Shown piece by piece: positions 1 through 64,000 of a stretch of DNA of 64,000 nucleotides. Both the position numbers and the translations under genes were made by a program. The notes under the pieces are model-generated. The model made no database searches, had not been told where the DNA came from, and saw nothing but the letters and a program-made list of their open reading frames with translations. Origin of the DNA: Methylorubrum extorquens (GTDB lineage: Bacteria; Pseudomonadota; Alphaproteobacteria; Rhizobiales; Beijerinckiaceae); contig NZ_JALJXF010000001.1 in the NCBI RefSeq assembly GCF_024169925.1, positions 3,416,001 to 3,480,000 on the forward strand. The letters are read 5' to 3'. Numbering within the stretch: position 1 is the first letter of the stretch; each line of letters opens with the position of its first letter.

Positions 1-1
1 C

Positions 2-169
2 GACTACGACGGTCGTGTGGTCGTCGGCTCGACGCTGCCGTCCTCGGGCGTGACGTACTACGACGTCCCGAACGACTACAACGTGACCCGCGGAACCCGC
101 TACACCGTGGTCAACGAGCGTCCGGTGCTGGTGGATGGCCGCCATCGGATCATCGAAGTGCTCGACTAG
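2..169 (+). CDS. C-terminal end of a DUF1236-like exported protein (partial)
   Basis: The window opens inside this gene; 55 codons remain before the TAG stop. The visible part alternates valine, tyrosine and aspartate and ends in RHRIIEVLD. That resembles the C-terminal end of DUF1236 (RcnB-like) periplasmic proteins common in Methylobacterium and Bradyrhizobium, which often close with a segment of the form 'Y.VVN...VLVDP.TRRIVQVI'. No function is established for the family. The N-terminus and any signal peptide lie outside the window. A strong terminator follows at 211-242, so this is the last gene of its unit. Confidence 0.5.
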   Translation, partial: DYDGRVVVGSTLPSSGVTYYDVPNDYNVTRGTRYTVVNERPVLVDGRHRIIEVLD

Positions 170-210
170 TCACTCCTTTCGTGAGCCGCCCGCAACGGGC
201 GGCACCATCC

Positions 211-242
211 GGCCCCGGCACCCATTGCCGGGGCCTTTTTTG
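211..242 (+). terminator. Rho-independent terminator after the DUF1236-like gene
   Basis: A perfect 10-bp stem (GGCCCCGGCA at 211-220 with TGCCGGGGCC at 226-235) and a 5-base loop are followed by a run of six T. It lies 42 bases after the stop codon. Confidence 0.9.
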
Positions 243-459
243 TAGTTCCGACCTGCCCCTGAGGGCTCGCACGCCGACCGTGCGGTGCCGCCACCCCGGT
301 GACGCATCGCTCGTGCGCACCGGCCAAGGTCCCGGATGATCAGTGTTCGACCTGTTCCGGCCATGCTGTTGCTGAGATGCGAGGCACCGTACGCAACGCT
401 CCGCGTGGTCCACTCGTTGATCCGTCCGAGACGATGTTTGCGCCCGGACAGGACTGACG

Positions 460-750
460 ATGCCCGCCCCCGACACAACCGCCGAAAACCCTCCCGAAAA
501 TCCGCCGCTGCCGGAATCGGTCCGTGACCATCTCGGTCATGAGCTGCGAAGCGTCTACACCGAGCCGGCCCCCGAGCCGCGCTTCCTCGGCGACGAACCG
601 ACCGTACCGCAGGAATTCGAGCCGCAACTCCGCCGGCTCGAGACGCGCCTGAAGACACACGAGGAAGGCACCGAGGCCGTCGAACAGGCGCTCGACCGGA
701 TTCTCGATGCCTTCGGCGTCACGCCCGACGCGGGCGATCCAAAGAAGTAG
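460..750 (+). CDS. Small acidic protein with a NepR-like segment
   Basis: Ninety-six residues, proline- and glutamate-rich, with no signal peptide. Residues 21-62 contain LGHELRSVY followed by PTVPQEFEPQLRRLE. This parallels the two-helix pattern of NepR anti-sigma factors, 'iG..LR..Y...pvP..f..LL..Le', but with about 11 extra residues between the helices. NepR sequesters the general-stress sigma factor EcfG until phosphorylated PhyR removes it. Before the transposon arrived, this gene and the NepR-EcfG fusion gene (31271-31978) flanked mscL, which fits a shared stress-response theme. The NepR assignment is an inference from pattern; a plain hypothetical protein is the alternative. The stop is 6 bases from the mscL stop on the other strand, so the two genes converge. 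Confidence 0.6.
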   Translation: MPAPDTTAENPPENPPLPESVRDHLGHELRSVYTEPAPEPRFLGDEPTVPQEFEPQLRRLETRLKTHEEGTEAVEQALDRILDAFGVTPDAGDPKK

Positions 751-756
751 AGCGAT

Positions 757-868
757 TCAGACTTTTCGCGCCGCCAGCAGATCCCGGATTTCACCCAGCA
801 GCTTCACCTCGGCCGGCACCTCGGCCTCAGGCTTCGGCTTGGCCTCTTCCCGGGATTTTAGAACGTTC
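757..868 (-). pseudogene. mscL: 3' remnant of mscL cut off by the transposon
   Basis: Reading leftward from the transposon edge, the frame gives V-L-K-S-R-E-E and then an Ala/Lys/Pro/Glu linker, ending with LLGEIRDLLAARKV and a TGA. This is the characteristic C-terminal linker and amphipathic helix of MscL channels. The N-terminal part of the same gene is at 30468-30857 on the same strand. Joining the two at the CGTTC duplication restores a continuous ...IRAMNVLKSREE... reading frame. The remnant has no start codon or promoter of its own. A longer open frame runs upstream into the transposon end, but those residues are not MscL-like. Confidence 0.9.
864..868. repeat. Target-site duplication, left copy (CGTTC)
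   Basis: CGTTC directly precedes the terminal TGATCT of the element. The same five bases directly follow AGATCA at the other end (30539-30543). Five-base duplications are typical of Tn7-like transposition. Removing the element and one copy restores the mscL frame. Confidence 0.9.
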
Positions 869-892
869 TGATCTTCGGCTCGAAGTTCCGTT
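869..892 (+). repeat. Left terminal inverted repeat
   Basis: The 24-base left end matches the inverted right end (30515-30538) at 17 of 24 positions, including the outer six bases TGATCT and the inner CGTT. Further inside, CCGTTTGCAGAGG and CCGCTTTCCGAG resemble CCCGCTTTGAGG and CTGCTTTCGAG near the other end. These are plausible TnsB-binding repeats, though I could not test this. Confidence 0.75.
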
Positions 893-1043
893 CCGTTTGC
901 AGAGGGGCTGCGACCGAAAGAAGACCAAAGTTCTGGTCCTGGCGGCTGCAAAGATCCGCTTTCCGAGTGACCGAATGCGGCACGCCTCCGCGAAGGGTTT
1001 TGTCCTTTTCGGTGGTGGGTGGGAGGCTCACCGCGATGGGCCG

Positions 1044-1736
1044 ATGGCGCCCATCGACCTTGGGACCTTCTTCATGGCCTACGACTTCTCAAGCCGGCCG
1101 AACCGAAGGCGTGCCGCCGCTCTGTTTGAGTCCCTCAAGGGCGAGCTCATCGATGCGAGCGAAGCGGTCGAGCGTCCGGCAACCATGCAGGCTGCAACCT
1201 CGTCTCCGCATTGGCGGCTGTCGAACGTCGCCGGCGTCCACCTCTATGAGACCGCCCGCGGCTGGAATGCCGACATTGCGTTCGAGGACCTACCCGTCGG
1301 CGTGCCGACCATCATCGGGAATGCGGTCCCCTGCACGACCCGGCAGGAAGCCCTTCAAAGCGCTATCCGGAACCTCTCGCTTTGCGCCGAGCGCGAGAAG
1401 ACCATCATGGCGAATTTCGACACCACGATGCGCTGGTTCGTATTCGACGACATCGAGGTACCGGTCGACCCCGGCTACCTACCCGGCATCGCCGCCAAGT
1501 TGGAGAGGGAGGGATGTACGCATGAGGACGCCCTCGGGCGACTGGCCTACCTCAGGCACGTCATCTCGGGAGACGAGCCGATGACCAAGGAGGCGGTCGA
1601 GGCTGCGGATGACGAAATCCGGGAGCGCCTTGCGGTCGATTGCGAGATCGCGATGGCTCTTGGCCGCACGCAATTCTCCCTCACCGACGGAGTTTGGGCC
1701 GACTACGCGCCGGCTGCGTCCGGACTGCGGCAATGA
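1044..1736 (+). CDS. Unknown protein next to the left transposon end
   Basis: The frame is open from 897, but the first ~49 codons lie in the transposon end and look non-coding in composition. ATG at 1044 (MAPIDLG) or 1074 (MAYDFSS) is more likely; I chose 1044, giving 230 residues. There is no signal peptide, membrane segment or motif I recognise. The middle (HLYETARGWNADIAFEDLP) alternates hydrophobic residues like a small alpha/beta domain with a type II DUF look. The C-terminal third is helical and acidic. It stands alone between the left end and the end of tniQ, convergent with the tns operon. A cargo or accessory transposition gene are both possible; no function is assigned. Confidence 0.6.
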   Translation: MAPIDLGTFFMAYDFSSRPNRRRAAALFESLKGELIDASEAVERPATMQAATSSPHWRLSNVAGVHLYETARGWNADIAFEDLPVGVPTIIGNAVPCTTRQEALQSAIRNLSLCAEREKTIMANFDTTMRWFVFDDIEVPVDPGYLPGIAAKLEREGCTHEDALGRLAYLRHVISGDEPMTKEAVEAADDEIRERLAVDCEIAMALGRTQFSLTDGVWADYAPAASGLRQ

Positions 1737-1856
1737 CGTCCGGCCAAGGATCGGCAAGCGACGACGAGGGTCGAAACCAATTCAGCTTGACCGTGAAAAA
1801 GCTGCTCCCTTCCCTCTGCTGCCATTCACACGGTCAAGCCTGTCGCCTTCGGCCGG

Positions 1857-3845
1857 CTACCGTTCGGCATGGGTTGGAGCCGCGTTCCGAGATTGCGAAC
1901 GGCCCCTGACCGCACCTTTGCGATGGCTTGCTTCCCAGATGGCGCCCCGGGGCGGGCAGTCGTGCAGGGCTGCATCCAGTGCCTCCGCCCGCTCGTAGAT
2001 GGCGTTCTTGAACACCGCCGGGTCGAAGGCCGGTACAAGGCCAGCCGCGGCGAGGTGCCTTTTCGCCACGCGGGCGTTCAAGTCCTTCGCATGGCAGATC
2101 TCGGTCAGGGTCAGGTACCGTCCCTTAAAGGCCTCGTAGCTCTCGCGGGTCACCACGGGCAGGCGCCGCCGGGTCTCCGGGCAGAACTCCTGCTCGACCA
2201 TGAGGTGCCCCGCCGCGATCAGGGGGGTCAGGACGTCGAGCCGCAGCCCAGGTGTCTCCGCCGCGATCTCGGCCTTCATCAGGCCGCGCCTGGGCGGTGC
2301 CACTCCCTGCAGCAGCGCCAGCACCTCGTCGGCATCGACCAGCAAGTCCGTGTAGCGGCGACCGCCGTGCAGGCAGCCCTTCCACCCGAGCTTGCCGTCG
2401 AGGACGAGGCCGACGACGTCGCCGATGTTGGTCGACGCGAAGAAACACGCGCGCCCGAACTTCACCTGTCTCGCGGTCGGTGCCTCGACCGGGACGGCCC
2501 CTTCGAACAGGCGGGCCATGAAGGCCTCGACATCGGCCCGCGCCACGCGATGCCGAGCTCGGTGCACCTCGCGCGAGCCGAACAACGTGGGGACCATTCC
2601 CCGGGCGATGAGTTCCAGGATGTGCTTGTGCGGGATGCCGACCGTGTCCCGTACGTCGGTTACCGTGAGGGCGGCACCGAACTCCCTGAGTTGCGTCTCG
2701 AACGCGTCCACCCGGATGGTCAGGCGCTGGTGGTCGGGTCCACCGGCCGGCGGCGCGATGCCGGACCTCGCGAAGATCGCGCGCAGGGTCGCATGGGTGG
2801 TCCCGGACGCGGCGGCGGCGGAGGTCGTCGTGTGCAGACGCCTTTCCTCAAGGACATACCCCAGGACTTGGCTGCCTGCCGCCAAGGGGACGTTCTCGAT
2901 GGCGTGCCGGCGGACGATGTTCCGGAAAGCGTCGAAGCCGGGGTCGTCGAGGGTACGGTCGAGAACCTCAAGCACGTAGCCGTAGATGCTCTTCGCCCCG
3001 ACGAAACCCGCCGCGTGGCTCCGCGCCACGAGCGTATCGAGGAAGCTGACGATGGATGCCTCCCCCCCGGACGCGACGCGGAAACCAGCTAGCGAGGAGG
3101 CCGCCCACGCATCGTTCCCAAGCTTCGACAGGCGCGGCCGCTCGGCGCCAAGACCTTCGATGCCGAGGCTCTCGCAGGCCGTGACGGCGGCGTTCAGGGG
3201 CATGGTATCGAGCCAGTTCCCCGGCTCCTTGACGTTCCTCAGCCGGCGCAGGACCCAAGCCTCGAACGCGTTGGGCTCGACTGTGACCGCCTCCGCGCGT
3301 AGCCCGTCGAGTCTCGGAAGCACCTCATTCGCCACCGTCCGCGCGAAATCGATGACTAGATCCCGCCCTTCGAGGCGTCGGGTTTCGACGAGCCGAACCC
3401 CGTGCGCCGGGCATGAACGGATCTGGTTGATCGACCATTCGAGGCGCAGCCAGGGACGCGCGGCCAACGGCACGTCCTGAGGGGACTCGACGAGATCCTG
3501 CGCCACACAATGGGGGCAGAAGCGGAAGAACCCCGCGAGTACGGCGCCCGGAACGAGCGTCTCGGATCCGAGCCGACCCAACCTGCGCCTCGAAGGCCTG
3601 ACGGGAGTGCTGGACGCCAAGGCCTCCGCTTGCACGTCATCCAGCCCGCCGAGCTGAGCAACCCCTCGCACGCCCGGCTCCAGGCCGCTGTGCACCTCTT
3701 CGGCGGAGATGCCGGCTAGGCGCATCAAGGTAGGGAAATCGAGGCCGTTGAGCGCGGCCAGCCGGGAGGCGTATCCAGCCGCGGGCTCGCCCGGCTTGGG
3801 CGGAAACTTCCAATCCAGCGGCTCGATGAGTTGAAGCTCGGTCAA
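1857..3845 (-). CDS. tniQ: TniQ/TnsD-like target-selection protein
   Basis: TniQ-family proteins choose the insertion site of Tn7-like elements and pass it to TnsC. The start is a TTG at 3845 that overlaps the TGA of tnsC in its restored frame. A GGAGGAGG ribosome-binding site lies just upstream, and the protein then opens with TELQLIEPLDW, a typical TniQ N-terminus. The open frame extends upstream to 3905, but that part is tnsC coding sequence. Residues ~110-150 hold the zinc finger (FRFCPHC ... SCPAHG, CxxC...CxxH). At 662 residues it is TnsD-sized or longer. After the TniQ domain come several helix-turn-helix-like stretches, for example TVTDVRDTVGIPHKHILELI and LTEICHAKDLNARVAKRHLA. Such tails in TnsD bind the attachment site, so this protein probably recognises sequence near mscL, though that is inference. 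Confidence 0.9.
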   Translation of the reverse strand: MTELQLIEPLDWKFPPKPGEPAAGYASRLAALNGLDFPTLMRLAGISAEEVHSGLEPGVRGVAQLGGLDDVQAEALASSTPVRPSRRRLGRLGSETLVPGAVLAGFFRFCPHCVAQDLVESPQDVPLAARPWLRLEWSINQIRSCPAHGVRLVETRRLEGRDLVIDFARTVANEVLPRLDGLRAEAVTVEPNAFEAWVLRRLRNVKEPGNWLDTMPLNAAVTACESLGIEGLGAERPRLSKLGNDAWAASSLAGFRVASGGEASIVSFLDTLVARSHAAGFVGAKSIYGYVLEVLDRTLDDPGFDAFRNIVRRHAIENVPLAAGSQVLGYVLEERRLHTTTSAAAASGTTHATLRAIFARSGIAPPAGGPDHQRLTIRVDAFETQLREFGAALTVTDVRDTVGIPHKHILELIARGMVPTLFGSREVHRARHRVARADVEAFMARLFEGAVPVEAPTARQVKFGRACFFASTNIGDVVGLVLDGKLGWKGCLHGGRRYTDLLVDADEVLALLQGVAPPRRGLMKAEIAAETPGLRLDVLTPLIAAGHLMVEQEFCPETRRRLPVVTRESYEAFKGRYLTLTEICHAKDLNARVAKRHLAAAGLVPAFDPAVFKNAIYERAEALDAALHDCPPRGAIWEASHRKGAVRGRSQSRNAAPTHAER

Positions 3846-4911
3846 TCCTCGTCCTCCTCCGGGCCCTCGACGTCGAGGAAGCTGCCGGGTTCGAGCTCCT
3901 TCCAATCGTCGACCAAGAACAGGTTCATCGCGTTGTTGTTGCGCGCGCGAGACCGACTGGCGTAGGCCAGCGCGAAATGGCCGCGCAGCAGCTCCGCCGG
4001 GTCATCCGTGGCACGCAAGGCTTGATGGATGGCGGCGACGACAAGTTGGCTAACTCGGGCGTAACGGTATCGGGAAGCATGGGCGATACGCCACACGGCA
4101 TGTCGGTATCGGCCATTGAGCCGATACCGAGGCCGGAAGCCTCAGACAGCTTCTTGAGGATGCGGATCACGAGCCCTTCCTCCTCGGGCATCGTCAAGTC
4201 CGGGAAATGGACCCATCTCGCGCGGCGTTCGAACTGCTCGTCCTTCTTTGCGAGCGCCCGGATGCCGGGGAGCCCGGAGAGGACGAACGCCACGGGCCAG
4301 TCGCTCGCGATGGAAACGCCCTTGATCGCGTCCGCAATCCTAGCCAGGTCTGTGCCGTCATTCCTGATGAGGTGTTGGACCTCGTCGATGTGGACGAGGA
4401 TGACGCGTCGTCGCCTGAGGGCCGGGGACATCTCGTTCCAGGCGTCGCCTTGCCTCGTCCCGGCCTTAACGCGATGCCCGGACTCGGAGATGATCTGTTG
4501 GGCCACGATACGTGGCAGCGTGTATCCGGAGAGCTTGACGGATACGTAGGGGCGGACGGTCCCGAAGGAGGTTAGGGTAGGCTGCAGGACCGGGTTCTGC
4601 CGTAGCAGCCGTCCGACGGCCGCGGTCTTTCCCGCCCCGCTCTCGCCGGTCAAAAAGAAGATGTCGGCTTCCCTGCGTCTGCCTCCACTCGTCGACAGGA
4701 AATCCTCCATGAAAGTCTCGAAGGCCTCGGCCAAAATCGTGTCGCGCCGGCAGGTGACATAGACCTCGTTGACTTGGTCCAGGCGAGCAAGGATGGCCTG
4801 GCTCCTCGCGGGCATCCTCTCGCGCAGCGTGCGCAGGTATGCATTGTCGTCGTCCATAAAGCCGGCAACGCCGGGCTGGACATGGCCCTGGGCATCCACG
4901 TCGTCGCTCAT
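3842..4911 (-). pseudogene. tnsC: TnsC/TniB-like AAA+ ATPase with a frameshift
   Basis: TnsC is the ATP-dependent regulator that links target selector and transposase. The first ~270 residues are intact: Walker A GESGAGKT (89-96), Walker B ILVHIDE (171-177) and a sensor region FVLSGLPG. Near 4095-4105 the coherent sequence leaves this frame. The original frame continues with unlike, cysteine- and serine-rich residues to a stop at 3925. The -1 frame instead gives VWRIAHASRYRYARVSQLV and ALRATDDPAELLRGHFALAYA, the usual TnsC C-terminal fold, ending in an acidic tail with TGA at 3842. That stop overlaps the tniQ start, which confirms the original length of ~355 residues. No X-XXY-YYZ slippery site is visible. 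A mutation, a sequencing error or programmed shifting remain possible. The start overlaps the tnsB stop (ATGA). Confidence 0.85.
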
Positions 4912-7166
4912 GCCTCGTCCTCGTCGTCCATGTTGGTCGAGTTGCCGAGGGCCTCGGCCCCGGGGATGGTGGCGACCACGGTAGGTGACCTGCTCCGTCG
5001 GCCGGAAGGCTTCGCCAGGGAGGTCCCGATGCTGCCCGGGCCGGCGTCGCCGTTGATGGCAGGCCCGGACGGCGCGGGTTGCTTGGCTCGGGCCAGGGCG
5101 CCCCTGCGTTCGAGCAGCTTGACCATGCGGTTGAGCTGCTCCTCTGAGATGATGTGCGAGGGCACGCCGGCCGCCCTACGCGCCTCCTCGGCTTCCCGCA
5201 TCAGGTCGAGGTGCGCCGTGAGTCGGAACGGGTTTCCGGCGAGCTTCTCCTGCTTCTCGAAGCGACGCAGGTCCCGGTTCTCCTTGAGCCATTCGGCGAG
5301 GCTCACCCCCTCCAGCTTCTCGCAGGTGAAGCGGAGATAGGCACCTTCTCCCGGGAAACGGTGCCGGAGGTCGGGCGGGATCCTGACCAAGATGGCGCCT
5401 ATGTCGCACGGGTCGGTGACGATCGTGAGCCGGCGTTCGCCGAGGAAAGCCCGCAGCACAGCCATCAGGTCATGCGTGTAGACCGCCTGAAGGTAGGTGA
5501 TCCCGTCGTTCGCAAGAACCCGGTTGGGAACGGCCAGCCCGAAGGCCAGGAGCCGGTTGTGATCGTCCGGCGCCGGGTTCAGCGCATCCCACACCTTGCC
5601 TTCCGCGCTGTTGAACTCCCACGCCCGATAGGGCCGTTCGCCGCCCAGCCCGGAGTGGCTCTTGTGGTGGTACTCGTCGACGATGAACCGCACGAGGCTC
5701 CGATGGAGCTTGTCGAAGACCAGGCTTGCCATCTGCTCGGACTTGTATTCGCCCTTCTCAACGACATTCGAGAAGGACTGTCCGGTGTAGATGCGGCAAA
5801 ACCTCTTCAGGGTTCGGAAGAAGGACTCGATTGTTGCGCGCGAGGTCGGGTTCTTGCCAGGGTAGCGGTGCTCCACCTGCAGCTTCCCGAGCGTGGCATG
5901 AAAGTCGCCGAGGAAGGCCGCACCGCCATCCGTCGCGACCTCGCGCGGCCGCGCCATCATGGGCCAATCGCTGATGCACCCCGCCAGCTTGGCCATTGGA
6001 TCCTTGTCGACCACGATGCTTTGGAGGGCCGACTTCGAACCCGCAGCGGACGGGGCGAAGGGCGTGACATGCAGGCCAACGACGCACTTGGTGACCGTGT
6101 CGATGGCAACCGTGACGGTGCCGCGAACTGCCTGACGGTTCTTCTGCATCTCACGCGCGGCCTGCCTGGCCTTGGTGGTGACAGCGCCCTTGGAATGCTT
6201 GTGCTTGAGGATGGCGAACAGGTCGATTTCCCAGTCGTCCATCTCGACGCGATCCATGCGCCCGAGCTTGGTCAGACCATCGACCGATGTCATGCCCCTG
6301 ACGGGGTTGTACTTGAGTTCGGCCTTCTTGGGGCCGAGATGCGCGATGTCGACGAGCAGGGGCGGGAGCTTCTTGATGCGTCGGCGAATGGCGGTCTCGT
6401 CGACGGAGACGTGGCACTCGGGCGGAAGCCGGCGGTTCAGGGTCATGAGCTCGGTTTCGACCCGCGTGAACACGTCGCTGGGCTTGATCCTGTTGCTGGT
6501 CGCGTACGCGCGGACCTCCTTTTCGACGATGCGCCGGACCCGTGGGTCGAGCTGGTTGCGGTTGCCGCACTTGTCGTATTGAGGTCGGAACACGCCCGGT
6601 TGTCCGTCGCCCGCCTCGAAGAGGACAAGCCATTCCCGCAGGGTCGTCGGGCCCGGGTAGTCGTAGGTCTTGCGCGGGTAACCCGCGGTCTTGCGGCCCG
6701 GGGGACGGGAAACGTGGAAGGTGTCGATATACCAGCGGTGGATCAGCTCCCGTTCGCTGGCGATGAAGGCGCCCATGTCCTCCGGCGTCTTGTTCGGACG
6801 CCTCTCGTGGCCCGCGGCGCCCACGCGGGCCTGGTTGAAGCGGACGCACCATTCGACCTTCCAGGCGACCGTACGCAGTTGCCCGTCGTCGAGGTCGGAC
6901 AGATCCGAAAGGTTGGTGCCCGCCGCCCGGTCCCGCAGCAGCTGATAGGCGAGCGAGAAGTATCCTTCCTCGATGCGGATCTTCCTGGCCGAATGCAGCC
7001 GGACGTATTCCTCGTCGGTCAGGGGCTTGATGGATGTGTCCACCACCGCATTGTCGATGACGAGGCGCAGGAGGTTGGCACGCCCCTGACGACCGGACGG
7101 CCGATAGTGGACGCCGTCGATGGTGATGCGGTCGTTGCGGCCGAAGTTGTAGCTTTGCGCTGGCAT
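4908..7166 (-). CDS. tnsB: TnsB-like DDE transposase (Mu/rve family)
   Basis: This 752-residue protein should bind the transposon ends and join the 3' ends to target DNA. A helix-turn-helix-rich N-terminal half (to ~300) precedes the RNase H-fold catalytic core. The likely triad is D310 in VEMDDWEIDL, D413 in VATDGGAAF and E447 in SRATIESFFRTLKRF, with spacing normal for TnsB/MuA. A beta-barrel-like segment follows, then a basic tail (SGRRSRSP) and an acidic end that probably contacts TnsC. The stop overlaps the tnsC start. A 94-base gap separates it from tnsA. Length and motifs are intact, so this gene looks functional. Confidence 0.95.
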   Translation of the reverse strand: MPAQSYNFGRNDRITIDGVHYRPSGRQGRANLLRLVIDNAVVDTSIKPLTDEEYVRLHSARKIRIEEGYFSLAYQLLRDRAAGTNLSDLSDLDDGQLRTVAWKVEWCVRFNQARVGAAGHERRPNKTPEDMGAFIASERELIHRWYIDTFHVSRPPGRKTAGYPRKTYDYPGPTTLREWLVLFEAGDGQPGVFRPQYDKCGNRNQLDPRVRRIVEKEVRAYATSNRIKPSDVFTRVETELMTLNRRLPPECHVSVDETAIRRRIKKLPPLLVDIAHLGPKKAELKYNPVRGMTSVDGLTKLGRMDRVEMDDWEIDLFAILKHKHSKGAVTTKARQAAREMQKNRQAVRGTVTVAIDTVTKCVVGLHVTPFAPSAAGSKSALQSIVVDKDPMAKLAGCISDWPMMARPREVATDGGAAFLGDFHATLGKLQVEHRYPGKNPTSRATIESFFRTLKRFCRIYTGQSFSNVVEKGEYKSEQMASLVFDKLHRSLVRFIVDEYHHKSHSGLGGERPYRAWEFNSAEGKVWDALNPAPDDHNRLLAFGLAVPNRVLANDGITYLQAVYTHDLMAVLRAFLGERRLTIVTDPCDIGAILVRIPPDLRHRFPGEGAYLRFTCEKLEGVSLAEWLKENRDLRRFEKQEKLAGNPFRLTAHLDLMREAEEARRAAGVPSHIISEEQLNRMVKLLERRGALARAKQPAPSGPAINGDAGPGSIGTSLAKPSGRRSRSPTVVATIPGAEALGNSTNMDDEDEA

Positions 7167-7260
7167 GGCTCTCGTTCTCAGGCGTCCGAACTGCCGGCGG
7201 GAAGGCGAAGGTGGGCGTCACCTTCCCGCACGGAGCTGTCGGCTCGATTAAGGGGGATGG

Positions 7261-7932
7261 TTACTGTTCTCGGGGGCTGCGGCCCGAGATCCGGTTCCCC
7301 AGCTCCAGGTCGAGGTCCAGCCTCTTCCCGGGCGGGTTCATTAGGATCCCGGACTGCAGGAGAGCCTTTGCCGCCCGCACCCCGCGTGGGCCCAGGCCGG
7401 TGGCCATGGCGACCTCGCGGAGCGTGGTGACCGGACCGAGCCCCGGGAGCGCCTTCCGGATGGCAGCCTTCCCGGCTTCGTCGCGGTCGCGGCCGCACTC
7501 GATGATGTCCCGGCCGTTGAGCACCGCGAAGGGGTCGAGGGTCTCGTAGGTGACGGCGCGGTAATCGTCGGCGAGCCTGCTCCCGTGCTGGGCGCAGATC
7601 GTCTTCACGATCTCAACCGTCTCGTCCCCTAGCAGGCCCTCGGTGGTCTGCCTGACGGCGATGACCTCACGAACCCCGCCCACCCAATCGACGTGGATGT
7701 CGAAGGTGTAGGGGCGGTCGACGTCAGCCATCCGGTACTTCACCGTCCGCTGTTCGCGGATGCGGAGCACGCCCGGGAGCGAGATCAGCACGGTCAGGAC
7801 CGCGCGTTCAGGCTCGCTCTCGTAGGTGTGCTCGAACCCGCGGAACGGGTCTCCGATGGAGCCGACGGAGGCGCCGCCCCACTTCGGGGCGGGATGGCGG
7901 TCCGGATCGGTGTCGGACCAGTCGAAGCCCAC
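7261..7932 (-). CDS. tnsA: TnsA-like endonuclease, active site degenerate
   Basis: TnsA cuts the 5' ends of Tn7-like elements and allows cut-and-paste movement. This 223-residue protein has the TnsA layout: acidic entry (YESEPERAVL, E38-E42), central FDIH with D78, a strand ending IAVRQ (91-95), then a winged-helix C-terminal domain (TTLREVAMATGLGPRGVRAA). In Tn7 TnsA the last catalytic motif is Gln-Val-Lys; here the matching position reads Ala-Val-Arg, so both key residues differ. The only standard start is GTG at 7932 with a weak ribosome-binding site. The frame stays open upstream to 7984 with plausible sequence (KGDTGYVAQAATG), so the N-terminus may be truncated or frameshifted. First gene of the tns operon. 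Confidence 0.8.
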   Translation of the reverse strand: MGFDWSDTDPDRHPAPKWGGASVGSIGDPFRGFEHTYESEPERAVLTVLISLPGVLRIREQRTVKYRMADVDRPYTFDIHVDWVGGVREVIAVRQTTEGLLGDETVEIVKTICAQHGSRLADDYRAVTYETLDPFAVLNGRDIIECGRDRDEAGKAAIRKALPGLGPVTTLREVAMATGLGPRGVRAAKALLQSGILMNPPGKRLDLDLELGNRISGRSPREQ

Positions 7933-7991
7933 GAGCCCGGTGGCCGCTTGCGCGACGTACCCGGTGTCTCCCTTTGGCCGGGACTAGCCTG

Positions 7992-8081
7992 TCACCCTTT
8001 GGGGGCGGAAGCATCCGCGTTGAGATGCCAGGCGCGGCGCTGTTCGATTCTGGACACGAGGATGCTGTGGCGTGACGGCAT
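7992..8081 (-). CDS. Possible 29-residue small protein or leader upstream of tnsA
   Basis: ATG at 8081 is preceded by a perfect AGGAGG six bases away. The predicted peptide (MPSRHSILVSRIEQRRAW...) is basic and ends 59 bases before the tnsA GTG. It could be a translated leader, a genuine small protein, or the detached N-terminus of tnsA after indels. No homology is recognised. Confidence 0.35.
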   Translation of the reverse strand: MPSRHSILVSRIEQRRAWHLNADASAPKG

Positions 8082-8175
8082 GACGAACCTCCTGGGACGG
8101 GCGTGACGTCGCGCCAGGTGGACCGGGCGCGCCTTCGGGTGCTCGAAGGCTTGGACGCCCGGGAAGGGCGCCAAG

Positions 8176-8250
8176 TCAGTTCCGGTGAGGGGGTATCGCC
8201 GCTAATCGGACGCCGCCGGACCGGAAGGGACGGGCTAATATGCAGGGCAT
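8176..8250 (-). CDS. Possible 24-residue ORF with strong ribosome-binding site
   Basis: ATG at 8250 follows AGGAG at a good distance. The peptide (MPCILARPFRSGG...) has no recognisable features. The support is only the start signal and its resemblance in layout to the neighbouring mini-ORFs. Confidence 0.25.
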   Translation of the reverse strand: MPCILARPFRSGGVRLAAIPPHRN

Positions 8251-8413
8251 GGTTGCTCTCCTCCGGTTGGGCCAGGTTCTGGCCGTGAGATCGATGTTCG
8301 GGCGGTGAAGGCACGATGCCACCGCCCAGGCTGAGGACAGGTTAAAAAAACCCTGGGCGTAGCGATTGGCCCGACAAGCCTGTGGACAACGCGGCGCGGA
8401 CCCTGGGGTCCGC

Positions 8414-8620
8414 TCACGGCCCCCAGGTTCCGGGGAAGGCCACGACGTTGCCGTCTGCCCGGCGGGTAAGGCGGCGTTCCTCGACGAGTTCCATCCCGGT
8501 CTCGACCTCGACGGCGACGGCCCCGAGCAGGCTGTCCATGTCGTCGGGCGGCAGGAGGCGGGACAGGCGCACCAGACCCATGACGACCTCGGCGATGCGG
8601 GCTTCGACGTCCTCAGGCAT
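8414..8620 (-). CDS. Small unknown partner of the FtsH-like protease
   Basis: Sixty-eight residues, starting with MPEDVEARIAEVVMGLVRL, mostly helical and acidic with a basic Thr-Arg-Arg segment near the end. Its ATG overlaps the stop of the FtsH-like gene by eight bases, so the two are translationally coupled and probably act together, for example as adaptor or substrate-recognition subunit. No family is recognised. Confidence 0.65.
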   Translation of the reverse strand: MPEDVEARIAEVVMGLVRLSRLLPPDDMDSLLGAVAVEVETGMELVEERRLTRRADGNVVAFPGTWGP

Positions 8621-10634
8621 GGAGGCCTCCCGCCGTGTCCCTGGCCTCGTGGACGGGCGTCGGCGGGGTGTCGGCGATGATCGCGCGCACCTCCGCCCCG
8701 CCGAGGACGCGGCGCTCGACCAGCCGGTCGGTGACGCGCTCGATGCGGTCCTTGTTCTCGCGGACCAGGCGAAGAGCCCGGGCGTAGAGGCGGTTCAGGT
8801 CACGTTCGACCCCTTCCCTAAACTTGCCGTCGGCGCGGATCAGGGCCTGCGCCTCCGTCCGGTCGCCTCGGTACAGGATCGAGCCCGAGAGCCCCCAGGA
8901 AGCGGCCTTCGTCGCGAGGAGCTCGGTGGCGACGGCGAGGTCGCTCCACCGCTCTCCGCCGGCGCCGGAGGTCGGCTCGCCCCAGATCTCGTCGGCCGCC
9001 CTGCCGGCGAGTTGGGTCACCGCCAGGGCGTCCACCTGCGCGGAAGTCATCATGGCGGGGTTTTGCAGGCGCACGTTCGTGCAGCCGGCGAACGAGCCAC
9101 GCTCGACGACGGTCACGAGCTCAAGCTCGCCCGTGGCGGTCACCACCCCGAGAACGGCGTGGCTCGCCTCGTGGCGTGCGATGGCCCGGACGGTCTCCGG
9201 CGGGCGCGTCTCGGGCGGGCAGACCTGGCGGACGACGTCGTCCATCGCGACCGCGCGGCCGGCGGAGCGGGCCGCCGCCTTGGCGGCCCTAGCCCAACCG
9301 GCGATGTCCGCACCGCTGGCACCGCCACCGAGGATGCCGAACGGGGTCAGGTCGGCTTCCGGGAGCGCGTCGCCCAGGTGCTGCCGAAGGATGCCGATGA
9401 TGGCGTCGGCGTCCGGCATGCGGATGTTCAGGACGCGGTTCAGGCGGCCGGGACGGACGAGTGCCGGGTCCAGGCGGTCAGGATAGTTCGTCGCTCCGAC
9501 CACGACGAGGTTGGCGCTGCTCGACGCCGCGGAGTCCAGGGCCAGCAGCAGGGCCGTCACCGCGGGGGTCCAAAAACTTTGGTGCCGGCTATCCAGGGTA
9601 TCTCGGTTCGGGACGGCATCGAGCTCGTCGATGAACAGGACCGCGGGCCCGTTGGCGGAGGCGTTCGTGAACGCCGAGTTGATGGCTGCGATCACGTCCC
9701 CGAGATACCCGCCGTTGGCGCTGAACCATGCTGAAGCACTGGTGATGTGAAGGGGTAGCTTTAGACTCCTGGCAAGGCTTACGCAGAAGCTGGTCTTGCC
9801 GGTCCCCGGGGGGCCCCCGATTACCACGGACTTGTCGGGTAGGCTCTCCCAGGGCCTCCCCGAGCGCCATTCCTCGACCGCGGCGGCGAGCGCCAGCCCC
9901 CACTCCCTGGCCTCGCCGAGCCCGTGCATCTGCTCCAGCGGCGGGGCGTCGTTCGTGGCGACGACGGCCAGCTTGGTGGCGGCCATCACCGAGAGCCGCT
10001 TCGTGCAAGCCGCGGCAGAGGAGTTGCGGCGGATGGCGGCGCAGACGTCGAGGAAGGTCAGGCCGGCGAGCGGCGGCAGCTTCCGGGGCCGGCGGCCGGT
10101 GACGAGCCCGATGATCGACCTGACCGCCCTGGGCGTGGGAGCGCCGAGGGTCAGGTGCATGTCTGCGGCGGCCGTCAGTGTCGAGGGCAGGTAGCGCGTG
10201 GGCGACGGGGAGACGCCGGCCACGTTGGCGCCGGCCCCGAGCAGGTTGGCCACCTTGTCGCAACCGTGGTCCGGTCGATCCTGCGATCTGTTGCCGCCCG
10301 AGCGCTGCAGGATTTCGGAGAACGTCCCTGCCGTGCGGAGGGCGTCGGCGACCGGCGCGACCATCTCGGGATGGGCGACCTCGACCACGACGGCGAGGCC
10401 GTTGCGGACGCTGATGGCGGCCTGTTCGCGCTCGGACAGAGCCTCCACCAGCATCGCGGTGGCGAGCATCCGGGGGACGGTGTTACCGTCCAGGAATGCG
10501 GCATGGGCCTCCTCGGGCGAGGCGGGCTCGAAAGGTGCCGCGCCGAGGTCGAGGTAGCCCTTTTCGTCGGCTGCGCGGGCGGTGCGCCGGGCGATGTCGT
10601 GAAGCGTATGTGCGGGCGTCTTCTTGGGTGTCAT
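8613..10634 (-). CDS. FtsH-like soluble AAA+ zinc metalloprotease
   Basis: The 673-residue protein starts at ATG 10634 behind GGAGG; the frame extends 12 codons further without support. An unrecognised N-terminal region (1-240) is followed by an AAA+ module: Walker A GGPPGTGKT (273-281), Walker B AVLFIDE (331-337), and a second region of homology VVVGATNYPDRLDPALVRPGRLNR. A C-terminal peptidase domain has HEASH (488-492), the HExxH zinc site of FtsH, and a later SDLAVATELATKAASWGLS-like region carrying the third ligand Asp, as in FtsH 'SNDI..AT.....WG(M/L)S'. Unlike FtsH it has no membrane segments, so it is probably cytosolic. As transposon cargo it could be a stress- or phage-related protease. 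The family is clear; the biological role is not known. Confidence 0.85.
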   Translation of the reverse strand: MTPKKTPAHTLHDIARRTARAADEKGYLDLGAAPFEPASPEEAHAAFLDGNTVPRMLATAMLVEALSEREQAAISVRNGLAVVVEVAHPEMVAPVADALRTAGTFSEILQRSGGNRSQDRPDHGCDKVANLLGAGANVAGVSPSPTRYLPSTLTAAADMHLTLGAPTPRAVRSIIGLVTGRRPRKLPPLAGLTFLDVCAAIRRNSSAAACTKRLSVMAATKLAVVATNDAPPLEQMHGLGEAREWGLALAAAVEEWRSGRPWESLPDKSVVIGGPPGTGKTSFCVSLARSLKLPLHITSASAWFSANGGYLGDVIAAINSAFTNASANGPAVLFIDELDAVPNRDTLDSRHQSFWTPAVTALLLALDSAASSSANLVVVGATNYPDRLDPALVRPGRLNRVLNIRMPDADAIIGILRQHLGDALPEADLTPFGILGGGASGADIAGWARAAKAAARSAGRAVAMDDVVRQVCPPETRPPETVRAIARHEASHAVLGVVTATGELELVTVVERGSFAGCTNVRLQNPAMMTSAQVDALAVTQLAGRAADEIWGEPTSGAGGERWSDLAVATELLATKAASWGLSGSILYRGDRTEAQALIRADGKFREGVERDLNRLYARALRLVRENKDRIERVTDRLVERRVLGGAEVRAIIADTPPTPVHEARDTAGGLHA

Positions 10635-10679
10635 GGCGGCCTCCGGCACGGGGCCGCCGCGCGCCTCCATGCGCGCCGG

Positions 10680-10781
10680 TCAGGGCCCTGCGGGTGTCTC
10701 GGATGGGGTGAGGGAGAGGATGGCCGGCGGGCTCGGAAGACGGCCCGCGGCGTACGGTATCGGTTTCAAGCTGTCGGGCAT
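10680..10781 (-). CDS. Possible 33-residue small protein
   Basis: ATG at 10781 is preceded by AGGAG eight bases upstream. The peptide starts MPDSLKPIPYAAGRLPSPP and is proline-rich. It fills the gap between the 113-residue gene and the FtsH-like gene on the same strand, with 45 bases to the next start, so an operon member or leader peptide is plausible. Nothing else supports it. Confidence 0.4.
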   Translation of the reverse strand: MPDSLKPIPYAAGRLPSPPAILSLTPSETPAGP

Positions 10782-10812
10782 GAGGTGCTCCTCGGATAAT
10801 CTGCTTGCGGGG

Positions 10813-11154
10813 TCAGTCGCGTTCGCCGGGGTCCCAGCCGTCGAAGTCGATCCGGCGGGCCGTCGCGGAGACCCTGACGCCGGGGCCGGCCGGCGCGGTC
10901 CGCTCCCTCAAGCGGCGAGCCTGCCGCTCGGACTCCTCCATCGCGGCCCTGCCGAGGGCGACGAGGACGGCGGCGACGACCCGGGCGAAGCCGGTCTCGC
11001 CGTAGGTGGCATGGCAGCCGCTCAGGCGCCGAAAGATCTCCCCGACCTGGCGGGCGGGATCCTCGGTGTCGGGCGGTAGCGCGGTAAGGCACGGTGAGGG
11101 TGTGCGGCCGGGCGCGGTACGGGCGTCGGAATGGTCGGTGACGATGTCGGTCAA
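10813..11154 (-). CDS. Unknown 113-residue protein
   Basis: The best start is TTG at 11154, which has GAGAGAGG five bases upstream; the frame is open to 11556, but those extra residues look non-coding. The protein begins LTDIVTDHSDARTAP. It has a helical core (RQVGEIFRRLSGCHATYGETGFARVVAAVLVALGRAAMEESERQARRLRE) and ends in an acidic GWDPGERD. No membrane segment or domain is recognised. It is the first gene of a leftward cluster leading to the FtsH-like protease and its small partner. Confidence 0.6.
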   Translation of the reverse strand: MTDIVTDHSDARTAPGRTPSPCLTALPPDTEDPARQVGEIFRRLSGCHATYGETGFARVVAAVLVALGRAAMEESERQARRLRERTAPAGPGVRVSATARRIDFDGWDPGERD

Positions 11155-11425
11155 GGCAGCCTCTCTCGGGGCCGCCGGACGCCAAGCGTCGGTCAGGCCC
11201 CCTGCAGGGCGTTGTGGGAGAGCGAGGTTCGGCCGGCGGCTGACGCTATCCGTATGAGGCGCAGGAGATGGAACACTGAGGTCTCGCGATGGGACGGCGA
11301 CCGCCCAGGGATGGAACAAACTGGCAACTGAAACCGGCTCCGTCAAGCCGGTACAGGTCGGGGGAGCAACACTTAGGCCTCGCCAGGCCGTAGTCTCGTG
11401 GACGCCCAGGACTGGCTGGAAGCGC

Positions 11426-11980
11426 TCACGGTGCGCCAGCCGTGGCCTGGGCGTTCTCGGCCAGCCGGGTCCGGATCTCGTCGATGGTGACGGGTCGGAA
11501 GCCGAAACAATCGACGCCAACGTCGGTGCTGGCGGCTGTGCCCGGCAGGGTGCCATGTGAGTGCCCGTAGAAATGCAGGTCGCCGCGGTGCATGCGCGGC
11601 CATACTCGGTGGGCGTAGTGGCTCAGCCAAACGCCTTGGGGTGTGCCGTCCGGTTGCTGGACGACGACCCGAGCGACGTCGACCACATCGTCCCAGGGCA
11701 GGCGGGCGCCGATCTTGTCGTGATTGCCACGCACGAGGAAACGGCGGCGTCCTCTCAGACGGCCGAACACGGAGCGGGCGTAGTCCTCGCTGCAGCGGTA
11801 GCAGAAATCGCCAAGGTGCCAGACGGTGTCCTCTGGGCCCACCGCGGCGTTCCAGTTCGCGATCAGCGTCTCGTCGTGCTCCTCGATGGAGGCGAACGGG
11901 CGACGCGTGGACATCCGTTCGCCCAGCAGGGCGCGGTGGCCGAAATGGTGGTCACTGGACCACAGAACTCTGTGTGACAT
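11426..11980 (-). CDS. Calcineurin-like metallophosphoesterase
   Basis: All metal-binding blocks of the calcineurin-like fold are present in 184 residues: SSDHHFGH near the N-terminus, WHLGDF, RGNHDKIG, a central LSHYAHR and a late YGHSHG. The short length and the D-H-H-F-G-H opening match the small phosphoesterases annotated in phages and bacteria as hydrolases of phosphate mono- or diesters. Substrate is unknown; nucleotide or RNA 2',3'-ends are possible. It is divergent from zorA across a 347-base gap. The start has GCGAGG eight bases upstream. Whether it belongs to the Zorya locus is unclear. Confidence 0.85.
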   Translation of the reverse strand: MSHRVLWSSDHHFGHRALLGERMSTRRPFASIEEHDETLIANWNAAVGPEDTVWHLGDFCYRCSEDYARSVFGRLRGRRRFLVRGNHDKIGARLPWDDVVDVARVVVQQPDGTPQGVWLSHYAHRVWPRMHRGDLHFYGHSHGTLPGTAASTDVGVDCFGFRPVTIDEIRTRLAENAQATAGAP

Positions 11981-12327
11981 CGAAGCCTCGCGGGATGCGG
12001 AGGCTCGGCACGCGGCGACACTCCGGCGGTCAGTTGGTCGAGTGCTGGTCCTCGGGTTTCATCGGTGCATCTCCTGAATGCAGCCGACCCTGTCGCGGCC
12101 GTGGTGCCCGCACAAGTCCGGGCGCTGGGGATCCACAGGTGCACGGCACCAGCACGGTGCTCACCTGGAGCCCGGCCACAGGAGATGCGGCTATGGGAAC
12201 GTCCCGACCTACCAGATTGGGCAGCATCCAGGACCACTTAGAGTGCGACTGATGCGGCGACGCGCTTGTTTGAGCCCGATTCGCGTGACAGGTTTCCGAT
12301 AGGCTGAGCAACACCTTCCTGGCAGCT
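11981..12327. other. Divergent intergenic region before zorA
   Basis: This region must hold promoters for the leftward phosphoesterase and the rightward Zorya operon. I see no confident promoter boxes. A ten-codon minus-strand ORF (12062-12030, MKPEDQHSTN) with AGGAG upstream could be a leader peptide. Confidence 0.45.
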
Positions 12328-14439
12328 ATGAAGTCACTTCTCTGGTCGCCCCTCTTCCGCTTGCCGGCATTCGTTGCGTTTTTTTTGGCAGGCTACGCCC
12401 TCTCTAATTTGCTGCCGGTTCTCTCCACAAAATCGAACTTGGGCATACTAAAAAAAGTTGTTGGAGAGGTTGGACGAGGCGACTTCAACAACGTCGGACA
12501 CTCGGAATTCGCGTTCGCCCTAGCCTGCGCCATTGTTTCGGCGGCCGTGGCAATCGCTTTCGCCATGCTGTTCACACATGTCATCGCGGTTCGCGTATCA
12601 CTCCGGGCTGCCCGCAGGGATCTAGGCACAACTTCGTCGCCAGCGGCGTTCCTGCAGAACTTCGACCGGATCAACCAGCGCCTACGTGATCATCCGTTGG
12701 TTAGCCATGGCTGGGAAGAGTTCTCTAAGACCTGCATTAGGAAGAACTCTGTCGTCCGAACGGCGAGGCCGAACGCGTTTCTCTCTCCGGCTACGGCACG
12801 CGAACGGCTGCCTGGCCTGAAGCTGATGCCGACCATCCCCGGCTACTTCGTCGGGCTCGGCCTGCTCCTTACCTTCGTAGGCCTCGTGATGGCGTTGTCG
12901 AAGGCCGCGGGCGGGGTCACTGGCTCCCCCGAGAACATGACGCAGTCACTTCGGGAACTGCTCGACGCGGCGACGTTCAAGTTCTCGACATCCATCGCCG
13001 GCCTATTCTCGTCGCTCGCGTTGGCCCTGCTCTTTAAGATCTACTCCATCGCCATCGAGGGAGGCTTCGAACGGCTTTGTCGTGAGGTCGAGCGCCGGAC
13101 CACCCTTCTCACGAACCAGGATGCCTTGGTGGACCTTGCGGATGCCAGCAAGGAGCAACTCCAACAACTCAAGGAGATCAACGACGTCCAGTTCTTCGAC
13201 CGCCTCGGACAAGCGCTTGGTCCCGCCCTGTCCTCGGCCGTTGGTGAAGCCGTGAAGCCGCTCGCGGAAAAACTGGAGGCCACAGTCGGCAAGTTGGAGG
13301 ACACCAGCCGGTCGGGCACGGAGGGGTTGCTGAAGCAGTTCTCCGAGACCCTGCACGGGACTGCGGGCACGGAGCTCAAGGAACTCGCCGTCGTCCTCAG
13401 CCAGACCAAGGACGCCCTCGGTAACGTACGCGGCGACCTGACCGGTTCGGGCCAGGATTTTGCCCGTCGCATGGCCGAGGTCACCGGTACGCTCGGTCGT
13501 CTCATAGAAGGAGCCGGCAACCAGTTTAACGCCAACAACGCCGCGACGCGCGATACCATCGAGGCGGTGCTGGACGCCCTCAGGCAATCCGCAGATGCCA
13601 CAAAGGAGCGCCTGAACCGGGACGTAGCCGACGCCGGCACAGCCGCCTCCGAGGCGGTAAGAGCCGGAATGGCCGGCATGCTTTCGCAGGTCGAGAAGCG
13701 AATGGAGGCTTTCCAGGCTACGATGGCTGGCCTTCAGGACCAAGCGGCACGCGATGCCAGCGACGCTTCGGCCAAAGCCAAGGGTGCGGCGGAAGCCGCG
13801 GCTGCAGCCGCGAGCAAGGCGGCAGCCGACACTGCCGAGGCAATCCGGAATGGGTTCGCCGAGACGGTCGCGCAACTGCGCAGCGACGTCGACCGGCTCT
13901 CGACCGCCCTCCGCGCCTCCGAGCAATCTTTCGAGGCACAAAACCGCGCCAGCCTTGCAACGGTCGAGCAGACGAAGGTCGTCTCGTCTGCGTTCGGCGA
14001 CGTCGCCAGTAGCGTGACAGGCGCCTCTCGCCCGCTACTTCAGGCCTCCGACCGGATCGCGACATCTACGGAAGCCCTGGCGGAAGCGGCGAAGGGAGCC
14101 GCCGAAAGCCTTCGCGTCGGGCAGGAAGCAGCCCGGACGCTGGCCGCGCGCCTTGAGGACGGGAACCGCCAGATCGAGGTCGCTTGGCGGAACTACGAGG
14201 AGCGTTTCGGTGCGGTCGACGAGGCCCTTTCAAGGGCGGTTCAGTTCCTAGCTACCGAGACGGCCAACCAGCAACAGGTGTTGACCGACTTCGTCAGCAA
14301 GATCGACCAGGGCTGCGCCGACGCCGTTCAGCGCCTCCAAGTGACGACCGGGGCCATGGAGCAAAACACCGCCGAAATCAGCGAGGTGTTCGAGGAGTTC
14401 CTCGGCCGCCTGCCTCGCCAAGCCATGGCGAACGCGTAG
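12328..14439 (+). CDS. zorA: ZorA, MotA/ExbB-like inner-membrane channel of Zorya
   Basis: ZorA forms a proton-driven membrane complex with ZorB that senses phage entry and activates the cytosolic effectors. This 703-residue protein has membrane segments near residues 11-29, 63-91, 164-186 and 212-240. The last two carry the MotA/TolQ/ExbB signature (IPGYFVGLGLLLTFVGLVMAL and TFKFSTSIAGLFSSLALALLF). From ~260 to the end it is a long alanine-rich coiled coil, the intracellular tail typical of ZorA and longer in type I systems. zorB follows after nine bases. The start at 12328 lacks a strong ribosome-binding site but the first membrane segment begins at once. Gene order and partners make the call firm. 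Confidence 0.93.
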   Translation: MKSLLWSPLFRLPAFVAFFLAGYALSNLLPVLSTKSNLGILKKVVGEVGRGDFNNVGHSEFAFALACAIVSAAVAIAFAMLFTHVIAVRVSLRAARRDLGTTSSPAAFLQNFDRINQRLRDHPLVSHGWEEFSKTCIRKNSVVRTARPNAFLSPATARERLPGLKLMPTIPGYFVGLGLLLTFVGLVMALSKAAGGVTGSPENMTQSLRELLDAATFKFSTSIAGLFSSLALALLFKIYSIAIEGGFERLCREVERRTTLLTNQDALVDLADASKEQLQQLKEINDVQFFDRLGQALGPALSSAVGEAVKPLAEKLEATVGKLEDTSRSGTEGLLKQFSETLHGTAGTELKELAVVLSQTKDALGNVRGDLTGSGQDFARRMAEVTGTLGRLIEGAGNQFNANNAATRDTIEAVLDALRQSADATKERLNRDVADAGTAASEAVRAGMAGMLSQVEKRMEAFQATMAGLQDQAARDASDASAKAKGAAEAAAAAASKAAADTAEAIRNGFAETVAQLRSDVDRLSTALRASEQSFEAQNRASLATVEQTKVVSSAFGDVASSVTGASRPLLQASDRIATSTEALAEAAKGAAESLRVGQEAARTLAARLEDGNRQIEVAWRNYEERFGAVDEALSRAVQFLATETANQQQVLTDFVSKIDQGCADAVQRLQVTTGAMEQNTAEISEVFEEFLGRLPRQAMANA

Positions 14440-14448
14440 GCCCCAACG

Positions 14449-15369
14449 ATGCTGACCGCGACCGACGAGCCAGCCGAAGAGAGCGAGAACTACTTCGTGT
14501 CCATGACGGACATGATGGTCGGCATGCTCTTCATTTTCATCATCATGCTCATGGTGTTCGCCCTGAATTTTAAAGTGGGCGACGACGATTCCAAGCGCAT
14601 CAAGGACTGCCTCACGCAACTGCTGATGCGGAATGCGCAATTGAGCGCCGACATCAACACCAACGTGAACCGCATCCAGGATGAGGTCAGGGGTCAGGTC
14701 GAGGCGTTGGAACTCGCCGCCGATCAGCGCAGGCGCTTGCTCGCCGACATCAACCGGCGCCTTGTCGAACAGGACATCAAAGCCGAGATCGATGAGCGCA
14801 ATGGCGTCCTCCGCCTCACTGAGGCGGCGGTCCGCTTCGAACCGGGGCGCTCGGACTTGGACCAGTCCGCCCGCTACACGATAGCCCGGGTCGGACGCAT
14901 CCTCGCCGCCGTCGTGGCCGACAACGCTGCATGCAAGGGCACGGCGGTCGGCAGGGACTGCAACGCGACGCGTGGGGCAGGGCTGGAGACCATCTTCATC
15001 GAAGGCCACACCGACACCACCGGCGTGCCCGACGCCGCAGAGCGCGACCGCCGAAACTGGTTGCTCTCGACGGAGCGCGCCACCTCCACCTATCGCGAGA
15101 TCCTGGCGGGCTCGCCCGAGTTGCGCGAGTTCCGCAACCGGCGCGGAGAGCAGATCGTGTCGGTCTCCGGCTATTCCTCCACAAGGCCCATCGCCGCGGG
15201 GGACGACAGGACGGTGTGGGCGCGCAACAGGCGTATCGACCTGCGGTTCGTGATGGACGCGGACACGACCATCAACCTGCGGGACATCATCGCCTTGAAC
15301 GAGCAGGTGAAGGCGCAGATCGCGCGCTTGGCCGCAATAAGCGACGAGAGCGTCCAGGCATGCAAATGA
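14449..15369 (+). CDS. zorB: ZorB, MotB/OmpA-like stator partner of ZorA
   Basis: The 306-residue protein has one N-terminal membrane segment (about 22-41, MLFIFIIMLMVFAL) preceded by MTDMM. D21 is the expected ion-carrying aspartate of MotB-type stators. A periplasmic helical linker follows, then an OmpA-like peptidoglycan-binding domain (about 150-290) with FIEGHTDTTG and the arginine-rich end NRRIDLRFV. Together with ZorA it should form the membrane-anchored motor. Its stop overlaps the zorC start region, so translation is coupled. Confidence 0.94.
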   Translation: MLTATDEPAEESENYFVSMTDMMVGMLFIFIIMLMVFALNFKVGDDDSKRIKDCLTQLLMRNAQLSADINTNVNRIQDEVRGQVEALELAADQRRRLLADINRRLVEQDIKAEIDERNGVLRLTEAAVRFEPGRSDLDQSARYTIARVGRILAAVVADNAACKGTAVGRDCNATRGAGLETIFIEGHTDTTGVPDAAERDRRNWLLSTERATSTYREILAGSPELREFRNRRGEQIVSVSGYSSTRPIAAGDDRTVWARNRRIDLRFVMDADTTINLRDIIALNEQVKAQIARLAAISDESVQACK

Positions 15370-16760
15370 AGGCCGCGTTGGCCGCCATCCCCGGCCGCGT
15401 CATTAACCTCCCAGCGGTCCCAGCCGTATCACGGGTGAGCGCGGCCGCGGCGCTCATAGTCGACCCCGGCGTCACCCTGGAACAGCGTAAGCCCGACGAC
15501 CTTGACCAGATCGCCGGTCGCCTCATCGACGCGTTTGAGACCGGCCGGATACCGGAACGTAGAGACCTCAACCAAGCCGCGTGGTGCATCTGGGAGGGCA
15601 GGCGGCCGCTTGCCGACATGCCCGTCGTGCTAGGAAGGTTGCTCGACCACGTTAGGAGGGGTGGCAAGCGGTCGGCGTTCCGTCGTCTGGCCGCAGTCTA
15701 TCTTTCGAAGTTCGAGCCCCTGGAGACATCCGAACGGGCCGGCGTGATCCGACAAGTGGCCGACACCTTGAGAGGCATCGCACCGGACTTCACGGGCACC
15801 TTCTCGGATGCCGCCCGCACCCTTCATCTCTACGAACCCGACGAGGCGCCCCGTATCATCGCCGGCCGCGCCCTCGCGTCAAGGACGTCACCCAGCAAGG
15901 CCCTTGAGGACGCGGGTATCCGTAACCTGGCGGCCGAGGGCGGCCTTGCCGAGGCGGCATTCCTAGCCGGCCTTCGTCAACTCGCCTCGGACATGGGCCT
16001 GAGCCATCAGGACCGGCTGGCACGCATCTCGGAATGGGGCCTGCGACGCAACGGGACGGTTCTCTACGAGCAGCATCGAGGGGCTCTCGTCGATGCGCTT
16101 GTGCTTCCTTACGGCGACACGCTGCCCCCAAGGGACATAACCGACCTGTACCTCAGGTTCTTGGTGTCCAAGTTCGGCGATCCCCGGTTGCGACAGGCGT
16201 ACTGGATGCCGATGCGCTCGGTCGACACGGTCAGGCGCTGGCTGACGTCTCTGTCGCTTCGCCAATTCCTCGACGTCGTCGACCGGGGTGCCAAAGCCAG
16301 CCAATGGCAATACCGGCGCGCCTTCTGGGAGGCGGTTCATCGCCGCGAGCTCATTTCGGACGCTTGGGTCGTTTTCGACGATTTGGGAGACCTGACGGCA
16401 CGGAAGCTATTCAAGGTCGAGGCTCCCTACGCCCGTTTCGCAGCCGGTGCCGCCAATCAGGTCGAACAGGGTCAAGCGGTCCTGTTGCTGCGCGTCGGCG
16501 CCGGCATCATCGCGGAATGGAGCCAGAACGGCCGGTGCAACGTATGGCATTCGACTTCGGACCCGACTGCACCGAAACTGAGCCGTTCCAGGTACAATAC
16601 GAACGAGGTGAGGCTGTCGCCCGGGCAGCAAGCGGAATTCACGCGGTCAGGGATCAGGCACGATGGCTCCGATGGGTACCGTTGGCAGTCGAAAGTGGCC
16701 GACGAGATCTTCGCCTTGACCAACGTCCGGATCATGGAATCGGAATATAGGCTCCCGTGA
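15360..16760 (+). CDS. zorC: ZorC, EH-signature protein of type I Zorya
   Basis: Start at ATG 15360 or 15366 (MQM), both overlapping the end of zorB; ~467 residues. The frame is open further upstream, but that lies within zorB. It is a cytosolic, arginine- and leucine-rich helical protein. The stretch SQWQYRRAFWEAV followed by the W-containing WVVFDDLG (around residue 313) fits the 'EH_signature' domain that defines ZorC. In type I Zorya, ZorC and ZorD act together in the cytosol after the ZorAB motor is triggered; ZorC binds DNA. The C-terminal part (from ~400) is beta-rich. GTGATGG joins it to zorD. Confidence 0.9.
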   Translation: MQMKAALAAIPGRVINLPAVPAVSRVSAAAALIVDPGVTLEQRKPDDLDQIAGRLIDAFETGRIPERRDLNQAAWCIWEGRRPLADMPVVLGRLLDHVRRGGKRSAFRRLAAVYLSKFEPLETSERAGVIRQVADTLRGIAPDFTGTFSDAARTLHLYEPDEAPRIIAGRALASRTSPSKALEDAGIRNLAAEGGLAEAAFLAGLRQLASDMGLSHQDRLARISEWGLRRNGTVLYEQHRGALVDALVLPYGDTLPPRDITDLYLRFLVSKFGDPRLRQAYWMPMRSVDTVRRWLTSLSLRQFLDVVDRGAKASQWQYRRAFWEAVHRRELISDAWVVFDDLGDLTARKLFKVEAPYARFAAGAANQVEQGQAVLLLRVGAGIIAEWSQNGRCNVWHSTSDPTAPKLSRSRYNTNEVRLSPGQQAEFTRSGIRHDGSDGYRWQSKVADEIFALTNVRIMESEYRLP

Positions 16761-19759
16761 TGGCGACGCGCTTCCGGTCACGCTGCGGCCTCGGAGCCGT
16801 TGAAGTCACCCTCGTTCATACCGGGTTATTCGGCGGCGCCAAGACGTTGCCGAGGAACGAGTGGGAAGGGCTAACCGGGGCGAAAGCCGTCGCGGCGCGC
16901 CACCTCCTACCCCTCGTCGCCGAAGGCGCAGCGCATTGGGAAGGCGACGCGTTGCTCGTCCGAAATGACGCGGCAGCGACCTTCAACGGCATGCTCGCCT
17001 CCCTCATCGGCCTACCTGAGTTGGCGCCACTTCTCGTGGACATCTCCTTCCACGGCACCATAGGCGAGAGCGGAAGCCGGATCGAGACCGCCTGGATGGA
17101 GGCCTCGCACACCCCCATCATGCCGAGGCGTACAGGCCTGCAGGTCCAGTGGGGTGAACGCGTCAGGCGCCTGGGCGGCCCCCTCTATTTCCTGACGGAG
17201 GCCATCGACGGCTTCAATGCCGCGGCGCCTGGCGACCTCGACGCGAAGGTCACGCGTTGGGGCGCGGTCACCGCGGCGCTCGCCGCGGTGAAGGGGGAGG
17301 AAATCAGCGCGGACGCCTACACGAAGAGTCTGACCGTCTTCCAGGCAGGGTCTTTCGCCCTGGACGTGAGGCACGCCCCAGGCACCATCGAGTTCTCGCC
17401 CATCCTCATGAGCCGTACGGTGGCGCGCTCGCTGGAGGATAACGCGCCCGTCTCCGAGGACGGGGGCGACGACTTCGACGAACTGGTGGACGACGAGGCC
17501 GCCACCCTCCTGGTGAGCGAGGACCGCAAGGCGTTCCTGCGCGCATTCGACAATGCCGCGGACGGCGTCCGCCGGTCCTATGCGCTCAGGCGGAACACGT
17601 ACCTCCTGATCGACCCGGACCTGCAGCGGGCCCTGGACGTGGTGCGCGAGATGCGTGCCGCTCCCGAGGAGCGGAAGCGCGCCTTCCTGAGGAACCCGCG
17701 CACGGCCATCGCGACCAAGCTCGGCCTCGATACGGAGGACGCGTCGCTCTCCGCGATCTTCGTCGAGACGCAGCAATACTCGGATCGGGTTATTGGGCTC
17801 GGGGTATGGCAGCGACCCGAGCTGACCTGGCTCTCGAAGGCGGGCACCGAATGGCTGCCGGAGCGCTTCCCCGTCGAGATCGACGGCAAGCCGGACGAGA
17901 TCACCCGCGAGGAGGCCGGCAAGCTAGGTCGAGACACGCGCGCGGCGGAGGATGCGGGTGAGGACGAGGTCCCCTTCAGGGAAAGCCACGTCCCGCTGCC
18001 GACCGCCCGCACTATCCTCGAAGGCGTCGGGATCGCCATCCGGGAACGCATGCCGGTGGATGCCGAGACCGGCCAGGTCGACGAGACGCCCGAGGATAGG
18101 GCCGACCGGCCGCGGCAAGGCGCCACCGAGCCGGTCGTTGTCCTGATCGAGACCAATTTCGAGGGGGTGACCTACGAGGTCCGGAGGCGACCCCGCACGG
18201 CCGTTATCCCCCTGGAGCCGCCAGCCGGGCGAATGGGCGCCACCCGCTTCAAGCCGCACCAGCAAGAGGGCTTCGATTGGCTCGTCGGGTCCTGGGTGGC
18301 CGGCTGGCCGGGAGTGCTGCTGGCGGACGACATGGGGCTCGGCAAGAGTTTCCAGGGCCTCGCTTTCCTGGCATGGCTCAAGGCGAACCGAGAGGCGGCC
18401 CGCGACCGCGGCGTGACCGGGGTCAGCAAGGGCCCTACCTTGATCGTCGCGCCGACCGCGCTCCTCCAGAATTGGGTTCAGGAGGCCCGGCGGCACCTCG
18501 CGCCCGATGCTCTCGGCAAGAACCTCGCTGACGTCTTCGGAGCCGGCATCAAGAAGTTCAGGAACCCGGACGAGGAGGCCAGGAAGCAGGGTGAGACGCT
18601 CGACTGGCGCAAGATCGCGGACCACGACTGGGTGCTCACCACCTACGAGACGCTGGCCGACAACCACGTCTCATTCGCGCGGATCAACTTCTCCGCCGTC
18701 CTCTTCGACGAGATGCAGAAGGTCAAGGACCCCGGTACGCTGAACACCTTGGCGGCCAAGGCGGTCAACGCGGACTTCATCCTTGGATTGACGGGCACCC
18801 CCATCGAAAACCGGGTCGAGGACCTGTGGTGCATCGTCGATAGGGTCTTCCCTGGATTCCTGCGGGACCTGCGCTCATTCTCGCAGGATCATCGGGACGG
18901 CGACCCCGAACGCTACCGTGCCCTCTCGGACCGCATGAGGAAGCCTCTCGACGGGGCACCAGCGGTCATGCTGCGGCGGATGAAGGAGGACGTGCTCGAA
19001 GGCTTGCCCGAGAAGCGCGTCCAGACCTACCGGACCGAGATGCCCACAGCACAGGCCGAGGCTTACGGGGACATCGTCGCGCGTGCCCTGGATGGAGGGC
19101 CAAGGGCCCGGGGCGCGATGTTGGAGATTATCCAGCATCTTCGCGCGGTCTCGCTCTACCCGGGCGACCCGGGTGAGGTTGACCTCGCTAGCGAGCGGGA
19201 GTGCTGGGATTGGATTGAGAGGTCGGCGCGGTTGGGCAAGACCTTCGAAGTTCTGCGCGACCTCCAACGCAGGGGTGAGAAGGGGCTGGTTTTCGTCGAA
19301 CAGCGCGCGATGCAGAAGCTCCTCGCTGGAGCGATGGCCACGGTGTTCGGGATGGACAGGCCCCTAATCATCAATGGCTCCGTCGCTGGTAGCCAGCGCC
19401 AGAATATGGTTGATGATTTCCAGGCGCGACGCCGGGGCTTCGACGCCATGATCCTCTCTCCGAAGGCGGCTGGGGTTGGACTGACCATCACGGCGGCGAA
19501 CCACGTGATCCACCTTAGCCGCTGGTGGAACCCGGCCGTTGAGGACCAGTGCAACGACCGCGTCTATCGGATCGGGCAAGAGAAGGCCGTGACCGTCCAT
19601 ATCCCCATCGCGGTGCATCCCACGCTGGGGGACAGAACCTTCGACGTGACGCTGCACAAGCTTCTCGAACGTAAGCGGGAAACGTCGAGGAACCTGCTCA
19701 TGCCGCCGGTCTCCGACGCCGATCTCACCGAGGTCTTCAATATGAGCATGGCGGCTTAG
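16760..19759 (+). CDS. zorD: ZorD, SNF2-type helicase/nuclease effector of type I Zorya
   Basis: ATG at 16760 overlaps the zorC TGA; a GTG three bases earlier is the alternative start. The 999-residue size fits type I ZorD. The N-terminal ~480 residues are a family-specific region. The SNF2 motor follows: motif I LLADDMGLGKS (~520), Ia LIVAPTALLQNW, II LFDEMQ (~648, DEMQ in place of DEAH), III GLTGTPIENR (~675), V SPKAAGVGLTITAANHVIHL, and VI DRVYRIGQEK (~936). Type I ZorD is reported to degrade phage DNA with an N-terminal nuclease activity; I do not see a standard nuclease motif by eye. No frameshift or missing motif is visible. The next gene starts ten bases after the stop. Confidence 0.94.
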   Translation: MATRFRSRCGLGAVEVTLVHTGLFGGAKTLPRNEWEGLTGAKAVAARHLLPLVAEGAAHWEGDALLVRNDAAATFNGMLASLIGLPELAPLLVDISFHGTIGESGSRIETAWMEASHTPIMPRRTGLQVQWGERVRRLGGPLYFLTEAIDGFNAAAPGDLDAKVTRWGAVTAALAAVKGEEISADAYTKSLTVFQAGSFALDVRHAPGTIEFSPILMSRTVARSLEDNAPVSEDGGDDFDELVDDEAATLLVSEDRKAFLRAFDNAADGVRRSYALRRNTYLLIDPDLQRALDVVREMRAAPEERKRAFLRNPRTAIATKLGLDTEDASLSAIFVETQQYSDRVIGLGVWQRPELTWLSKAGTEWLPERFPVEIDGKPDEITREEAGKLGRDTRAAEDAGEDEVPFRESHVPLPTARTILEGVGIAIRERMPVDAETGQVDETPEDRADRPRQGATEPVVVLIETNFEGVTYEVRRRPRTAVIPLEPPAGRMGATRFKPHQQEGFDWLVGSWVAGWPGVLLADDMGLGKSFQGLAFLAWLKANREAARDRGVTGVSKGPTLIVAPTALLQNWVQEARRHLAPDALGKNLADVFGAGIKKFRNPDEEARKQGETLDWRKIADHDWVLTTYETLADNHVSFARINFSAVLFDEMQKVKDPGTLNTLAAKAVNADFILGLTGTPIENRVEDLWCIVDRVFPGFLRDLRSFSQDHRDGDPERYRALSDRMRKPLDGAPAVMLRRMKEDVLEGLPEKRVQTYRTEMPTAQAEAYGDIVARALDGGPRARGAMLEIIQHLRAVSLYPGDPGEVDLASERECWDWIERSARLGKTFEVLRDLQRRGEKGLVFVEQRAMQKLLAGAMATVFGMDRPLIINGSVAGSQRQNMVDDFQARRRGFDAMILSPKAAGVGLTITAANHVIHLSRWWNPAVEDQCNDRVYRIGQEKAVTVHIPIAVHPTLGDRTFDVTLHKLLERKRETSRNLLMPPVSDADLTEVFNMSMAA

Positions 19760-19769
19760 CGGGGGCGCG

Positions 19770-20624
19770 ATGAGGATCTTCGCGAAGCGGTTCTACGGCT
19801 TCGACCCGGTTTCCCGCCCCGTCGTTGCGTTCGGCAAGGAGGGCAACCGTGACGCCTTAATCACCGCCTCTTCTCCGGGGGACCTCATTGTCTACGTGGG
19901 CACGCAGGGCGAGCCGACGGCTGAAGGCGAGCGTGGCCGCCTGCTCGGAATCGCCGAGTTTGCCCGCGTTGCAGTCGATGCCCGAGACCTGATCGACCCC
20001 GCCACCTTGCGCTCGTTCGACGTGAACCCGGACGGCTCGCTGGCGTGGCCGAAGGGCCTCCCGATCTTGCGGGCATGGCGGTTCAGAGAACCTCGTCTCA
20101 AGCTGCTCGACGTCCTGCGCGAGCAGCTCACCTTCGAGGCGACGGTGCGCGCGGTCAAACTGGACGAGGCCGATGCGCGAGCCGTCCTGGCGCTCCCGCG
20201 GGATGAGGTCGTCGTGCCGACGCATCCCGTTATCGAGCGCCTGACCAAGCTCAATCAAGCCCTGGGACACGGTCGTCCCACCACCGGCCCGGTGCCGGTC
20301 GATTGGGAGGGAACGGTGTCCAGAAGCGTCGGCTCGGAGGCATGGACCTATGCCATGCGTTTCGGCCGACGCAACATCTGGAAGGTCGGGCACGCTCAGG
20401 ACACCGCCGTACGGCAGGCCGAGTTCAACCTGCACGTCCCCCACGAGGAGCTCGGTGAGAGGTGGGAGCTTCGGCTGCGGCAATGCTGGCCGGACTCGGT
20501 GCAGGCGTACGGGATGGAACAGCGCCTCTTTCGCGGCATGGCCGCGTTCCGCACCGAGGGGGAACGTTTGCGTTGCTCTGAGACGCAGATGCAAACAGCC
20601 TGGACGGCTGCCCTCTGTGCTTAG
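19770..20624 (+). CDS. EVE-like plus GIY-YIG-like protein, fifth gene of the Zorya operon
   Basis: Begins ten bases after zorD on the same strand, so it is almost surely co-transcribed. The 284 residues fall in two parts. The N-terminal ~110 residues contain GDLIVYVGTQGEPTAEGERG then RLLGIAEF, which resembles EVE/PUA-type domains that read modified bases. The C-terminal ~100 contain YAMRFGRRNIWKVGHAQD, a later R...FNLHVP and MEQRLF. That is the order of conserved residues (Y, G, K-V-G, R, N, V-P, E) in the T5orf172/GIY-YIG-like nuclease family. A nuclease or sensor that adds modified-DNA recognition to Zorya is possible. It may also be an unrelated single-gene restriction factor of the McrA/EVE type. 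Domain calls are inferences from pattern. Confidence 0.75.
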   Translation: MRIFAKRFYGFDPVSRPVVAFGKEGNRDALITASSPGDLIVYVGTQGEPTAEGERGRLLGIAEFARVAVDARDLIDPATLRSFDVNPDGSLAWPKGLPILRAWRFREPRLKLLDVLREQLTFEATVRAVKLDEADARAVLALPRDEVVVPTHPVIERLTKLNQALGHGRPTTGPVPVDWEGTVSRSVGSEAWTYAMRFGRRNIWKVGHAQDTAVRQAEFNLHVPHEELGERWELRLRQCWPDSVQAYGMEQRLFRGMAAFRTEGERLRCSETQMQTAWTAALCA

Positions 20625-20692
20625 TCTGAAGTCCCCCATGAACCTGCGCTGTCGGACGCTGGAGTTGAGGGCCCACATACGACGGTGAGGCG

Positions 20693-22780
20693 TCAACGCT
20701 TCTTCGTCGGCGTCGGGGAAGCAGCGTCTTGAGCGTCGGCAGCCGGCCGGCCTCGCCCGCGGCGGCTCGGGCGAGAGGCGGGGGCGGTAGCAGCCTTTGC
20801 GGCGGCTTTCGCCGTCTTCGCCGCCTCGGTCTTGGCCTTGGATACTCTCTTCACGGCCTCCACAGTCGCCGCGCTCGGCGCGATCCGACGGCCGGGAACT
20901 TTCACAATCAGCACACCCCGCCGGGTCCCGTCACCTAGGAGGTCGCCCACCTCGGTCCGGTAGAGAGTTCTGAAGTGGCCTGAGAGGCCGCCCTTCGTCG
21001 TGAGATCTAGGACGAGCAGGATGCCGATGGGGAGGTTGGTGTTCTGGTAGAGGGCGGTCTGGTCGCCGTAGGAGGCCAGAAGGTTCTCGAACGACGCGTC
21101 TTCCTCCTCGCGCTTCACCTCCGTGATGAACCTCACGCCATCCACCTGATGCACTACGTCGGCACGGCCGGCGGCGACGCCTCGCAACTCGTCGACGGTA
21201 CCGAACTTGGCCGTCCGGATGAACCTCATGAAATCCTGCTGGATCTCCTTCTCCAAGGGATCGGTCTCCCCTTCACTGGTGAAGAGGTAAGCTACGGTCG
21301 GGTCGACCCCCGGGCTCGGGTCCATCCGACTTTCGAGGAAGAGCAGCGTCTTATAGACCACCGCCTGCACGATGATCCTCACGGTCGGGTTGGTGTCGAA
21401 GTAGGGTATGCCCTCGAACGCCGGGAGCACGACCGCCAGCGCCTCCATCAAAGTCGGTGTGAGTGAGCGGACCTCGAACGTGTTGACATTCGAGATGACC
21501 TCCCGGGCGAGGCGCTCCTGTAGTTCGAACGACGGTGAGCCCTGCTCAATGACGGCGGCGACCGTGGGGCCTAAGGTCGCCGCCCCGGGAGGGTCCGGGT
21601 CCGCCCCCTTTCCGAGTGCGGCATCGGTGCGCGTGATGAGGTGAGAGGCTGCGGCCCCGAGCTCGGAGGCGCCGTGGGCTCCGAGCCAGTCCCGCAGCGC
21701 GTAGAGCTGCTCACGGTGTCGAGCGAAGTAATCCTCGATCCGAGGACGCACCAGCCATTCCAGGCCCCCGTCGCTCGACCGCCGGAAGATGGTCCGGTTC
21801 GCAGAGTAGACGGCGAGCAGCTCATTTTCGATGATGCGTGCCGCATCCCACCAGGACGGCTTGTCGAGGCTGGGTCCCAGCGTCGCGAGCCGGATCGCCA
21901 ACGATGCCCAGGCGGACACCTCCGCCGCTTTCGCACCGTTGAGGAAGTCACCGTCCTGATGGGAATAGGCCGAGTAGGCGAATGCCTCTCGGCCGAGTTC
22001 ATGCACCCGGTCAGCCCACCCCCCGACGCGCTCCTCGTAGAAGTCGTCCAGCAGACCTATCGCCAGCGAGAGCACACGCGCGTCTGAACGGGCCTCCCGC
22101 ATGGCCGACGCCGCATCGAACCGAATGCGAGCTTCTCGCAGTCGGTTCAAAGCGTCGAGGCCGCTGGTCGCCTGCAGGGCCAAGCCTACGCGCTCCATGC
22201 CGAGCTCGAACGTCGCCTCGTCCGCGGCATCGGCCACGTCGAGGAGCCCCTCAAGGAACTCGACGGTCGCGTCGTTCGGCGTTTCCGCGTGCAGGAGACC
22301 GGCAATGCGCGCGGCGTGCGCAAGGAAGCTGGCGTCGTCGTCCGGCTCGCAGTTCACGACGAACGCCGACAAGCTGATGGAACGGCGCGAGCTCTGACGC
22401 TTCATGAGGAGCGCGCCACGCAGCGCGGCGGTCCGCACGCTGGCCATGGCCGCGCGGTCTCGGGCTAGCGCGAGCCACCGTTTGAACCACCGACCTTCGA
22501 CCGGCTCCGGTAACGGCGGCCGATCCGCAACGAGGTCCACAAGGGCATTGATGCCAAAATCGTCGGCGAGCCGGTCAACGAGCTCGCCGGAGAACGACTG
22601 CATCGCCGCGTCCTCCAAGTCGGCCTCGTCGAGTACGAGGGAAAAAAACTCCGGTGCGAACTTCGAGCCTGCGACCACCTCAGGAGCGGCCAGGATCGAT
22701 CCCAACCCACCGAATTCCGCAGCCGAAGGCCGCCGCCCCTCGGTCAGCGCCGCGGTCATCCTTTCATCGAGTGCGTCCAC
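20693..22780 (-). CDS. Large protein with C-terminal PD-(D/E)XK nuclease domain
   Basis: Last gene of a leftward three-gene operon. The likely start is GTG at 22780, five bases after the stop of the SMC-like gene; ATG at 22759 is an alternative. The ~695-residue protein has a long helical N-terminal region without recognised domains. Near residue 541 comes GRADVVHQVDG then FITEVKRE. The D541...E554-x-K556 spacing and flanking hydrophobic strands match the PD-(D/E)XK nuclease core. The last ~60 residues are rich in Lys, Ala, Pro and Arg (histone H1-like) and probably bind DNA. Coupled to an SMC ATPase, it is probably the effector nuclease, analogous to LmuA of Lamassu. The functional role is inferred. 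Confidence 0.75.
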   Translation of the reverse strand: MDALDERMTAALTEGRRPSAAEFGGLGSILAAPEVVAGSKFAPEFFSLVLDEADLEDAAMQSFSGELVDRLADDFGINALVDLVADRPPLPEPVEGRWFKRWLALARDRAAMASVRTAALRGALLMKRQSSRRSISLSAFVVNCEPDDDASFLAHAARIAGLLHAETPNDATVEFLEGLLDVADAADEATFELGMERVGLALQATSGLDALNRLREARIRFDAASAMREARSDARVLSLAIGLLDDFYEERVGGWADRVHELGREAFAYSAYSHQDGDFLNGAKAAEVSAWASLAIRLATLGPSLDKPSWWDAARIIENELLAVYSANRTIFRRSSDGGLEWLVRPRIEDYFARHREQLYALRDWLGAHGASELGAAASHLITRTDAALGKGADPDPPGAATLGPTVAAVIEQGSPSFELQERLAREVISNVNTFEVRSLTPTLMEALAVVLPAFEGIPYFDTNPTVRIIVQAVVYKTLLFLESRMDPSPGVDPTVAYLFTSEGETDPLEKEIQQDFMRFIRTAKFGTVDELRGVAAGRADVVHQVDGVRFITEVKREEEDASFENLLASYGDQTALYQNTNLPIGILLVLDLTTKGGLSGHFRTLYRTEVGDLLGDGTRRGVLIVKVPGRRIAPSAATVEAVKRVSKAKTEAAKTAKAAAKAATAPASRPSRRGRGRPAADAQDAASPTPTKKR

Positions 22781-22784
22781 AGGC

Positions 22785-24740
22785 TCACCAGAGGTAATCG
22801 TCCCCTTCAGCGTACAGCACGCGGTCGCGAGGCACATGGGCGCGGATGGTCTCGTTGTTGATGGATGCCACGAAGACCTGCAGGTGCGGGATCTCCTTGG
22901 CGATTTCCGCGAGCCCCGCGATCAGGTTCGCATAATCGCGTCCGACCATCTCGTTCGCCCCAGGCGAATCGATGAGGAGGAGACCAGGATGTCGCCCGAG
23001 GCCACGCCTCTCAGCCACCTTGATGATGGCCAGGGTGGTCGCGACCTTCAGCCGGACCCGCTCGCCGTCGGTCTGCTTAGAGAAAGACGTCTTACCTCCG
23101 TCCTTGACCAGGAAGAGGTTGGTGTTCCCCTTGAGGTCGGCGCTTTCCAGGCTCTCCACGCCGAAGCGCACCGCATACTCCCTGATGAGATCGGAAACCT
23201 CGGCCAGGAGTTCGTCCTGCAACGGCTTGTAGGCATCCTTAGTGACCTGCTCGGCGAACTTGAGCACGGCTTGGTCGTCGACCGGCGCCGGCACGGCGAC
23301 TGCCTCCGCATCCAGTTCCTCTTTCTGGGCTTCCTTCCGGACGATCTCTAACTGTAATGCCGCGGCGGGTGATGGCTGGGCCAGCGCCGACTCGATGCGA
23401 CCGCAATCCCTCTCGGCATCCGCCACTTCGGCACGGGCATCCTTGAGGGCCTGACCGACGGACGCGTGACGCGCCTTCTGTGCCTTGGCCTCCACCTCCG
23501 CGTCGGCGACCGCCTTCTTCAAAGCGGCTTCCTGCGCTGCGGGGTCGCCCTCCGGCTCCTCGTTCGAACGGCACACGACGCAGGTGTGGCTCTCGCTGGT
23601 TGCGACACGCCGGTCCTCGTCGAACACCTCGTCGCAGCGAGGGCAACAAACCGGATCGAGCGACCTGAACACCCTCTTAGCGGCACGCCCGTCCTTGAAG
23701 TCCACTAAGTCACGCCGGGCGGCCGCATATGCCTCCTTCGCCGCTTCGACGTCCTCGTCGACTTTGGTAAGCATGCGCAAAGCGAGCCGCTCACGCGTCT
23801 GCGCATCCGCGAACGCGCGGTTCGCCGCCCGCAGGGCGGCCCGCTGGTCCTCAGGCTTCGGCAGCGCATCGAGCTTCTTGCGAAGGTCCCTGATTTCCGC
23901 ATCAAGTTCGGCGATGCGCCCCAGGCGCCGGTCGCGCGTCCGCTCAAGCGCAACGGACGCCTCGCGCGTATCGGTCTTGATGCGATTTTGCGCCGCGGCC
24001 ACGTCGCTTGCGGCGTTCGTCCAAGGCACGCCGAGGTACATCTGCATCATGCGGGTGCCGAGCCCCGCGTAGGTTCCGGTGCCGAAGAGAACGGACGGGC
24101 TGGGCTCGATCACCATGGCCCCGGACAACCACACCCAGTCGTGAGGTTGGTCGATGCCTTTGCCCTGCCGCTCGATGTGGGTCACCATCATCTGAAGGCC
24201 GAGTTGATCCATGAAGAAGGCCGACATCACGGCCTCGAAGTCGTCCTCGGTCGAGAAGGAGGCCTGGGCCTGCCGGCTTTTGTCGTCCACGCGCCACAGC
24301 GTGCCGGCCGACGCAACGGCATCTGCGATGTCGACCTCGTAGAGGTGCCCCTCCAGCGTGAACCGCATAGTCACAGTGTGGAACCAGTCCGCCATCTCGC
24401 TTGGCACCCCGTCACTACGGCGCCCGTTGAGGCACCAACGGAGCATCGAGAGCAGCGTCGACTTACCCCTGAAATTCCTGTCGCTGAGGATGGCCGTGAG
24501 ACCGGGCCCGAGATCGTCCCAGGTGAAGGAGATCGGCCCGGGCGCCCTCTCCCCCTTCCTCTCACCGGTGAACGCGAGCGAAAGGATGCAGAGGCGCTTG
24601 GGCACCGCGATTGACGGCTTATAGGCCACACCATGACGGGCGAGAACGGCCCGAACGTCCTCTACGCCCCGACCGGATTTCGATGCAATCTGCGCAATCA
24701 GCGAGGACGCATCGGTCCGTTGCAGTTCGCTCGCCATCAT
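22785..24740 (-). CDS. SMC/Rad50-like ATPase with a two-CxxC apical zinc site
   Basis: The 651-residue protein has a degenerate Walker A, SDRNFRGKST (86-95), and two coiled-coil arms (about 245-350 and 395-470). The hinge carries CCPRC (C366, C369) and CVVC (C387, C390). A C-terminal ABC half follows with SKQTDGERVRLK as signature-like loop and GLLLIDSPG as Walker B. SMC-like proteins of this size pair with a nuclease and a small middle component in Lamassu and ABC-three-component defense systems. The usual Rad50 hook has one CxxC per subunit; two CxxC here suggest an internal zinc ribbon at the apex. The ATG overlaps the stop of the upstream gene (ATGA). The ATPase call is firm; the system type is inferred. 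Confidence 0.87.
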   Translation of the reverse strand: MMASELQRTDASSLIAQIASKSGRGVEDVRAVLARHGVAYKPSIAVPKRLCILSLAFTGERKGERAPGPISFTWDDLGPGLTAILSDRNFRGKSTLLSMLRWCLNGRRSDGVPSEMADWFHTVTMRFTLEGHLYEVDIADAVASAGTLWRVDDKSRQAQASFSTEDDFEAVMSAFFMDQLGLQMMVTHIERQGKGIDQPHDWVWLSGAMVIEPSPSVLFGTGTYAGLGTRMMQMYLGVPWTNAASDVAAAQNRIKTDTREASVALERTRDRRLGRIAELDAEIRDLRKKLDALPKPEDQRAALRAANRAFADAQTRERLALRMLTKVDEDVEAAKEAYAAARRDLVDFKDGRAAKRVFRSLDPVCCPRCDEVFDEDRRVATSESHTCVVCRSNEEPEGDPAAQEAALKKAVADAEVEAKAQKARHASVGQALKDARAEVADAERDCGRIESALAQPSPAAALQLEIVRKEAQKEELDAEAVAVPAPVDDQAVLKFAEQVTKDAYKPLQDELLAEVSDLIREYAVRFGVESLESADLKGNTNLFLVKDGGKTSFSKQTDGERVRLKVATTLAIIKVAERRGLGRHPGLLLIDSPGANEMVGRDYANLIAGLAEIAKEIPHLQVFVASINNETIRAHVPRDRVLYAEGDDYLW

Positions 24741-25366
24741 GCAGCCTTCAGCTTTTCGAGACGGAGCCGGACGCGCTCGGCAGTCGTCGGGATGATCTGA
24801 CCCGTAGCCGCATCGTGGTATTCCTTCTGCTGATGCTGCCGAGCCTTTAGGTCGTAGCCCCCGCGTCCGCTCGCCACGCGCAGGACGAGATCGACGCGCT
24901 GGTCGTACCAGCCCATCTCCGGCACCCCGGCCACGATGCGGTCCAGCAAGTTGACGGCTCGGTCTCCGACAAGGAAGTCGTGTTCGTCGTTGCCCTTCTG
25001 CTTCTGGAGGGAGCGAAGCATCACCAACCCCCTGCTTTTGAGGATGCTGAGAACGGTGTCGAGGGGTTCGTAGGCGCCGAAATAGCGACGCAGCATGGGT
25101 ACGCGACGAAGGTCAGGCTCTTCCTCCGCGAAGATACCGTCGGCGATGTCGAGGTATTCCTGGTCGCGCGTGAGTTCGTAGAGCGTGAGGAGTTCATCCG
25201 CCAAGTAGTCCGGGTAGCGGACCCAGAAGTCGAGCGCCTGAACTTTGGTCTCACCCCTGAACACCCGGTGATACCCGTCGACGGGCTCGCCTCCATAGGG
25301 CGTGCTGCCCTTCACCAAGATGAAGAGGATGCGCAGGGCATTCCGGTGGTAATCGACCTTGGCCAT
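24737..25366 (-). CDS. Middle component of the SMC-nuclease operon
   Basis: First gene of the operon, 209 residues, soluble. It begins MAKVDYHRNALRILFILVKG and contains KVQALDFWVRYPDYLADELL, which is the kind of 'K...LDF..RYP.YLA..L' pattern seen in middle components of ABC-three-component systems. The C-terminal half (RSLQKQKGNDEHDFLVGDRA) looks like a winged-helix domain. Such proteins probably bridge the SMC dimer to the effector, like LmuC of Lamassu or kleisin partners of MukB-type complexes. Stop and next start overlap by four bases. Identity as middle component rests on operon position and a remembered motif, so moderate confidence. Confidence 0.7.
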   Translation of the reverse strand: MAKVDYHRNALRILFILVKGSTPYGGEPVDGYHRVFRGETKVQALDFWVRYPDYLADELLTLYELTRDQEYLDIADGIFAEEEPDLRRVPMLRRYFGAYEPLDTVLSILKSRGLVMLRSLQKQKGNDEHDFLVGDRAVNLLDRIVAGVPEMGWYDQRVDLVLRVASGRGGYDLKARQHQQKEYHDAATGQIIPTTAERVRLRLEKLKAA

Positions 25367-25472
25367 CCTGAGAGTGCCGTTCGAGCCGTATTCGAGTGTC
25401 GTCCGGAGAATCGGTCGGCCAAGCTTACACCGCGCGAGCGGGGGGCGCAGCGGTAGGCCGTACGCATGAAGG

Positions 25473-26963
25473 CTAGGAGTTAGCCCGAACGGCGTCGGGT
25501 GAGGCGGCTGCCGTCACATAGCCGGCCTTGAAATCCTCGTGAGATGCCAAGGCCTCGGGCCGGTAGGCGCCCCTGCCGGCGCACTGCGTCACCTCGGCCA
25601 TCTCGAACCGCTCGTAAACGGTCGGGTGAACCGGGGCGCCGGGCGGAACCGTCCGTGGCTTCACAGGCCAACCAAACCGGCCCAGCCGGGGCACCAGCCA
25701 GCGGGGGAAGATGCCGGCAATGGTGTCGCGCATGCTGGCGACCTCGCAGTGTTGCATGCCGTCCGCGGCCGGGTGCAGGCGCAACCGCCCGTTGCCAGGC
25801 TCGCCCGGCACCATGCCATCGACCAGCAGCGGGTTCGGAATGGTCGTCGCCTCCTCGACCATCCAGCCCAGGGCGATGTCGGATAGCCGGCTCTCGGCCT
25901 CGGGGTAGCTGCCTCCGATGTCGGAGTGGTTCCCCGCGAACCACATCTGGACGAGCGGCTCCGGCTCGTCGCCGACCTTCTCACGGACCGCACCCTTCTT
26001 GCCCCACCCGACCGGCGGGAAATCGGCGCGGGTCTCGTCGATGGCGAGCGCGTGCCGAGCGTAGCCGACGTGACCGGAGAGGAGGCGGTCGTAGTTGCCT
26101 GAGCGCCACTGCGCGAGGTGCCGATGGGTCTTCCCGTCGACCGGGCTCTTCTCGATGGTCTTCACCGCCGTCGGTAGCCAGCGCAACAGGATGAAGGCGC
26201 CCATCAGAGCCAGGATGGAAACGAACGGTCCCCAGAAGCCCGTATCGAACGAGAGGTCGAGCAGCGCCGCCGGCACCGCCGCTACGAGGGCGGCGAGCAG
26301 CGCTAAGCCTGCGCCGATGCCCCAGCGCAGCGGACCGGTCGAACCGAGCGAGGCCACGGTGTCGAAGACGCCTACGAAGTGTGGGGCTACGTTCGAGCGG
26401 AGCTCGTCGCCCGAGCCGTACCTATGTCGGAAGCGCCTGGCGAGCTCGAAGCGCTCCTGCTCGTACTGCGCCCGAGGCGAGCCGGCTCCGTACTCGTAGA
26501 CCTGCAGAACCGCCTCCTTGGCGATGGCGCGCGTTGCTCGGCGGAACCGGGGCAAGTAGCCATCCGGCGCCGTGGTCGGCACCCCACAAAGGAACAGCAC
26601 GTTGGCTACGCACCGAGCCGTGTAGGCGCCCCGGCTAAAGCCCACGAGATAGATCCGGTCGCCCGGCTCGTAGTGGTTGACGATGAACTCGTAGCAGTCG
26701 GTGATGTTTTTTGTGATGCCCAAGCCGGTCACAGAGGACAGCAGCTTCTGGAGCCGACGGTACGCACCGAGGAAGCCAGTGGCCGACCCGTCGGTGCCCA
26801 GCCCGGGGTCGTAGAAAGCGACTTGGTCGCGCGGGTCGATGCCGCTGTCCGGGCCGACCCGACAGACGCGGTAAAGCTTGTACACGTTGCTGAGCCGCTG
26901 CTCCTCGCGCAGCCCACCTTCCTGGCCGGTGCCATCGGAGAAGACCACGATGTTCTTCGGCAT
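25473..26963 (-). CDS. DUF2235 alpha/beta-hydrolase with membrane segments
   Basis: Start at ATG 26963 (MPKNIVVFSDGTGQEG); the frame runs eight codons further without support. The DUF2235 hallmarks are clear: N-terminal IVVFSDGTG with a following LSNVYKLYR, nucleophile elbow VGFSRGAYTAR (G-x-S-x-G), a WFAGNHSDIGGSY block (D and H of the hydrolase site), and a late helical lid. Two hydrophobic segments sit at about 220-265 (GLALLAALVAAVPAALL and FVSILALMGAFILL), so it is anchored in the membrane. The family includes type VI secretion phospholipase effectors (Tle1) and standalone proteins of unknown role. No VgrG or immunity gene is next to it. Within a defense island it might be a membrane-damaging abortive effector, which is speculation. 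Confidence 0.87.
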   Translation of the reverse strand: MPKNIVVFSDGTGQEGGLREEQRLSNVYKLYRVCRVGPDSGIDPRDQVAFYDPGLGTDGSATGFLGAYRRLQKLLSSVTGLGITKNITDCYEFIVNHYEPGDRIYLVGFSRGAYTARCVANVLFLCGVPTTAPDGYLPRFRRATRAIAKEAVLQVYEYGAGSPRAQYEQERFELARRFRHRYGSGDELRSNVAPHFVGVFDTVASLGSTGPLRWGIGAGLALLAALVAAVPAALLDLSFDTGFWGPFVSILALMGAFILLRWLPTAVKTIEKSPVDGKTHRHLAQWRSGNYDRLLSGHVGYARHALAIDETRADFPPVGWGKKGAVREKVGDEPEPLVQMWFAGNHSDIGGSYPEAESRLSDIALGWMVEEATTIPNPLLVDGMVPGEPGNGRLRLHPAADGMQHCEVASMRDTIAGIFPRWLVPRLGRFGWPVKPRTVPPGAPVHPTVYERFEMAEVTQCAGRGAYRPEALASHEDFKAGYVTAAASPDAVRANS

Positions 26964-27106
26964 GGCCCCCCCGGAACGCCTGGGCACGACTTCCCGTCGG
27001 CCAAGATACCCAACGTATTGGTTCGTCCTTTGTTCCGGCCACGCTCGTAACCGGTCGCGCGGAACTTTCCGCTTCTCCTTAGTAGACCGCGTGGTCTACC
27101 TTTCCT

Positions 27107-27871
27107 TCATCGGCTGAGGATGGTCCGCGACGAGAACTGCCGGTCGCTGCGATAGAGGCTCTCGACGATGCGCCCGTCGTCGCCATGGAAGATGGCCGAG
27201 ACCGCGTATTCGTCAGTTTTCCGGAATACGATGCCGGTCTCGTTTTCCGGTGTTGGTCCGTATGGAAGCGGGAATACTTCGACTTCGGCATCGGAATAGG
27301 CTTCGCGGGTGCCCGCGTAGGGGTCCGCCTTGCCGGCGCCGGAACCCTGACGATAGGCATGGAAGCGCCGAAGTGCATCCTCGATGCGTGTTCGGAAGTG
27401 CCGATCCTTGACCCGATGAATGGCGTCCAGCAGGACCTTGTGCTCCCTCTCATCGTGCAAGGGCCGCCGGCGGCCGACATCAGGTTGCCTACGGTTCCGC
27501 AGGAAGACCAGCATGCGGGATAGGTCCAGGTAACAGTCCAGCAAGTCGTCGTCTGATAGCGAGCTGCGGCTTTCCGCATATGGCACGAAGTGGCGGGTCC
27601 CGATCCGGTCGAACTCCTCGAAGCGGGCCAGCCTGGTGACGAGAGCATGCTCATCGGCCCAGAGCCGGTCCGGGCTCTTCGCCGTTTCCCGCTCCCAATT
27701 CCACGCCTTCTCATACGCCCGGCGCATCAGCTCGGGATCGGCTTCCATGATGAGGTTTGCGAACTCCCGCCTGAGCGTCTCTAAGTAGCGGCACTCGGCC
27801 TCATCGAGGTTGCGGGCGGCCTCGATGAGCTTGGCCTCCAGCCCTCCCGTTATCCATCTAAACAAACCCAC
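27107..27871 (-). CDS. Unknown 254-residue protein
   Basis: Starts MGLFRWITGGLEAKLIEAARN. The protein is largely helical in the first two thirds, rich in Arg, Glu and Leu (CRYLETLRREFANLIMEAD, RIEDALRRFHAYRQ), and ends in a beta-like region (TGIVFRKTDEYAVSAIFHGDD). No membrane segment, cysteine cluster or catalytic motif is recognised. It precedes the DUF2235 gene on the same strand with a 143-base gap, so the two may form a unit. The C-terminal part could be a sensor or immunity-like domain; no function is assigned. Confidence 0.65.
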   Translation of the reverse strand: MGLFRWITGGLEAKLIEAARNLDEAECRYLETLRREFANLIMEADPELMRRAYEKAWNWERETAKSPDRLWADEHALVTRLARFEEFDRIGTRHFVPYAESRSSLSDDDLLDCYLDLSRMLVFLRNRRQPDVGRRRPLHDEREHKVLLDAIHRVKDRHFRTRIEDALRRFHAYRQGSGAGKADPYAGTREAYSDAEVEVFPLPYGPTPENETGIVFRKTDEYAVSAIFHGDDGRIVESLYRSDRQFSSRTILSR

Positions 27872-28049
27872 GATTCGCCCCCTTTACGCTGCTGAGAGCG
27901 TAACAGACGACATGCGCTCGTTGCGATGAGCCCTCGGCGTGGCGGTCGTCATCGGCCTGCTCTACGAGATGCCATCGCCGGTTGGGTCAAAGCCCGGAGT
28001 TTGAACGACTTGGTACACGCCTCAAGACGATTTGAGATCGATCCAGGTC

Positions 28050-29294
28050 TCAGCCCGTGGAAACGATCTCCTTCTCCCACCTGTCGATGATGTTATCGAG
28101 CCGTCGAAATATGCCGGCATCTAAGTCGGGATCGACGACAAGGGCAGCATTCACAAACCCTGGCGCTCCTTCCACGGCGGGCAGTCTCCAGGCGTTGTAC
28201 CCGATGACGCCGTCACGTGTGCCTTTGGGCGGCGTCCGCCATTCCCTCCACCGAGATGCAAGCTCCGGGCTGGTGCGTTCGAGCTCCTCGAAGTCGATGG
28301 TCCAGTGGCGGTCTGAGACGGTCCCGAATTCAGGAGTGAACCGGGGCAAGAGATAATCGCGGACAATGTTGTCGAGATCGTGGAGCACCCCAGATGGCGT
28401 ATTGAAGTCAGGGCGGACGATAAGCTGCAGCCCAACAGGTACGACCAGCGGCTTCAGCAGCCAGTCCCACCTTGCCTTAAAGCAAGCTATCGCCGAGTCG
28501 ATACGATGTCGGAAATCATTCGAATTGCCACGCGCGGTCGGGAGCTCGCCTACATCAATGCGAAAAGACGATTTTCGCATCAGTTGTACCCAGGCCTCAG
28601 GTTCAATGGGCTGAAACGGCCCTCTCGGACACCTATAAAGATAGGCCAACATTTCGATGTCAAGAATCGATTTACGCAAGAAGACGTCCTGCGCCCCGCT
28701 CCTAGTGAGTTTCAGCATCGCCTCATAAAGCAGATCACCCATCCTGCTTCGCTGTGCAGCCTCATTATCCTTCATTCTTTTCAGATCACGGATCGCTTCT
28801 TCCCTTATCTCCTTCTCGTACTCATCTTGGGGGTTGTCGTAGTACAGCGCCATCATGGCTTCTAACCCCAACTCGACATCATCGAGCATCGATCTCAGTG
28901 GTCTGGCCTCGACGGAGATGGAGGGATAATCCTCCCCGTGGCGGCATAGAACTTCAAGTGCATGGATTTGGGAGTCATCCTTATACAGTAGGCTTTTTTG
29001 CCGAATGCCGACTCGTGCTTCGACCATCCCGAACAGATCCAGCAGATTTTTGGCGATAGTATGCACGTGCGGCGCGGTTTTGCTCGTTGTTGCAAGGTCA
29101 ACACGCAGAGCGATACTGCCCCTGAATGAAGACCTCTTCAACTCGCTCATTTTTTGCGCCAATGTTTCTTGAAATGCATCCTTGTCTTTGGCAGACATCT
29201 TTTTGGATTGAGGCTCTATATCGTCGATCCAAATTCGCAGCCGCTTGTTCTTGCGGCGTCGATATTGAGCCAGCTTTCCCTTTGGCGTCTCCAT
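28050..29294 (-). CDS. Unknown protein with two RusA-like segments
   Basis: ATG at 29294 (METPKGKLAQYRRRKNK); the frame extends 18 codons upstream but lies in the divergent promoter region. The 414 residues start with a basic tail. Two stretches resemble RusA-type Holliday-junction resolvases: TIAKNLLDLFG with LLYKDDSQIHALEV, and later VRPDFNTPSGVLHDLDNIVR. RusA carries 'D-L-D-N-L-.K...DAL' followed by 'L-D-D-.Q-V', so the elements occur here split across a possible tandem repeat. The gene is less GC-rich than its neighbours, which suggests a separate origin. It is divergent from the Abi_C gene. A DNA-processing role in defense is plausible but unproven. Confidence 0.65.
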   Translation of the reverse strand: METPKGKLAQYRRRKNKRLRIWIDDIEPQSKKMSAKDKDAFQETLAQKMSELKRSSFRGSIALRVDLATTSKTAPHVHTIAKNLLDLFGMVEARVGIRQKSLLYKDDSQIHALEVLCRHGEDYPSISVEARPLRSMLDDVELGLEAMMALYYDNPQDEYEKEIREEAIRDLKRMKDNEAAQRSRMGDLLYEAMLKLTRSGAQDVFLRKSILDIEMLAYLYRCPRGPFQPIEPEAWVQLMRKSSFRIDVGELPTARGNSNDFRHRIDSAIACFKARWDWLLKPLVVPVGLQLIVRPDFNTPSGVLHDLDNIVRDYLLPRFTPEFGTVSDRHWTIDFEELERTSPELASRWREWRTPPKGTRDGVIGYNAWRLPAVEGAPGFVNAALVVDPDLDAGIFRRLDNIIDRWEKEIVSTG

Positions 29295-29577
29295 GAATGG
29301 GCGTGCGGAAACCGGTGAACTGCCCGAACGCCGTCTGCTACGCCTCATCCGATCTGATCCTTAGCAATCTGTGGCCAACACTATGCAGCCTTTGGGCATT
29401 GAACCAACGATGGCCGCTCCCGCTCGAAATGATATCTCAGGTTGCGGAGCGATATCGGGCATGGAACCGACAGGACCGCTCCGAGCAGGCTATCATAGCA
29501 AGCGCATTTCAACGGTCGGCACGATATACAGGCGACATGGCCAAGGGCCGTCCACGCAGAATCATACGAGGTTGGAA

Positions 29578-30405
29578 ATGCCGACGGCGCGGCGCATCCC
29601 CGACGTCTTTCAGGATGATGAAAGGCTAGCAGGCCGCCTGAAGGTTGCTCTCGCCGAAGCGCTATCGCGCCGATTTGGCGAAAGCGACTGGAAGAAGTTT
29701 GCGGCCCTCCATGGCCTGACTGAGCGCCTGGAGCGCCATCCTCGCTTCTATCGGAGCTTGAGTTGGGGCGACGACGATCACGAAGGACATGTCGTCGATT
29801 TGGTAAACAACCTCTTTTCGGACGACGAGGATGCGTTCGCTGCCCTGTTCGATAACAAGGATGTGCGGTTCTGGCTCGCAACGCATGGGTACCGAGACAT
29901 CGTCGAGTTATGGGAAGGTACTGGCGATCCACTGTTGGCTGCCCTTGCACACGGAATGTCCGAGGTCAGCGCATCCCGCGATATTGTGGACCTTGATGCC
30001 TACGCGGCACGCATCGAGAAGTCCCTTCCGTCCGATCCCCACGGTGCGCTCGGCGCAACCAAGGACATGCTCGAAGCGACAATGCGTTCGATCCTGCGCA
30101 AGCGAGGCGAGACCGATTTCGAGAAACTCGATTTTCCTGGGCTAACCGGGCGCTGCTTCACCCTGCTCGGAATGGCGCCGAACACGCCTCCGGCAACGCC
30201 GAGCGAAAAGTACCTGCGGAAGATGGCGTCCAGCGCCCGGGCGATGATCGAGAGCGCCAATGAGCTTCGGAATCTCGCGGGGACCGGCCATGGACGGGTC
30301 GTCGGTGAGGAGGTTGCGGTATCGCCTGACGACGCGAGCTTGGTCGGTTCGTCCGGCTTGGTTTTGGCGGCGTGGCTCCTTCGCCGGCACCAGACTGCTC
30401 CTTGA
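29578..30405 (+). CDS. Abi_C domain (HEPN-type) abortive-infection protein
   Basis: Start at ATG 29578 with GAGG ten bases upstream; the frame is open from 29371 but that leader is not protein-like. The 275-residue protein has an N-terminal helical region with repeated acidic stretches. The C-terminal Abi_C domain has LGATKDMLEATMRSILRKRG and ELRNLAGTGHGR. The latter holds the R231-N...H238 pattern (Rx4-6H) typical of HEPN ribonucleases and the 'RN..GtGHG' block of Abi_C. It would be a toxic RNase triggered by infection. It is the rightmost cargo gene, about 130 bases from the transposon end. Confidence 0.82.
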   Translation: MPTARRIPDVFQDDERLAGRLKVALAEALSRRFGESDWKKFAALHGLTERLERHPRFYRSLSWGDDDHEGHVVDLVNNLFSDDEDAFAALFDNKDVRFWLATHGYRDIVELWEGTGDPLLAALAHGMSEVSASRDIVDLDAYAARIEKSLPSDPHGALGATKDMLEATMRSILRKRGETDFEKLDFPGLTGRCFTLLGMAPNTPPATPSEKYLRKMASSARAMIESANELRNLAGTGHGRVVGEEVAVSPDDASLVGSSGLVLAAWLLRRHQTAP

Positions 30406-30467
30406 GGAGTCTCCAACGTGAGCGAGGCCGCCTTCTCTCGAAAGCAGCCTCGCCTAACGTCAGGTCA

Positions 30468-30857
30468 CTAGCCCACCCAAAGCAGATGCCTCAAAGCGGG
30501 AATTTGATCTCGAAAACGTAACATTGCGCCCGAGATCACGTTCATGGCGCGAATCACCATGAACAGCACGAACGCGATGATCGTGAAGTTGACGGCGAGC
30601 GTCAGGAACTGGCCGTAGCCGATCACCGCGCCGACTTTCTTCGCCTCGGCATAGGGCATGCCCGCCTGCACCTTGGACGACAACGGGATGTAGTAGTTCG
30701 AGAAATCGAGGCCGCCGGTCACCGCGCCGATGATCGGCATGATGACGTCCTGAACCAGCGACGTGACGATGGCGCCGAACGCCGCGCCGATGATCACGCC
30801 GACGGCGAGATCCACCACGTTGCCGCGCAGCGCGAATTTCTTGAACTCTTCCAACAT
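30468..30857 (-). CDS. mscL: MscL large-conductance mechanosensitive channel with transposon-encoded C-terminus
   Basis: MscL opens under membrane tension and releases solutes during hypo-osmotic shock. Start [20 protein letters not shown] at 30857. The first membrane helix ([17 protein letters not shown]), periplasmic loop, and second helix ([19 protein letters not shown]) are complete. At residues AMNV the gene crosses the CGTTC duplication. The following [11 protein letters not shown] ... LLWVG and the TAG are encoded by the transposon end. The lost part is the cytoplasmic linker and helix bundle, still present at 757-868. In E. coli the C-terminal bundle can be removed with the channel still gating, so this 129-residue version may still work; here that is inference. 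Confidence 0.92.
30515..30538 (-). repeat. Right terminal inverted repeat
   Basis: Read on the minus strand, it starts TGATCTCGGGC and pairs with the left end. It also encodes the first residues of the replacement tail of the truncated MscL, so it is both a transposase recognition end and coding sequence. Confidence 0.75.
30539..30543. repeat. Target-site duplication, right copy (CGTTC)
   Basis: This second copy of CGTTC abuts the AGATCA terminus of the element. On the minus strand it lies in the Asn-Val codons of mscL (ATG AAC GT|G). Confidence 0.9.
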
Positions 30858-31270
30858 ACTTGGACTCCTTGAACCACCGGCTCCGGCGCAGGCCGTTGCG
30901 TGCACAGCTATGCCGCAGGTCGTGGCCGCCAAGGCAAGCCGATAAAGAGGAAGCCCTGCCGATGACGGTTTGCCACCACGCAGCGTTGCCGATTCCCGCC
31001 GGTGCGAAGCGAACCAGCCGTACGCAATTCAAACGGCTAAGCTGAAAGCAAATCGCGGGACACTGCAATCTTCGGCCCCTGTCGCGCTGCGATCCGGCGA
31101 TCTTTCAGAAAAACTCCGAAACAATTCCAAGGGCTGTGCGGGCGATCTGCTCTACCTGCTTAGAGGGATTGGGGCTTTTTCCGTCTCCGTTTAGCATCAG
31201 TTCATTTTTCAATTGCTACCGAAAGGTGACTACTTCAAACGCCCTGCCCTATCCCGAGGTGCCCATCCGG
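30858..31270. other. Divergent intergenic region mscL / NepR-EcfG
   Basis: 412 bases without a convincing gene. It must contain the promoters of both neighbours. I looked for a GGAAC-N16/17-CGTT EcfG-type promoter and did not find one. Confidence 0.5.
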
Positions 31271-31978
31271 ATGCCCGACGAACTGATTCGCAGCCAATTG
31301 CCGGAAGATCCCGGTTTTGTACGGGGTGAAGCGGCAAAAGCCGTTCCGCGCCAGTTGGCTCTCGCCTTGCGGGATTACTTCGATCTGGCGGAGCAAGCTC
31401 CGTTGCCGAGCCCGCTGGCGGCGCTGTTGCGGCAGTTCGAGACAGCTCTCGCCGCCCACGGCGGACAGGTCGAAGCCATCTTCCGCGACGATCTGGTGAA
31501 AGCGCTGCCGATGTTGCGCACCTTCGCGATCTCGCTCACGGCCAACCCGACCCGTGCCGACGATCTCGTTCAGGAGACGATGGTGAAGGCCTGGGCCAAC
31601 CGCGAGCGGTTCACGCCGGGCACGAACTTCACGGCGTGGTTGTTCACCATCCTACGCAATCAGTTCTACACCGAGATTCGCAAGGGCCGCCGCGAAGTCG
31701 AGGATGCCGACGGCGTCCATGCCGGCACGCTCACCGCTCACCCCGACCAGGAGCACGCGGCGGGACTGCGGATGGTGATGAACTTGATCGGCACCTTGCC
31801 GCTGCCGCAGCGGCAGGCGCTTCTGCTCGTCGGTGCCGAGGGCTTCACCTACGAGGAAGCGGCCGAGCAGCTTGGCTGTCAGGTCGGCACAGTCAAGAGT
31901 CGCGTCAGCCGCGCCCGCGCCTTCCTCGTCGATTCGTACGAAGGCCTTCCGGATGGATTGTCGGCGGCACGGGCCTGA
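31271..31978 (+). CDS. EcfG-type sigma factor with an N-terminal NepR-like domain
   Basis: Start at ATG 31271 (MPDELIRSQL); an upstream extension to 31136 lacks support. The 235 residues combine two modules. Residues 26-60 (PRQLALALRDYFDLAEQAPL then PSPLAALLRQFETAL) follow the NepR anti-sigma pattern. Residues 73-140 hold sigma region 2 (ADDLVQETMVKAWAN, GTNFTAWLFTILRNQFY) and 165-220 region 4 (LPLPQRQALLLVGAEGFTYE and GCQVGTVKSRVSRARAFL), which match EcfG (ECF15) closely. EcfG drives the alphaproteobacterial general stress response and NepR inhibits it. A fusion suggests a sigma factor that inhibits itself until phosphorylated PhyR takes the NepR part away. Family placement is strong; the NepR part is a by-eye match. 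Confidence 0.85.
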   Translation: MPDELIRSQLPEDPGFVRGEAAKAVPRQLALALRDYFDLAEQAPLPSPLAALLRQFETALAAHGGQVEAIFRDDLVKALPMLRTFAISLTANPTRADDLVQETMVKAWANRERFTPGTNFTAWLFTILRNQFYTEIRKGRREVEDADGVHAGTLTAHPDQEHAAGLRMVMNLIGTLPLPQRQALLLVGAEGFTYEEAAEQLGCQVGTVKSRVSRARAFLVDSYEGLPDGLSAARA

Positions 31979-32040
31979 CCCGGGCCACCGTCCATCGGCA
32001 TCGTCCCGAGAGCCGTCACCGGCCCTTCGGGCTCACGCCA

Positions 32041-34551
<2,511 letters not shown>

Positions 34552-34700
34552 CTATTTCCGTCTCGTCTTCATATAGGCGTTCCCCCCTGATTTTGCATCG
34601 CTTTTTACGTCTGGAAAGCGTTGTTGCGTGCTCTTTGTGGACCGATCGCGTTAACGACGCGTAAGGGCTCTTCAGCACGCCGTCGCGCGAATGGACAACA

Positions 34701-35315
34701 TCAGGTCGCGGGGTTCCCGCGTGCATCCTTGAGTTCGATCCGCGCTCCGGATCGAAGCGACAGCGCCTCCAGATCGGCTTTCAATCTCGCGCCGTTAAAG
34801 CTCCGTTCCGGGAAGGTGTCGGCGGAGGGCTGAAACGAAATCGTCGTTCCGCAATGATCGTCCGTGATCGCCCGGATGCCAAGCGGCGAGAGCTGCACAC
34901 CGTGCCGGAATGCTAGATCGAACGACGTGCCCCCAATCCGGCTCTCGATCTGTAGCCAGTATGAAAGTGCGTTGACGACACACAGCCCCGTCTGTTCGAC
35001 ACCGCCCGCGAGATCTTTCGGATCGAGCCGCGTCATCGCGGCTTCCAACTCACTGATTTCGCCGCCGCTGCCCGGCTCGCCGGACAAGCCCGGACCATCG
35101 TCAGAGACAGTGCAGGAACCGTCAGCGTCGAGGCACACCCGAATACAGCCAGCGCAGCGACCGGAGCGCTCGCGAAGCGCATAACTCACGGTGGCGAGCA
35201 CCATGTTGTGCAGCCCAGTCCCGTCCTCCGTATCGCCGATGTACATGCGCGGCCGGACGCGCACGGCTCCGAGGCCGAGAAAGACTCGGATCGAACCGGC
35301 ATCGGACGCCATCAT
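34701..35315 (-). CDS. Degenerate GyrB-like ATPase-domain protein
   Basis: Located just upstream of gyrB on the same strand. ATG at 35315 has GGGAG nine bases upstream; an ATG at 35351 is possible. The 204-residue protein aligns with the first ~230 residues of GyrB: SIRVFLGLGAVRVRPRMYIG, DTEDGTGLHNM, VSDDGPGLSG, and VVNALSYWLQIESR. Where GyrB has [10 protein letters not shown], with the catalytic Glu and the Mg-binding Asn, this protein has MVLATVSYAL. The ATP-lid GGLHGVG is also replaced (AGGVEQTGLC). No transducer, TOPRIM or tail exists. It probably cannot hydrolyse ATP normally. It may be a decayed duplicate or a regulator that mimics the GyrB N-gate. Confidence 0.75.
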   Translation of the reverse strand: MMASDAGSIRVFLGLGAVRVRPRMYIGDTEDGTGLHNMVLATVSYALRERSGRCAGCIRVCLDADGSCTVSDDGPGLSGEPGSGGEISELEAAMTRLDPKDLAGGVEQTGLCVVNALSYWLQIESRIGGTSFDLAFRHGVQLSPLGIRAITDDHCGTTISFQPSADTFPERSFNGARLKADLEALSLRSGARIELKDARGNPAT

Positions 35316-35430
35316 GTCGAGCACTCCCGCATCATCGCCCAAATAGCGCACGCTGCCGGCCCGACCGTTCGAGTCTCACCCGACACGGTGGCCGGCCGGT
35401 GAAGCCGTGCGGGCGACGATCCAGACCGTT

Positions 35431-36075
35431 TCATCCCTGCAGGAACGGGTTCGTCATCCGCTCCTGCCCGAGCGTTCCGGTCGGCCCATGGCCGGGGATG
35501 AAGGCGACGTCGTCGCCGAGCGGCAGCACCTTCTCCTTGATCATCCGGATCAGTTGCTCATGGCTGCCGCCGGGCAGGTCGGTCCGGCCGATCGACCCCT
35601 GGAACACCACGTCGCCGACCAGGGCGAAACGGGCATCGCGGCTCATGAAGACGACGCTGCCGGGGGAGTGGCCGGGGGCGTGCCAGATGTCGAAGGTCAG
35701 GCCGCCGACGGTGACCGTGTCGCCCTCGTTGAGCCAGCGATCCGGCGTGACCGCGCGGGCGCCGTCGATCCCGTAATTCGCGCCCGTCTCGGGCAGGGAA
35801 TCGAGCAGGAACCGGTCGGCTTCGTGCGGGCCCTCGACGGGAACGCCGAGGCGCTCCTTCAGCTCGGCGGCGCCGCCCGCATGGTCGATATGGCCGTGGG
35901 TGAGCAGGATCTTCTCGACCGTCACGCCCTGCGCGCGGATCGCCGCCTCGATCCGGTCCAGGTCTCCACCGGGATCGACCACGGCGCCGGCCTTGGTGGC
36001 GTCGTCCCAGACCAAGGTGCAGTTCTGCTGGAACGGGGTGACCGGAATGATCGCGGCGCGGGGCGTGGCGGGCAT
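35431..36075 (-). CDS. MBL-fold metallo-hydrolase (glyoxalase II-like, YcbL type)
   Basis: 214 residues with the metallo-beta-lactamase motif LTHGHIDHAGG, later HAPGHSPGSV, the metal-bridging Asp in ALVGDVVFQGSIG and a final FIPGHGPTG histidine. The short form without the C-terminal glyoxalase II substrate domain matches YcbL-like enzymes, which can hydrolyse S-lactoylglutathione or related thioesters. In a methylotroph, a role in glutathione-linked aldehyde detoxification is possible. Next on this strand comes a thioesterase gene 72 bases upstream, so the two may be co-expressed. Confidence 0.88.
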   Translation of the reverse strand: MPATPRAAIIPVTPFQQNCTLVWDDATKAGAVVDPGGDLDRIEAAIRAQGVTVEKILLTHGHIDHAGGAAELKERLGVPVEGPHEADRFLLDSLPETGANYGIDGARAVTPDRWLNEGDTVTVGGLTFDIWHAPGHSPGSVVFMSRDARFALVGDVVFQGSIGRTDLPGGSHEQLIRMIKEKVLPLGDDVAFIPGHGPTGTLGQERMTNPFLQG

Positions 36076-36147
36076 ACGGACTCGGCGGTTCGAGGATGTC
36101 GCCCCGGTTCTAGACCGTCACGCCGGGAAGCGCCAAGGGGAGGCGCC

Positions 36148-36552
36148 TCAGTCCTCGACCGGGATCGAGCGCGGACGGCCCGCCTCGTCGATGGCGACGA
36201 AGGTGAAGGTCGCATCGGTGACCTTTTCGCGAATCCGGGTCTGGAAGCGCCGCGCCCAGGCCTCCAAGTGGATCTTCATCGAGGTGCGTCCGACCCGGCC
36301 GATCCGGGTATAGACGCACAGCACATCCCCGACCCGCACGGGCCGGATGAAGGTCATTGCATCGACGGCCACGGTCACGACCCGGCCCTGCGCCCGCTCG
36401 ACCCCGGCGATGCCGCCGGCCTGATCCATCTGCGACAGCACCCAGCCGCCGAAGATGTCACCGTTGGCGTTGGTGTCGGCCGGCATGGCGATCGTGCGCA
36501 CCGTCAGGTCGCCGACGGGATGCTCGTCGCCCACATCGATCGTCTGCATCAT
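36148..36552 (-). CDS. yciA: YciA-type acyl-CoA thioesterase (hotdog fold)
   Basis: 134 residues starting at ATG 36552 behind GGGGGGA. The hotdog helix motif is clear: PADTNANGDIFGGWVLSQMD, with the conserved N and D of the acyl-CoA hydrolase family, followed by VAVDAMTFIRPVRVGDVL. Such hexameric enzymes release free acids from short- and medium-chain acyl-CoAs. In Methylobacterium the ethylmalonyl-CoA pathway makes many such acyl-CoAs, and YciA activity on these is known from related strains. Convergence of sequence and length supports the call. Confidence 0.88.
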   Translation of the reverse strand: MMQTIDVGDEHPVGDLTVRTIAMPADTNANGDIFGGWVLSQMDQAGGIAGVERAQGRVVTVAVDAMTFIRPVRVGDVLCVYTRIGRVGRTSMKIHLEAWARRFQTRIREKVTDATFTFVAIDEAGRPRSIPVED

Positions 36553-36637
36553 CGATCCCCCCGTTCGCGCCGATTCGAACACGCGTTGTCGGACAGCGAA
36601 GCACGGGCGCCGATCCCGCGCCAGAGGCGGAACCGCG

Positions 36638-36781
36638 TCAGGGCATCAGGCCGAGAAGCTCCAGCCCGGCTGCGAGAAAGATCGCCGCAGCGCAGACGAA
36701 CAGCTCGAGCGGGATGTCCTGCCAGGATAGGGTACGAGCGGGCGCAATCGCGCGCCGCTGCCGCGTCACGAGATCGATCAT
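36638..36781 (-). CDS. Small single-span membrane protein
   Basis: ATG at 36781 follows GGAGGACGTCCC, a strong ribosome-binding site. The 47-residue product is basic at the N-terminus (MIDLVTRQRRAIAPART) and ends in a hydrophobic helix (LELFVCAAAIFLAAGLELLG). The frame is open to 36901 but without a start signal. No family is recognised. Confidence 0.65.
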   Translation of the reverse strand: MIDLVTRQRRAIAPARTLSWQDIPLELFVCAAAIFLAAGLELLGLMP

Positions 36782-36902
36782 GGGACGTCCTCCGGAGCGA
36801 CCCGTCTCACGCGGGCCATACTCGCTTGAACGCCATCCTATATCGGTCCGCGGCCTTTGGAAAAGCGCGGGGGCTGATCGGTCGCTCCAAGATGTAAGCA
36901 CG

Positions 36903-36932
36903 AAAAAGCCCGGAGCGGTGACGCTCCGGGCT
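36903..36932 (-). terminator. Terminator after the Tyr/Arg-rich exported protein gene
   Basis: Stem AGCCCGGAGCG (36907-36917) and CGCTCCGGGCT (36922-36932), with a T-run on the minus strand (A at 36903-36907). It ends transcription coming from 37272-36991. Confidence 0.85.
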
Positions 36933-36990
36933 CAGATCGGAAACGATCGTCTTCAGAAGTCAGGCGTGACTCCCGAGGGATCCGTTCGGC

Positions 36991-37272
36991 TTAGTAGTAG
37001 AAGCGACGCGGGCCATAGAAACGGCGCGGGCCGTAAAACGGACGGCGGTAATACGGGCGACGGTAGAACGGGCGCGGGCCGTAGAACCGGCGGCCGTAAT
37101 AGGGGCGCGGACCCCAGCCACGGCGGTAATATTGCGCCTTCTCGACGGTCGCGGGCGTGGCTTCGGTCACGAGCGCGGACGACGGGCCGACCGGGGCGGC
37201 CGACGCACCCTGCGGTGCCACCGCAGCGAGGCCAAGGACCATCAGCGCGGCAAGGAGGAGTTTTCTGAGCAA
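36991..37272 (-). CDS. Secreted Tyr/Arg/Pro-rich small protein
   Basis: TTG at 37272 has GAGGGAA seven bases upstream and is followed directly by a signal peptide (LRKLLLAALMVLGLAAVAP, cleaved after GASA). I chose it over upstream codons, which are not protein-like. The mature part is a run of R-R-F/Y-Y-G-P-R-P/F repeats, about eight units, ending in FYY. Short exported Tyr/Arg-rich proteins like this are common in Methylobacterium; their function is unknown. The tandem repeats suggest an extended, positively charged chain that may bind wall or outer-membrane polymers. Confidence 0.78.
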   Translation of the reverse strand: MLRKLLLAALMVLGLAAVAPQGASAAPVGPSSALVTEATPATVEKAQYYRRGWGPRPYYGRRFYGPRPFYRRPYYRRPFYGPRRFYGPRRFYY

Positions 37273-37400
37273 GTGGGCATTCCCTCTTCGGCAATCGCGA
37301 ACGGACACGCCGAACCCGGCGTACCGCGCGAGCGAGAACGCACGAGGCCGCAAAACGGTTTCGCAAAAAATGAGCGCCTGCGGTGACCTATGAAACGGGG

Positions 37401-37586
37401 TCAGGCGATCTTCGTCGTCATGTCGACGACGGACGCCTGGGCGCTTCCCTTCACCAGTTCGATGCCGCGCTCGCAATCCTCGCGGCGAACATAGCTCTCA
37501 CCGGAATCTGCGATGACGTTGCCGTTCTGGACGCGCAGGCGCCAGCGCCACTGCCCACCCGCATCACGATAGAGTTCGTAGCGCAT
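37401..37586 (-). CDS. DUF1508 (YegP-like) protein
   Basis: Sixty-one residues from ATG 37586. The single DUF1508 unit is recognisable: YELYRDAGGQWRWRLRVQNG, NVIADSGESY and ERGIELVKGSA. This is the one-repeat form of E. coli YegP, a fold with no established biochemical role. The start is supported by GGAG upstream. Confidence 0.85.
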   Translation of the reverse strand: MRYELYRDAGGQWRWRLRVQNGNVIADSGESYVRREDCERGIELVKGSAQASVVDMTTKIA

Positions 37587-37759
37587 CCCGCCTGATCTCC
37601 TGACAGGCCGTGCTCCGAACGAGAACGGCGCGGGATGAACGCATCCCGCGCCGAAAAGATCGATTTCCATGTCCCGTCGAGACCCGAGGATCGGTTGCGT
37701 CGTCCCCCGCCGCGCAATGCGGCGAGAGTCCGATGCGGGATCGTCAGGTCATCCGGCGA

Positions 37760-39292
37760 TCAGGAGCGCGGTGCGCGATCGAGCCAGCCGATCGCCCGGC
37801 CGCCCTCGCCACCGGAGCGCGCGGGCCGACCGTCGCGACGGCCGTCGCTCGGACGGGCTCCTTGCGGACGCGCACCCTGCGGGCGGGCCTCACCGGCCCG
37901 CTCGGGGCGGCGCTGGTCCTGCCGCTGAGCGTCGGGACGCGGTGCGCCGGCGGCGCGCTGGTCCTGGCGGTGGCCCGGCTGTCCGCCGGGACGCCCGCCG
38001 CGAGCGTCGTGGGCGCGCGGCTCGCCGCGTCCCTCGCCACCCTGGCCGCGACCGCCGCCCGGACGACCCTGGCGCTGGCCGGGGCGACCCTGCGGCTGAC
38101 GCGGCGGACGGCGCGCCTCCTCGGCGGCGTTATCCTGCGCCTCCTGGCGCGTCGGCGGCACGAAGCCCTCGGGGAACCCGGCGACGGGTACCTTCTGACG
38201 CGTGGTGCGCTCGATGTCGCGCAGGTAGCTGCGCTCCTCGTCGTTGCAGAACGAGATCGCCTGGCCCTCCGCACCCGCGCGGGCCGTGCGGCCGATGCGG
38301 TGGACATAGGATTCCGGCACGTTCGGCAGATCGTAGTTCACGACGTGGGTCACGCCATCGACATCGATACCGCGGGCGGCGATGTCGGTGGCCACCAGCA
38401 CGCGGCAGGAACCGTCACGGAAGGCGGCAAGCGCCCGCTCGCGCTGCGGCTGGCTCTTGTTGCCGTGAATCGCCGCGCTGACGACGTTGGCCTTGTCGAG
38501 GCCGCGCACGACCCGGTCCGCGCCGTGCTTGGTGCGGGTGAAGACGAGCACACGCTCGATCTTCGGATCACGCAGGACGTGATTGAGCAGGGCCTGCTTG
38601 GCGCCCGTGTGGCAGAAGATGACCTGCTGATCGACCCGCTCGGCGGTGGTCGCCACGGGGGTGACCGCGACCTGCACCGGGTTGCTGAGGTACTGGTCGG
38701 CAAGCCCGGCGATGTTCTTCGGCATGGTGGCCGAGAAGAACAGGCTCTGGCGCTTGGCCGGCAGCATCTTCACGATGCGCTTGAGCGCGTGGATGAAGCC
38801 GAGGTCGAGCATCTGGTCGGCCTCGTCGAGGACGAGGATCTCGACGCCCTCCAGCGTCAGCGCGCGGCGATCGACGAGGTCGATGAGCCGGCCCGGCGTG
38901 GCGACGAGGATATCGACGCCCGGCGCGATCGCCCGCTCCTGGCGGGTGATGTTCACGCCGCCGAACACGACGGTGTTGGTGTAGGGCAGATGCCGGCCGT
39001 AGTCCGAGAAGCTGTCGGCGATCTGGCTGGCGAGCTCGCGGGTCGGCGACAGCACGAGCACGCGGCAACCGCGGCGCGGCGCGCGGCGACTGTCGAGCGA
39101 CAGGCGATGCAGGATCGGCAGGGCGAAGGCAGCGGTCTTGCCGGTGCCGGTCTGGGCGATGCCGCAGAGGTCGCGGCCCTCCATCGCGGGCGGGACGGCC
39201 TGCGACTGGATCGGCGTCGGCGTAACGTAGCCGGCCTCTTCCAGCGCGCGGAGCACGGGCTGAGCGAGGCCGAAATCGGTGAATTGGGTCAA
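37760..39292 (-). CDS. rhlE: DEAD-box RNA helicase, RhlE type
   Basis: The best start is TTG at 39292 ([20 protein letters not shown]), where the Q-motif region of RhlE proteins begins; the open frame upstream to 39439 is not conserved in character. Motifs in order: [11 protein letters not shown] (Q), [11 protein letters not shown] (I), PTRELASQI (Ia), VATPGRL (Ib), VLDEAD (II), FFSATMP (III), [14 protein letters not shown] (V) and [10 protein letters not shown] (VI). A long low-complexity tail (from ~375) rich in Arg, Gly, Gln and Pro follows and should bind RNA. It remodels RNA structures, often in ribosome assembly or cold growth. Alone in its unit. Confidence 0.93.
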
Positions 39293-39559
39293 GTCGGTAC
39301 TTTCAAGGCAGCGGAACCCGCAATCCGGCGCATCAAATCGCGCGGGACTATCAAAGGCGGGTCCATCGGTCCGGGAGGCTGCCCGCGTGATGGGGCGGCC
39401 TGGGGTGCATACACGTTGAAGAGAGGGGCCGGGGCGCAACCTTGGAAAAGGCGCGAACCGTCACGCAGCCCCCTCAAGCGACCCCGTTCGGTCGCTGACG
39501 CTGCAACTGCGATATGCGACGTTGCACCCGCGAAGTCAATGAATGTCGGAGCGCCTCGC

Positions 39560-39802
39560 TCACGCCTCGTCGAATCGGCTCATGCTGAAAATCTCGATGC
39601 CCGCGCCGTCGACGACGCGAACTGCCTCGGCGGCCGTGCGCGCGCGTTGCGGCACTCGCGCCCGGGCGAACAGCCGCTTGGCCCGCTCCGCCGCCGCCTC
39701 CGGGCTCGCCGTCCGCACGGAGACCCGCTGCTGCACGCCGCCCGGCGCGTCCGGCTCCTCCGGCCCGAGCACTTCGATGTGATAGGTTTCTCGCACGGAC
39801 AT
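39560..39802 (-). CDS. Small conserved-looking hypothetical protein
   Basis: ATG at 39802 (MSVRETYHIEVLGPEEPD), 80 residues. The beta-alpha-beta pattern (HIEVLGP...QRVSVRTASPEAAAERAKRLFARAR ... RVVDGAGIEIFS) suggests a small soluble alpha/beta fold. No family recognised. Divergent from the sulfurtransferase gene. Confidence 0.65.
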   Translation of the reverse strand: MSVRETYHIEVLGPEEPDAPGGVQQRVSVRTASPEAAAERAKRLFARARVPQRARTAAEAVRVVDGAGIEIFSMSRFDEA

Positions 39803-40008
39803 GCACCCTTTTCGCTGTCGTCCCGCGCTTACCCGAAGATCGCGCCGGTGGCAGGGGCGTAACGGACGCCACACCGTCGCGCCTGCTTTTCACGCAGGGT
39901 GATCGCGCGAAGCAATTGCCATGACTTTTGGGCTCGTGGCCTTGCCGAATTCCCGCCAATGCCGGATGTGATGTCTTCCCCGCGAAGACCCGCGCAGCGA
40001 GGATGTTC

Positions 40009-40857
40009 ATGACCACATCGCCCTTCGTCACGGTGGAATGGCTGCATCAGCGCCTGAACGCGCCGGACGTCGTCGTGCTCGATGCCTCGTGGCACCTGCC
40101 GGCGCAGGGGCGCGACGCCGCGGCCGAGTATCAAGCGGCCCATATCCCCGGTGCGATCCGCTTCGATCTGGACGCGATGAGCGATACCGAATCCGCCCTC
40201 CCCCACATGCTGCCGCGGCCCGAGGTGTTCTCCTCGAAGATGCGGACGCTCGGGGTCGGCGACGGGGCGCAGGTCGTCGTCTACGATGGAATGGGGCTGT
40301 TCTCGGCGCCGCGGGTGCGCTGGATGCTCCAGACCTTCGGCATGCGCGAGGTCAAGATCCTGGAAGGCGGCATGCCCGCCTGGGTCGCGGCGGGCTACCC
40401 GACCGAGGACGGCGAGGGCCGCCCGCGCGACCGGCGCCATTTCACCGCCCGGCTCGACAACGGCGCCGTGGCGGATGCGGGTGACATCGCCCGCGCCCTG
40501 GCCGGCGGCACGACGCAGGTGGTCGATGCGCGCTCCGGCCCGCGCTTCCGCGGCGAGGAGGCGGAGCCGCGCCCCGGCGTTCGCCCCGGGCATATGCCCG
40601 GCGCCAAGAACCTGCATTACGCCGCCCTCCAAGCGAATGGCCGCCTGCGGGACGAGGCCTCGCTGCGGGCCGCAATCGCGGAGGCCGGCGTCGATCTCGA
40701 CCGGCCCGTCGTCACCACCTGCGGCTCGGGCGTGACCGCGGCCATCGTCGCGCTGGCACTCGAGACTTTGGGCAAGGAGCCGCGGGCGCTCTACGACGGC
40801 TCGTGGTCGGAGTGGGGCGCCGATCCCGCCCGCCCCGTCGAGACCAGCCCCGCCTGA
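40009..40857 (+). CDS. sseA: 3-mercaptopyruvate sulfurtransferase (two-rhodanese)
   Basis: ATG at 40009 with GAGGA seven bases upstream; 282 residues. Two rhodanese domains are seen: N-terminal VVLDASWHLP, GAIRFDLDAMSD and VVVYDGMGLFSAPRVRWML, and C-terminal VVDARSGPRFRG, PGHMPGAKNLHY. The active-site loop TTCGSGVTA, with catalytic Cys, matches the CG(S/T)GVTA loop of mercaptopyruvate sulfurtransferases rather than the CRKGVTA loop of thiosulfate enzymes. It transfers sulfur from 3-mercaptopyruvate to thiols or cyanide. Confidence 0.93.
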   Translation: MTTSPFVTVEWLHQRLNAPDVVVLDASWHLPAQGRDAAAEYQAAHIPGAIRFDLDAMSDTESALPHMLPRPEVFSSKMRTLGVGDGAQVVVYDGMGLFSAPRVRWMLQTFGMREVKILEGGMPAWVAAGYPTEDGEGRPRDRRHFTARLDNGAVADAGDIARALAGGTTQVVDARSGPRFRGEEAEPRPGVRPGHMPGAKNLHYAALQANGRLRDEASLRAAIAEAGVDLDRPVVTTCGSGVTAAIVALALETLGKEPRALYDGSWSEWGADPARPVETSPA

Positions 40858-41043
40858 GCGGTGAAGCGCCGCCGCGTCGGGCCGGTGCATTCCGGGGATG
40901 CCGGCCCCGGCGAGGACGACACAGCGTTAAAGGGCGGTTAAGAGGACGGGCATAAGCTTGGCCGAAGCCGGCTGCCGGGCGCCCATCGTGCGGGTCCGGG
41001 CGGCGACCCGTACGGCCCGTCTCGAAGGCTCGGAGGATACGGC

Positions 41044-42756
41044 TTGGGCAGGGGCCCCGAACGCTGGCAGCTCTACCGCCTGCTCGGTCACGAGATCGTC
41101 CGCGCGGTTCGCGAGCGGACAGCACAGCTCACGGCGCGGCCCGAGATCCTCACCCGCGCGCGGGTGACCGGCCTCGTGATCGCGCCGCACGACCTGCGGA
41201 CCAGCGACGCCTCGCTCGCCGACGACATCTATTCCGGCCTGTTCGTCTTCGCCGGCCGCTCGCTGGTGGTGAGCGGACGGTCGCCCTTCGACTACGATCC
41301 TCCCTCCCCCGAATGGGCGGACGCGCTCTACGGCTTCGGCTGGCTGCGCCACCTGCGGGCTGCCGACACGGCCCTGGCCCGCGCCAATGCCCGCGCCTTC
41401 GTCTCGGACTTCATGGGCGGACGCGGCGAGGCCGCCCGCGCCAGCCCGGTGCCGGTCGCCTCACGCCGGCTGATCTCGTTCCTGTGCCAGTCTCCGTTGG
41501 TGCTGGAGGGGGCAGACCACGCCTTTTATCAGGCCTTCCTCAAGGCCGTGGGCAAGGGTGCGCGGGAACTGGAGCGCTCGCTGCGGCGCTCGTCACCGCC
41601 GCAATCGCGCCTGCTGGCGGCGGTAGCGCTGACCTATGCCGGCCTGTGCTGCGAGGGCATCGAGCCGATCCTGCGCCGGGCCACCCGCATCCTCGTGCGT
41701 GAACTCGAAGCGCAGATCCTGCCGGATGGCGGCCATCAGTCCCGCGATCCGCGATTTGCCATGGAGCTGCTGCTCGATCTGCTGCCGCTTCGCCAGAGCT
41801 TCCTCAGCCGCAGCGTCGATCCGCCGGAGGCGCTCCTGCGCGCCGTCGACCGGATGCTGCCGGCGCTGCGCCTCCTGCGCCACGGCGATGCCTCGCTCAG
41901 CCACTTCAACGGCATGGGCGTGACGGCGGCCGACCATCTCGCCACGCTGCTGGTCTATGACGGGGCCGGCACCGAGCCGCTGATGTACGCCTCCCATTCC
42001 GGATACGCCCGGCTCGAACTGGGGCGGGTCGTGCTCGTCTGCGATGTCGGTGCACCGCCGCCGATGGATCAGTCGCGCGAGGCTGGCGCCGGCTGCCTCT
42101 CCTTCGAACTGACGAGCGGGGCGCAGCGCATCGTCGTCAATTGCGGCAGTCCCGCGAGCGGCGGCGAGTTGCGCCGGGCCGCGCGCAGCACCGCCGCCCA
42201 CTCGACGGCGACGGTCGCCGACACCTCCTCCTACCGCTTCCTCGACCAGCCGGAGGATTGGTGGATCAGCCGGATCGCCGCCCGCTGGCTGCTGTATCGC
42301 CGCGGCCCCGTGGTCCTGCGCGGCCCCGGTCCGGTCGCGGTCGAGCGGCGCACGGAGAACGGGGCTGCGGTCCTCGCCGCGCGCCATGACGGCTACGTCA
42401 CCGAATTCGGGATCCTGCACGAGCGCCGCTGGCGCCTTTCCGACAGCCCCGTGCGTCTGGCAGGCGAGGATGCGTTCCGGCGTGACAGCAAGCGCCCGCG
42501 CTCGCGGCCCCAGCCGGTGGCGGTGCGCTTCCATCTCCACACCGCCGTCGCGGCGCAGCCTCAGGACGACGGCAGCGTGATGCTGGGCCTGCCGACGGGT
42601 GAGCGATGGCGCTTCACGGTGGAGGGCGCGACGGCGGCGATCGAGGAGAGCGTGTATTTCGCAGGCGTCGTCGGTGCACGGCGCACCGCGCAGATCGTCC
42701 TGCACCTAACGGTGGACGAGGACGCGCTGGTACGCTGGCAGATCGAGCAGGTCTGA
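41044..42756 (+). CDS. Heparinase II/III-like protein
   Basis: TTG at 41044 is preceded by GGAGG at six bases; the 570-residue product starts LGRGPERWQLYRLL. The N-terminal alpha/alpha-toroid half (to ~330) contains WADALYGFGWLRHL and SHFNGMGVTAADH. The C-terminal beta-sheet half has LSFELTSGAQRIVVNCGSP, AHSTATVADTSSYRF, and an HDGYVTEFGILHERRW stretch, as in the heparinase II/III family. Members cleave acidic polysaccharides or belong to surface polysaccharide pathways. Alphaproteobacteria typically keep one such gene directly before purH, as here. Substrate unknown; no signal peptide is visible. Confidence 0.88.
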   Translation: MGRGPERWQLYRLLGHEIVRAVRERTAQLTARPEILTRARVTGLVIAPHDLRTSDASLADDIYSGLFVFAGRSLVVSGRSPFDYDPPSPEWADALYGFGWLRHLRAADTALARANARAFVSDFMGGRGEAARASPVPVASRRLISFLCQSPLVLEGADHAFYQAFLKAVGKGARELERSLRRSSPPQSRLLAAVALTYAGLCCEGIEPILRRATRILVRELEAQILPDGGHQSRDPRFAMELLLDLLPLRQSFLSRSVDPPEALLRAVDRMLPALRLLRHGDASLSHFNGMGVTAADHLATLLVYDGAGTEPLMYASHSGYARLELGRVVLVCDVGAPPPMDQSREAGAGCLSFELTSGAQRIVVNCGSPASGGELRRAARSTAAHSTATVADTSSYRFLDQPEDWWISRIAARWLLYRRGPVVLRGPGPVAVERRTENGAAVLAARHDGYVTEFGILHERRWRLSDSPVRLAGEDAFRRDSKRPRSRPQPVAVRFHLHTAVAAQPQDDGSVMLGLPTGERWRFTVEGATAAIEESVYFAGVVGARRTAQIVLHLTVDEDALVRWQIEQV

Positions 42757-43002
42757 TTTCGATCGGCGATGAACCCGGCTCTGCGCCGATTGCTCCCGAG
42801 TTGCGGAGCGGCGGGCCTCCACCGGATGCACGAAAGTCCCCCGACGAGGGCTTCCGTACCGCTCGGTCTGACGAGGCTCTTAAGTGTAGCGGTTGAAACA
42901 ACCGCGTCTTCAAGCGGAGATCGTCCGCTTCAACTGGCCGCCCCAGCCGGTTCCATGCTACCGCGCGCGCAAATTCCCTCACCGACGACACAGGCGATCC
43001 CC

Positions 43003-44601
43003 ATGCCGCGCGACCAGATCCGGGTCACCCGCGCCCTTCTTTCCGTTTCGGACAAGACCGGGCTCACGGACTTTGCTGCGGCGCTGAGCCAGCGGGGCGT
43101 CGAACTGGTCTCGACGGGCGGCACCCACCGTGCGCTCACTGAAGCGGGGCTGGCCGTCCGGGAAGTGTCCGAGCTGACGCGCTTCCCCGAAATGATGGAC
43201 GGGCGGGTGAAGACGCTGCATCCGGCCGTCCATGGCGGCTTGCTCGCGGTGCGCGACAACCCCGAACATCAGGCGGCGTTGGCCGCCCACGGAATCAGTG
43301 CGATCGACCTGCTCGTGGTCAACCTCTACCCGTTCGAGGAGACGCTGAAGGCCGGCAAGGCCTACGACGACTGTGTCGAGAACATCGATGTCGGCGGCCC
43401 GGCGATGATCCGCGCGGCGGCCAAGAACCATGCCGACGTCGCCGTGGTGGTCGATGTCTCGGACTATGCGACCATCCTCGCCGAACTCTCGGCGCACGGG
43501 GGCAACCTCACCGCCGCGACCCGCCGCCGGCTCGCGCAGAAGGCGTTTTCGCGCACCGCCTCCTACGACGCGGCGATCGCCAACTGGCTCGCCGAGGTCG
43601 AGGGGAGCGACGCGGCCCCGACCTTCAAGGCGCTCGGCGGCACGCTCGCCCAGAGCTTGCGCTACGGCGAAAACCCGCACCAGTCGGCCGCCTTCTACCG
43701 CCTGCCAGGGACCCTGCGCCCCGGCATCGCCACCGCCCGGCAGGTCCAGGGCAAGGAACTGTCCTACAACAACCTCAACGACACCGACGCGGCCTATGAA
43801 TGCGTCGCCGAGTTCGACCCCGCCCGCACGGCGGCGGTGGCGATCATCAAACACGCCAACCCCTGCGGCGTCGCGGAGGGGGCGGATCTGCTGGCGGCCT
43901 ACGAGCAGGCGCTGGCCTGCGATCCGACCTCGGCCTTCGGCGGCATCGTCGCCCTCAACCGGCCGCTCGACGCCGAGGCCGCGCGAAAGATCGTCGAGAT
44001 CTTCACCGAGGTCATCATCGCCCCCGACGCCTCCGAGGAGGCACGCGCCATCGTCGGCGCCAAGAAGAACCTGCGGCTGCTGCTGGCGGGCGGCCTCGCC
44101 GACCCGCGGGCGAAGGGCGAGGTTGTCCGCACCGTGGCGGGCGGCTTCCTGGTCCAGGGCCGGGATGCGCTCAGCGTGGACGACATGGACCTGAAGGTCG
44201 TGACCCGGCGCGCCCCGAGCGAGGCGGAACTCGCCGACATGCGCTTCGCCTATCGGGTGGCCAAGCACGTGAAGTCGAACGCCATCGTCTACGCCAAGGG
44301 CGGCGCCACGGTCGGCATCGGTGCCGGGCAGATGTCGCGGGTGGATTCCTCGATCACCGCCGCGCGCAAGGCAGCGGAAGCGGCGCAGCGCCTCGGCCTT
44401 TCCGAGAGCCTTGCCAAGGGTTCGGCCGTCGCCTCCGACGCCTTCTTCCCCTTCGCCGACGGTCTGCTCGCCGCGGCGGAAGCCGGTGCCACCGCCGTGA
44501 TCCAGCCCGGCGGTTCGATGCGCGACGATGAGGTGATCCGGGCCGCCGACGAGGCCGGACTCGCCATGGTGTTCACCGGCGTGCGCCACTTCCGGCATTA
44601 A
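43003..44601 (+). CDS. purH: PurH: AICAR formyltransferase / IMP cyclohydrolase
   Basis: Catalyses the last two steps of IMP synthesis, using 10-formyl-tetrahydrofolate. ATG at 43003 ([20 protein letters not shown]) gives 532 residues, the normal size; the upstream open frame is unsupported. The N-terminal cyclohydrolase domain has [28 protein letters not shown] and [17 protein letters not shown]. The transformylase has the K-H motif [36 protein letters not shown] and [11 protein letters not shown] terminator follows. The upstream 246 bases show no riboswitch I recognise. Confidence 0.98.
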
Positions 44602-44619
44602 GCGCCGGCCGAATGAACG

Positions 44620-44650
44620 AAAAAGCCCCGCCTCACGGCGGGGCTTTTTT
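44620..44650. terminator. Bidirectional terminator after purH
   Basis: Symmetrical A-run, GCCCCGCC stem, TCAC loop, GGCGGGGC stem and a six-T run. It ends purH on the plus strand and would also work on the minus strand. Confidence 0.95.
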
Positions 44651-44678
44651 CATTGACGCGCCTGGAGTTGCGAAGCGC

Positions 44679-44751
44679 CGTCATCGCGAGAGAAAGCGAG
44701 GCGATCCAGGGCTGACCTAGAGCCGTATCCGGCCTGATTACATCAGGCCGG
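44679..44751. repeat. Dispersed intergenic repeat and perfect hairpin
   Basis: 44679-44711 reads as CGTCATCGCGAGAGAAAGCG followed by AGGCGATCCAGG, a member of the very common alphaproteobacterial intergenic repeat of the form 'TCATTGCGAGCGAAGCGAAG...CAATCCAG'. Next, CCGGCCTGAT (44729-44738) pairs perfectly with ATCAGGCCGG (44742-44751) around a three-base loop. There is no gene between purH and actP (44602-44974); this repeat and two terminator-like hairpins fill it. Confidence 0.7.
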
Positions 44752-44918
44752 AATCTCCAAATCATCGTTTCGACGCGCATTCTTTCGACGAGACGGTAAT
44801 CACTCCGTCGGAATGCACTTGAGCCGGAAAGGTCGCTTCTCGGTTCGCTTCGGCTCCGCCTCGCGATGTCGGAGGGCTCCGGGGTGTCCCGAGCGGTTCA
44901 TCCGGAAGCGGACAAGCG

Positions 44919-44951
44919 AAAGGGGCGCAGCCTTATCGGCCGCGCCCCTTT
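44919..44951. terminator. Terminator-like hairpin downstream of actP
   Basis: AAAGGGGCGC (44919-44928) pairs with GCGCCCCTTT (44942-44951). The T-run is short on the minus strand, so termination of the acetate gene unit is likely but not certain. Confidence 0.65.
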
Positions 44952-44974
44952 TCGTTTCTTGCAGGACAGACGCT

Positions 44975-46675
44975 TCAGTGCGCGTGCGCGCCCGACGCCC
45001 CGATGCCGGTCTCCGAGCGCACGAACTGCGCGTCGAAGGCGGCACGCTCCCGATTGGCCCGGCGGGTCCGGTCGATGGTCGAGATGCCCCAGATCGTCAG
45101 GAAGGCGAGCGGCATCGAGAACAGGGCCGGGTTGGCATAGGGGAACAGAGCGGCCGGATAGCCGAAGGTCTTCACCCAGACCGCATCAGACAGCACCACC
45201 ATGACCACCGCCGCCACGAGCCCGACGAGACCGCCGATGAGCGCACCCCAGGTCGTGGTACCGCGCCACAGGATCGACATGGCCAGGACGGGGAAATTGC
45301 AGCTCGCCGCGACCGAGAAGGCGAGGCCGACCATGAAGGCGACGTTCTGGTTCTCGAACACGTAGCCGAGATAGATCGCGACGATGCCGATGCCGACGGC
45401 GGAGAGCTTTGAGAGGTTCACCTCCGCCTTCTCCGTGGTACGGCCGCGGGCGAAGACCTGGGCGTAGAGATCGTGGCTGATCGCCGAGGCGCCGGCGAGC
45501 GTCAGGCCCGCCACCACCGCGAGGATGGTCGCGAAGGCCACCGCCGAGATGAAGCCGAGGAAGTACGGCCCGCCCACCGCGTTGGCGAGGTTCACGGCCA
45601 CCATGTTGGTGCCGCCGACCATGTCCTTGATCTTGTCGTAGGCGACGCCGTCGGCGCCGAGCTTGAAGTAGCTCGGATCGGACATCAGCAGGGCGATGCC
45701 GCCGAAACCGATGATGAAGGTGAGGATGTAGAAGTAGCCGATCAGGCCGGTGGCGTAGAACACCGATTTCCGCGCGGCCTGCGCATCCGACACCGTGAAG
45801 AAGCGCATCAGGATGTGCGGCAGGCCCGCGGTGCCGAACATCAGGCCGACGCCGAGAGAGATCGAGTCGATCGGGTTCGTCACGAGGCCGCCGGGCGCCA
45901 TGATGGAATCGCCCTTCGGATGGGTCTGCACCGCTGCGGCGAACAGCTTCTCCGGGCTGAAGCCGTACTTGTAGAGCACGGCGCCGGCCATGAAGGTCGC
46001 CCCGCCCAGCAGCAGGCAGGCCTTGATGACCTGCACCCAGGTCGTCGCCTTCATGCCGCCGAAGGCGACGTAGATGATCATCAGCGCGCCGACGATCACC
46101 ACCGCATAGAGGTAGGGCAGGCCGAACAGGAGCTGGATCAGCTTACCGGCGCCGACCATCTGCGCGATCAGGTAGAACGCCACGACGACGAGGGTGCCGG
46201 TCGCCGAGATGATGCGGATCGAGGTCTGATCGAGGCGGAAGCTCGCGACATCCGCGAAGGTGAACTTGCCGAGGTTGCGCAGGCGCTCGGCGATCAGGAA
46301 CAGCACGATCGGCCAGCCGACGAGGAAGCCCGTCGAGTAGATCAGGCCGTCGAAGCCCGAGGAATAGACAAGGCCGGAGATGCCGAGGAAGGAGGCCGCC
46401 GACATGTAGTCGCCGGCGATCGCGAGCGAGTTCGTGCGCGCGGAGATGCCGCCGCCGGCCGCGTAGAAGTCGGCCGCCGACTTCGAACCCTTCGCCGCCC
46501 GGTAGGTGATGCCGAGGGTGAACAGCACGAAGAACAGGAACATGAAGATCGCGGGCCAGTTCGTGGCCTGCTGCTGCACGGCGCCCATGTCGGGGCCGGC
46601 GGCGAGCGCCGAACCGGCGCCGAGCGCGAGGCTCGCGCCGAGGAGCGCGACGGATCGGGAAACGGGACGGATCAT
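44975..46675 (-). CDS. actP: ActP cation/acetate symporter
   Basis: 566 residues with a signal-like N-terminus ([19 protein letters not shown]) and about 13 membrane helices. Sodium:solute symporter signatures: [52 protein letters not shown]. This is the ActP subfamily, which imports acetate and glycolate. It partners with the DUF485 protein (46672-47058), whose stop overlaps this start, and acs upstream for activation to acetyl-CoA. Together they form an acetate-use cluster. Confidence 0.96.
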
Positions 46676-47058
46676 TTCGCGAGGCTCCGGATGAGTTCGG
46701 CCGAGAGCCGGTCGTAGCGGGTGTTGGCGCGGGCGACGTAGATGCCGGTCAGCACGAAGGCGAAGACGATGACGAACATGCCCATGTAGAACCCGAGCGA
46801 GGCCGTGCCGCCGACCTTCGTCGCGAGTAGCGCCTTGTCGAAGGCGATGAGGCCGATGAAGCCGAAATAGACCAGCAGCATCAGGCCGGTGAGAATCCAG
46901 CCGAAGCGCGTGCGCTCGTGAACCAACGTCTTGAAGATCGGGTGCTCGGCGATCCGGTCGAGCCGCTGATCGGGCTCGGGCATTTCGGGGGCGCCCGCCC
47001 CATGAAGTGTGCGGGCGTCCGACGTCGCGGACGGCCTCACCGTCTGGATGCTACTCAT
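46672..47058 (-). CDS. DUF485 membrane protein (YjcH) with actP
   Basis: 128 residues, ATG at 47058 behind AGGAG. Two membrane helices ([20 protein letters not shown] and [21 protein letters not shown]) flanked by [16 protein letters not shown] and [10 protein letters not shown], the DUF485 pattern. It is always linked to ActP and probably stabilises or regulates the transporter. Stop and actP start overlap (ATGA). Confidence 0.93.
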
Positions 47059-47279
47059 GAATCTCCTCCCGCGCGATCCTGTCTCACCGCGGCCTCGGGG
47101 CCGGGTGATCGGCTGCTTTGTTCTGTGATCGTGACGACCGAAGCGTTGGCGTCCGCTCCGGCACAAACCGGCCCCGGACCGCCCGCAAGGGGGCGACCGG
47201 CACCGTGGATTCCAGGCATCGAGGCCGTGCCCGGAAGGGCGCCCGCCGCGCGAGGTGGCGGGCGCCTATCGTGATCCGC

Positions 47280-49229
47280 TCAGGCCGAGCGGTTCTGGCG
47301 GTTTTCGATTAGGTCATCGACCACGGCCGGCTCGGCCAGGGTCGAGGTGTCGCCGAGCGAACCGAAATCGTCCTCGGCGATCTTGCGCAGGATGCGGCGC
47401 ATGATCTTGCCGGAGCGGGTCTTGGGCAGGCCGGGCGCGAACTGCAGCAGATCGGGCGAGGCGATCGGGCCGATATCCTTGCGGACCCAGGTGACCAGCT
47501 CCTTGCGCAGTTCGTCCGTACCCTCCTCGCCCTCGTTGAGGGTGACGTAGGCGTAGATGCCCTGGCCCTTGACGTTGTGAGGATAGCCCACGACCGCGGC
47601 TTCCGAGACCTTCGGGTGGGCGACGAGTGAGGATTCGACCTCCGCCGTACCCATGCGGTGGCCCGAGACGTTGATGACGTCGTCCACGCGGCCGGTGATC
47701 CAGTAATAGCCGTCCGCGTCGCGCCGGGCGCCGTCGCCGGTGAAGTAGAGATCCTTGTAGGTCGAGAAGTAGGTCTGCTCGAAGCGCTCGTGGTCGCCGT
47801 AGACTGTGCGCATCTGGCCGGGCCAGCTGTCCTTGATGCAGAGGTTGCCCTCGCAGGCGCCATCCAGCACCTTGCCCTCGGCATCGACCATCACAGGCTG
47901 AACGCCGAAGAACGGGAGCGTGGCGGAGCCGGGCTTCAGCCGCGTCGCCCCCGGCAGAGGGGTGATGAGGATGCCGCCGGTCTCGGTCTGCCACCACGTA
48001 TCGACGATCGAGCACCGGGAATCGCCGACGACACGGTAGTACCAGTCCCAGGCTTCCGGGTTGATCGGCTCGCCAACCGAACCCAGCACCCGAAGGGATT
48101 GGCGCGAGGTCTTCTTCACCGGGCCCTCGCCTCCGCCCATGAGCGAGCGGATCGCGGTCGGCGCGGTGTAGAAGATGTTGACCTTATGCTTGTCGATGAC
48201 CTCCCAGAAGCGGGAATTCGACGGATAGGTCGGGATGCCCTCGAACATTAGCGTGGTCGCGCCGTTCGCGAGCGGACCGTAGACGATGTAGCTGTGGCCG
48301 GTGACCCAGCCCACATCGGCCGTGCACCAATAGACGTCGCCGTCGTGATAATCGAAGACGTATTGGTGGGTCATCGAGGCGTAGACGAGGTAGCCACCGG
48401 TGGTATGCACCACGCCCTTCGGCTGGCCCGTCGAGCCCGACGTGTAGAGGATGAACAGCGGGTGCTCGGCCTCGACTGCCTCGGCCGGGCAATCGTCGGT
48501 CACCTGCTCGGCGGCCTCGTGGTAGTAGACGTCGCGGCCCGGCTCCATCGCCACGTTGCCGCCCGTGCGCTTGACCACGATGACGTGGTCCACGAAGTCC
48601 GCGTCGAGGCGCTTGATCGCCTCGTCCACGTTGGCCTTGAGCGGCACCTTGCGCCCGCCGCGCAGGCCCTCGTCGGCGGTGATGACGAGCTTCGAGCCGC
48701 AGCCCTTGATCCGGCTTGCCAGCGAGTCGGGCGAGAAGCCACCGAAGACAATGGCGTGGATGGCGCCCAGACGCGCGCAAGCCAGCATCGCGTAGGCGGC
48801 CTCGGGGATCATCGGAAGGTAGAGCGTGACGCGATCACCTTTGCCGACGCCGCGGTTGCGCAGAACGTTGGCCATCCGGCACACTTCGGCGTGCAACTGC
48901 CGGTAAGTGATGTGCTTCGACTCGTTGGGATCGTCGCCTTCCCAGATGATCGCGGTCTGGTCTCCGCGGGTCTCGAGGTGGCGGTCGATGCAGTTGAGTG
49001 CGACGTTGGTCTTGCCGTCCTCGAACCATTTGATCGAGACGTTTTCGGGCGCGAAGCTCGTATTCTTTACTTTGCTGAAAGGCGTCGACCAGTCGATCCG
49101 CTTGCCGTGCTCGCCCCAGAACGCCTCAGGATCAGAAACGGAGGCCTCGTACATCTCCCTGTACTTGGCTTCGTCGATCAGCGCCCGGTCCCGCCAGGCA
49201 TCCTGGACGTCGATGACCTTCTCGCTCAT
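47280..49229 (-). CDS. acs: Acetyl-CoA synthetase
   Basis: 649 residues, normal length, starting [20 protein letters not shown]. Converts acetate, ATP and CoA to acetyl-CoA. AMP-binding motif [20 protein letters not shown], the ANL core WWQTETGG and [20 protein letters not shown], and near the C-terminus [15 protein letters not shown] with the lysine controlled by acetylation. The 221-base gap to the downstream DUF485-actP pair allows separate control. Confidence 0.98.
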
Positions 49230-49489
49230 TTGGTTTCTTCCCTGCCGGTGCCCGATCGTATCGCGAAGGTCCGCGCAGCCGGGGCTTCCTCAGAACTCTT
49301 AAGCGCAGATGAATACACCCGGCAAGCACCAAAAAGTCGAGTTCGGCGGTTTTGCGCAATCGAGTTGCACAGTAATTCATTGGAGGCGCCGCGCAGACTG
49401 GCGGTCTTCCGGAGCAACACCGGGAAACGCTTGTCGTGTCACGGGAATTGGCTGGCCGCCGCTGCGGCTACGATCGGTGCTCCAGCCCG

Positions 49490-52042
49490 TCAGGCGGCCG
49501 GAAACAGCATCTCGACGAGGGTGCCCTCGTCCTTGCGGCTGCTGATGCGGAAACGTCCGCGGTTGGCCTCCACGAGCGCCTTGGTCAGCGTCAGCCCGAA
49601 CCCCTTCCCATCTCCCTCCGGAGCGGCGCCGAGATCGGCCCCGAACGGCTCGAGGGCGCTCATCAGTTCGTCTTCGGTCATGCCGGTGCCGGTGTCGCGC
49701 ACACGCAGGGCGACCTCGCCCCGTTCGGCGAGCGTGGTCGAGACGATCACCTGTCCGCCGGCCTCGGTGACGCGGATCGCATTTCCGAGCACGGTCAGCG
49801 CCGCCTGCCGGATCGAACGCTCGTCCGCCTTCATCGCCGGCAGGTTGGGAGCGAGGCTGGTGCGCAGGACGATGCGGTCGCGCGCCGCCTTCGGCTGCTG
49901 CGCCGCGATGCAGGCGGCGACGAGGTCGTTGAGCGCAAGATCGGCGAAGGTGAGCTTGCCGCGGCCGGCCTGAATCTCGGCGAGATCGCGCAAGTCGTCG
50001 ATCAAGGCGGCGATCCGGCCGCCGGAGAGACGCACTTCGCGCAAATAGGCCTCCAGACGCTCGGCATCCGCCCGATCGAAGCGGTCGGAGAGCATCATGT
50101 CGGTGAGGCCGAGAATCGCGTTGAGCGAGGGGCGAATTTCGTGGCTGACGCGCGCGAGCGCGTTGGCCTTCCAGGCACCTTCCGCCTCGGGCTCGCTCCA
50201 CCGCGCGGTTTCCGCGGCCGGTGCCGGGGGCGCCCCATCCTCGTCGCGGATCTCGCGCAGGCTGGCGCAGTAACCCGGCGCGTCCTCTCCGAGCAGCCGG
50301 GCGATGCGCAGGCGCAACGCCGCCGCCCCGGTGCGGACGGTCACGCCGTGGATCGCGCTCGCACCGGAGCGGCGGGAATCGGTAACGGCCGTCTCCAGCG
50401 CCGACAGGCTCTCGGGCGCGAACAGGTCGGCGAAGCGCCCGCCCACGATCTCCTTGGGATGCGCATGGACGAGTTCGGCAGCGCTCGGGTTCAGGCCGAC
50501 GACGCGGCCCTCGGCATCGAGCGTGACGACGCCCTCCTCCAGGCTGTCGAGCACCTTCTCCGCCCGCAGCCGCGCGGCATTGGCCGGAACGGCCGGGAAA
50601 TCGACGTCGCCGCCAGCAGGCATCGCCCGCGCGAGGCAGATTTCCGCCGCCGCCCCCTCCCAGACGAGGCCGGCTCGATCGACGAGGAGCGCCACCGTAC
50701 CGCCTTCGGGCCGCGCGAAGGGAACCGGCCCGATGATCTCCCGGTCCCTGGGCGGAAGGCCGCGGAAGAGATGCGCGAGGCCCGCCTGACGCAGGGCCGG
50801 CAGATCCGCGTAGCCGGTGAGATCGAGGAAGGTGCGGCTGGCGAACAGCATCTCGCTGCCACGGTAGACGAGCACGCCGAGGGGGAGGCTTTCGAGCAGG
50901 TCGGTGAGCGCGAGGCGCGCGCGCGCCTCGCCCTCCGAGAGGCGGCCCTGCGGGATCGGGAACGGCATCACCGAGCCGCTCAGCGCGGATTCGGGACGCG
51001 CGGGCATTGGCGCCGCGTCGTCCCCATCCTCATCGGGGGCGAACCGCAGGCCGAGAACGCGCGCGACCTCGCGGAAAGCGGCATGCTCGTTGACCGACAG
51101 GCCGGCTTCCGCCACCGTCTCTTCGACTAACGCCTCTTCCTCGAAGCTCTCCGGTTCATCTTCCTCATCCTCGTGCGCGCTCTCCATCGCGCGGGCTTGA
51201 CGCTCGCCCAGGATCGCGAAGCCGCCGAACCCGGCGAAATCATCCGTCGCGCGGCCGGTCGGAGCGCCGGAGATTTCGAGCGCGTGCTCATAGGCACGAC
51301 CGCGCACCAGAAGCGGCAGGGCCCGGAAGGTACGCCGGTCGGCGAGCGCCTGCGTCAGCGCCGCGCCCTCAATCACACCGTCGGCGGCGAGCATCGCCCA
51401 GGTGCGGCCGGACAGGGCCTCGGCGAGGTCGGGATGGGTCCGCGAGACATGGGTCAGCACGCCATCGCCATCGCTGCGCCAGATCACACGGAGGGGCAGT
51501 TCGGCCGGCTCCACCTCCGACATCGAGGATGGCGAAGGAGCCTCAGGCGTCGCAACATCCGGACCCGCATCCGCGGGGGGGAGATCGGCCTTGGCGGGCC
51601 CGCTGTCGAACGGCCGCAGGGCCGGCAAGGCTCCGATCGGAGCCAGAAGCAGGACCGAACGCCCCTCCCCCAACTCGGCCCGCGCGGCGAGAGCGACCAC
51701 GGGCGGCGCGACGCCGCGGGGATCGACGCGCAAGCGAACCATGCGGGGCCGCGCGTCCAGGACGCCGGCGCGGCGGATCTGCTCGGACAGGCGCAGCGCA
51801 GGGAGGACAGTGCCGTCCGAGTCGGCGATGCCGGCCCGTAGGGGGAGCGCCGCACCCGCCGCATGGAGGATGCGACCGGCCGCCTCGTCGAGAACGAGAA
51901 GCGCACTGCCCTCGCGAACGAGATGAGCGATCGACGCGTCGCCTCTCCATCGCGCCAACGCGGCACGAATGGCCGCATCGTCGCCCGGATGGGAAGCCTG
52001 CAATGCGCGGTCCGACATCCGAACCCTGGTCATGAGCCCCTT
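49490..52042 (-). CDS. PAS-domain sensor histidine kinase (PdhS/DivJ-like)
   Basis: A ~850-residue cytosolic kinase. The start is uncertain because ATGs at 52078, 52042 and 52030 are all in frame; I chose 52042. The N-terminal half is a long linker with several acidic stretches and a PAS-like stretch near residues 300-500 (GVLVYRGSEMLFASRTFLDL and VVTLDAEGRVVGLNPSAAEL). The kinase core has the phospho-accepting H634 in VSHEIRPSLNAILGL, N-box LGNAIRVTEAGGQV, G1 RDTGTGMTEDEL and G2 FGLTLTKALVEANRG. This architecture is common for PdhS-family kinases that control cell cycle through DivK, though the N-terminus alone does not prove this. No response regulator is adjacent. Confidence 0.82.
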   Translation of the reverse strand, partial: KGLMTRVRMSDRALQASHPGDDAAIRAALARWRGDASIAHLVREGSALLVLDEAAGRILHAAGAALPLRAGIADSDGTVLPALRLSEQIRRAGVLDARPRMVRLRVDPRGVAPPVVALAARAELGEGRSVLLLAPIGALPALRPFDSGPAKADLPPADAGPDVATPEAPSPSSMSEVEPAELPLRVIWRSDGDGVLTHVSRTHPDLAEALSGRTWAMLAADGVIEGAALTQALADRRTFRALPLLVRGRAYEHALEISGAPTGRATDDFAGFGGFAILGERQARAMESAHEDEEDEPESFEEEALVEETVAEAGLSVNEHAAFREVARVLGLRFAPDEDGDDAAPMPARPESALSGSVMPFPIPQGRLSEGEARARLALTDLLESLPLGVLVYRGSEMLFASRTFLDLTGYADLPALRQAGLAHLFRGLPPRDREIIGPVPFARPEGGTVALLVDRAGLVWEGAAAEICLARAMPAGGDVDFPAVPANAARLRAEKVLDSLEEGVVTLDAEGRVVGLNPSAAELVHAHPKEIVGGRFADLFAPESLSALETAVTDSRRSGASAIHGVTVRTGAAALRLRIARLLGEDAPGYCASLREIRDEDGAPPAPAAETARWSEPEAEGAWKANALARVSHEIRPSLNAILGLTDMMLSDRFDRADAERLEAYLREVRLSGGRIAALIDDLRDLAEIQAGRGKLTFADLALNDLVAACIAAQQPKAARDRIVLRTSLAPNLPAMKADERSIRQAALTVLGNAIRVTEAGGQVIVSTTLAERGEVALRVRDTGTGMTEDELMSALEPFGADLGAAPEGDGKGFGLTLTKALVEANRGRFRISSRKDEGTLVEMLFPAA

Positions 52043-52198
52043 CATCGCCCTGTCGCCGGTCGTTCGGGGCATGAACACGTGCGCCCTGTGTAACTTAACT
52101 GCGGCCAGACGTGGACACTGAAGCCCGCCGACACACGTTTATCAACTGGTAACCTTAATTGGTCCTCCGGGGCTGGAAAAAAGGCGACCCCCGCGCTA

Positions 52199-52227
52199 TT
52201 GTGCATTGCACATTGTGCGCCGCACAA
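52199..52227. promoter_or_regulatory. Probable PhaR operator upstream of the phasin gene
   Basis: Two overlapping/adjacent TGC...GCA palindromes (TTGTGCATTGCAC, then ATTGTGCGCCGCACAA) lie 33-61 bases before the phasin start. PhaR-type repressors bind TGC-rich sites of this kind at phasin promoters and release them when PHB granules form. Confidence 0.65.
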
Positions 52228-52259
52228 CGAGCGCTCGATGCGAACTTAAGGAGAGAGAC

Positions 52260-52736
52260 GTGACGAACACCCCCAACTACGAAGTCCCCACCGAGATGCG
52301 CGATTTCGCAGAGAAGAGCGTCGAGCAGGCCCGCAAGGCGTTCGATTCCTTCATCGGCGCGGCCCGCCGCACCGCCGACACGGTCCAGGGCTCGACCGAC
52401 CTCGCCCGCAGCAACGCCACCAGCATCTCCTCCCGCGGCTTCGAATACGCTGAGCAGAACGTCAACGCGGCGTTCGACCTAGCGCAGAAGCTCGTGCGCT
52501 CGCGCGATGTCCAGGAGGCCATGCAGCACCAGGCCGAGTTCGTGCGCGCGCAGTTCGCTGCGATCCAGGCGCAGGCCAAGGAGTTCGGCGGCCTCGCACA
52601 GAGCGCATTTCAGCAGAGCGCCGAGAATGCCAAGAGCGCCATGCAGCAGGGTGCTGCCGACGCCCGTCAGGCCTACGAGCAGGGCGTCGAGACGGCCCGC
52701 GAGAACGCCAACGACGCGCAGAAGGCCACGTCCTGA
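52260..52736 (+). CDS. phaP: Phasin family protein
   Basis: GTG at 52260 with AAGGAG(A) nine bases upstream; 158 residues. The phasin_2 features are RDFAEKSVEQARKAFDSFIG, RTADTVQGSTDLARSNATS, FEYAEQNVNAAFDLAQKLVR and QAEFVRAQFAAIQAQAKEF. Phasins coat polyhydroxybutyrate granules and control their size and number. Mostly alpha-helical with an Ala/Gln-rich tail. A PhaR-like operator precedes it and a terminator follows. Confidence 0.93.
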   Translation: MTNTPNYEVPTEMRDFAEKSVEQARKAFDSFIGAARRTADTVQGSTDLARSNATSISSRGFEYAEQNVNAAFDLAQKLVRSRDVQEAMQHQAEFVRAQFAAIQAQAKEFGGLAQSAFQQSAENAKSAMQQGAADARQAYEQGVETARENANDAQKATS

Positions 52737-52777
52737 CGCACCCTCCGCGCTTCGGCTCGGACGGCATGTAAGGCCGA

Positions 52778-52803
52778 CGGCCCGCTCCCGACGGAGTGGG
52801 CCG
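52778..52803 (+). terminator. Terminator-like hairpin after the phasin gene
   Basis: CGGCCCGCTCC (52778-52788) pairs with GGAGTGGGCCG (52793-52803) with one G-T pair, followed by TTCCTCGTTTC. The T-run is interrupted, so moderate support. Confidence 0.55.
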
Positions 52804-52944
52804 TTCCTCGTTTCGGACCTCGGTCTCCGAGCTTCACCCAGAAAAGCGGTCTCTGGCTCCGCCACTTTTCCGCCGCCCGGACACCGCAAGGCTCCACACC
52901 TCGCCGGCTCCGTGTGGGGCGGCCCAGCGGAGGTTTTGGACACG

Positions 52945-53271
52945 ATGCGTCCCGTTCGTACTCTCGGCCTCGCGGCCCTGATCGCCGTCGCGGCCGGAAG
53001 CCTCGCGCCCGCCCAGGCACAATATTACGACGACGGCTACGATGCGCCTCCGCCCCGCGCGCGCGCCTATCGTGATCGCGACTGGGGCGGCCCGCCGCCG
53101 CGCCGAGCCATGGGCCTCAATTGCGATGCGGTGCAATCGGGCATCAGCGGCCTGCAGCCGTTCTCCTGCCCTCTGCCGGGCCCGCGCCCGCTGGGCGCCC
53201 GCTGCTTCTGCGACATGCCGGTGTCGTTCCTGAACGGCCCGCGGACGGCCGTCGGACGGGTCGCACCGTAA
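52945..53271 (+). CDS. Small exported Pro/Arg-rich protein
   Basis: 108 residues. ATG at 52945; GGAGG lies 11 bases upstream. Signal peptide RTLGLAALIAVAAGSLAPAQAQ, cleaved around residue 26. The mature protein starts YYDDGYDAPPPRARAYRDRD and carries three cysteines in its second half (LNCDAVQSG, FSCPLPG, RCFCDMP), which could form disulfides in the periplasm. No family recognised. Confidence 0.75.
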   Translation: MRPVRTLGLAALIAVAAGSLAPAQAQYYDDGYDAPPPRARAYRDRDWGGPPPRRAMGLNCDAVQSGISGLQPFSCPLPGPRPLGARCFCDMPVSFLNGPRTAVGRVAP

Positions 53272-53336
53272 ACGCCCTTTCGCCCGATAACGACCGCCCT
53301 CGGCGCGTCACGATGCGCTAGACCGAGATAATCAAA

Positions 53337-53369
53337 AAGAGCCGCGCCGGGATGACCGGCGCGGCTCTT
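53337..53369. terminator. Bidirectional terminator between converging genes
   Basis: Perfect 14-bp stem AAGAGCCGCGCCGG / CCGGCGCGGCTCTT with a five-base loop, between the end of 52945-53271 and the end of the L,D-transpeptidase gene. Confidence 0.9.
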
Positions 53370-53395
53370 ATCAAAAGTCTCGATGATCCGACGCG

Positions 53396-54067
53396 TCAGT
53401 TGACGATGACGGTGGCACCAACCTTCACACGTGAATAGAGGTCGGTGACGTCCTCGTTGGTCATGCGGATGCAGCCCGAGGAGACCGCCTGCCCGATCGT
53501 GTCCGGCTCGTTGGAGCCGTGGATCCGGTATTCCGACTTGCCGATATACATCGCGCGGGCGCCGAGCGGGTTCTCGATGCCGCCGGCCATGTAGCGCGGC
53601 AGATCGGGACGACGCGCGATCATCGCCGCCGGAGGCGTCCAGCCCGGCCATTCCCGCTTGGCAGTGATCTTGTTCACGCCGCTCCAGGTGAAGCCCGGAC
53701 GCCCGACGCCAACACCGTAACGAACGGCCTGTCCGCCCGGCATCACGTAGTAGAGGCGGCGCTCGGCCGTGGAGACGACGATCGTGCCCGGTGCGTAGCG
53801 GCTGTCATACTCCACGATTTCGCGGGGAATACGCGCCACCTGTGCCTGAGCAGCCTCAGCCTCTCCGTAACCCTGGCTGTAGCCTCGCGCGCCGGCGCCG
53901 CGCTGCGTGGCATAGGGATCGTAGACCGGCCAGCCGCCGGGCGACGACTGCTCCTGATAATCATCGCCGTCCGAGCCGAACGGGTCGTAGGGCGCGGCGT
54001 TTGCGGCGCCCATCGTGAGAACACAGACGCCGACAACGCCGGCGAGAACAGATGCTAAGGTCTTCAT
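53396..54067 (-). CDS. L,D-transpeptidase (YkuD family)
   Basis: 223 residues with a signal peptide (LASVLAGVVGVCVLTMGAANA). The YkuD catalytic region includes RYGVGVGRPGFTWSG, YRIHGSNEPDTIG and SSGCIRMTNEDVTDLYSRV, with HGSN...SSGCIR carrying the catalytic His and Cys. Makes 3-3 cross-links in peptidoglycan or attaches proteins to it. Complete. In Rhizobiales-type bacteria such enzymes are abundant because of polar growth. Confidence 0.95.
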   Translation of the reverse strand: MKTLASVLAGVVGVCVLTMGAANAAPYDPFGSDGDDYQEQSSPGGWPVYDPYATQRGAGARGYSQGYGEAEAAQAQVARIPREIVEYDSRYAPGTIVVSTAERRLYYVMPGGQAVRYGVGVGRPGFTWSGVNKITAKREWPGWTPPAAMIARRPDLPRYMAGGIENPLGARAMYIGKSEYRIHGSNEPDTIGQAVSSGCIRMTNEDVTDLYSRVKVGATVIVN

Positions 54068-54553
54068 CGCAGGTGCCTACCTGTGCAGTAATCTTTGCAA
54101 TTACAAGCGTGACTGTGCTTGGTCGGTTCCACGCAGTTTACGGATTTTCCACGACTCGGCCGTGCGGCGGCTCGCATCAGCTTGGCCATTGCGATGTGGT
54201 TACTCCCGAAGCCGGTATGGCCGGGAGCGACGCGTGACCCGCCTCGGGCCGTCATCCAAGATTTACGGCGCTGCCCAGGACGCTCGGTTGCCGATCATTC
54301 TCGGCTCGTAGCGGTCGCCAAGTGCTTCATGCGTCACAACGAGATCGCGTGAGCCGATTCGGTGAAGCCTGCGCCCAACCGCCTGCCGGCAAAGCTGCGG
54401 CGTCCGGCGAGAGCTTCCATCAATAGAGCCGTCTCAACGCCCTGACTTCACGAAGCAAAGTCTTCACCGAACCCAATCAACCCGTGGTTCGTTTGATTTT
54501 TTCGGTTGCCCCGCCTAGCCTGATTGCCTCGAAACTTAGAAGAGGTCGAAGGT
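54068..54553. other. Intergenic region without a supported gene
   Basis: 486 bases. Several short open frames occur but none shows protein-like composition. The promoters of the L,D-transpeptidase (minus) and the following membrane protein (plus) must lie here. I see no repeats, hairpins or RNA genes that I trust. Confidence 0.5.
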
Positions 54554-55060
54554 ATGGTGGGTTGGCTCCTCGGCAAACTGAAGTGGCTTACGGTCCTCTG
54601 CGCGATCGGCGGACCGATCTTGGCTTTCGCATGCTGGCAGGACGGAAATCGTCGGCGGGATGTCATGGCAATGGGCATCCAGACCGAGGCGACGATCGAC
54701 AGCGCGACACGGGTCAAGCGCCGCCGCGGCGGAACGAGTTACAAGCTCGACCTGAGCTGGATGGATCGCGGCGGCCTACGGCGAAAGGCCGAAGGGGTTT
54801 CGATCTCGCATGCGCTGGCCGCCCAGGTCATCGTCGACAACCAACTGGCCACCGATCGCCTGCCCATCAAGTACATCGCCGGGGAAGCGGGATCACTGAG
54901 GGCGGACGACAACCTCATCGTCTTGGATGACACCGCGCATCAGGAGAGGACCGACACGGAGCTCGTCTATGTCGGCATGGGTGCCGGCGTCGTCGGCCTG
55001 ATCGGCGCAGCCGTCTTTTTCCTACCCCGGCGCCGTCGGCGCGATGCAGTCGCGGCCTGA
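54554..55060 (+). CDS. Two-span membrane protein (DUF3592-like)
   Basis: ATG at 54554 (MVGWLLGKLKWLTVLCAIGG). 168 residues with membrane helices near 8-27 and 143-163 (VYVGMGAGVVGLIGAAVFF) and a soluble domain between them: GIQTEATIDSATRVKRRRGG, YKLDLSWMDRGG, DRLPIKYIAGE. This fits DUF3592, small barrels between two helices. Function unknown. Ends in a basic RRRRRDAVAA. Confidence 0.75.
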   Translation: MVGWLLGKLKWLTVLCAIGGPILAFACWQDGNRRRDVMAMGIQTEATIDSATRVKRRRGGTSYKLDLSWMDRGGLRRKAEGVSISHALAAQVIVDNQLATDRLPIKYIAGEAGSLRADDNLIVLDDTAHQERTDTELVYVGMGAGVVGLIGAAVFFLPRRRRRDAVAA

Positions 55061-55109
55061 GGGCCGTTCGGACGGCGCTTCGACAATCCTGACCACGCCT
55101 TCGGCGCGG

Positions 55110-55631
55110 TCAGCTCACGGGGGGAGACGGGTCGCGGGCGGCCCGTTCGGCCTCGACTAGCACATCGAAGGCGCGCCACGGCTTCGGGATGAACACCGCC
55201 CCTTCCGGCAACGCCGCGCCGTGCTCCGGTTCGACGCCGGAGGTCACGACCAGCCGGGTTCGCGGCCAGAGGGTGGCGATGGCACGGGCGAGTTGAAGCC
55301 CATCCATCGCTCCCGCAAGGCGGATATCGGCGAAGACCAGGGCGACATCACCGCCGCACTCCTGCAGGACGCTCAGCGCACGCTCGGCGCTGTCGCAGCC
55401 GATGACGCGCAGTTCGCTCTCTTCGAGCACGCTTTCGGCCAATTCGCGGGTGTCGCGCTCATCCTCGACCACGAGGGCGATGCGGGCATCCGCGCGCTCG
55501 GTCTTCGCGGGCATGGCGCGTTCAGCATGATCGACTCGCCGAACCAGGGCGGCGAGATGGTCGGGAATGCCTTCCGCGACGAGGTTGTCGTAGCAGGAGG
55601 CGAGCGCCTGCCCGATTTGATCGAGTTTCAT
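55110..55631 (-). CDS. Receiver-domain protein with an N-terminal NepR-like segment
   Basis: ATG at 55631 (MKLDQIGQALASCYDNLVAE); the frame is open upstream to 55733. 173 residues. Residues 4-33 (IGQALASCYDNLVAEGIPDHLAALVRRVD without the flanks) match the NepR pattern 'IG..L...Y..lv...iP..l..L...' closely. Residues 51-165 are a receiver: E56/D57, phospho-accepting D102 in FADIRLAG, T130 in VVTSG and K150 in FIPKPWR. In the general stress response, PhyR has a receiver plus a sigma-like domain that captures NepR. A NepR-receiver fusion is an unusual reverse pairing and could couple another histidine kinase to the pathway. The receiver is certain; the NepR part is inferred. Confidence 0.82.
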   Translation of the reverse strand: MKLDQIGQALASCYDNLVAEGIPDHLAALVRRVDHAERAMPAKTERADARIALVVEDERDTRELAESVLEESELRVIGCDSAERALSVLQECGGDVALVFADIRLAGAMDGLQLARAIATLWPRTRLVVTSGVEPEHGAALPEGAVFIPKPWRAFDVLVEAERAARDPSPPVS

Positions 55632-55822
55632 GCTCGGCAGCAGAGGATCATCGGCGGACCCCCGATGCGATCGGTTTCGAAACGTATCGTTCAAGGCGAA
55701 ACGATCCTCCCCTGCGCGTCCGGGCCGCACCACAACATAACAAAGCCGGCGGGTGCCGCTCAGTTGCGTCGGAGGAAGATTTTCACCGTCGCGGGCCCGC
55801 CGCGCGGCGGGCGGCCGCAGTG

Positions 55823-56956
55823 CTACTGAACGGCCTCGGCATCGGCGAGCGCGACGAGGCCGGCCACGGTGCGGACATCGCGATAGCGGTCGCCGCGGGC
55901 GTTCATCATAGCCTCGAACTTTTGGTGCACCTGCGCGACCGAGAGGCTCGCAGGCTTGCGGTGGCGGCCCCGGCCGGTGGTGCCGGCAAAGAAGATCGAG
56001 CGGTTGGCCCGAGCCGGGCCGGGCAGCAGGGTCGCGGCGGCGGCGGTGGGCTTGTCGACGACCTGAGACAGGAAGTTCTCGGCATCGTCCGGTCCGAGGA
56101 AGTGGGCGAGGTAGACTTCGCCGAGCGTCAGCTCGCGGCCGATCTTCAGGGCGATGCGCCCGGCGTCGCGCTTCAGCATCTCGCCGGCCATGACGGCCGA
56201 GAGGTAGGGGTCGCGGCGCAGGTCGAGGATGCGGGAGCGCTCGGCCTGATCCTGGATCGACGGCCGGTCGTTGCCGTCCGGGACGACCAGGCCGGCCTCC
56301 TTCTCGTACCCGTATCGGGGTCCGAAGTCGCGGATCACGCCGAGCCAGGTGCGCTCGATGAACTGGAACAGGCCGGTGGCCGAAGAGGTCTTGGCCTGGA
56401 CGGCGGTGATGAAGCTCGACTCCTTGTCGGCCACGGCCATGAGCAGGACCGGATCGGTCTGGACCGCCTGTGACGCCTTCACGATCGTCTGGACGAGGTG
56501 GCGGCGGATCTTCATCGGCCCGAATTCGAGGATGTCGTTCGGGTCGCCGGTCGAGGTCTGCGAGAGCAGGAAGTCGTAGGAGACGCGATCGACCGTGTTG
56601 GCGCCGAGTTCGGTGTCGAGATCGCCCACGGGGTGGAAGCTCGTGGAGGCCGCCAGCACGCTCGGCACCGGCATCTCGGGCGCGAGCGCCTGGAGGCGCG
56701 GCTTCGGCATGGCAAGGTCGGACACCTTGGTTGAGGCCTCGGCCCGGCCGAAATCGGTGCCGGCATTGAGCAGAACCGCGCTCAAGCCACCGGCGAGCAG
56801 GGTCATGGAGAGGATGGAGCGGACCAGCGCCGTGCGGCTGCCGTGATCACGCCCGGTCCGGGAATTGAGGGTGATGGCGTCGGAGGACGGGGTGGGACGC
56901 CCGCTCTTGCGGGGCGTCGAGGTGGTACGCGGCGATCCGATCGTACGGCCCTGCAT
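55823..56956 (-). CDS. Membrane-anchored lytic transglycosylase (SLT family)
   Basis: 377 residues. A cytoplasmic N-terminus (~40 residues, basic) precedes one membrane helix (ILSMTLLAGGLSAVLLNAG). The lytic domain shows LLMAVADKESSFITAVQAKT with catalytic Glu in KESSF, SSATGLFQFIERTW, and later YLAHFLGPDDAENFL. It cuts glycan strands in the periplasm to make 1,6-anhydro-muramyl ends. Complete and without neighbours in its unit. Confidence 0.9.
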   Translation of the reverse strand: MQGRTIGSPRTTSTPRKSGRPTPSSDAITLNSRTGRDHGSRTALVRSILSMTLLAGGLSAVLLNAGTDFGRAEASTKVSDLAMPKPRLQALAPEMPVPSVLAASTSFHPVGDLDTELGANTVDRVSYDFLLSQTSTGDPNDILEFGPMKIRRHLVQTIVKASQAVQTDPVLLMAVADKESSFITAVQAKTSSATGLFQFIERTWLGVIRDFGPRYGYEKEAGLVVPDGNDRPSIQDQAERSRILDLRRDPYLSAVMAGEMLKRDAGRIALKIGRELTLGEVYLAHFLGPDDAENFLSQVVDKPTAAAATLLPGPARANRSIFFAGTTGRGRHRKPASLSVAQVHQKFEAMMNARGDRYRDVRTVAGLVALADAEAVQ

Positions 56957-57211
56957 CGTTGTCGTCGCTCACTCTTCGTGATGGCGCCAGCGGCGTATGG
57001 GCCACACTTACGTCGCCGGATGTGGCGCAAACACGGCCGAGGTTGTGGCATCCCCAAGGCAGTGCGGGGCGATTTGCGGGCAAGCTGAGCCGTTTGGCGA
57101 GTTGTCCCCGGTGTCTTCCACCGGAGTTGCGGTTCATAGCCGACAAGATCGGAGGAGAATGCGGTGCGCGCCGATTGGCATCGCGCACTCAAAGAAAGAA
57201 GATGATCGGCG

Positions 57212-57590
57212 ATGCTGCGGCCCGATTGCATCGTAGAGCCGGTGCTGCACGTCGATGACTGACAGAGAGCCCATGACTTCTATGAAACCGCTATCGGTCT
57301 CGAGCACGCTCTGAAGTTCGAGACACTCCAGGCCTACGACCCCGGCGGGTGGAACATGCGTCTGCGGTTCGGGCGCGGCGCATCCGTGTCACCGCAGCGC
57401 CTGTATGGCGGGTCGAGCCCGCCGCATGACGGGACAGGGCTATTGCATCTCTGTGTCGGGACGACCGAGGACGACCTGCCTGCATGGGAGGCGAAGCGCG
57501 CATCGCGGGGTATCCCCGTCGATGGGTGTGTCGCGTGACCGCGATCCGGACGGCACATGCTCGGACTCGCGACGCGCGAGGGGGGCTAGA
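57212..57590 (+). pseudogene. VOC/glyoxalase-family pseudogene
   Basis: From ATG 57212 the frame reads LRPDCIVEPVLHVDD, an in-frame TGA at 57260, then QRAHDFYETAIGLEHALKFE, LRFGRGAS, GTGLLHLCVG, EDDLPAWEAKRASRGIPVDG and a TGA at 57536. After one more frame change the end gives HMLGLATREGG, as in 'RDPDGHLLELA'. Order and spacing are those of a vicinal-oxygen-chelate domain. One nonsense codon and at least one indel show it is dead. It fills most of the 57000-57613 gap. Confidence 0.75.
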
Positions 57591-57613
57591 ATCAAGCGCT
57601 TGAGTGCCGCTGG

Positions 57614-58627
57614 TTACAACCGCCGCAGCGCCACGCTCTCGATGCGATGGCTCGGCCCCTTGGCCAGGATCAGGCCGGCCCGCTGGCGCGTCGGCAGAAT
57701 GTTGTCGCGCAGGTTCGGCAGGTTGATCGTCGTCCAGAGCCGGTCGGCGATCTCCAGCGCCTCACTCTCGGAGGCCTCGGCGTATTTGCGGAAATAGGAG
57801 AGCGGATCGCGGAAGGCGGTCTGGCGCAGGCGCAGGAAGCGGTTGACGTACCAGCGGTGCAGGTCGTCCTCGTGCCCGTCGAGATAGATCGAGAAGTCGA
57901 AGAAGTCCGAGACGAAGGGAATCGCGGTGCCGTCCCGCGGCAGGCGCGCCGGCTGGAGGACGTTGAGACCCTCGACGATGAGGATGTCGGGCGATTCGAT
58001 CACCTGCTCCTCGCCGGGCACCACGTCGTAGACGAGGTGGGAATAGACCGGGGCGGCAACGCGCCGGTGCCCGGCCTTGATGTCGGCAAGGAAGCGCAGC
58101 AGGGCGGCGCTGTCGTAGCTCTCGGGAAAGCCTTTCCGCTCCATCGCGCCCATTCGCTGCAATTCGGCATTGGGATGGAGGAAGCCGTCGGTCGTGATGA
58201 GATCGACCTTCGGGGTATTGGGCCAGCGTGCCAGCAGGGCCTTCAGCACCCGCGCCGTCGTCGATTTGCCGACCGCCACCGAGCCGGCGAGGCCGATGAT
58301 GTAGGGTACCTTGGCGTCGTGCTCGGCGAGCAGGAAGCGCTGCGTCGCCTTGAACAGTCCCTGCGTCGCCGCGACGTAGAGCGAGAGCAGGCGGGAGAGC
58401 GGCAGGTAGATCGCCACCACCTCCTCGATCGAGATCGGGTCGTTAAGGGATTGCAGGCGGCCGATATCCTCGGCGCTCAGCGTCAGCGGGGCATCGGCGC
58501 GCAATTGCGCCCATTCGTCCCGCGAAAAGATCCGGTAGGGCGAGAGGCGGCCCGGCCCCTGGCCGGTCACGGGATTCTGACGCTCCTCCGGTTCGATCCC
58601 CGCCGACGGGATCGGGGCGCCGATCAT
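57614..58627 (-). CDS. coaA: Pantothenate kinase, type I
   Basis: 337 residues; ATG at 58627 overlaps the hisE stop (ATGA). Phosphorylates pantothenate, the first step of CoA synthesis. Walker [42 protein letters not shown], and [17 protein letters not shown]. Length matches bacterial CoaA. Position at the end of a his operon is typical of Rhizobiales. Confidence 0.97.
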
Positions 58628-58947
58628 GTGTGCCTCCGCGCCGCCTTCTCGGCGAGCCCGCTCTGCGCGGTGCGCCGACCCAGCTCCGTCATCACGTCGT
58701 CGAGCGGCACACCCGCTGCCTTCAAGGTCACGACAAGGTGATAGAGCACGTCGGCCGCCTCCGAGACGAGCGCCTTGGGGTCGCCCTGCACCGCGGCGAT
58801 GACGGCCTCGACCGCCTCCTCGCCGAGCTTCTTGGCGGCCTTGGCCGTCCCCTCGGAGAGCAGCTTTGCGGTGTAGGATGTCTCGGGGGGTGTGCCGGCG
58901 CGGCTGTCCACGAGGGCGGCAAGGTCGTCGAGGCTGAACTTCGTCAT
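58624..58947 (-). CDS. hisE: Phosphoribosyl-ATP pyrophosphatase
   Basis: 107 residues from ATG 58947. Second step of histidine synthesis: hydrolyses PR-ATP to [22 protein letters not shown] and [19 protein letters not shown] carry the acidic metal-binding residues of HisE. Standalone HisE without HisI, as usual in alphaproteobacteria. Overlaps coaA downstream. Confidence 0.96.
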
Positions 58948-59067
58948 AAGGCGCGCAAGCGAAAACCGTATCATGCGGCATCGCATGATCGGATACCGGC
59001 ACTTTAAACCCTGCGCAGGCCCACGCGCCCGGTCAAGGGGCGCGGTCACCCGCCCACCGGATACCGG

Positions 59068-59844
59068 TTACGGATCGAGCCGCATCGCAAGTCCGGCGGC
59101 GGCCATGTGGGTCTTGGCCTCGCCGACCGTATGGTGACCGAAGTGGAAGATCGAGGCGGCCAGCACCGCGCTCGCGCCGCCGTCACGGACGCCCGCCACG
59201 AGGTCGTCGAGCCCGCCGACGCCGCCGGAGGCGATCACCGGCACCCTCACCGCATCGGTGATGGCGCGGGTGAGCGCAAGGTCGTAGCCGGAGCGTGTGC
59301 CGTCCTTGTCCATGGATGTGACGAGGAGTTCGCCCGCACCCCGCTCAGAGACCGTACGGGCGAACTCCACCGCATCGATCCCGGTCGGGTTGCGCCCGCC
59401 ATGGGTGAAGATTTCCCAGCGCGCAGCCTCGTCCGGACCGGAGACCCGCTTGGCGTCGATCGCCACGACGATGCACTGGTCGCCGAACTTTTCCGCCGCC
59501 TCGGCGACGAAGTCGGGATTCTTCACGGCAGCGGTGTTGATGCCGACCTTGTCGGCGCCCGCGAGCAGGAGCGTGCGCACGTCGGCCACGGTCCGCACCC
59601 CGCCGCCGACGGTGAGGGGCATGAAGCAGGCTTCCGCCGTGCGGCTCACCACGTCGAGCAGGGTGCCGCGCGCCTCGTGGCTTGCGGTGATGTCGAGAAA
59701 GCAGAGTTCGTCGGCACCGGCCGCATCGTAGGCCTTGGCCGACTCGACCGGGTCGCCGGCATCGCGCAGTTCGAGGAATTGCACGCCCTTCACGACGCGC
59801 CCGTCCTTCACGTCCAGGCAGGGGATGATGCGGGTCTTGAGCAC
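59068..59844 (-). CDS. hisF: Imidazole glycerol phosphate synthase cyclase subunit
   Basis: 258 residues; GTG at 59844. Closes the imidazole ring from PRFAR and ammonia supplied by HisH. Catalytic aspartates in [15 protein letters not shown] and [10 protein letters not shown]; phosphate-binding [15 protein letters not shown] and [13 protein letters not shown]. Located downstream of hisA with 42 bases between. Confidence 0.98.
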
Positions 59845-59886
59845 GCGTGAATGGCCTTCAGGCTGTCGGGGGTCGGAGGGCCGCGA

Positions 59887-60642
59887 TCACGCGGCGCTCC
59901 CCTGGTCACGGCCCCTGGCACGGGCGATGGCGGCGAGTGCTTCCCTCGGGTCGATGCGGCCGTCGTAGAGGGCGCGGCCGGTGATGGCGCCGGCCAGCAC
60001 GGCGCAGTCCGGCTCGAGCAGCCGCTCGACATCGGCGATCGAGGCGAGGCCGCCCGAGGCGATGACCGGGATGCTGACGGCCGAGGCCAGCGCCAGCGTC
60101 ATCTCGATGTTGAGCCCCTTGAGGATGCCGTCGCGGGCGATGTCGGTGTAGATGATGGCGGCCACACCAGCATCCTCGAAGCGGCGCCCAAGCTCTTCCG
60201 CGGTCATGCTGGAGGTCTGGGCCCAGCCCTCCACCGCCACGCGCCCGTCCTTGGCGTCGATGCCGACGGCGATGCGGCCGGGATGGCGGCGAGCCGCCTC
60301 GCGGACGAAGGCGGGGTCACGTACGGCGGCCGTGCCGATGATGACGCGGCTCACGCCTTTTTCCAGCCAGCCTTCGAGGGTGCGCATCTCGCGCACGCCG
60401 CCGCCGAGCTGCACCGGCAGGCTGACGCGCGCCAGGATGGCATCGACCGCCGCGGCGTTGCGGGGCTCTCCGGCGAAGGCACCGTCGAGATCGACCACGT
60501 GGAGCCAGGAGAACCCCTGCGACTCGAAGGCCGCCCCTTGCGCGGCGGGATCGTCGTTGAAAACCTTGGCCTGGGCCATGTCGCCTTGAACGAGGCGGAC
60601 GCAGCGCCCTTCCTTGAGGTCGATGGCCGGATACAGAATCAC
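59887..60642 (-). CDS. hisA: ProFAR isomerase
   Basis: 251 residues; GTG at 60642. Fourth step of histidine synthesis (ring-opening isomerisation). Catalytic [16 protein letters not shown] and [17 protein letters not shown], with phosphate loops [13 protein letters not shown] and VIASGGLAS. Between hisH (41 bases upstream) and hisF. Confidence 0.98.
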
Positions 60643-60683
60643 GCGTCAGCTCGCGAATACGATGTGTCGGACAAAGGCGGCCC

Positions 60684-61346
60684 TCAGGGGCGCCAGCGCA
60701 GGAAGTTGCCGAGGAGCGCGAGGCCGAGGCGCTGGCTCTTCTCGGGGTGGAACTGGGTGCCGGCCATATTGTCATGCGCGACCATGGCCGTGACCGGCCC
60801 GCCATACTCGGCATGGGCGACCACGTCGGCCGGCTCGGCGGCCTTCAGCGCGAAGCTGTGGACGAAGTAGGCGTGGAGCCCGCCCTCCCCGATCGCGATG
60901 TCGCGCAGCAGCGCGTGCTCACGGTCGAGCTGCAGGGTGTTCCATCCCATATGCGGGATCTTGAGCGCCGGGTCGGCCGGCTCGATCGGGCCGACATCGC
61001 CAGGAATCCAGTTCAGGCCCGCGGTCTCCTCGTATTCGAGACCGCGACTCGCCATCAGCTGCATGCCGACGCAGATGCCGAGGAACGGCTTGCCCTGCAC
61101 CCTGACGGCCTCGGTCATGGCCTCGACCATGCCGGGCACCGCATCGAGGCCGCGGCGGCAATCGGCATAGGCGCCAACACCGGGCAGCACCACGCGGTCG
61201 GCCCCGGCCACCGCTTCCGGCACGTCGGTGACGACGATGCGGGTGCCGTCGAGCCCGGCCTCGCGCGCCGCACGCTCGAACGCCTTCGCCGCCGAGTGGA
61301 GATTGCCCGATCCGTAATCGATGATCGCGACGGTCTGCTCGCTCAC
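60684..61346 (-). CDS. hisH: Imidazole glycerol phosphate synthase glutaminase subunit
   Basis: 220 residues; GTG at 61346 overlaps the stop of the DUF2628 gene. Class I amidotransferase triad: Cys in [11 protein letters not shown], and His/Glu in [10 protein letters not shown]. Provides ammonia to HisF. Confidence 0.98.
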
Positions 61347-61846
61347 CGTCCACCCTCGCTCGCGGGGAAAAGACCGATCACCGCGTCATCGCCGCGGCGA
61401 TGCGTCGGGCGGATCACGGCCGACGTGGGGAAACCCGTCGTGGCGCTGCCCGGAACCGGTTCGGCATCGAGCCACCGAGCGGCGGCCTTCAATTCGGCCT
61501 CTTCCTGCGAGTTCGCCATCACCGCGTCCAGAGCAGGCTTGCCCCGACGGCCATAGGTCCAGCGGCGCAAGCTCGACGCCTCCATGCCGATCAGCAGGCT
61601 CACCAGCCCCGTCACGATCAGCGCCGCGAACGGCGAAAGGCCGAGAGCCCGGCCCGCGAACGCCAGCCCGACGAGCCCCACCAGCACGAGGAGCGCCGCG
61701 AGCCAGAGGCGGTGGCGCAGGAACCACAGCACCGTGAACGCGAAGGCGTTCCACGAGAAGCCGTCGCGCACGAGATGCGCCTGTTCCAGTGCCCGCGGGT
61801 CACCCCGAACCGAGCCTTCGGGAACGTGCAGCGTGTAGGTCCGCAT
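61343..61846 (-). CDS. DUF2628 membrane protein inside the his operon
   Basis: 167 residues. After [20 protein letters not shown] come [19 protein letters not shown] and two membrane helices ([19 protein letters not shown] and [18 protein letters not shown]) and then a cytosolic tail. This is the DUF2628 pattern. Its stop overlaps the hisH start, and hisB lies 22 bases upstream, so it is a tight member of the operon, as in many Rhizobiales. No function known for the family. Confidence 0.88.
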
Positions 61847-61868
61847 TCTCGCTCCTCCTCAAATGGTC

Positions 61869-62456
61869 TCAGAGCGATCCCTTGGTGGAGGGAACGCGTC
61901 CGTCCTCACGCGGGTCGATGGCGACGGCCTTCCGCAAGCTCCGGGCCAGCCCCTTGAACACGCTCTCGGCGATGTGGTGCGCGTTCTCGCCGTAGAGCGT
62001 CTCGACGTGCAGCGTGATGCCGGCATTCATCGCGAAGGCCTGGAAGAACTCCCGGACCAGCTCGGTGTCGAACTGGCCGATCTTCTCGACGCGGAAGCTC
62101 GTGCGGAACACGAGGAACGGGCGGCCGGAAATGTCGATCGCGATGCGGCTCAGCGTCTCGTCCATCGGCAGGTGGATGTCGGCGTAGCGGGCGATGCCGC
62201 GCTTGTCACCGAGCGCCTGAGCCACCGCCTGGCCCAGCGCGATGCCAGTATCCTCGGTGGTGTGGTGTTGATCGACGTGCAGGTCACCGGCGACCTTGAT
62301 CGTCACGTCGAACAGGCCGTGCCGGGCGAACAGCTCCAGCATGTGGTCGAGGAAGCCGACGCCGGTCGCGATCGCGGCCTTGCCGGTGCCGTCGAGATCA
62401 ATCGAGACGGACACGTCGGTCTCTGCCGTGCGGCGGCTGATGCTGGCTGTACGCAT
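61869..62456 (-). CDS. hisB: Imidazoleglycerol-phosphate dehydratase
   Basis: 195 residues, standalone dehydratase without the phosphatase domain. Manganese-binding repeats [36 protein letters not shown] and later [20 protein letters not shown]. First gene of the operon hisB-DUF2628-hisH-hisA-hisF-hisE-coaA. Confidence 0.98.
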
Positions 62457-62693
62457 CGGATACGGGCGTCTGATCCTGAAAACGGACGGCGGGCCTTCAG
62501 CGGCCGGCCGGGCCTGCCTTGTAGTGTGGTTTTGCCCGGTGGGGGAAGGGTCTTGAAGGGTCTTGCTTGAGGGGGCTTGCTGAAGGGTCCTGGCGGCGAT
62601 CCCGCGTGAACCGCCCCGGGAAGCCGCCCGGCGTCATTCGCCGGTCATGCCGGCGCGCCAGCCTGCCGGGCTCACCGATGCCGAGAAGCCGCC

Positions 62694-63599
62694 ATGCTGT
62701 CCCGCCGTTCCGTCCTCGCCGCCAGCGCCGCGCTCCTTGCCGGCCGCGCCGGAGCCGCCGACGGGCCCCTGCGCTTCGGCGTGATCGCCGATCCGCAATA
62801 TGCCGAGGCGCCGCCCAACCTGACGCTCGGCCGCTACTACGCCAACAGCCTCGACAAGATGCGCGCGGCGGTCGCGACCCTGAACGGGGAGGATCTGCGC
62901 TTCGTCGTGACGCTCGGCGACGTCATCGACCGCGACGTGGCGAGCTACGAGAAGATCCTGCCGATCTACCGGACGCTGCGCCACGAGACCCGGTTCCTGC
63001 TCGGCAATCACGACTTCCAAGTGGCGCCTGAAGATCTCGGGCGGGTGCCGGGCCTGCTCGGCATGGAGGGGCCGTACTACGACTTTGCAGTCGCCGGCAT
63101 CCGTTTCATCGTACTCGACGGTAACGATGTCTCGCTGTTTGCCCCGCCACCGGACGATCCGCGCCGGAGGCTGGCTGCGGAGCGCCTGGAGCAGGCCAAT
63201 GCGGCCGGCCTCGTCAACGCCAAGCCCTGGAATGGGTCGCTCAGTGAGTTACAGTTCACGTGGCTGGAGCGCCGGCTGGCGGCGGCGCGGAAGGCCGGCG
63301 AGCGGGTCGTCGTGCTCAACCATTACCCCATCGCGCCCGACAACCCGCACAATCTCTGGGATGCCGGCCGGATCACGGGGCTGCTCGCGGGGCAGCCCCA
63401 CGTTATCGCCTATTTCAACGGCCACAATCATGCGGGCAATTACGCCGAGCGCGACGGAATCCACTACGTCAACTTCCACGGCATGGTAGACACGCCGGAC
63501 AGCTCGGCCTTTGCCGTGGTGGAGATCGCGGGCGACCGACTGGAAATCCGCGGGTTCGGCCGCGAGCCGAGCCGCTCACTGACCCTCAAGACCGCCTGA
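62694..63599 (+). CDS. Tat-exported metallophosphoesterase (ADPRibase-Mn-like)
   Basis: 301 residues. The N-terminus MLSRRSVLAASAALLAGRAG has the twin arginine of a Tat signal. Calcineurin-like blocks: GVIADPQYAEA, TLGDVIDRD, LGNHDFQ, VVLNHYPIA and FNGHNHAGNY. The order and the IADPQYA/GHNHAG features are those of Mn-dependent ADP-ribose/CDP-alcohol pyrophosphatases. The periplasmic location and folded export suggest a metal cofactor inserted before transport. Confidence 0.88.
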   Translation: MLSRRSVLAASAALLAGRAGAADGPLRFGVIADPQYAEAPPNLTLGRYYANSLDKMRAAVATLNGEDLRFVVTLGDVIDRDVASYEKILPIYRTLRHETRFLLGNHDFQVAPEDLGRVPGLLGMEGPYYDFAVAGIRFIVLDGNDVSLFAPPPDDPRRRLAAERLEQANAAGLVNAKPWNGSLSELQFTWLERRLAAARKAGERVVVLNHYPIAPDNPHNLWDAGRITGLLAGQPHVIAYFNGHNHAGNYAERDGIHYVNFHGMVDTPDSSAFAVVEIAGDRLEIRGFGREPSRSLTLKTA

Positions 63600-63634
63600 G
63601 GACGCCCGTGCTCCGACGGCTCGGAGCCCCATCG

Positions 63635-63898
63635 ATGCGTTTCCTCGCCGCGGCCATTCTCGTGTCGCTCACGGCCTCGCCCGCCCTGGCGGCCTTCCCC
63701 TGCGACGAGCTGTGGGGCGAGCGCAACGCGATCTACAAGGATGCGGGCTACTGCTTCCGCACCGAGCGGGCGATCCGCGCCTTCGGCAATTCCGGCTGCA
63801 AGTACGACGCGCTGGCCGATGTGCCGCTCTCCGCCCGCCAGCGCGCCGACATCGCCGATATCCAGCGCCAGGAACGCGAGAACGGCTGCGCACGCTGA
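63635..63898 (+). CDS. Small exported YARHG-domain protein
   Basis: 87 residues. Signal peptide RFLAAAILVSLTASPALA; the mature part FPCDELWGERNAIYKDAGYC...FRTERAIRAFGNSGC resembles the YARHG domain ('W..RN.IY...GYCF.T....F.N..C'). Four cysteines. Function unknown. 36 bases after the phosphoesterase gene, so possibly co-transcribed. The 100 bases after it carry a CCCGCCGTCACGGCGGG hairpin. Confidence 0.85.
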   Translation: MRFLAAAILVSLTASPALAAFPCDELWGERNAIYKDAGYCFRTERAIRAFGNSGCKYDALADVPLSARQRADIADIQRQERENGCAR

Positions 63899-64000
63899 TG
63901 TCTTGTGAAGCCGCCCGCCGTCACGGCGGGTGGAGCGAAGCCGTCGAGGGCCGCAACGCAACCGGGTGAGATGCCCGGCTTGAAGCGTCGCGGCCCGGAT

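Follow-up and report, generated by a model that had tools for sequence, protein, structure and literature searches.

A rearranged, probably defensive Lamassu-superfamily operon in Methylorubrum extorquens and a candidate recoding signal in the effector genes of its relatives

Three adjoining genes in a 64,000-nucleotide stretch of the Methylorubrum extorquens genome (hereafter the window) encode a small subunit, an SMC/Rad50-type ATPase and a nuclease-bearing effector. We read them as a defence operon that belongs to a distinct Lamassu-superfamily lineage with a rearranged layout, in which an LmuBC clamp would carry a docked LmuA nuclease (probability roughly 0.7). The gene set, the homology of LmuB to Lamassu, the conserved nuclease residues and the modular linkage of scaffold and nuclease were observed directly. 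The name of the system is known, as PADLOC lists the operon; its layout is not described in the literature covered, and the effector gene of many members carries a strong candidate recoding signal.

The operon is tightly packed on the minus strand at positions 20693-25366, in the order LmuC-LmuB-LmuA (C-B-A). The first gene encodes an LmuC-like small subunit of 209 aa (24737..25366), the second an LmuB-like SMC/Rad50-type ATPase of 651 aa (22785..24740), and the third an LmuA-like effector of 695 aa when read from a GTG codon (20693..22780). The LmuC and LmuB genes overlap by 4 nt, and 4 bases separate the TGA of LmuB from the GTG of LmuA. This GTG, at 22780, is the start position of several LmuA homologues; an alternative ATG at 22837 gives a protein of 714 aa and makes LmuA overlap LmuB, and LmuA residues are numbered here in the 714-aa form. 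The three-gene operon of the preliminary description was thus confirmed with exact coordinates. Upstream on the same strand, 106 bp away, lies a gene for a Tle1-like hydrolase, the downstream neighbour is a convergent gene, and Zorya adjoins the operon. The host genome (5.26 Mb, 4 contigs) contains a single copy of LmuB, and the closest named relatives belong to Methylobacterium. That the set goes beyond chance is indicated by 79 loci from several phyla with the same kind of gene set.

Each protein matched a PADLOC model (2023 set) over nearly its full length: LmuC matched PDLC03872 (E 2.1e-79), LmuB matched PDLC03864 (E 6.5e-192) and LmuA matched PDLC03853 (E 7.7e-165), the last model also matching LmuA of the relatives. 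The PADLOC-DB entries for these models are profiles only, without description. Because the models name all three proteins, the operon is a PADLOC-listed, Pfam-dark lineage of the Lamassu superfamily and not an unrecorded system; since PADLOC lists the system, the operon is ordinary by name. The preliminary description had proposed a variant system with an unfamiliar effector layout. The layout part stood, as gene and domain order differ from those of the comparators described below; the unassigned status did not, since very high PADLOC-DB scores already assign the proteins to LmuA, LmuB and LmuC, which goes part of the way to placing them in a described subtype. The C-B-A order with a C-terminal nuclease was not found described in those parts of the Lamassu literature that were covered.

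Of the three proteins, LmuB alone can be shown to be a homologue of solved Lamassu. A fold search, which had been suggested as a check, returned Lamassu LmuB chains (9hqu, 9uxh, 9nyg) as the best PDB matches of the predicted fold, and hhalign aligned LmuB to the comparator LmuB over 531 columns (probability 99.6, E 5.9e-25). Ahead of the ATPase core the model and the alignment place an N-terminal extension of ~47 residues (24600..24740, minus strand) with two predicted helices (residues 11-22 and 26-35); it is present in 27 aligned LmuBs, and the listed PDB alignments begin at residue 46-51. The Walker A motif is degenerate, as had been noted: SDRNFRGKS (24459..24485, minus strand), followed by Thr, has Asp for the first Gly, a position that varies across the lineage's aligned LmuBs. 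The remainder, N-x-x-G-K-[S/T], is kept in the 27 aligned LmuBs except L028, whose sequence contains ambiguous residues. The two CxxC motifs reported at the apex were likewise borne out and form a zinc-binding-like CPRC...CVVC motif (C366, C369, C387 and C390; 23571..23645, minus strand) in conserved columns of alignments A2 and A5; three of the four cysteines are invariant in the 27 aligned LmuBs, and C366 is absent in one row, L028. In the Walker B motif, LLLIDS (22965..22982, minus strand), Ser replaces the catalytic Glu; D591 and S592 are invariant, with D-S in 27/27 aligned LmuBs, and the replacement would be expected to leave LmuB poor at ATP hydrolysis.

The small subunit had been called a middle component, a misleading label: its gene stands first in the operon, and 0/24 LmuCs of the lineage matched the Pfam ABC-3C middle-component (MC) families, the window LmuC matching no Pfam family. 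Profile comparison with the comparator LmuC gave a probability of only 0.2-0.4%. As a control, the comparator MC2 and MC5 alignments (4 and 2 rows) also could not be aligned with each other (0.2%). Because these accepted types fail with each other, the failed LmuC match says little, and LmuC may be a remote homolog of the MC families, which is compatible with the profile results.

LmuA has, as described previously, a long N-terminal region (residues 20-505; 21323..22780, minus strand), which we term the scaffold; it consists of alpha-helical repeats and is all-helical in the predicted model. The C-terminal domain (20858..21295, minus strand) is supported as a predicted PD-(D/E)XK nuclease with E529, E550, GRxD560, E573xK575, Q593 and Y597, in agreement with the earlier assignment. 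Most LmuA residues invariant in 27/27 sequences fall within this domain (E529, E550, G557, R558, D560, E573, K575, Q593 and Y597), the motif residues occupy 529-597 of 714, and they are kept in 28/28 members of alignment A6, five split-type nuclease domains included. Pfam matches of the domain were weak (Mrr_cat in 3/28, PDDEXK_9 in 2/28), and 0/27 LmuAs of the lineage matched a C-terminal ABC-3C CTD in Pfam. Comparison of the domain with solved structures returned no match, and profile comparison of the window LmuA with the comparator LmuA gave 0.1-0.2%. The H1-like tail of the preliminary description exists as a basic stretch rich in Lys, Arg, Ala and Pro (20693..20875, minus strand; P654 to the end, 61 residues, 25% K+R), but the family as a whole does not conserve it: at the same place the remaining 26 sequences of alignment A4 have 5-41 residues. 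Two observations count against the Lamassu reading given above: neither LmuA nor LmuC has a detectable relation to its comparator counterpart, a weak test in view of the MC2-MC5 control, and the nuclease domain, with no solved-structure match, sits in an LmuA model of only moderate quality (pLDDT 72.6, pTM 0.49).

For comparison, twelve loci of other Lamassu systems were read (order unclear in L171, effector uncertain in L180); their models PDLC03863 and PDLC00257 were positive in 10/99 and 4/99 of the same related genomes that were surveyed for the window's lineage. Where gene order could be resolved it was LmuA-LmuC-LmuB or LmuA-LmuB. Pfam was searched with ten comparator proteins, namely 4 LmuCs (of 7 aligned) and 6 effectors. 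All 4 LmuCs matched MC2 or MC5, and the effectors matched Cap4 (2) or Mrr_cat (2, one below cut-off) on the N-terminal side and CTD6 or CTD9 (3) at the C-terminus, with no match in one. The comparator LmuBs kept the first Walker A Gly in at least 90%, had one conserved CxxC and showed the Walker B consensus LDSPL. Like Lamassu type II/DdmABC (LmuACB; PDB 9hqu, 9hqx, 9uxh, 9nyg), the window's operon has a small subunit, a nuclease effector and an SMC/Rad50-like LmuB that is comparable in size, bears a CPxC apex and has its Walker B Glu changed. It differs in gene order (C-B-A against A-C-B), in a nuclease that lies C-terminally behind a helical repeat instead of near the N-terminus with a CTD in some, in an LmuC without MC-family match, and in an LmuB with two conserved CxxC motifs, an N-terminal extension and a first Walker A Gly that is not kept.

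Two other clamp systems offer more distant likenesses. Wadjet, the JetABCD set, also combines an SMC-like ATPase and a nuclease in a single operon, whereas LmuB scores with Lamassu models and, at E 0.1, the PADLOC matches of the three proteins included no Jet model. Mre11-Rad50/SbcCD resembles the operon in the LmuB fold and in its clamp-plus-nuclease logic; its nuclease is a metallophosphatase and a working Rad50 retains the Walker B Glu, in contrast to the PD-(D/E)XK motifs and the lost Glu found here.

The lineage set comprises the best 79 of 89 loci found when the LmuB alignment was used to scan genome contigs, and includes records from Pseudomonadota, Actinomycetota, Planctomycetota, Acidobacteria-type and Myxococcota. 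The window and the relatives read share the C-B-A order: LmuC lies upstream in 75/79 loci (absent in L007, L018, L066 and L076, loci with a nearby contig cut or an incomplete LmuB), and the LmuA scaffold lies downstream in 79/79, as a single ORF with the nuclease in 67. Among the 12 loci lacking such an ORF, six have split genes with both parts intact (L034, L035, L036, L039, L055, L057), L038 is split with its nuclease frame shortened near a contig end, L043 is broken, and in L066 the nuclease was not found. The other three (L075, L077, L078) carry a different C-terminal domain instead of the nuclease and form one supported group in the tree, beside nuclease-bearing relatives. A further 20 regions from an actinobacterial family gave 16 fused genes, plus L141 (frames split +1), L140 (scaffold alone), L149 (cut at a contig end) and L154 (L077 again); the fused L135 and L136 appear to repeat L071 and L073. 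Across these loci the C-terminal part thus behaves as the effector that can be exchanged, and the N-terminal part is its constant partner. This reverses the order given in section 9 of a review (PMC10586767), in which the enzymatic domain comes first, a likely docking domain last, and the small subunit stands mid-operon.

Presence of the operon is patchy. At E 1e-20, 13 of the 59 genomes of the window's genus were positive (its own included) and 0/40 outside the genus, together 13/99 related genomes; in the 13 same-genus regions the nuclease is fused in 13/13 and LmuC is present in 12/13, the remaining one ending at a contig end. In the actinobacterial family 24/300 genomes were positive, and LmuB relatives occur on 36 plasmid records, of which 4 are predicted to be conjugative. 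This patchiness, the plasmid carriage, the neighbouring Zorya and the defence naming in PADLOC make it very improbable that the operon encodes a complex for DNA repair or chromosome maintenance, as the relation of LmuB to Rad50 and SMC might otherwise suggest.

In characterised Lamassu systems LmuBC is proposed to clamp abnormal DNA (PMC10586767, PMC12904381 and PMC12409362, as far as the available text of these articles goes). By analogy with those systems, LmuB with LmuC would form a Rad50-like clamp that binds ATP and is probably hydrolysis-poor, and that would sense aberrant phage and plasmid DNA such as ends or hairpins. The LmuA nuclease would be held on LmuBC by its N-terminal helical scaffold until sensing frees or clusters LmuA, whereupon DNA would be cut and the infected cell probably killed or arrested; sensing, docking, release and the abortive outcome are all carried over from the characterised systems. 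It is alternatively conceivable, if unlikely, that the operon restricts invaders directly and without abortion, LmuB recognizing linear or unusual invader DNA and a tethered LmuA cutting it in place while sparing the chromosome. Such restriction would suit the Rad50-like LmuB, has precedent in the logic of Mre11-Rad50 and Wadjet, could exploit the scaffold fusion as a tether and fits the occurrence of the operon on predicted conjugative plasmids. Yet the nearest solved relatives are Lamassu, for which LmuA liberation and homotetramer formation are reported in preprints cited in the portion of PMC12409362 available to us, and the Walker B Glu is lost in LmuB. For DdmABC, infection at high MOI is reported to bring loss of viability and degradation of the chromosome.

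The second main result concerns the effector gene of the relatives. We consider it likely that LmuA is now, or was ancestrally, made both as scaffold alone and as scaffold-nuclease, by programmed -1 frameshifting at a heptamer on the domain border, mostly G_GGA_AAA. Of the 8 split loci, 7 have the nuclease in the -1 frame relative to the scaffold and an in-phase slippery heptamer within the overlap; in the eighth, L141, the relation is +1 and the overlap contains no heptamer, and we take this locus to be an ordinary frameshift. Where both parts are intact (six loci), no stop interrupts the overlap of the two frames, and this overlap contains exactly one in-phase X_XXY_YYZ heptamer: G_GGA_AAA in L034, L035, L039 and L055, G_GGA_AAG in L036 and A_AAA_AAG in L057. 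In 5/6 of them the zero-frame stop codon ends 10-13 nt after the start of the heptamer. The remaining 2,514 scaffold codons of the split genes (L141 included) contain no in-phase heptamer, and since LmuB ORFs, used as background, contain 47 per 54,197 codons, the expectation for the 280 shared codons is ~0.24. The -1 frame peptides past the site are alike in L034 (GKTLEESAQ), L035 (GKTLEKAAQ) and L036 (GKALEEAAR), and precede any ATG or GTG in that frame. L038, which was recognised as split last, after the remaining counts, and is not among the 31 rows with a site described below, shows the -1 relation as well; its overlap of 16 codons contains C_CCA_AAA and A_AAA_AAA. By eye, an inverted repeat directly follows the L038 heptamers.

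The same heptamer marks the domain junction of fused genes. Among 96 fused LmuA ORFs (L001, L081 and the split loci left out, the duplicate L136 kept among both ORFs and sites), G_GGA_AAA occurs in phase 25 times, 25/25 in the domain-junction zone (15,592 codons), with 0 in the scaffold zone (34,181 codons) and 0 in the nuclease zone (16,502). A -1 slip at these sites would lead to a stop after 15-29 codons, and after 16 codons in 16/25. The dipeptide Gly-Lys is encoded as G_GGA_AAA in 27/34 cases in the junction against 3/318 elsewhere (LmuB and scaffold-bearing ORFs; Fisher p 1e-30, a value that ignores kinship). This count covers 94 fused ORFs, the second piece of L141 included. Two of the three cases elsewhere are the L034 and L035 sites themselves; L034-L036 enter the count as having no site, as their scaffold profile ends early, and their sites are known from the overlap analysis. 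Because Gly-Lys is coded in this way almost solely at the junction, an amino-acid effect is unlikely.

On a quick LmuB tree, in which long branches were flagged, 31 rows have the site and 67 do not, and this distribution requires 4 changes against a shuffled mean of 26.6. Six loci met twice (L001, L081, L135, L136, L107, L154) were dropped from the Gly-Lys count and from this tree, identical copies L047 and L049 in one record were kept as two rows, and 10/108 rows were unscored (L032, L038, L043, L052, L066, L075, L077, L078, L140, L149). At 70% LmuB identity the rows with the site form 22 clusters, at 50% they form 12, and no cluster is mixed; those rows with names belong to the Alpha- and Betaproteobacteria, Actinomycetes and Thermoleophilia. 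Counting against frameshifting, the site is present in L066, where the nuclease was not found, and at the junction it is absent in the scaffold-only L140 and in L075, L077 and L078. SD-like 5-mers from our own motif set lie within 20 nt upstream in 8/31 sites, compared with 1.5 +/- 1.1 at random positions.

The heptamer might instead reflect a constrained linker peptide, or be part of an internal-start signal for a nuclease-only product; we regard this as improbable. Consistent with it, the Gly-Lys dipeptide is located in the linker, a GTG or ATG lies just upstream in several Streptomyces genes, downstream RNA structure over the 31 sites is unremarkable and not clearly stronger than in the rest of the gene (mean z -0.69; 6/31 below -1.5), and the site is absent in 67/98 scored relatives. 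It is opposed by the junction-specific coding of Gly-Lys and by a downstream frame that is exactly -1 in nearly all split loci.

The window is among the 67 scored rows without the site, and the strict heptamer is absent from its whole LmuA gene. At LmuA residues 409-410 (21608..21614, minus strand) it has C_GGA_AAG where many relatives have G_GGA_AAA, and this is probably a decayed slippery site. The window's branch would thus have lost the strict site and make fused LmuA only.

We know of no defence effector with such recoding, and programmed frameshifting in a defence effector was not encountered among the literature matches listed, a small part of a larger body. The closest parallel is the dnaX tau/gamma cassette, which like the relatives' LmuA has a -1 slippery heptamer at a domain border and long and short products; LmuA differs in using mostly G_GGA_AAA, in being a defence effector and in having products that are only predicted. 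According to the part of PMC5009743 that was available, A_AAA_AAG is the dnaX site, and dnaX occurs in both polarities, the reversed type having a stop directly after the site. In LmuA, too, polarity may depend on the branch, frameshifting adding the nuclease in split genes and removing it in fused genes. The ratio of the two forms would set the number of nuclease-bearing subunits per complex and so tune toxicity: scaffold-only LmuA would dilute the nuclease-bearing subunits, and we infer that many LmuA must come together before active nuclease can assemble.

Taken as a Lamassu lineage, these operons suggest that a reordered operon, with a C-terminal nuclease on a different scaffold, can be served by the same sensor, and they test what share of the docking and release mechanism is indispensable. 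Should the frameshift reading hold, bacterial immunity would meter a self-toxic effector by translational recoding, and a single synonymous change would then give a direct test of nuclease-subunit dosage per complex.

The Lamassu-like operon adjoins a complete type I Zorya system (window 12328-19759, + strand) in convergent orientation. This system comprises ZorA (12328-14439, +), ZorB (14449-15369, +), ZorC (14931-16760, +) and ZorD (16757-19759, +), and a gene of 284 aa (19770-20624) lies between it and the operon. Upstream of the operon is a gene for a Tle1-like phospholipase or hydrolase (25473-26987, -), beyond which an AbiJ-domain protein is encoded (29371-30405, +). Another gene of the window (8613-10670, -) encodes an AAA ATPase with similarity (E 6e-21) to IetA, which belongs to the IetAS defence system. 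Close to these defence genes, three minus-strand genes suggest the presence of a Tn7-like element (1857-7166): the first is TniQ-like (1857-3905), the second resembles genes for DNA transposition proteins (3925-4911) and the third codes for a TnsB-like transposase (4908-7166).

Within the operon, the N-terminal extension (24600-24740, -) of LmuB, the SMC/Rad50-like ATPase, may resemble the first helices of HU-type proteins. For LmuA, an in-phase -1 slippery heptamer (X_XXY_YYZ, mostly G_GGA_AAA) was found at the junction between the helical scaffold and the nuclease in seven loci of relatives (L034, L035, L036, L038, L039, L055 and L057), and G_GGA_AAA is present, also in phase and at this junction, in 25 of the relatives' fused LmuA ORFs. 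In L038 an inverted repeat was recognized by eye immediately 3′ of the heptamers. From sequence, programmed frameshifting is predicted for the relatives whose LmuA carries the junction heptamer.

The LmuA scaffold was also found fused to a different C-terminal domain that replaces the nuclease, in L075 (9961-11988), L077 (9836-11773) and L078 (9950-11773). In the latter two loci a further gene directly follows the variant LmuA; the one scanned, that of L077, is Kdo/protein-kinase-like.

Divergent types of the operon are spread across the genus of the window (L095-L106), and one genome of this genus (G030) contains two types. On a Roseovarius conjugative plasmid, the LmuB copy (L183, 4501-6410) may be broken, since the annotation divides the matching region between two hypothetical CDS. 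Two or three gene families recur together flanking the operon in six loci (L008, L014, L015, L016, L020 and L023), on its upstream side in five of them and on its downstream side in the sixth, and possibly constitute a mobile-element cassette.
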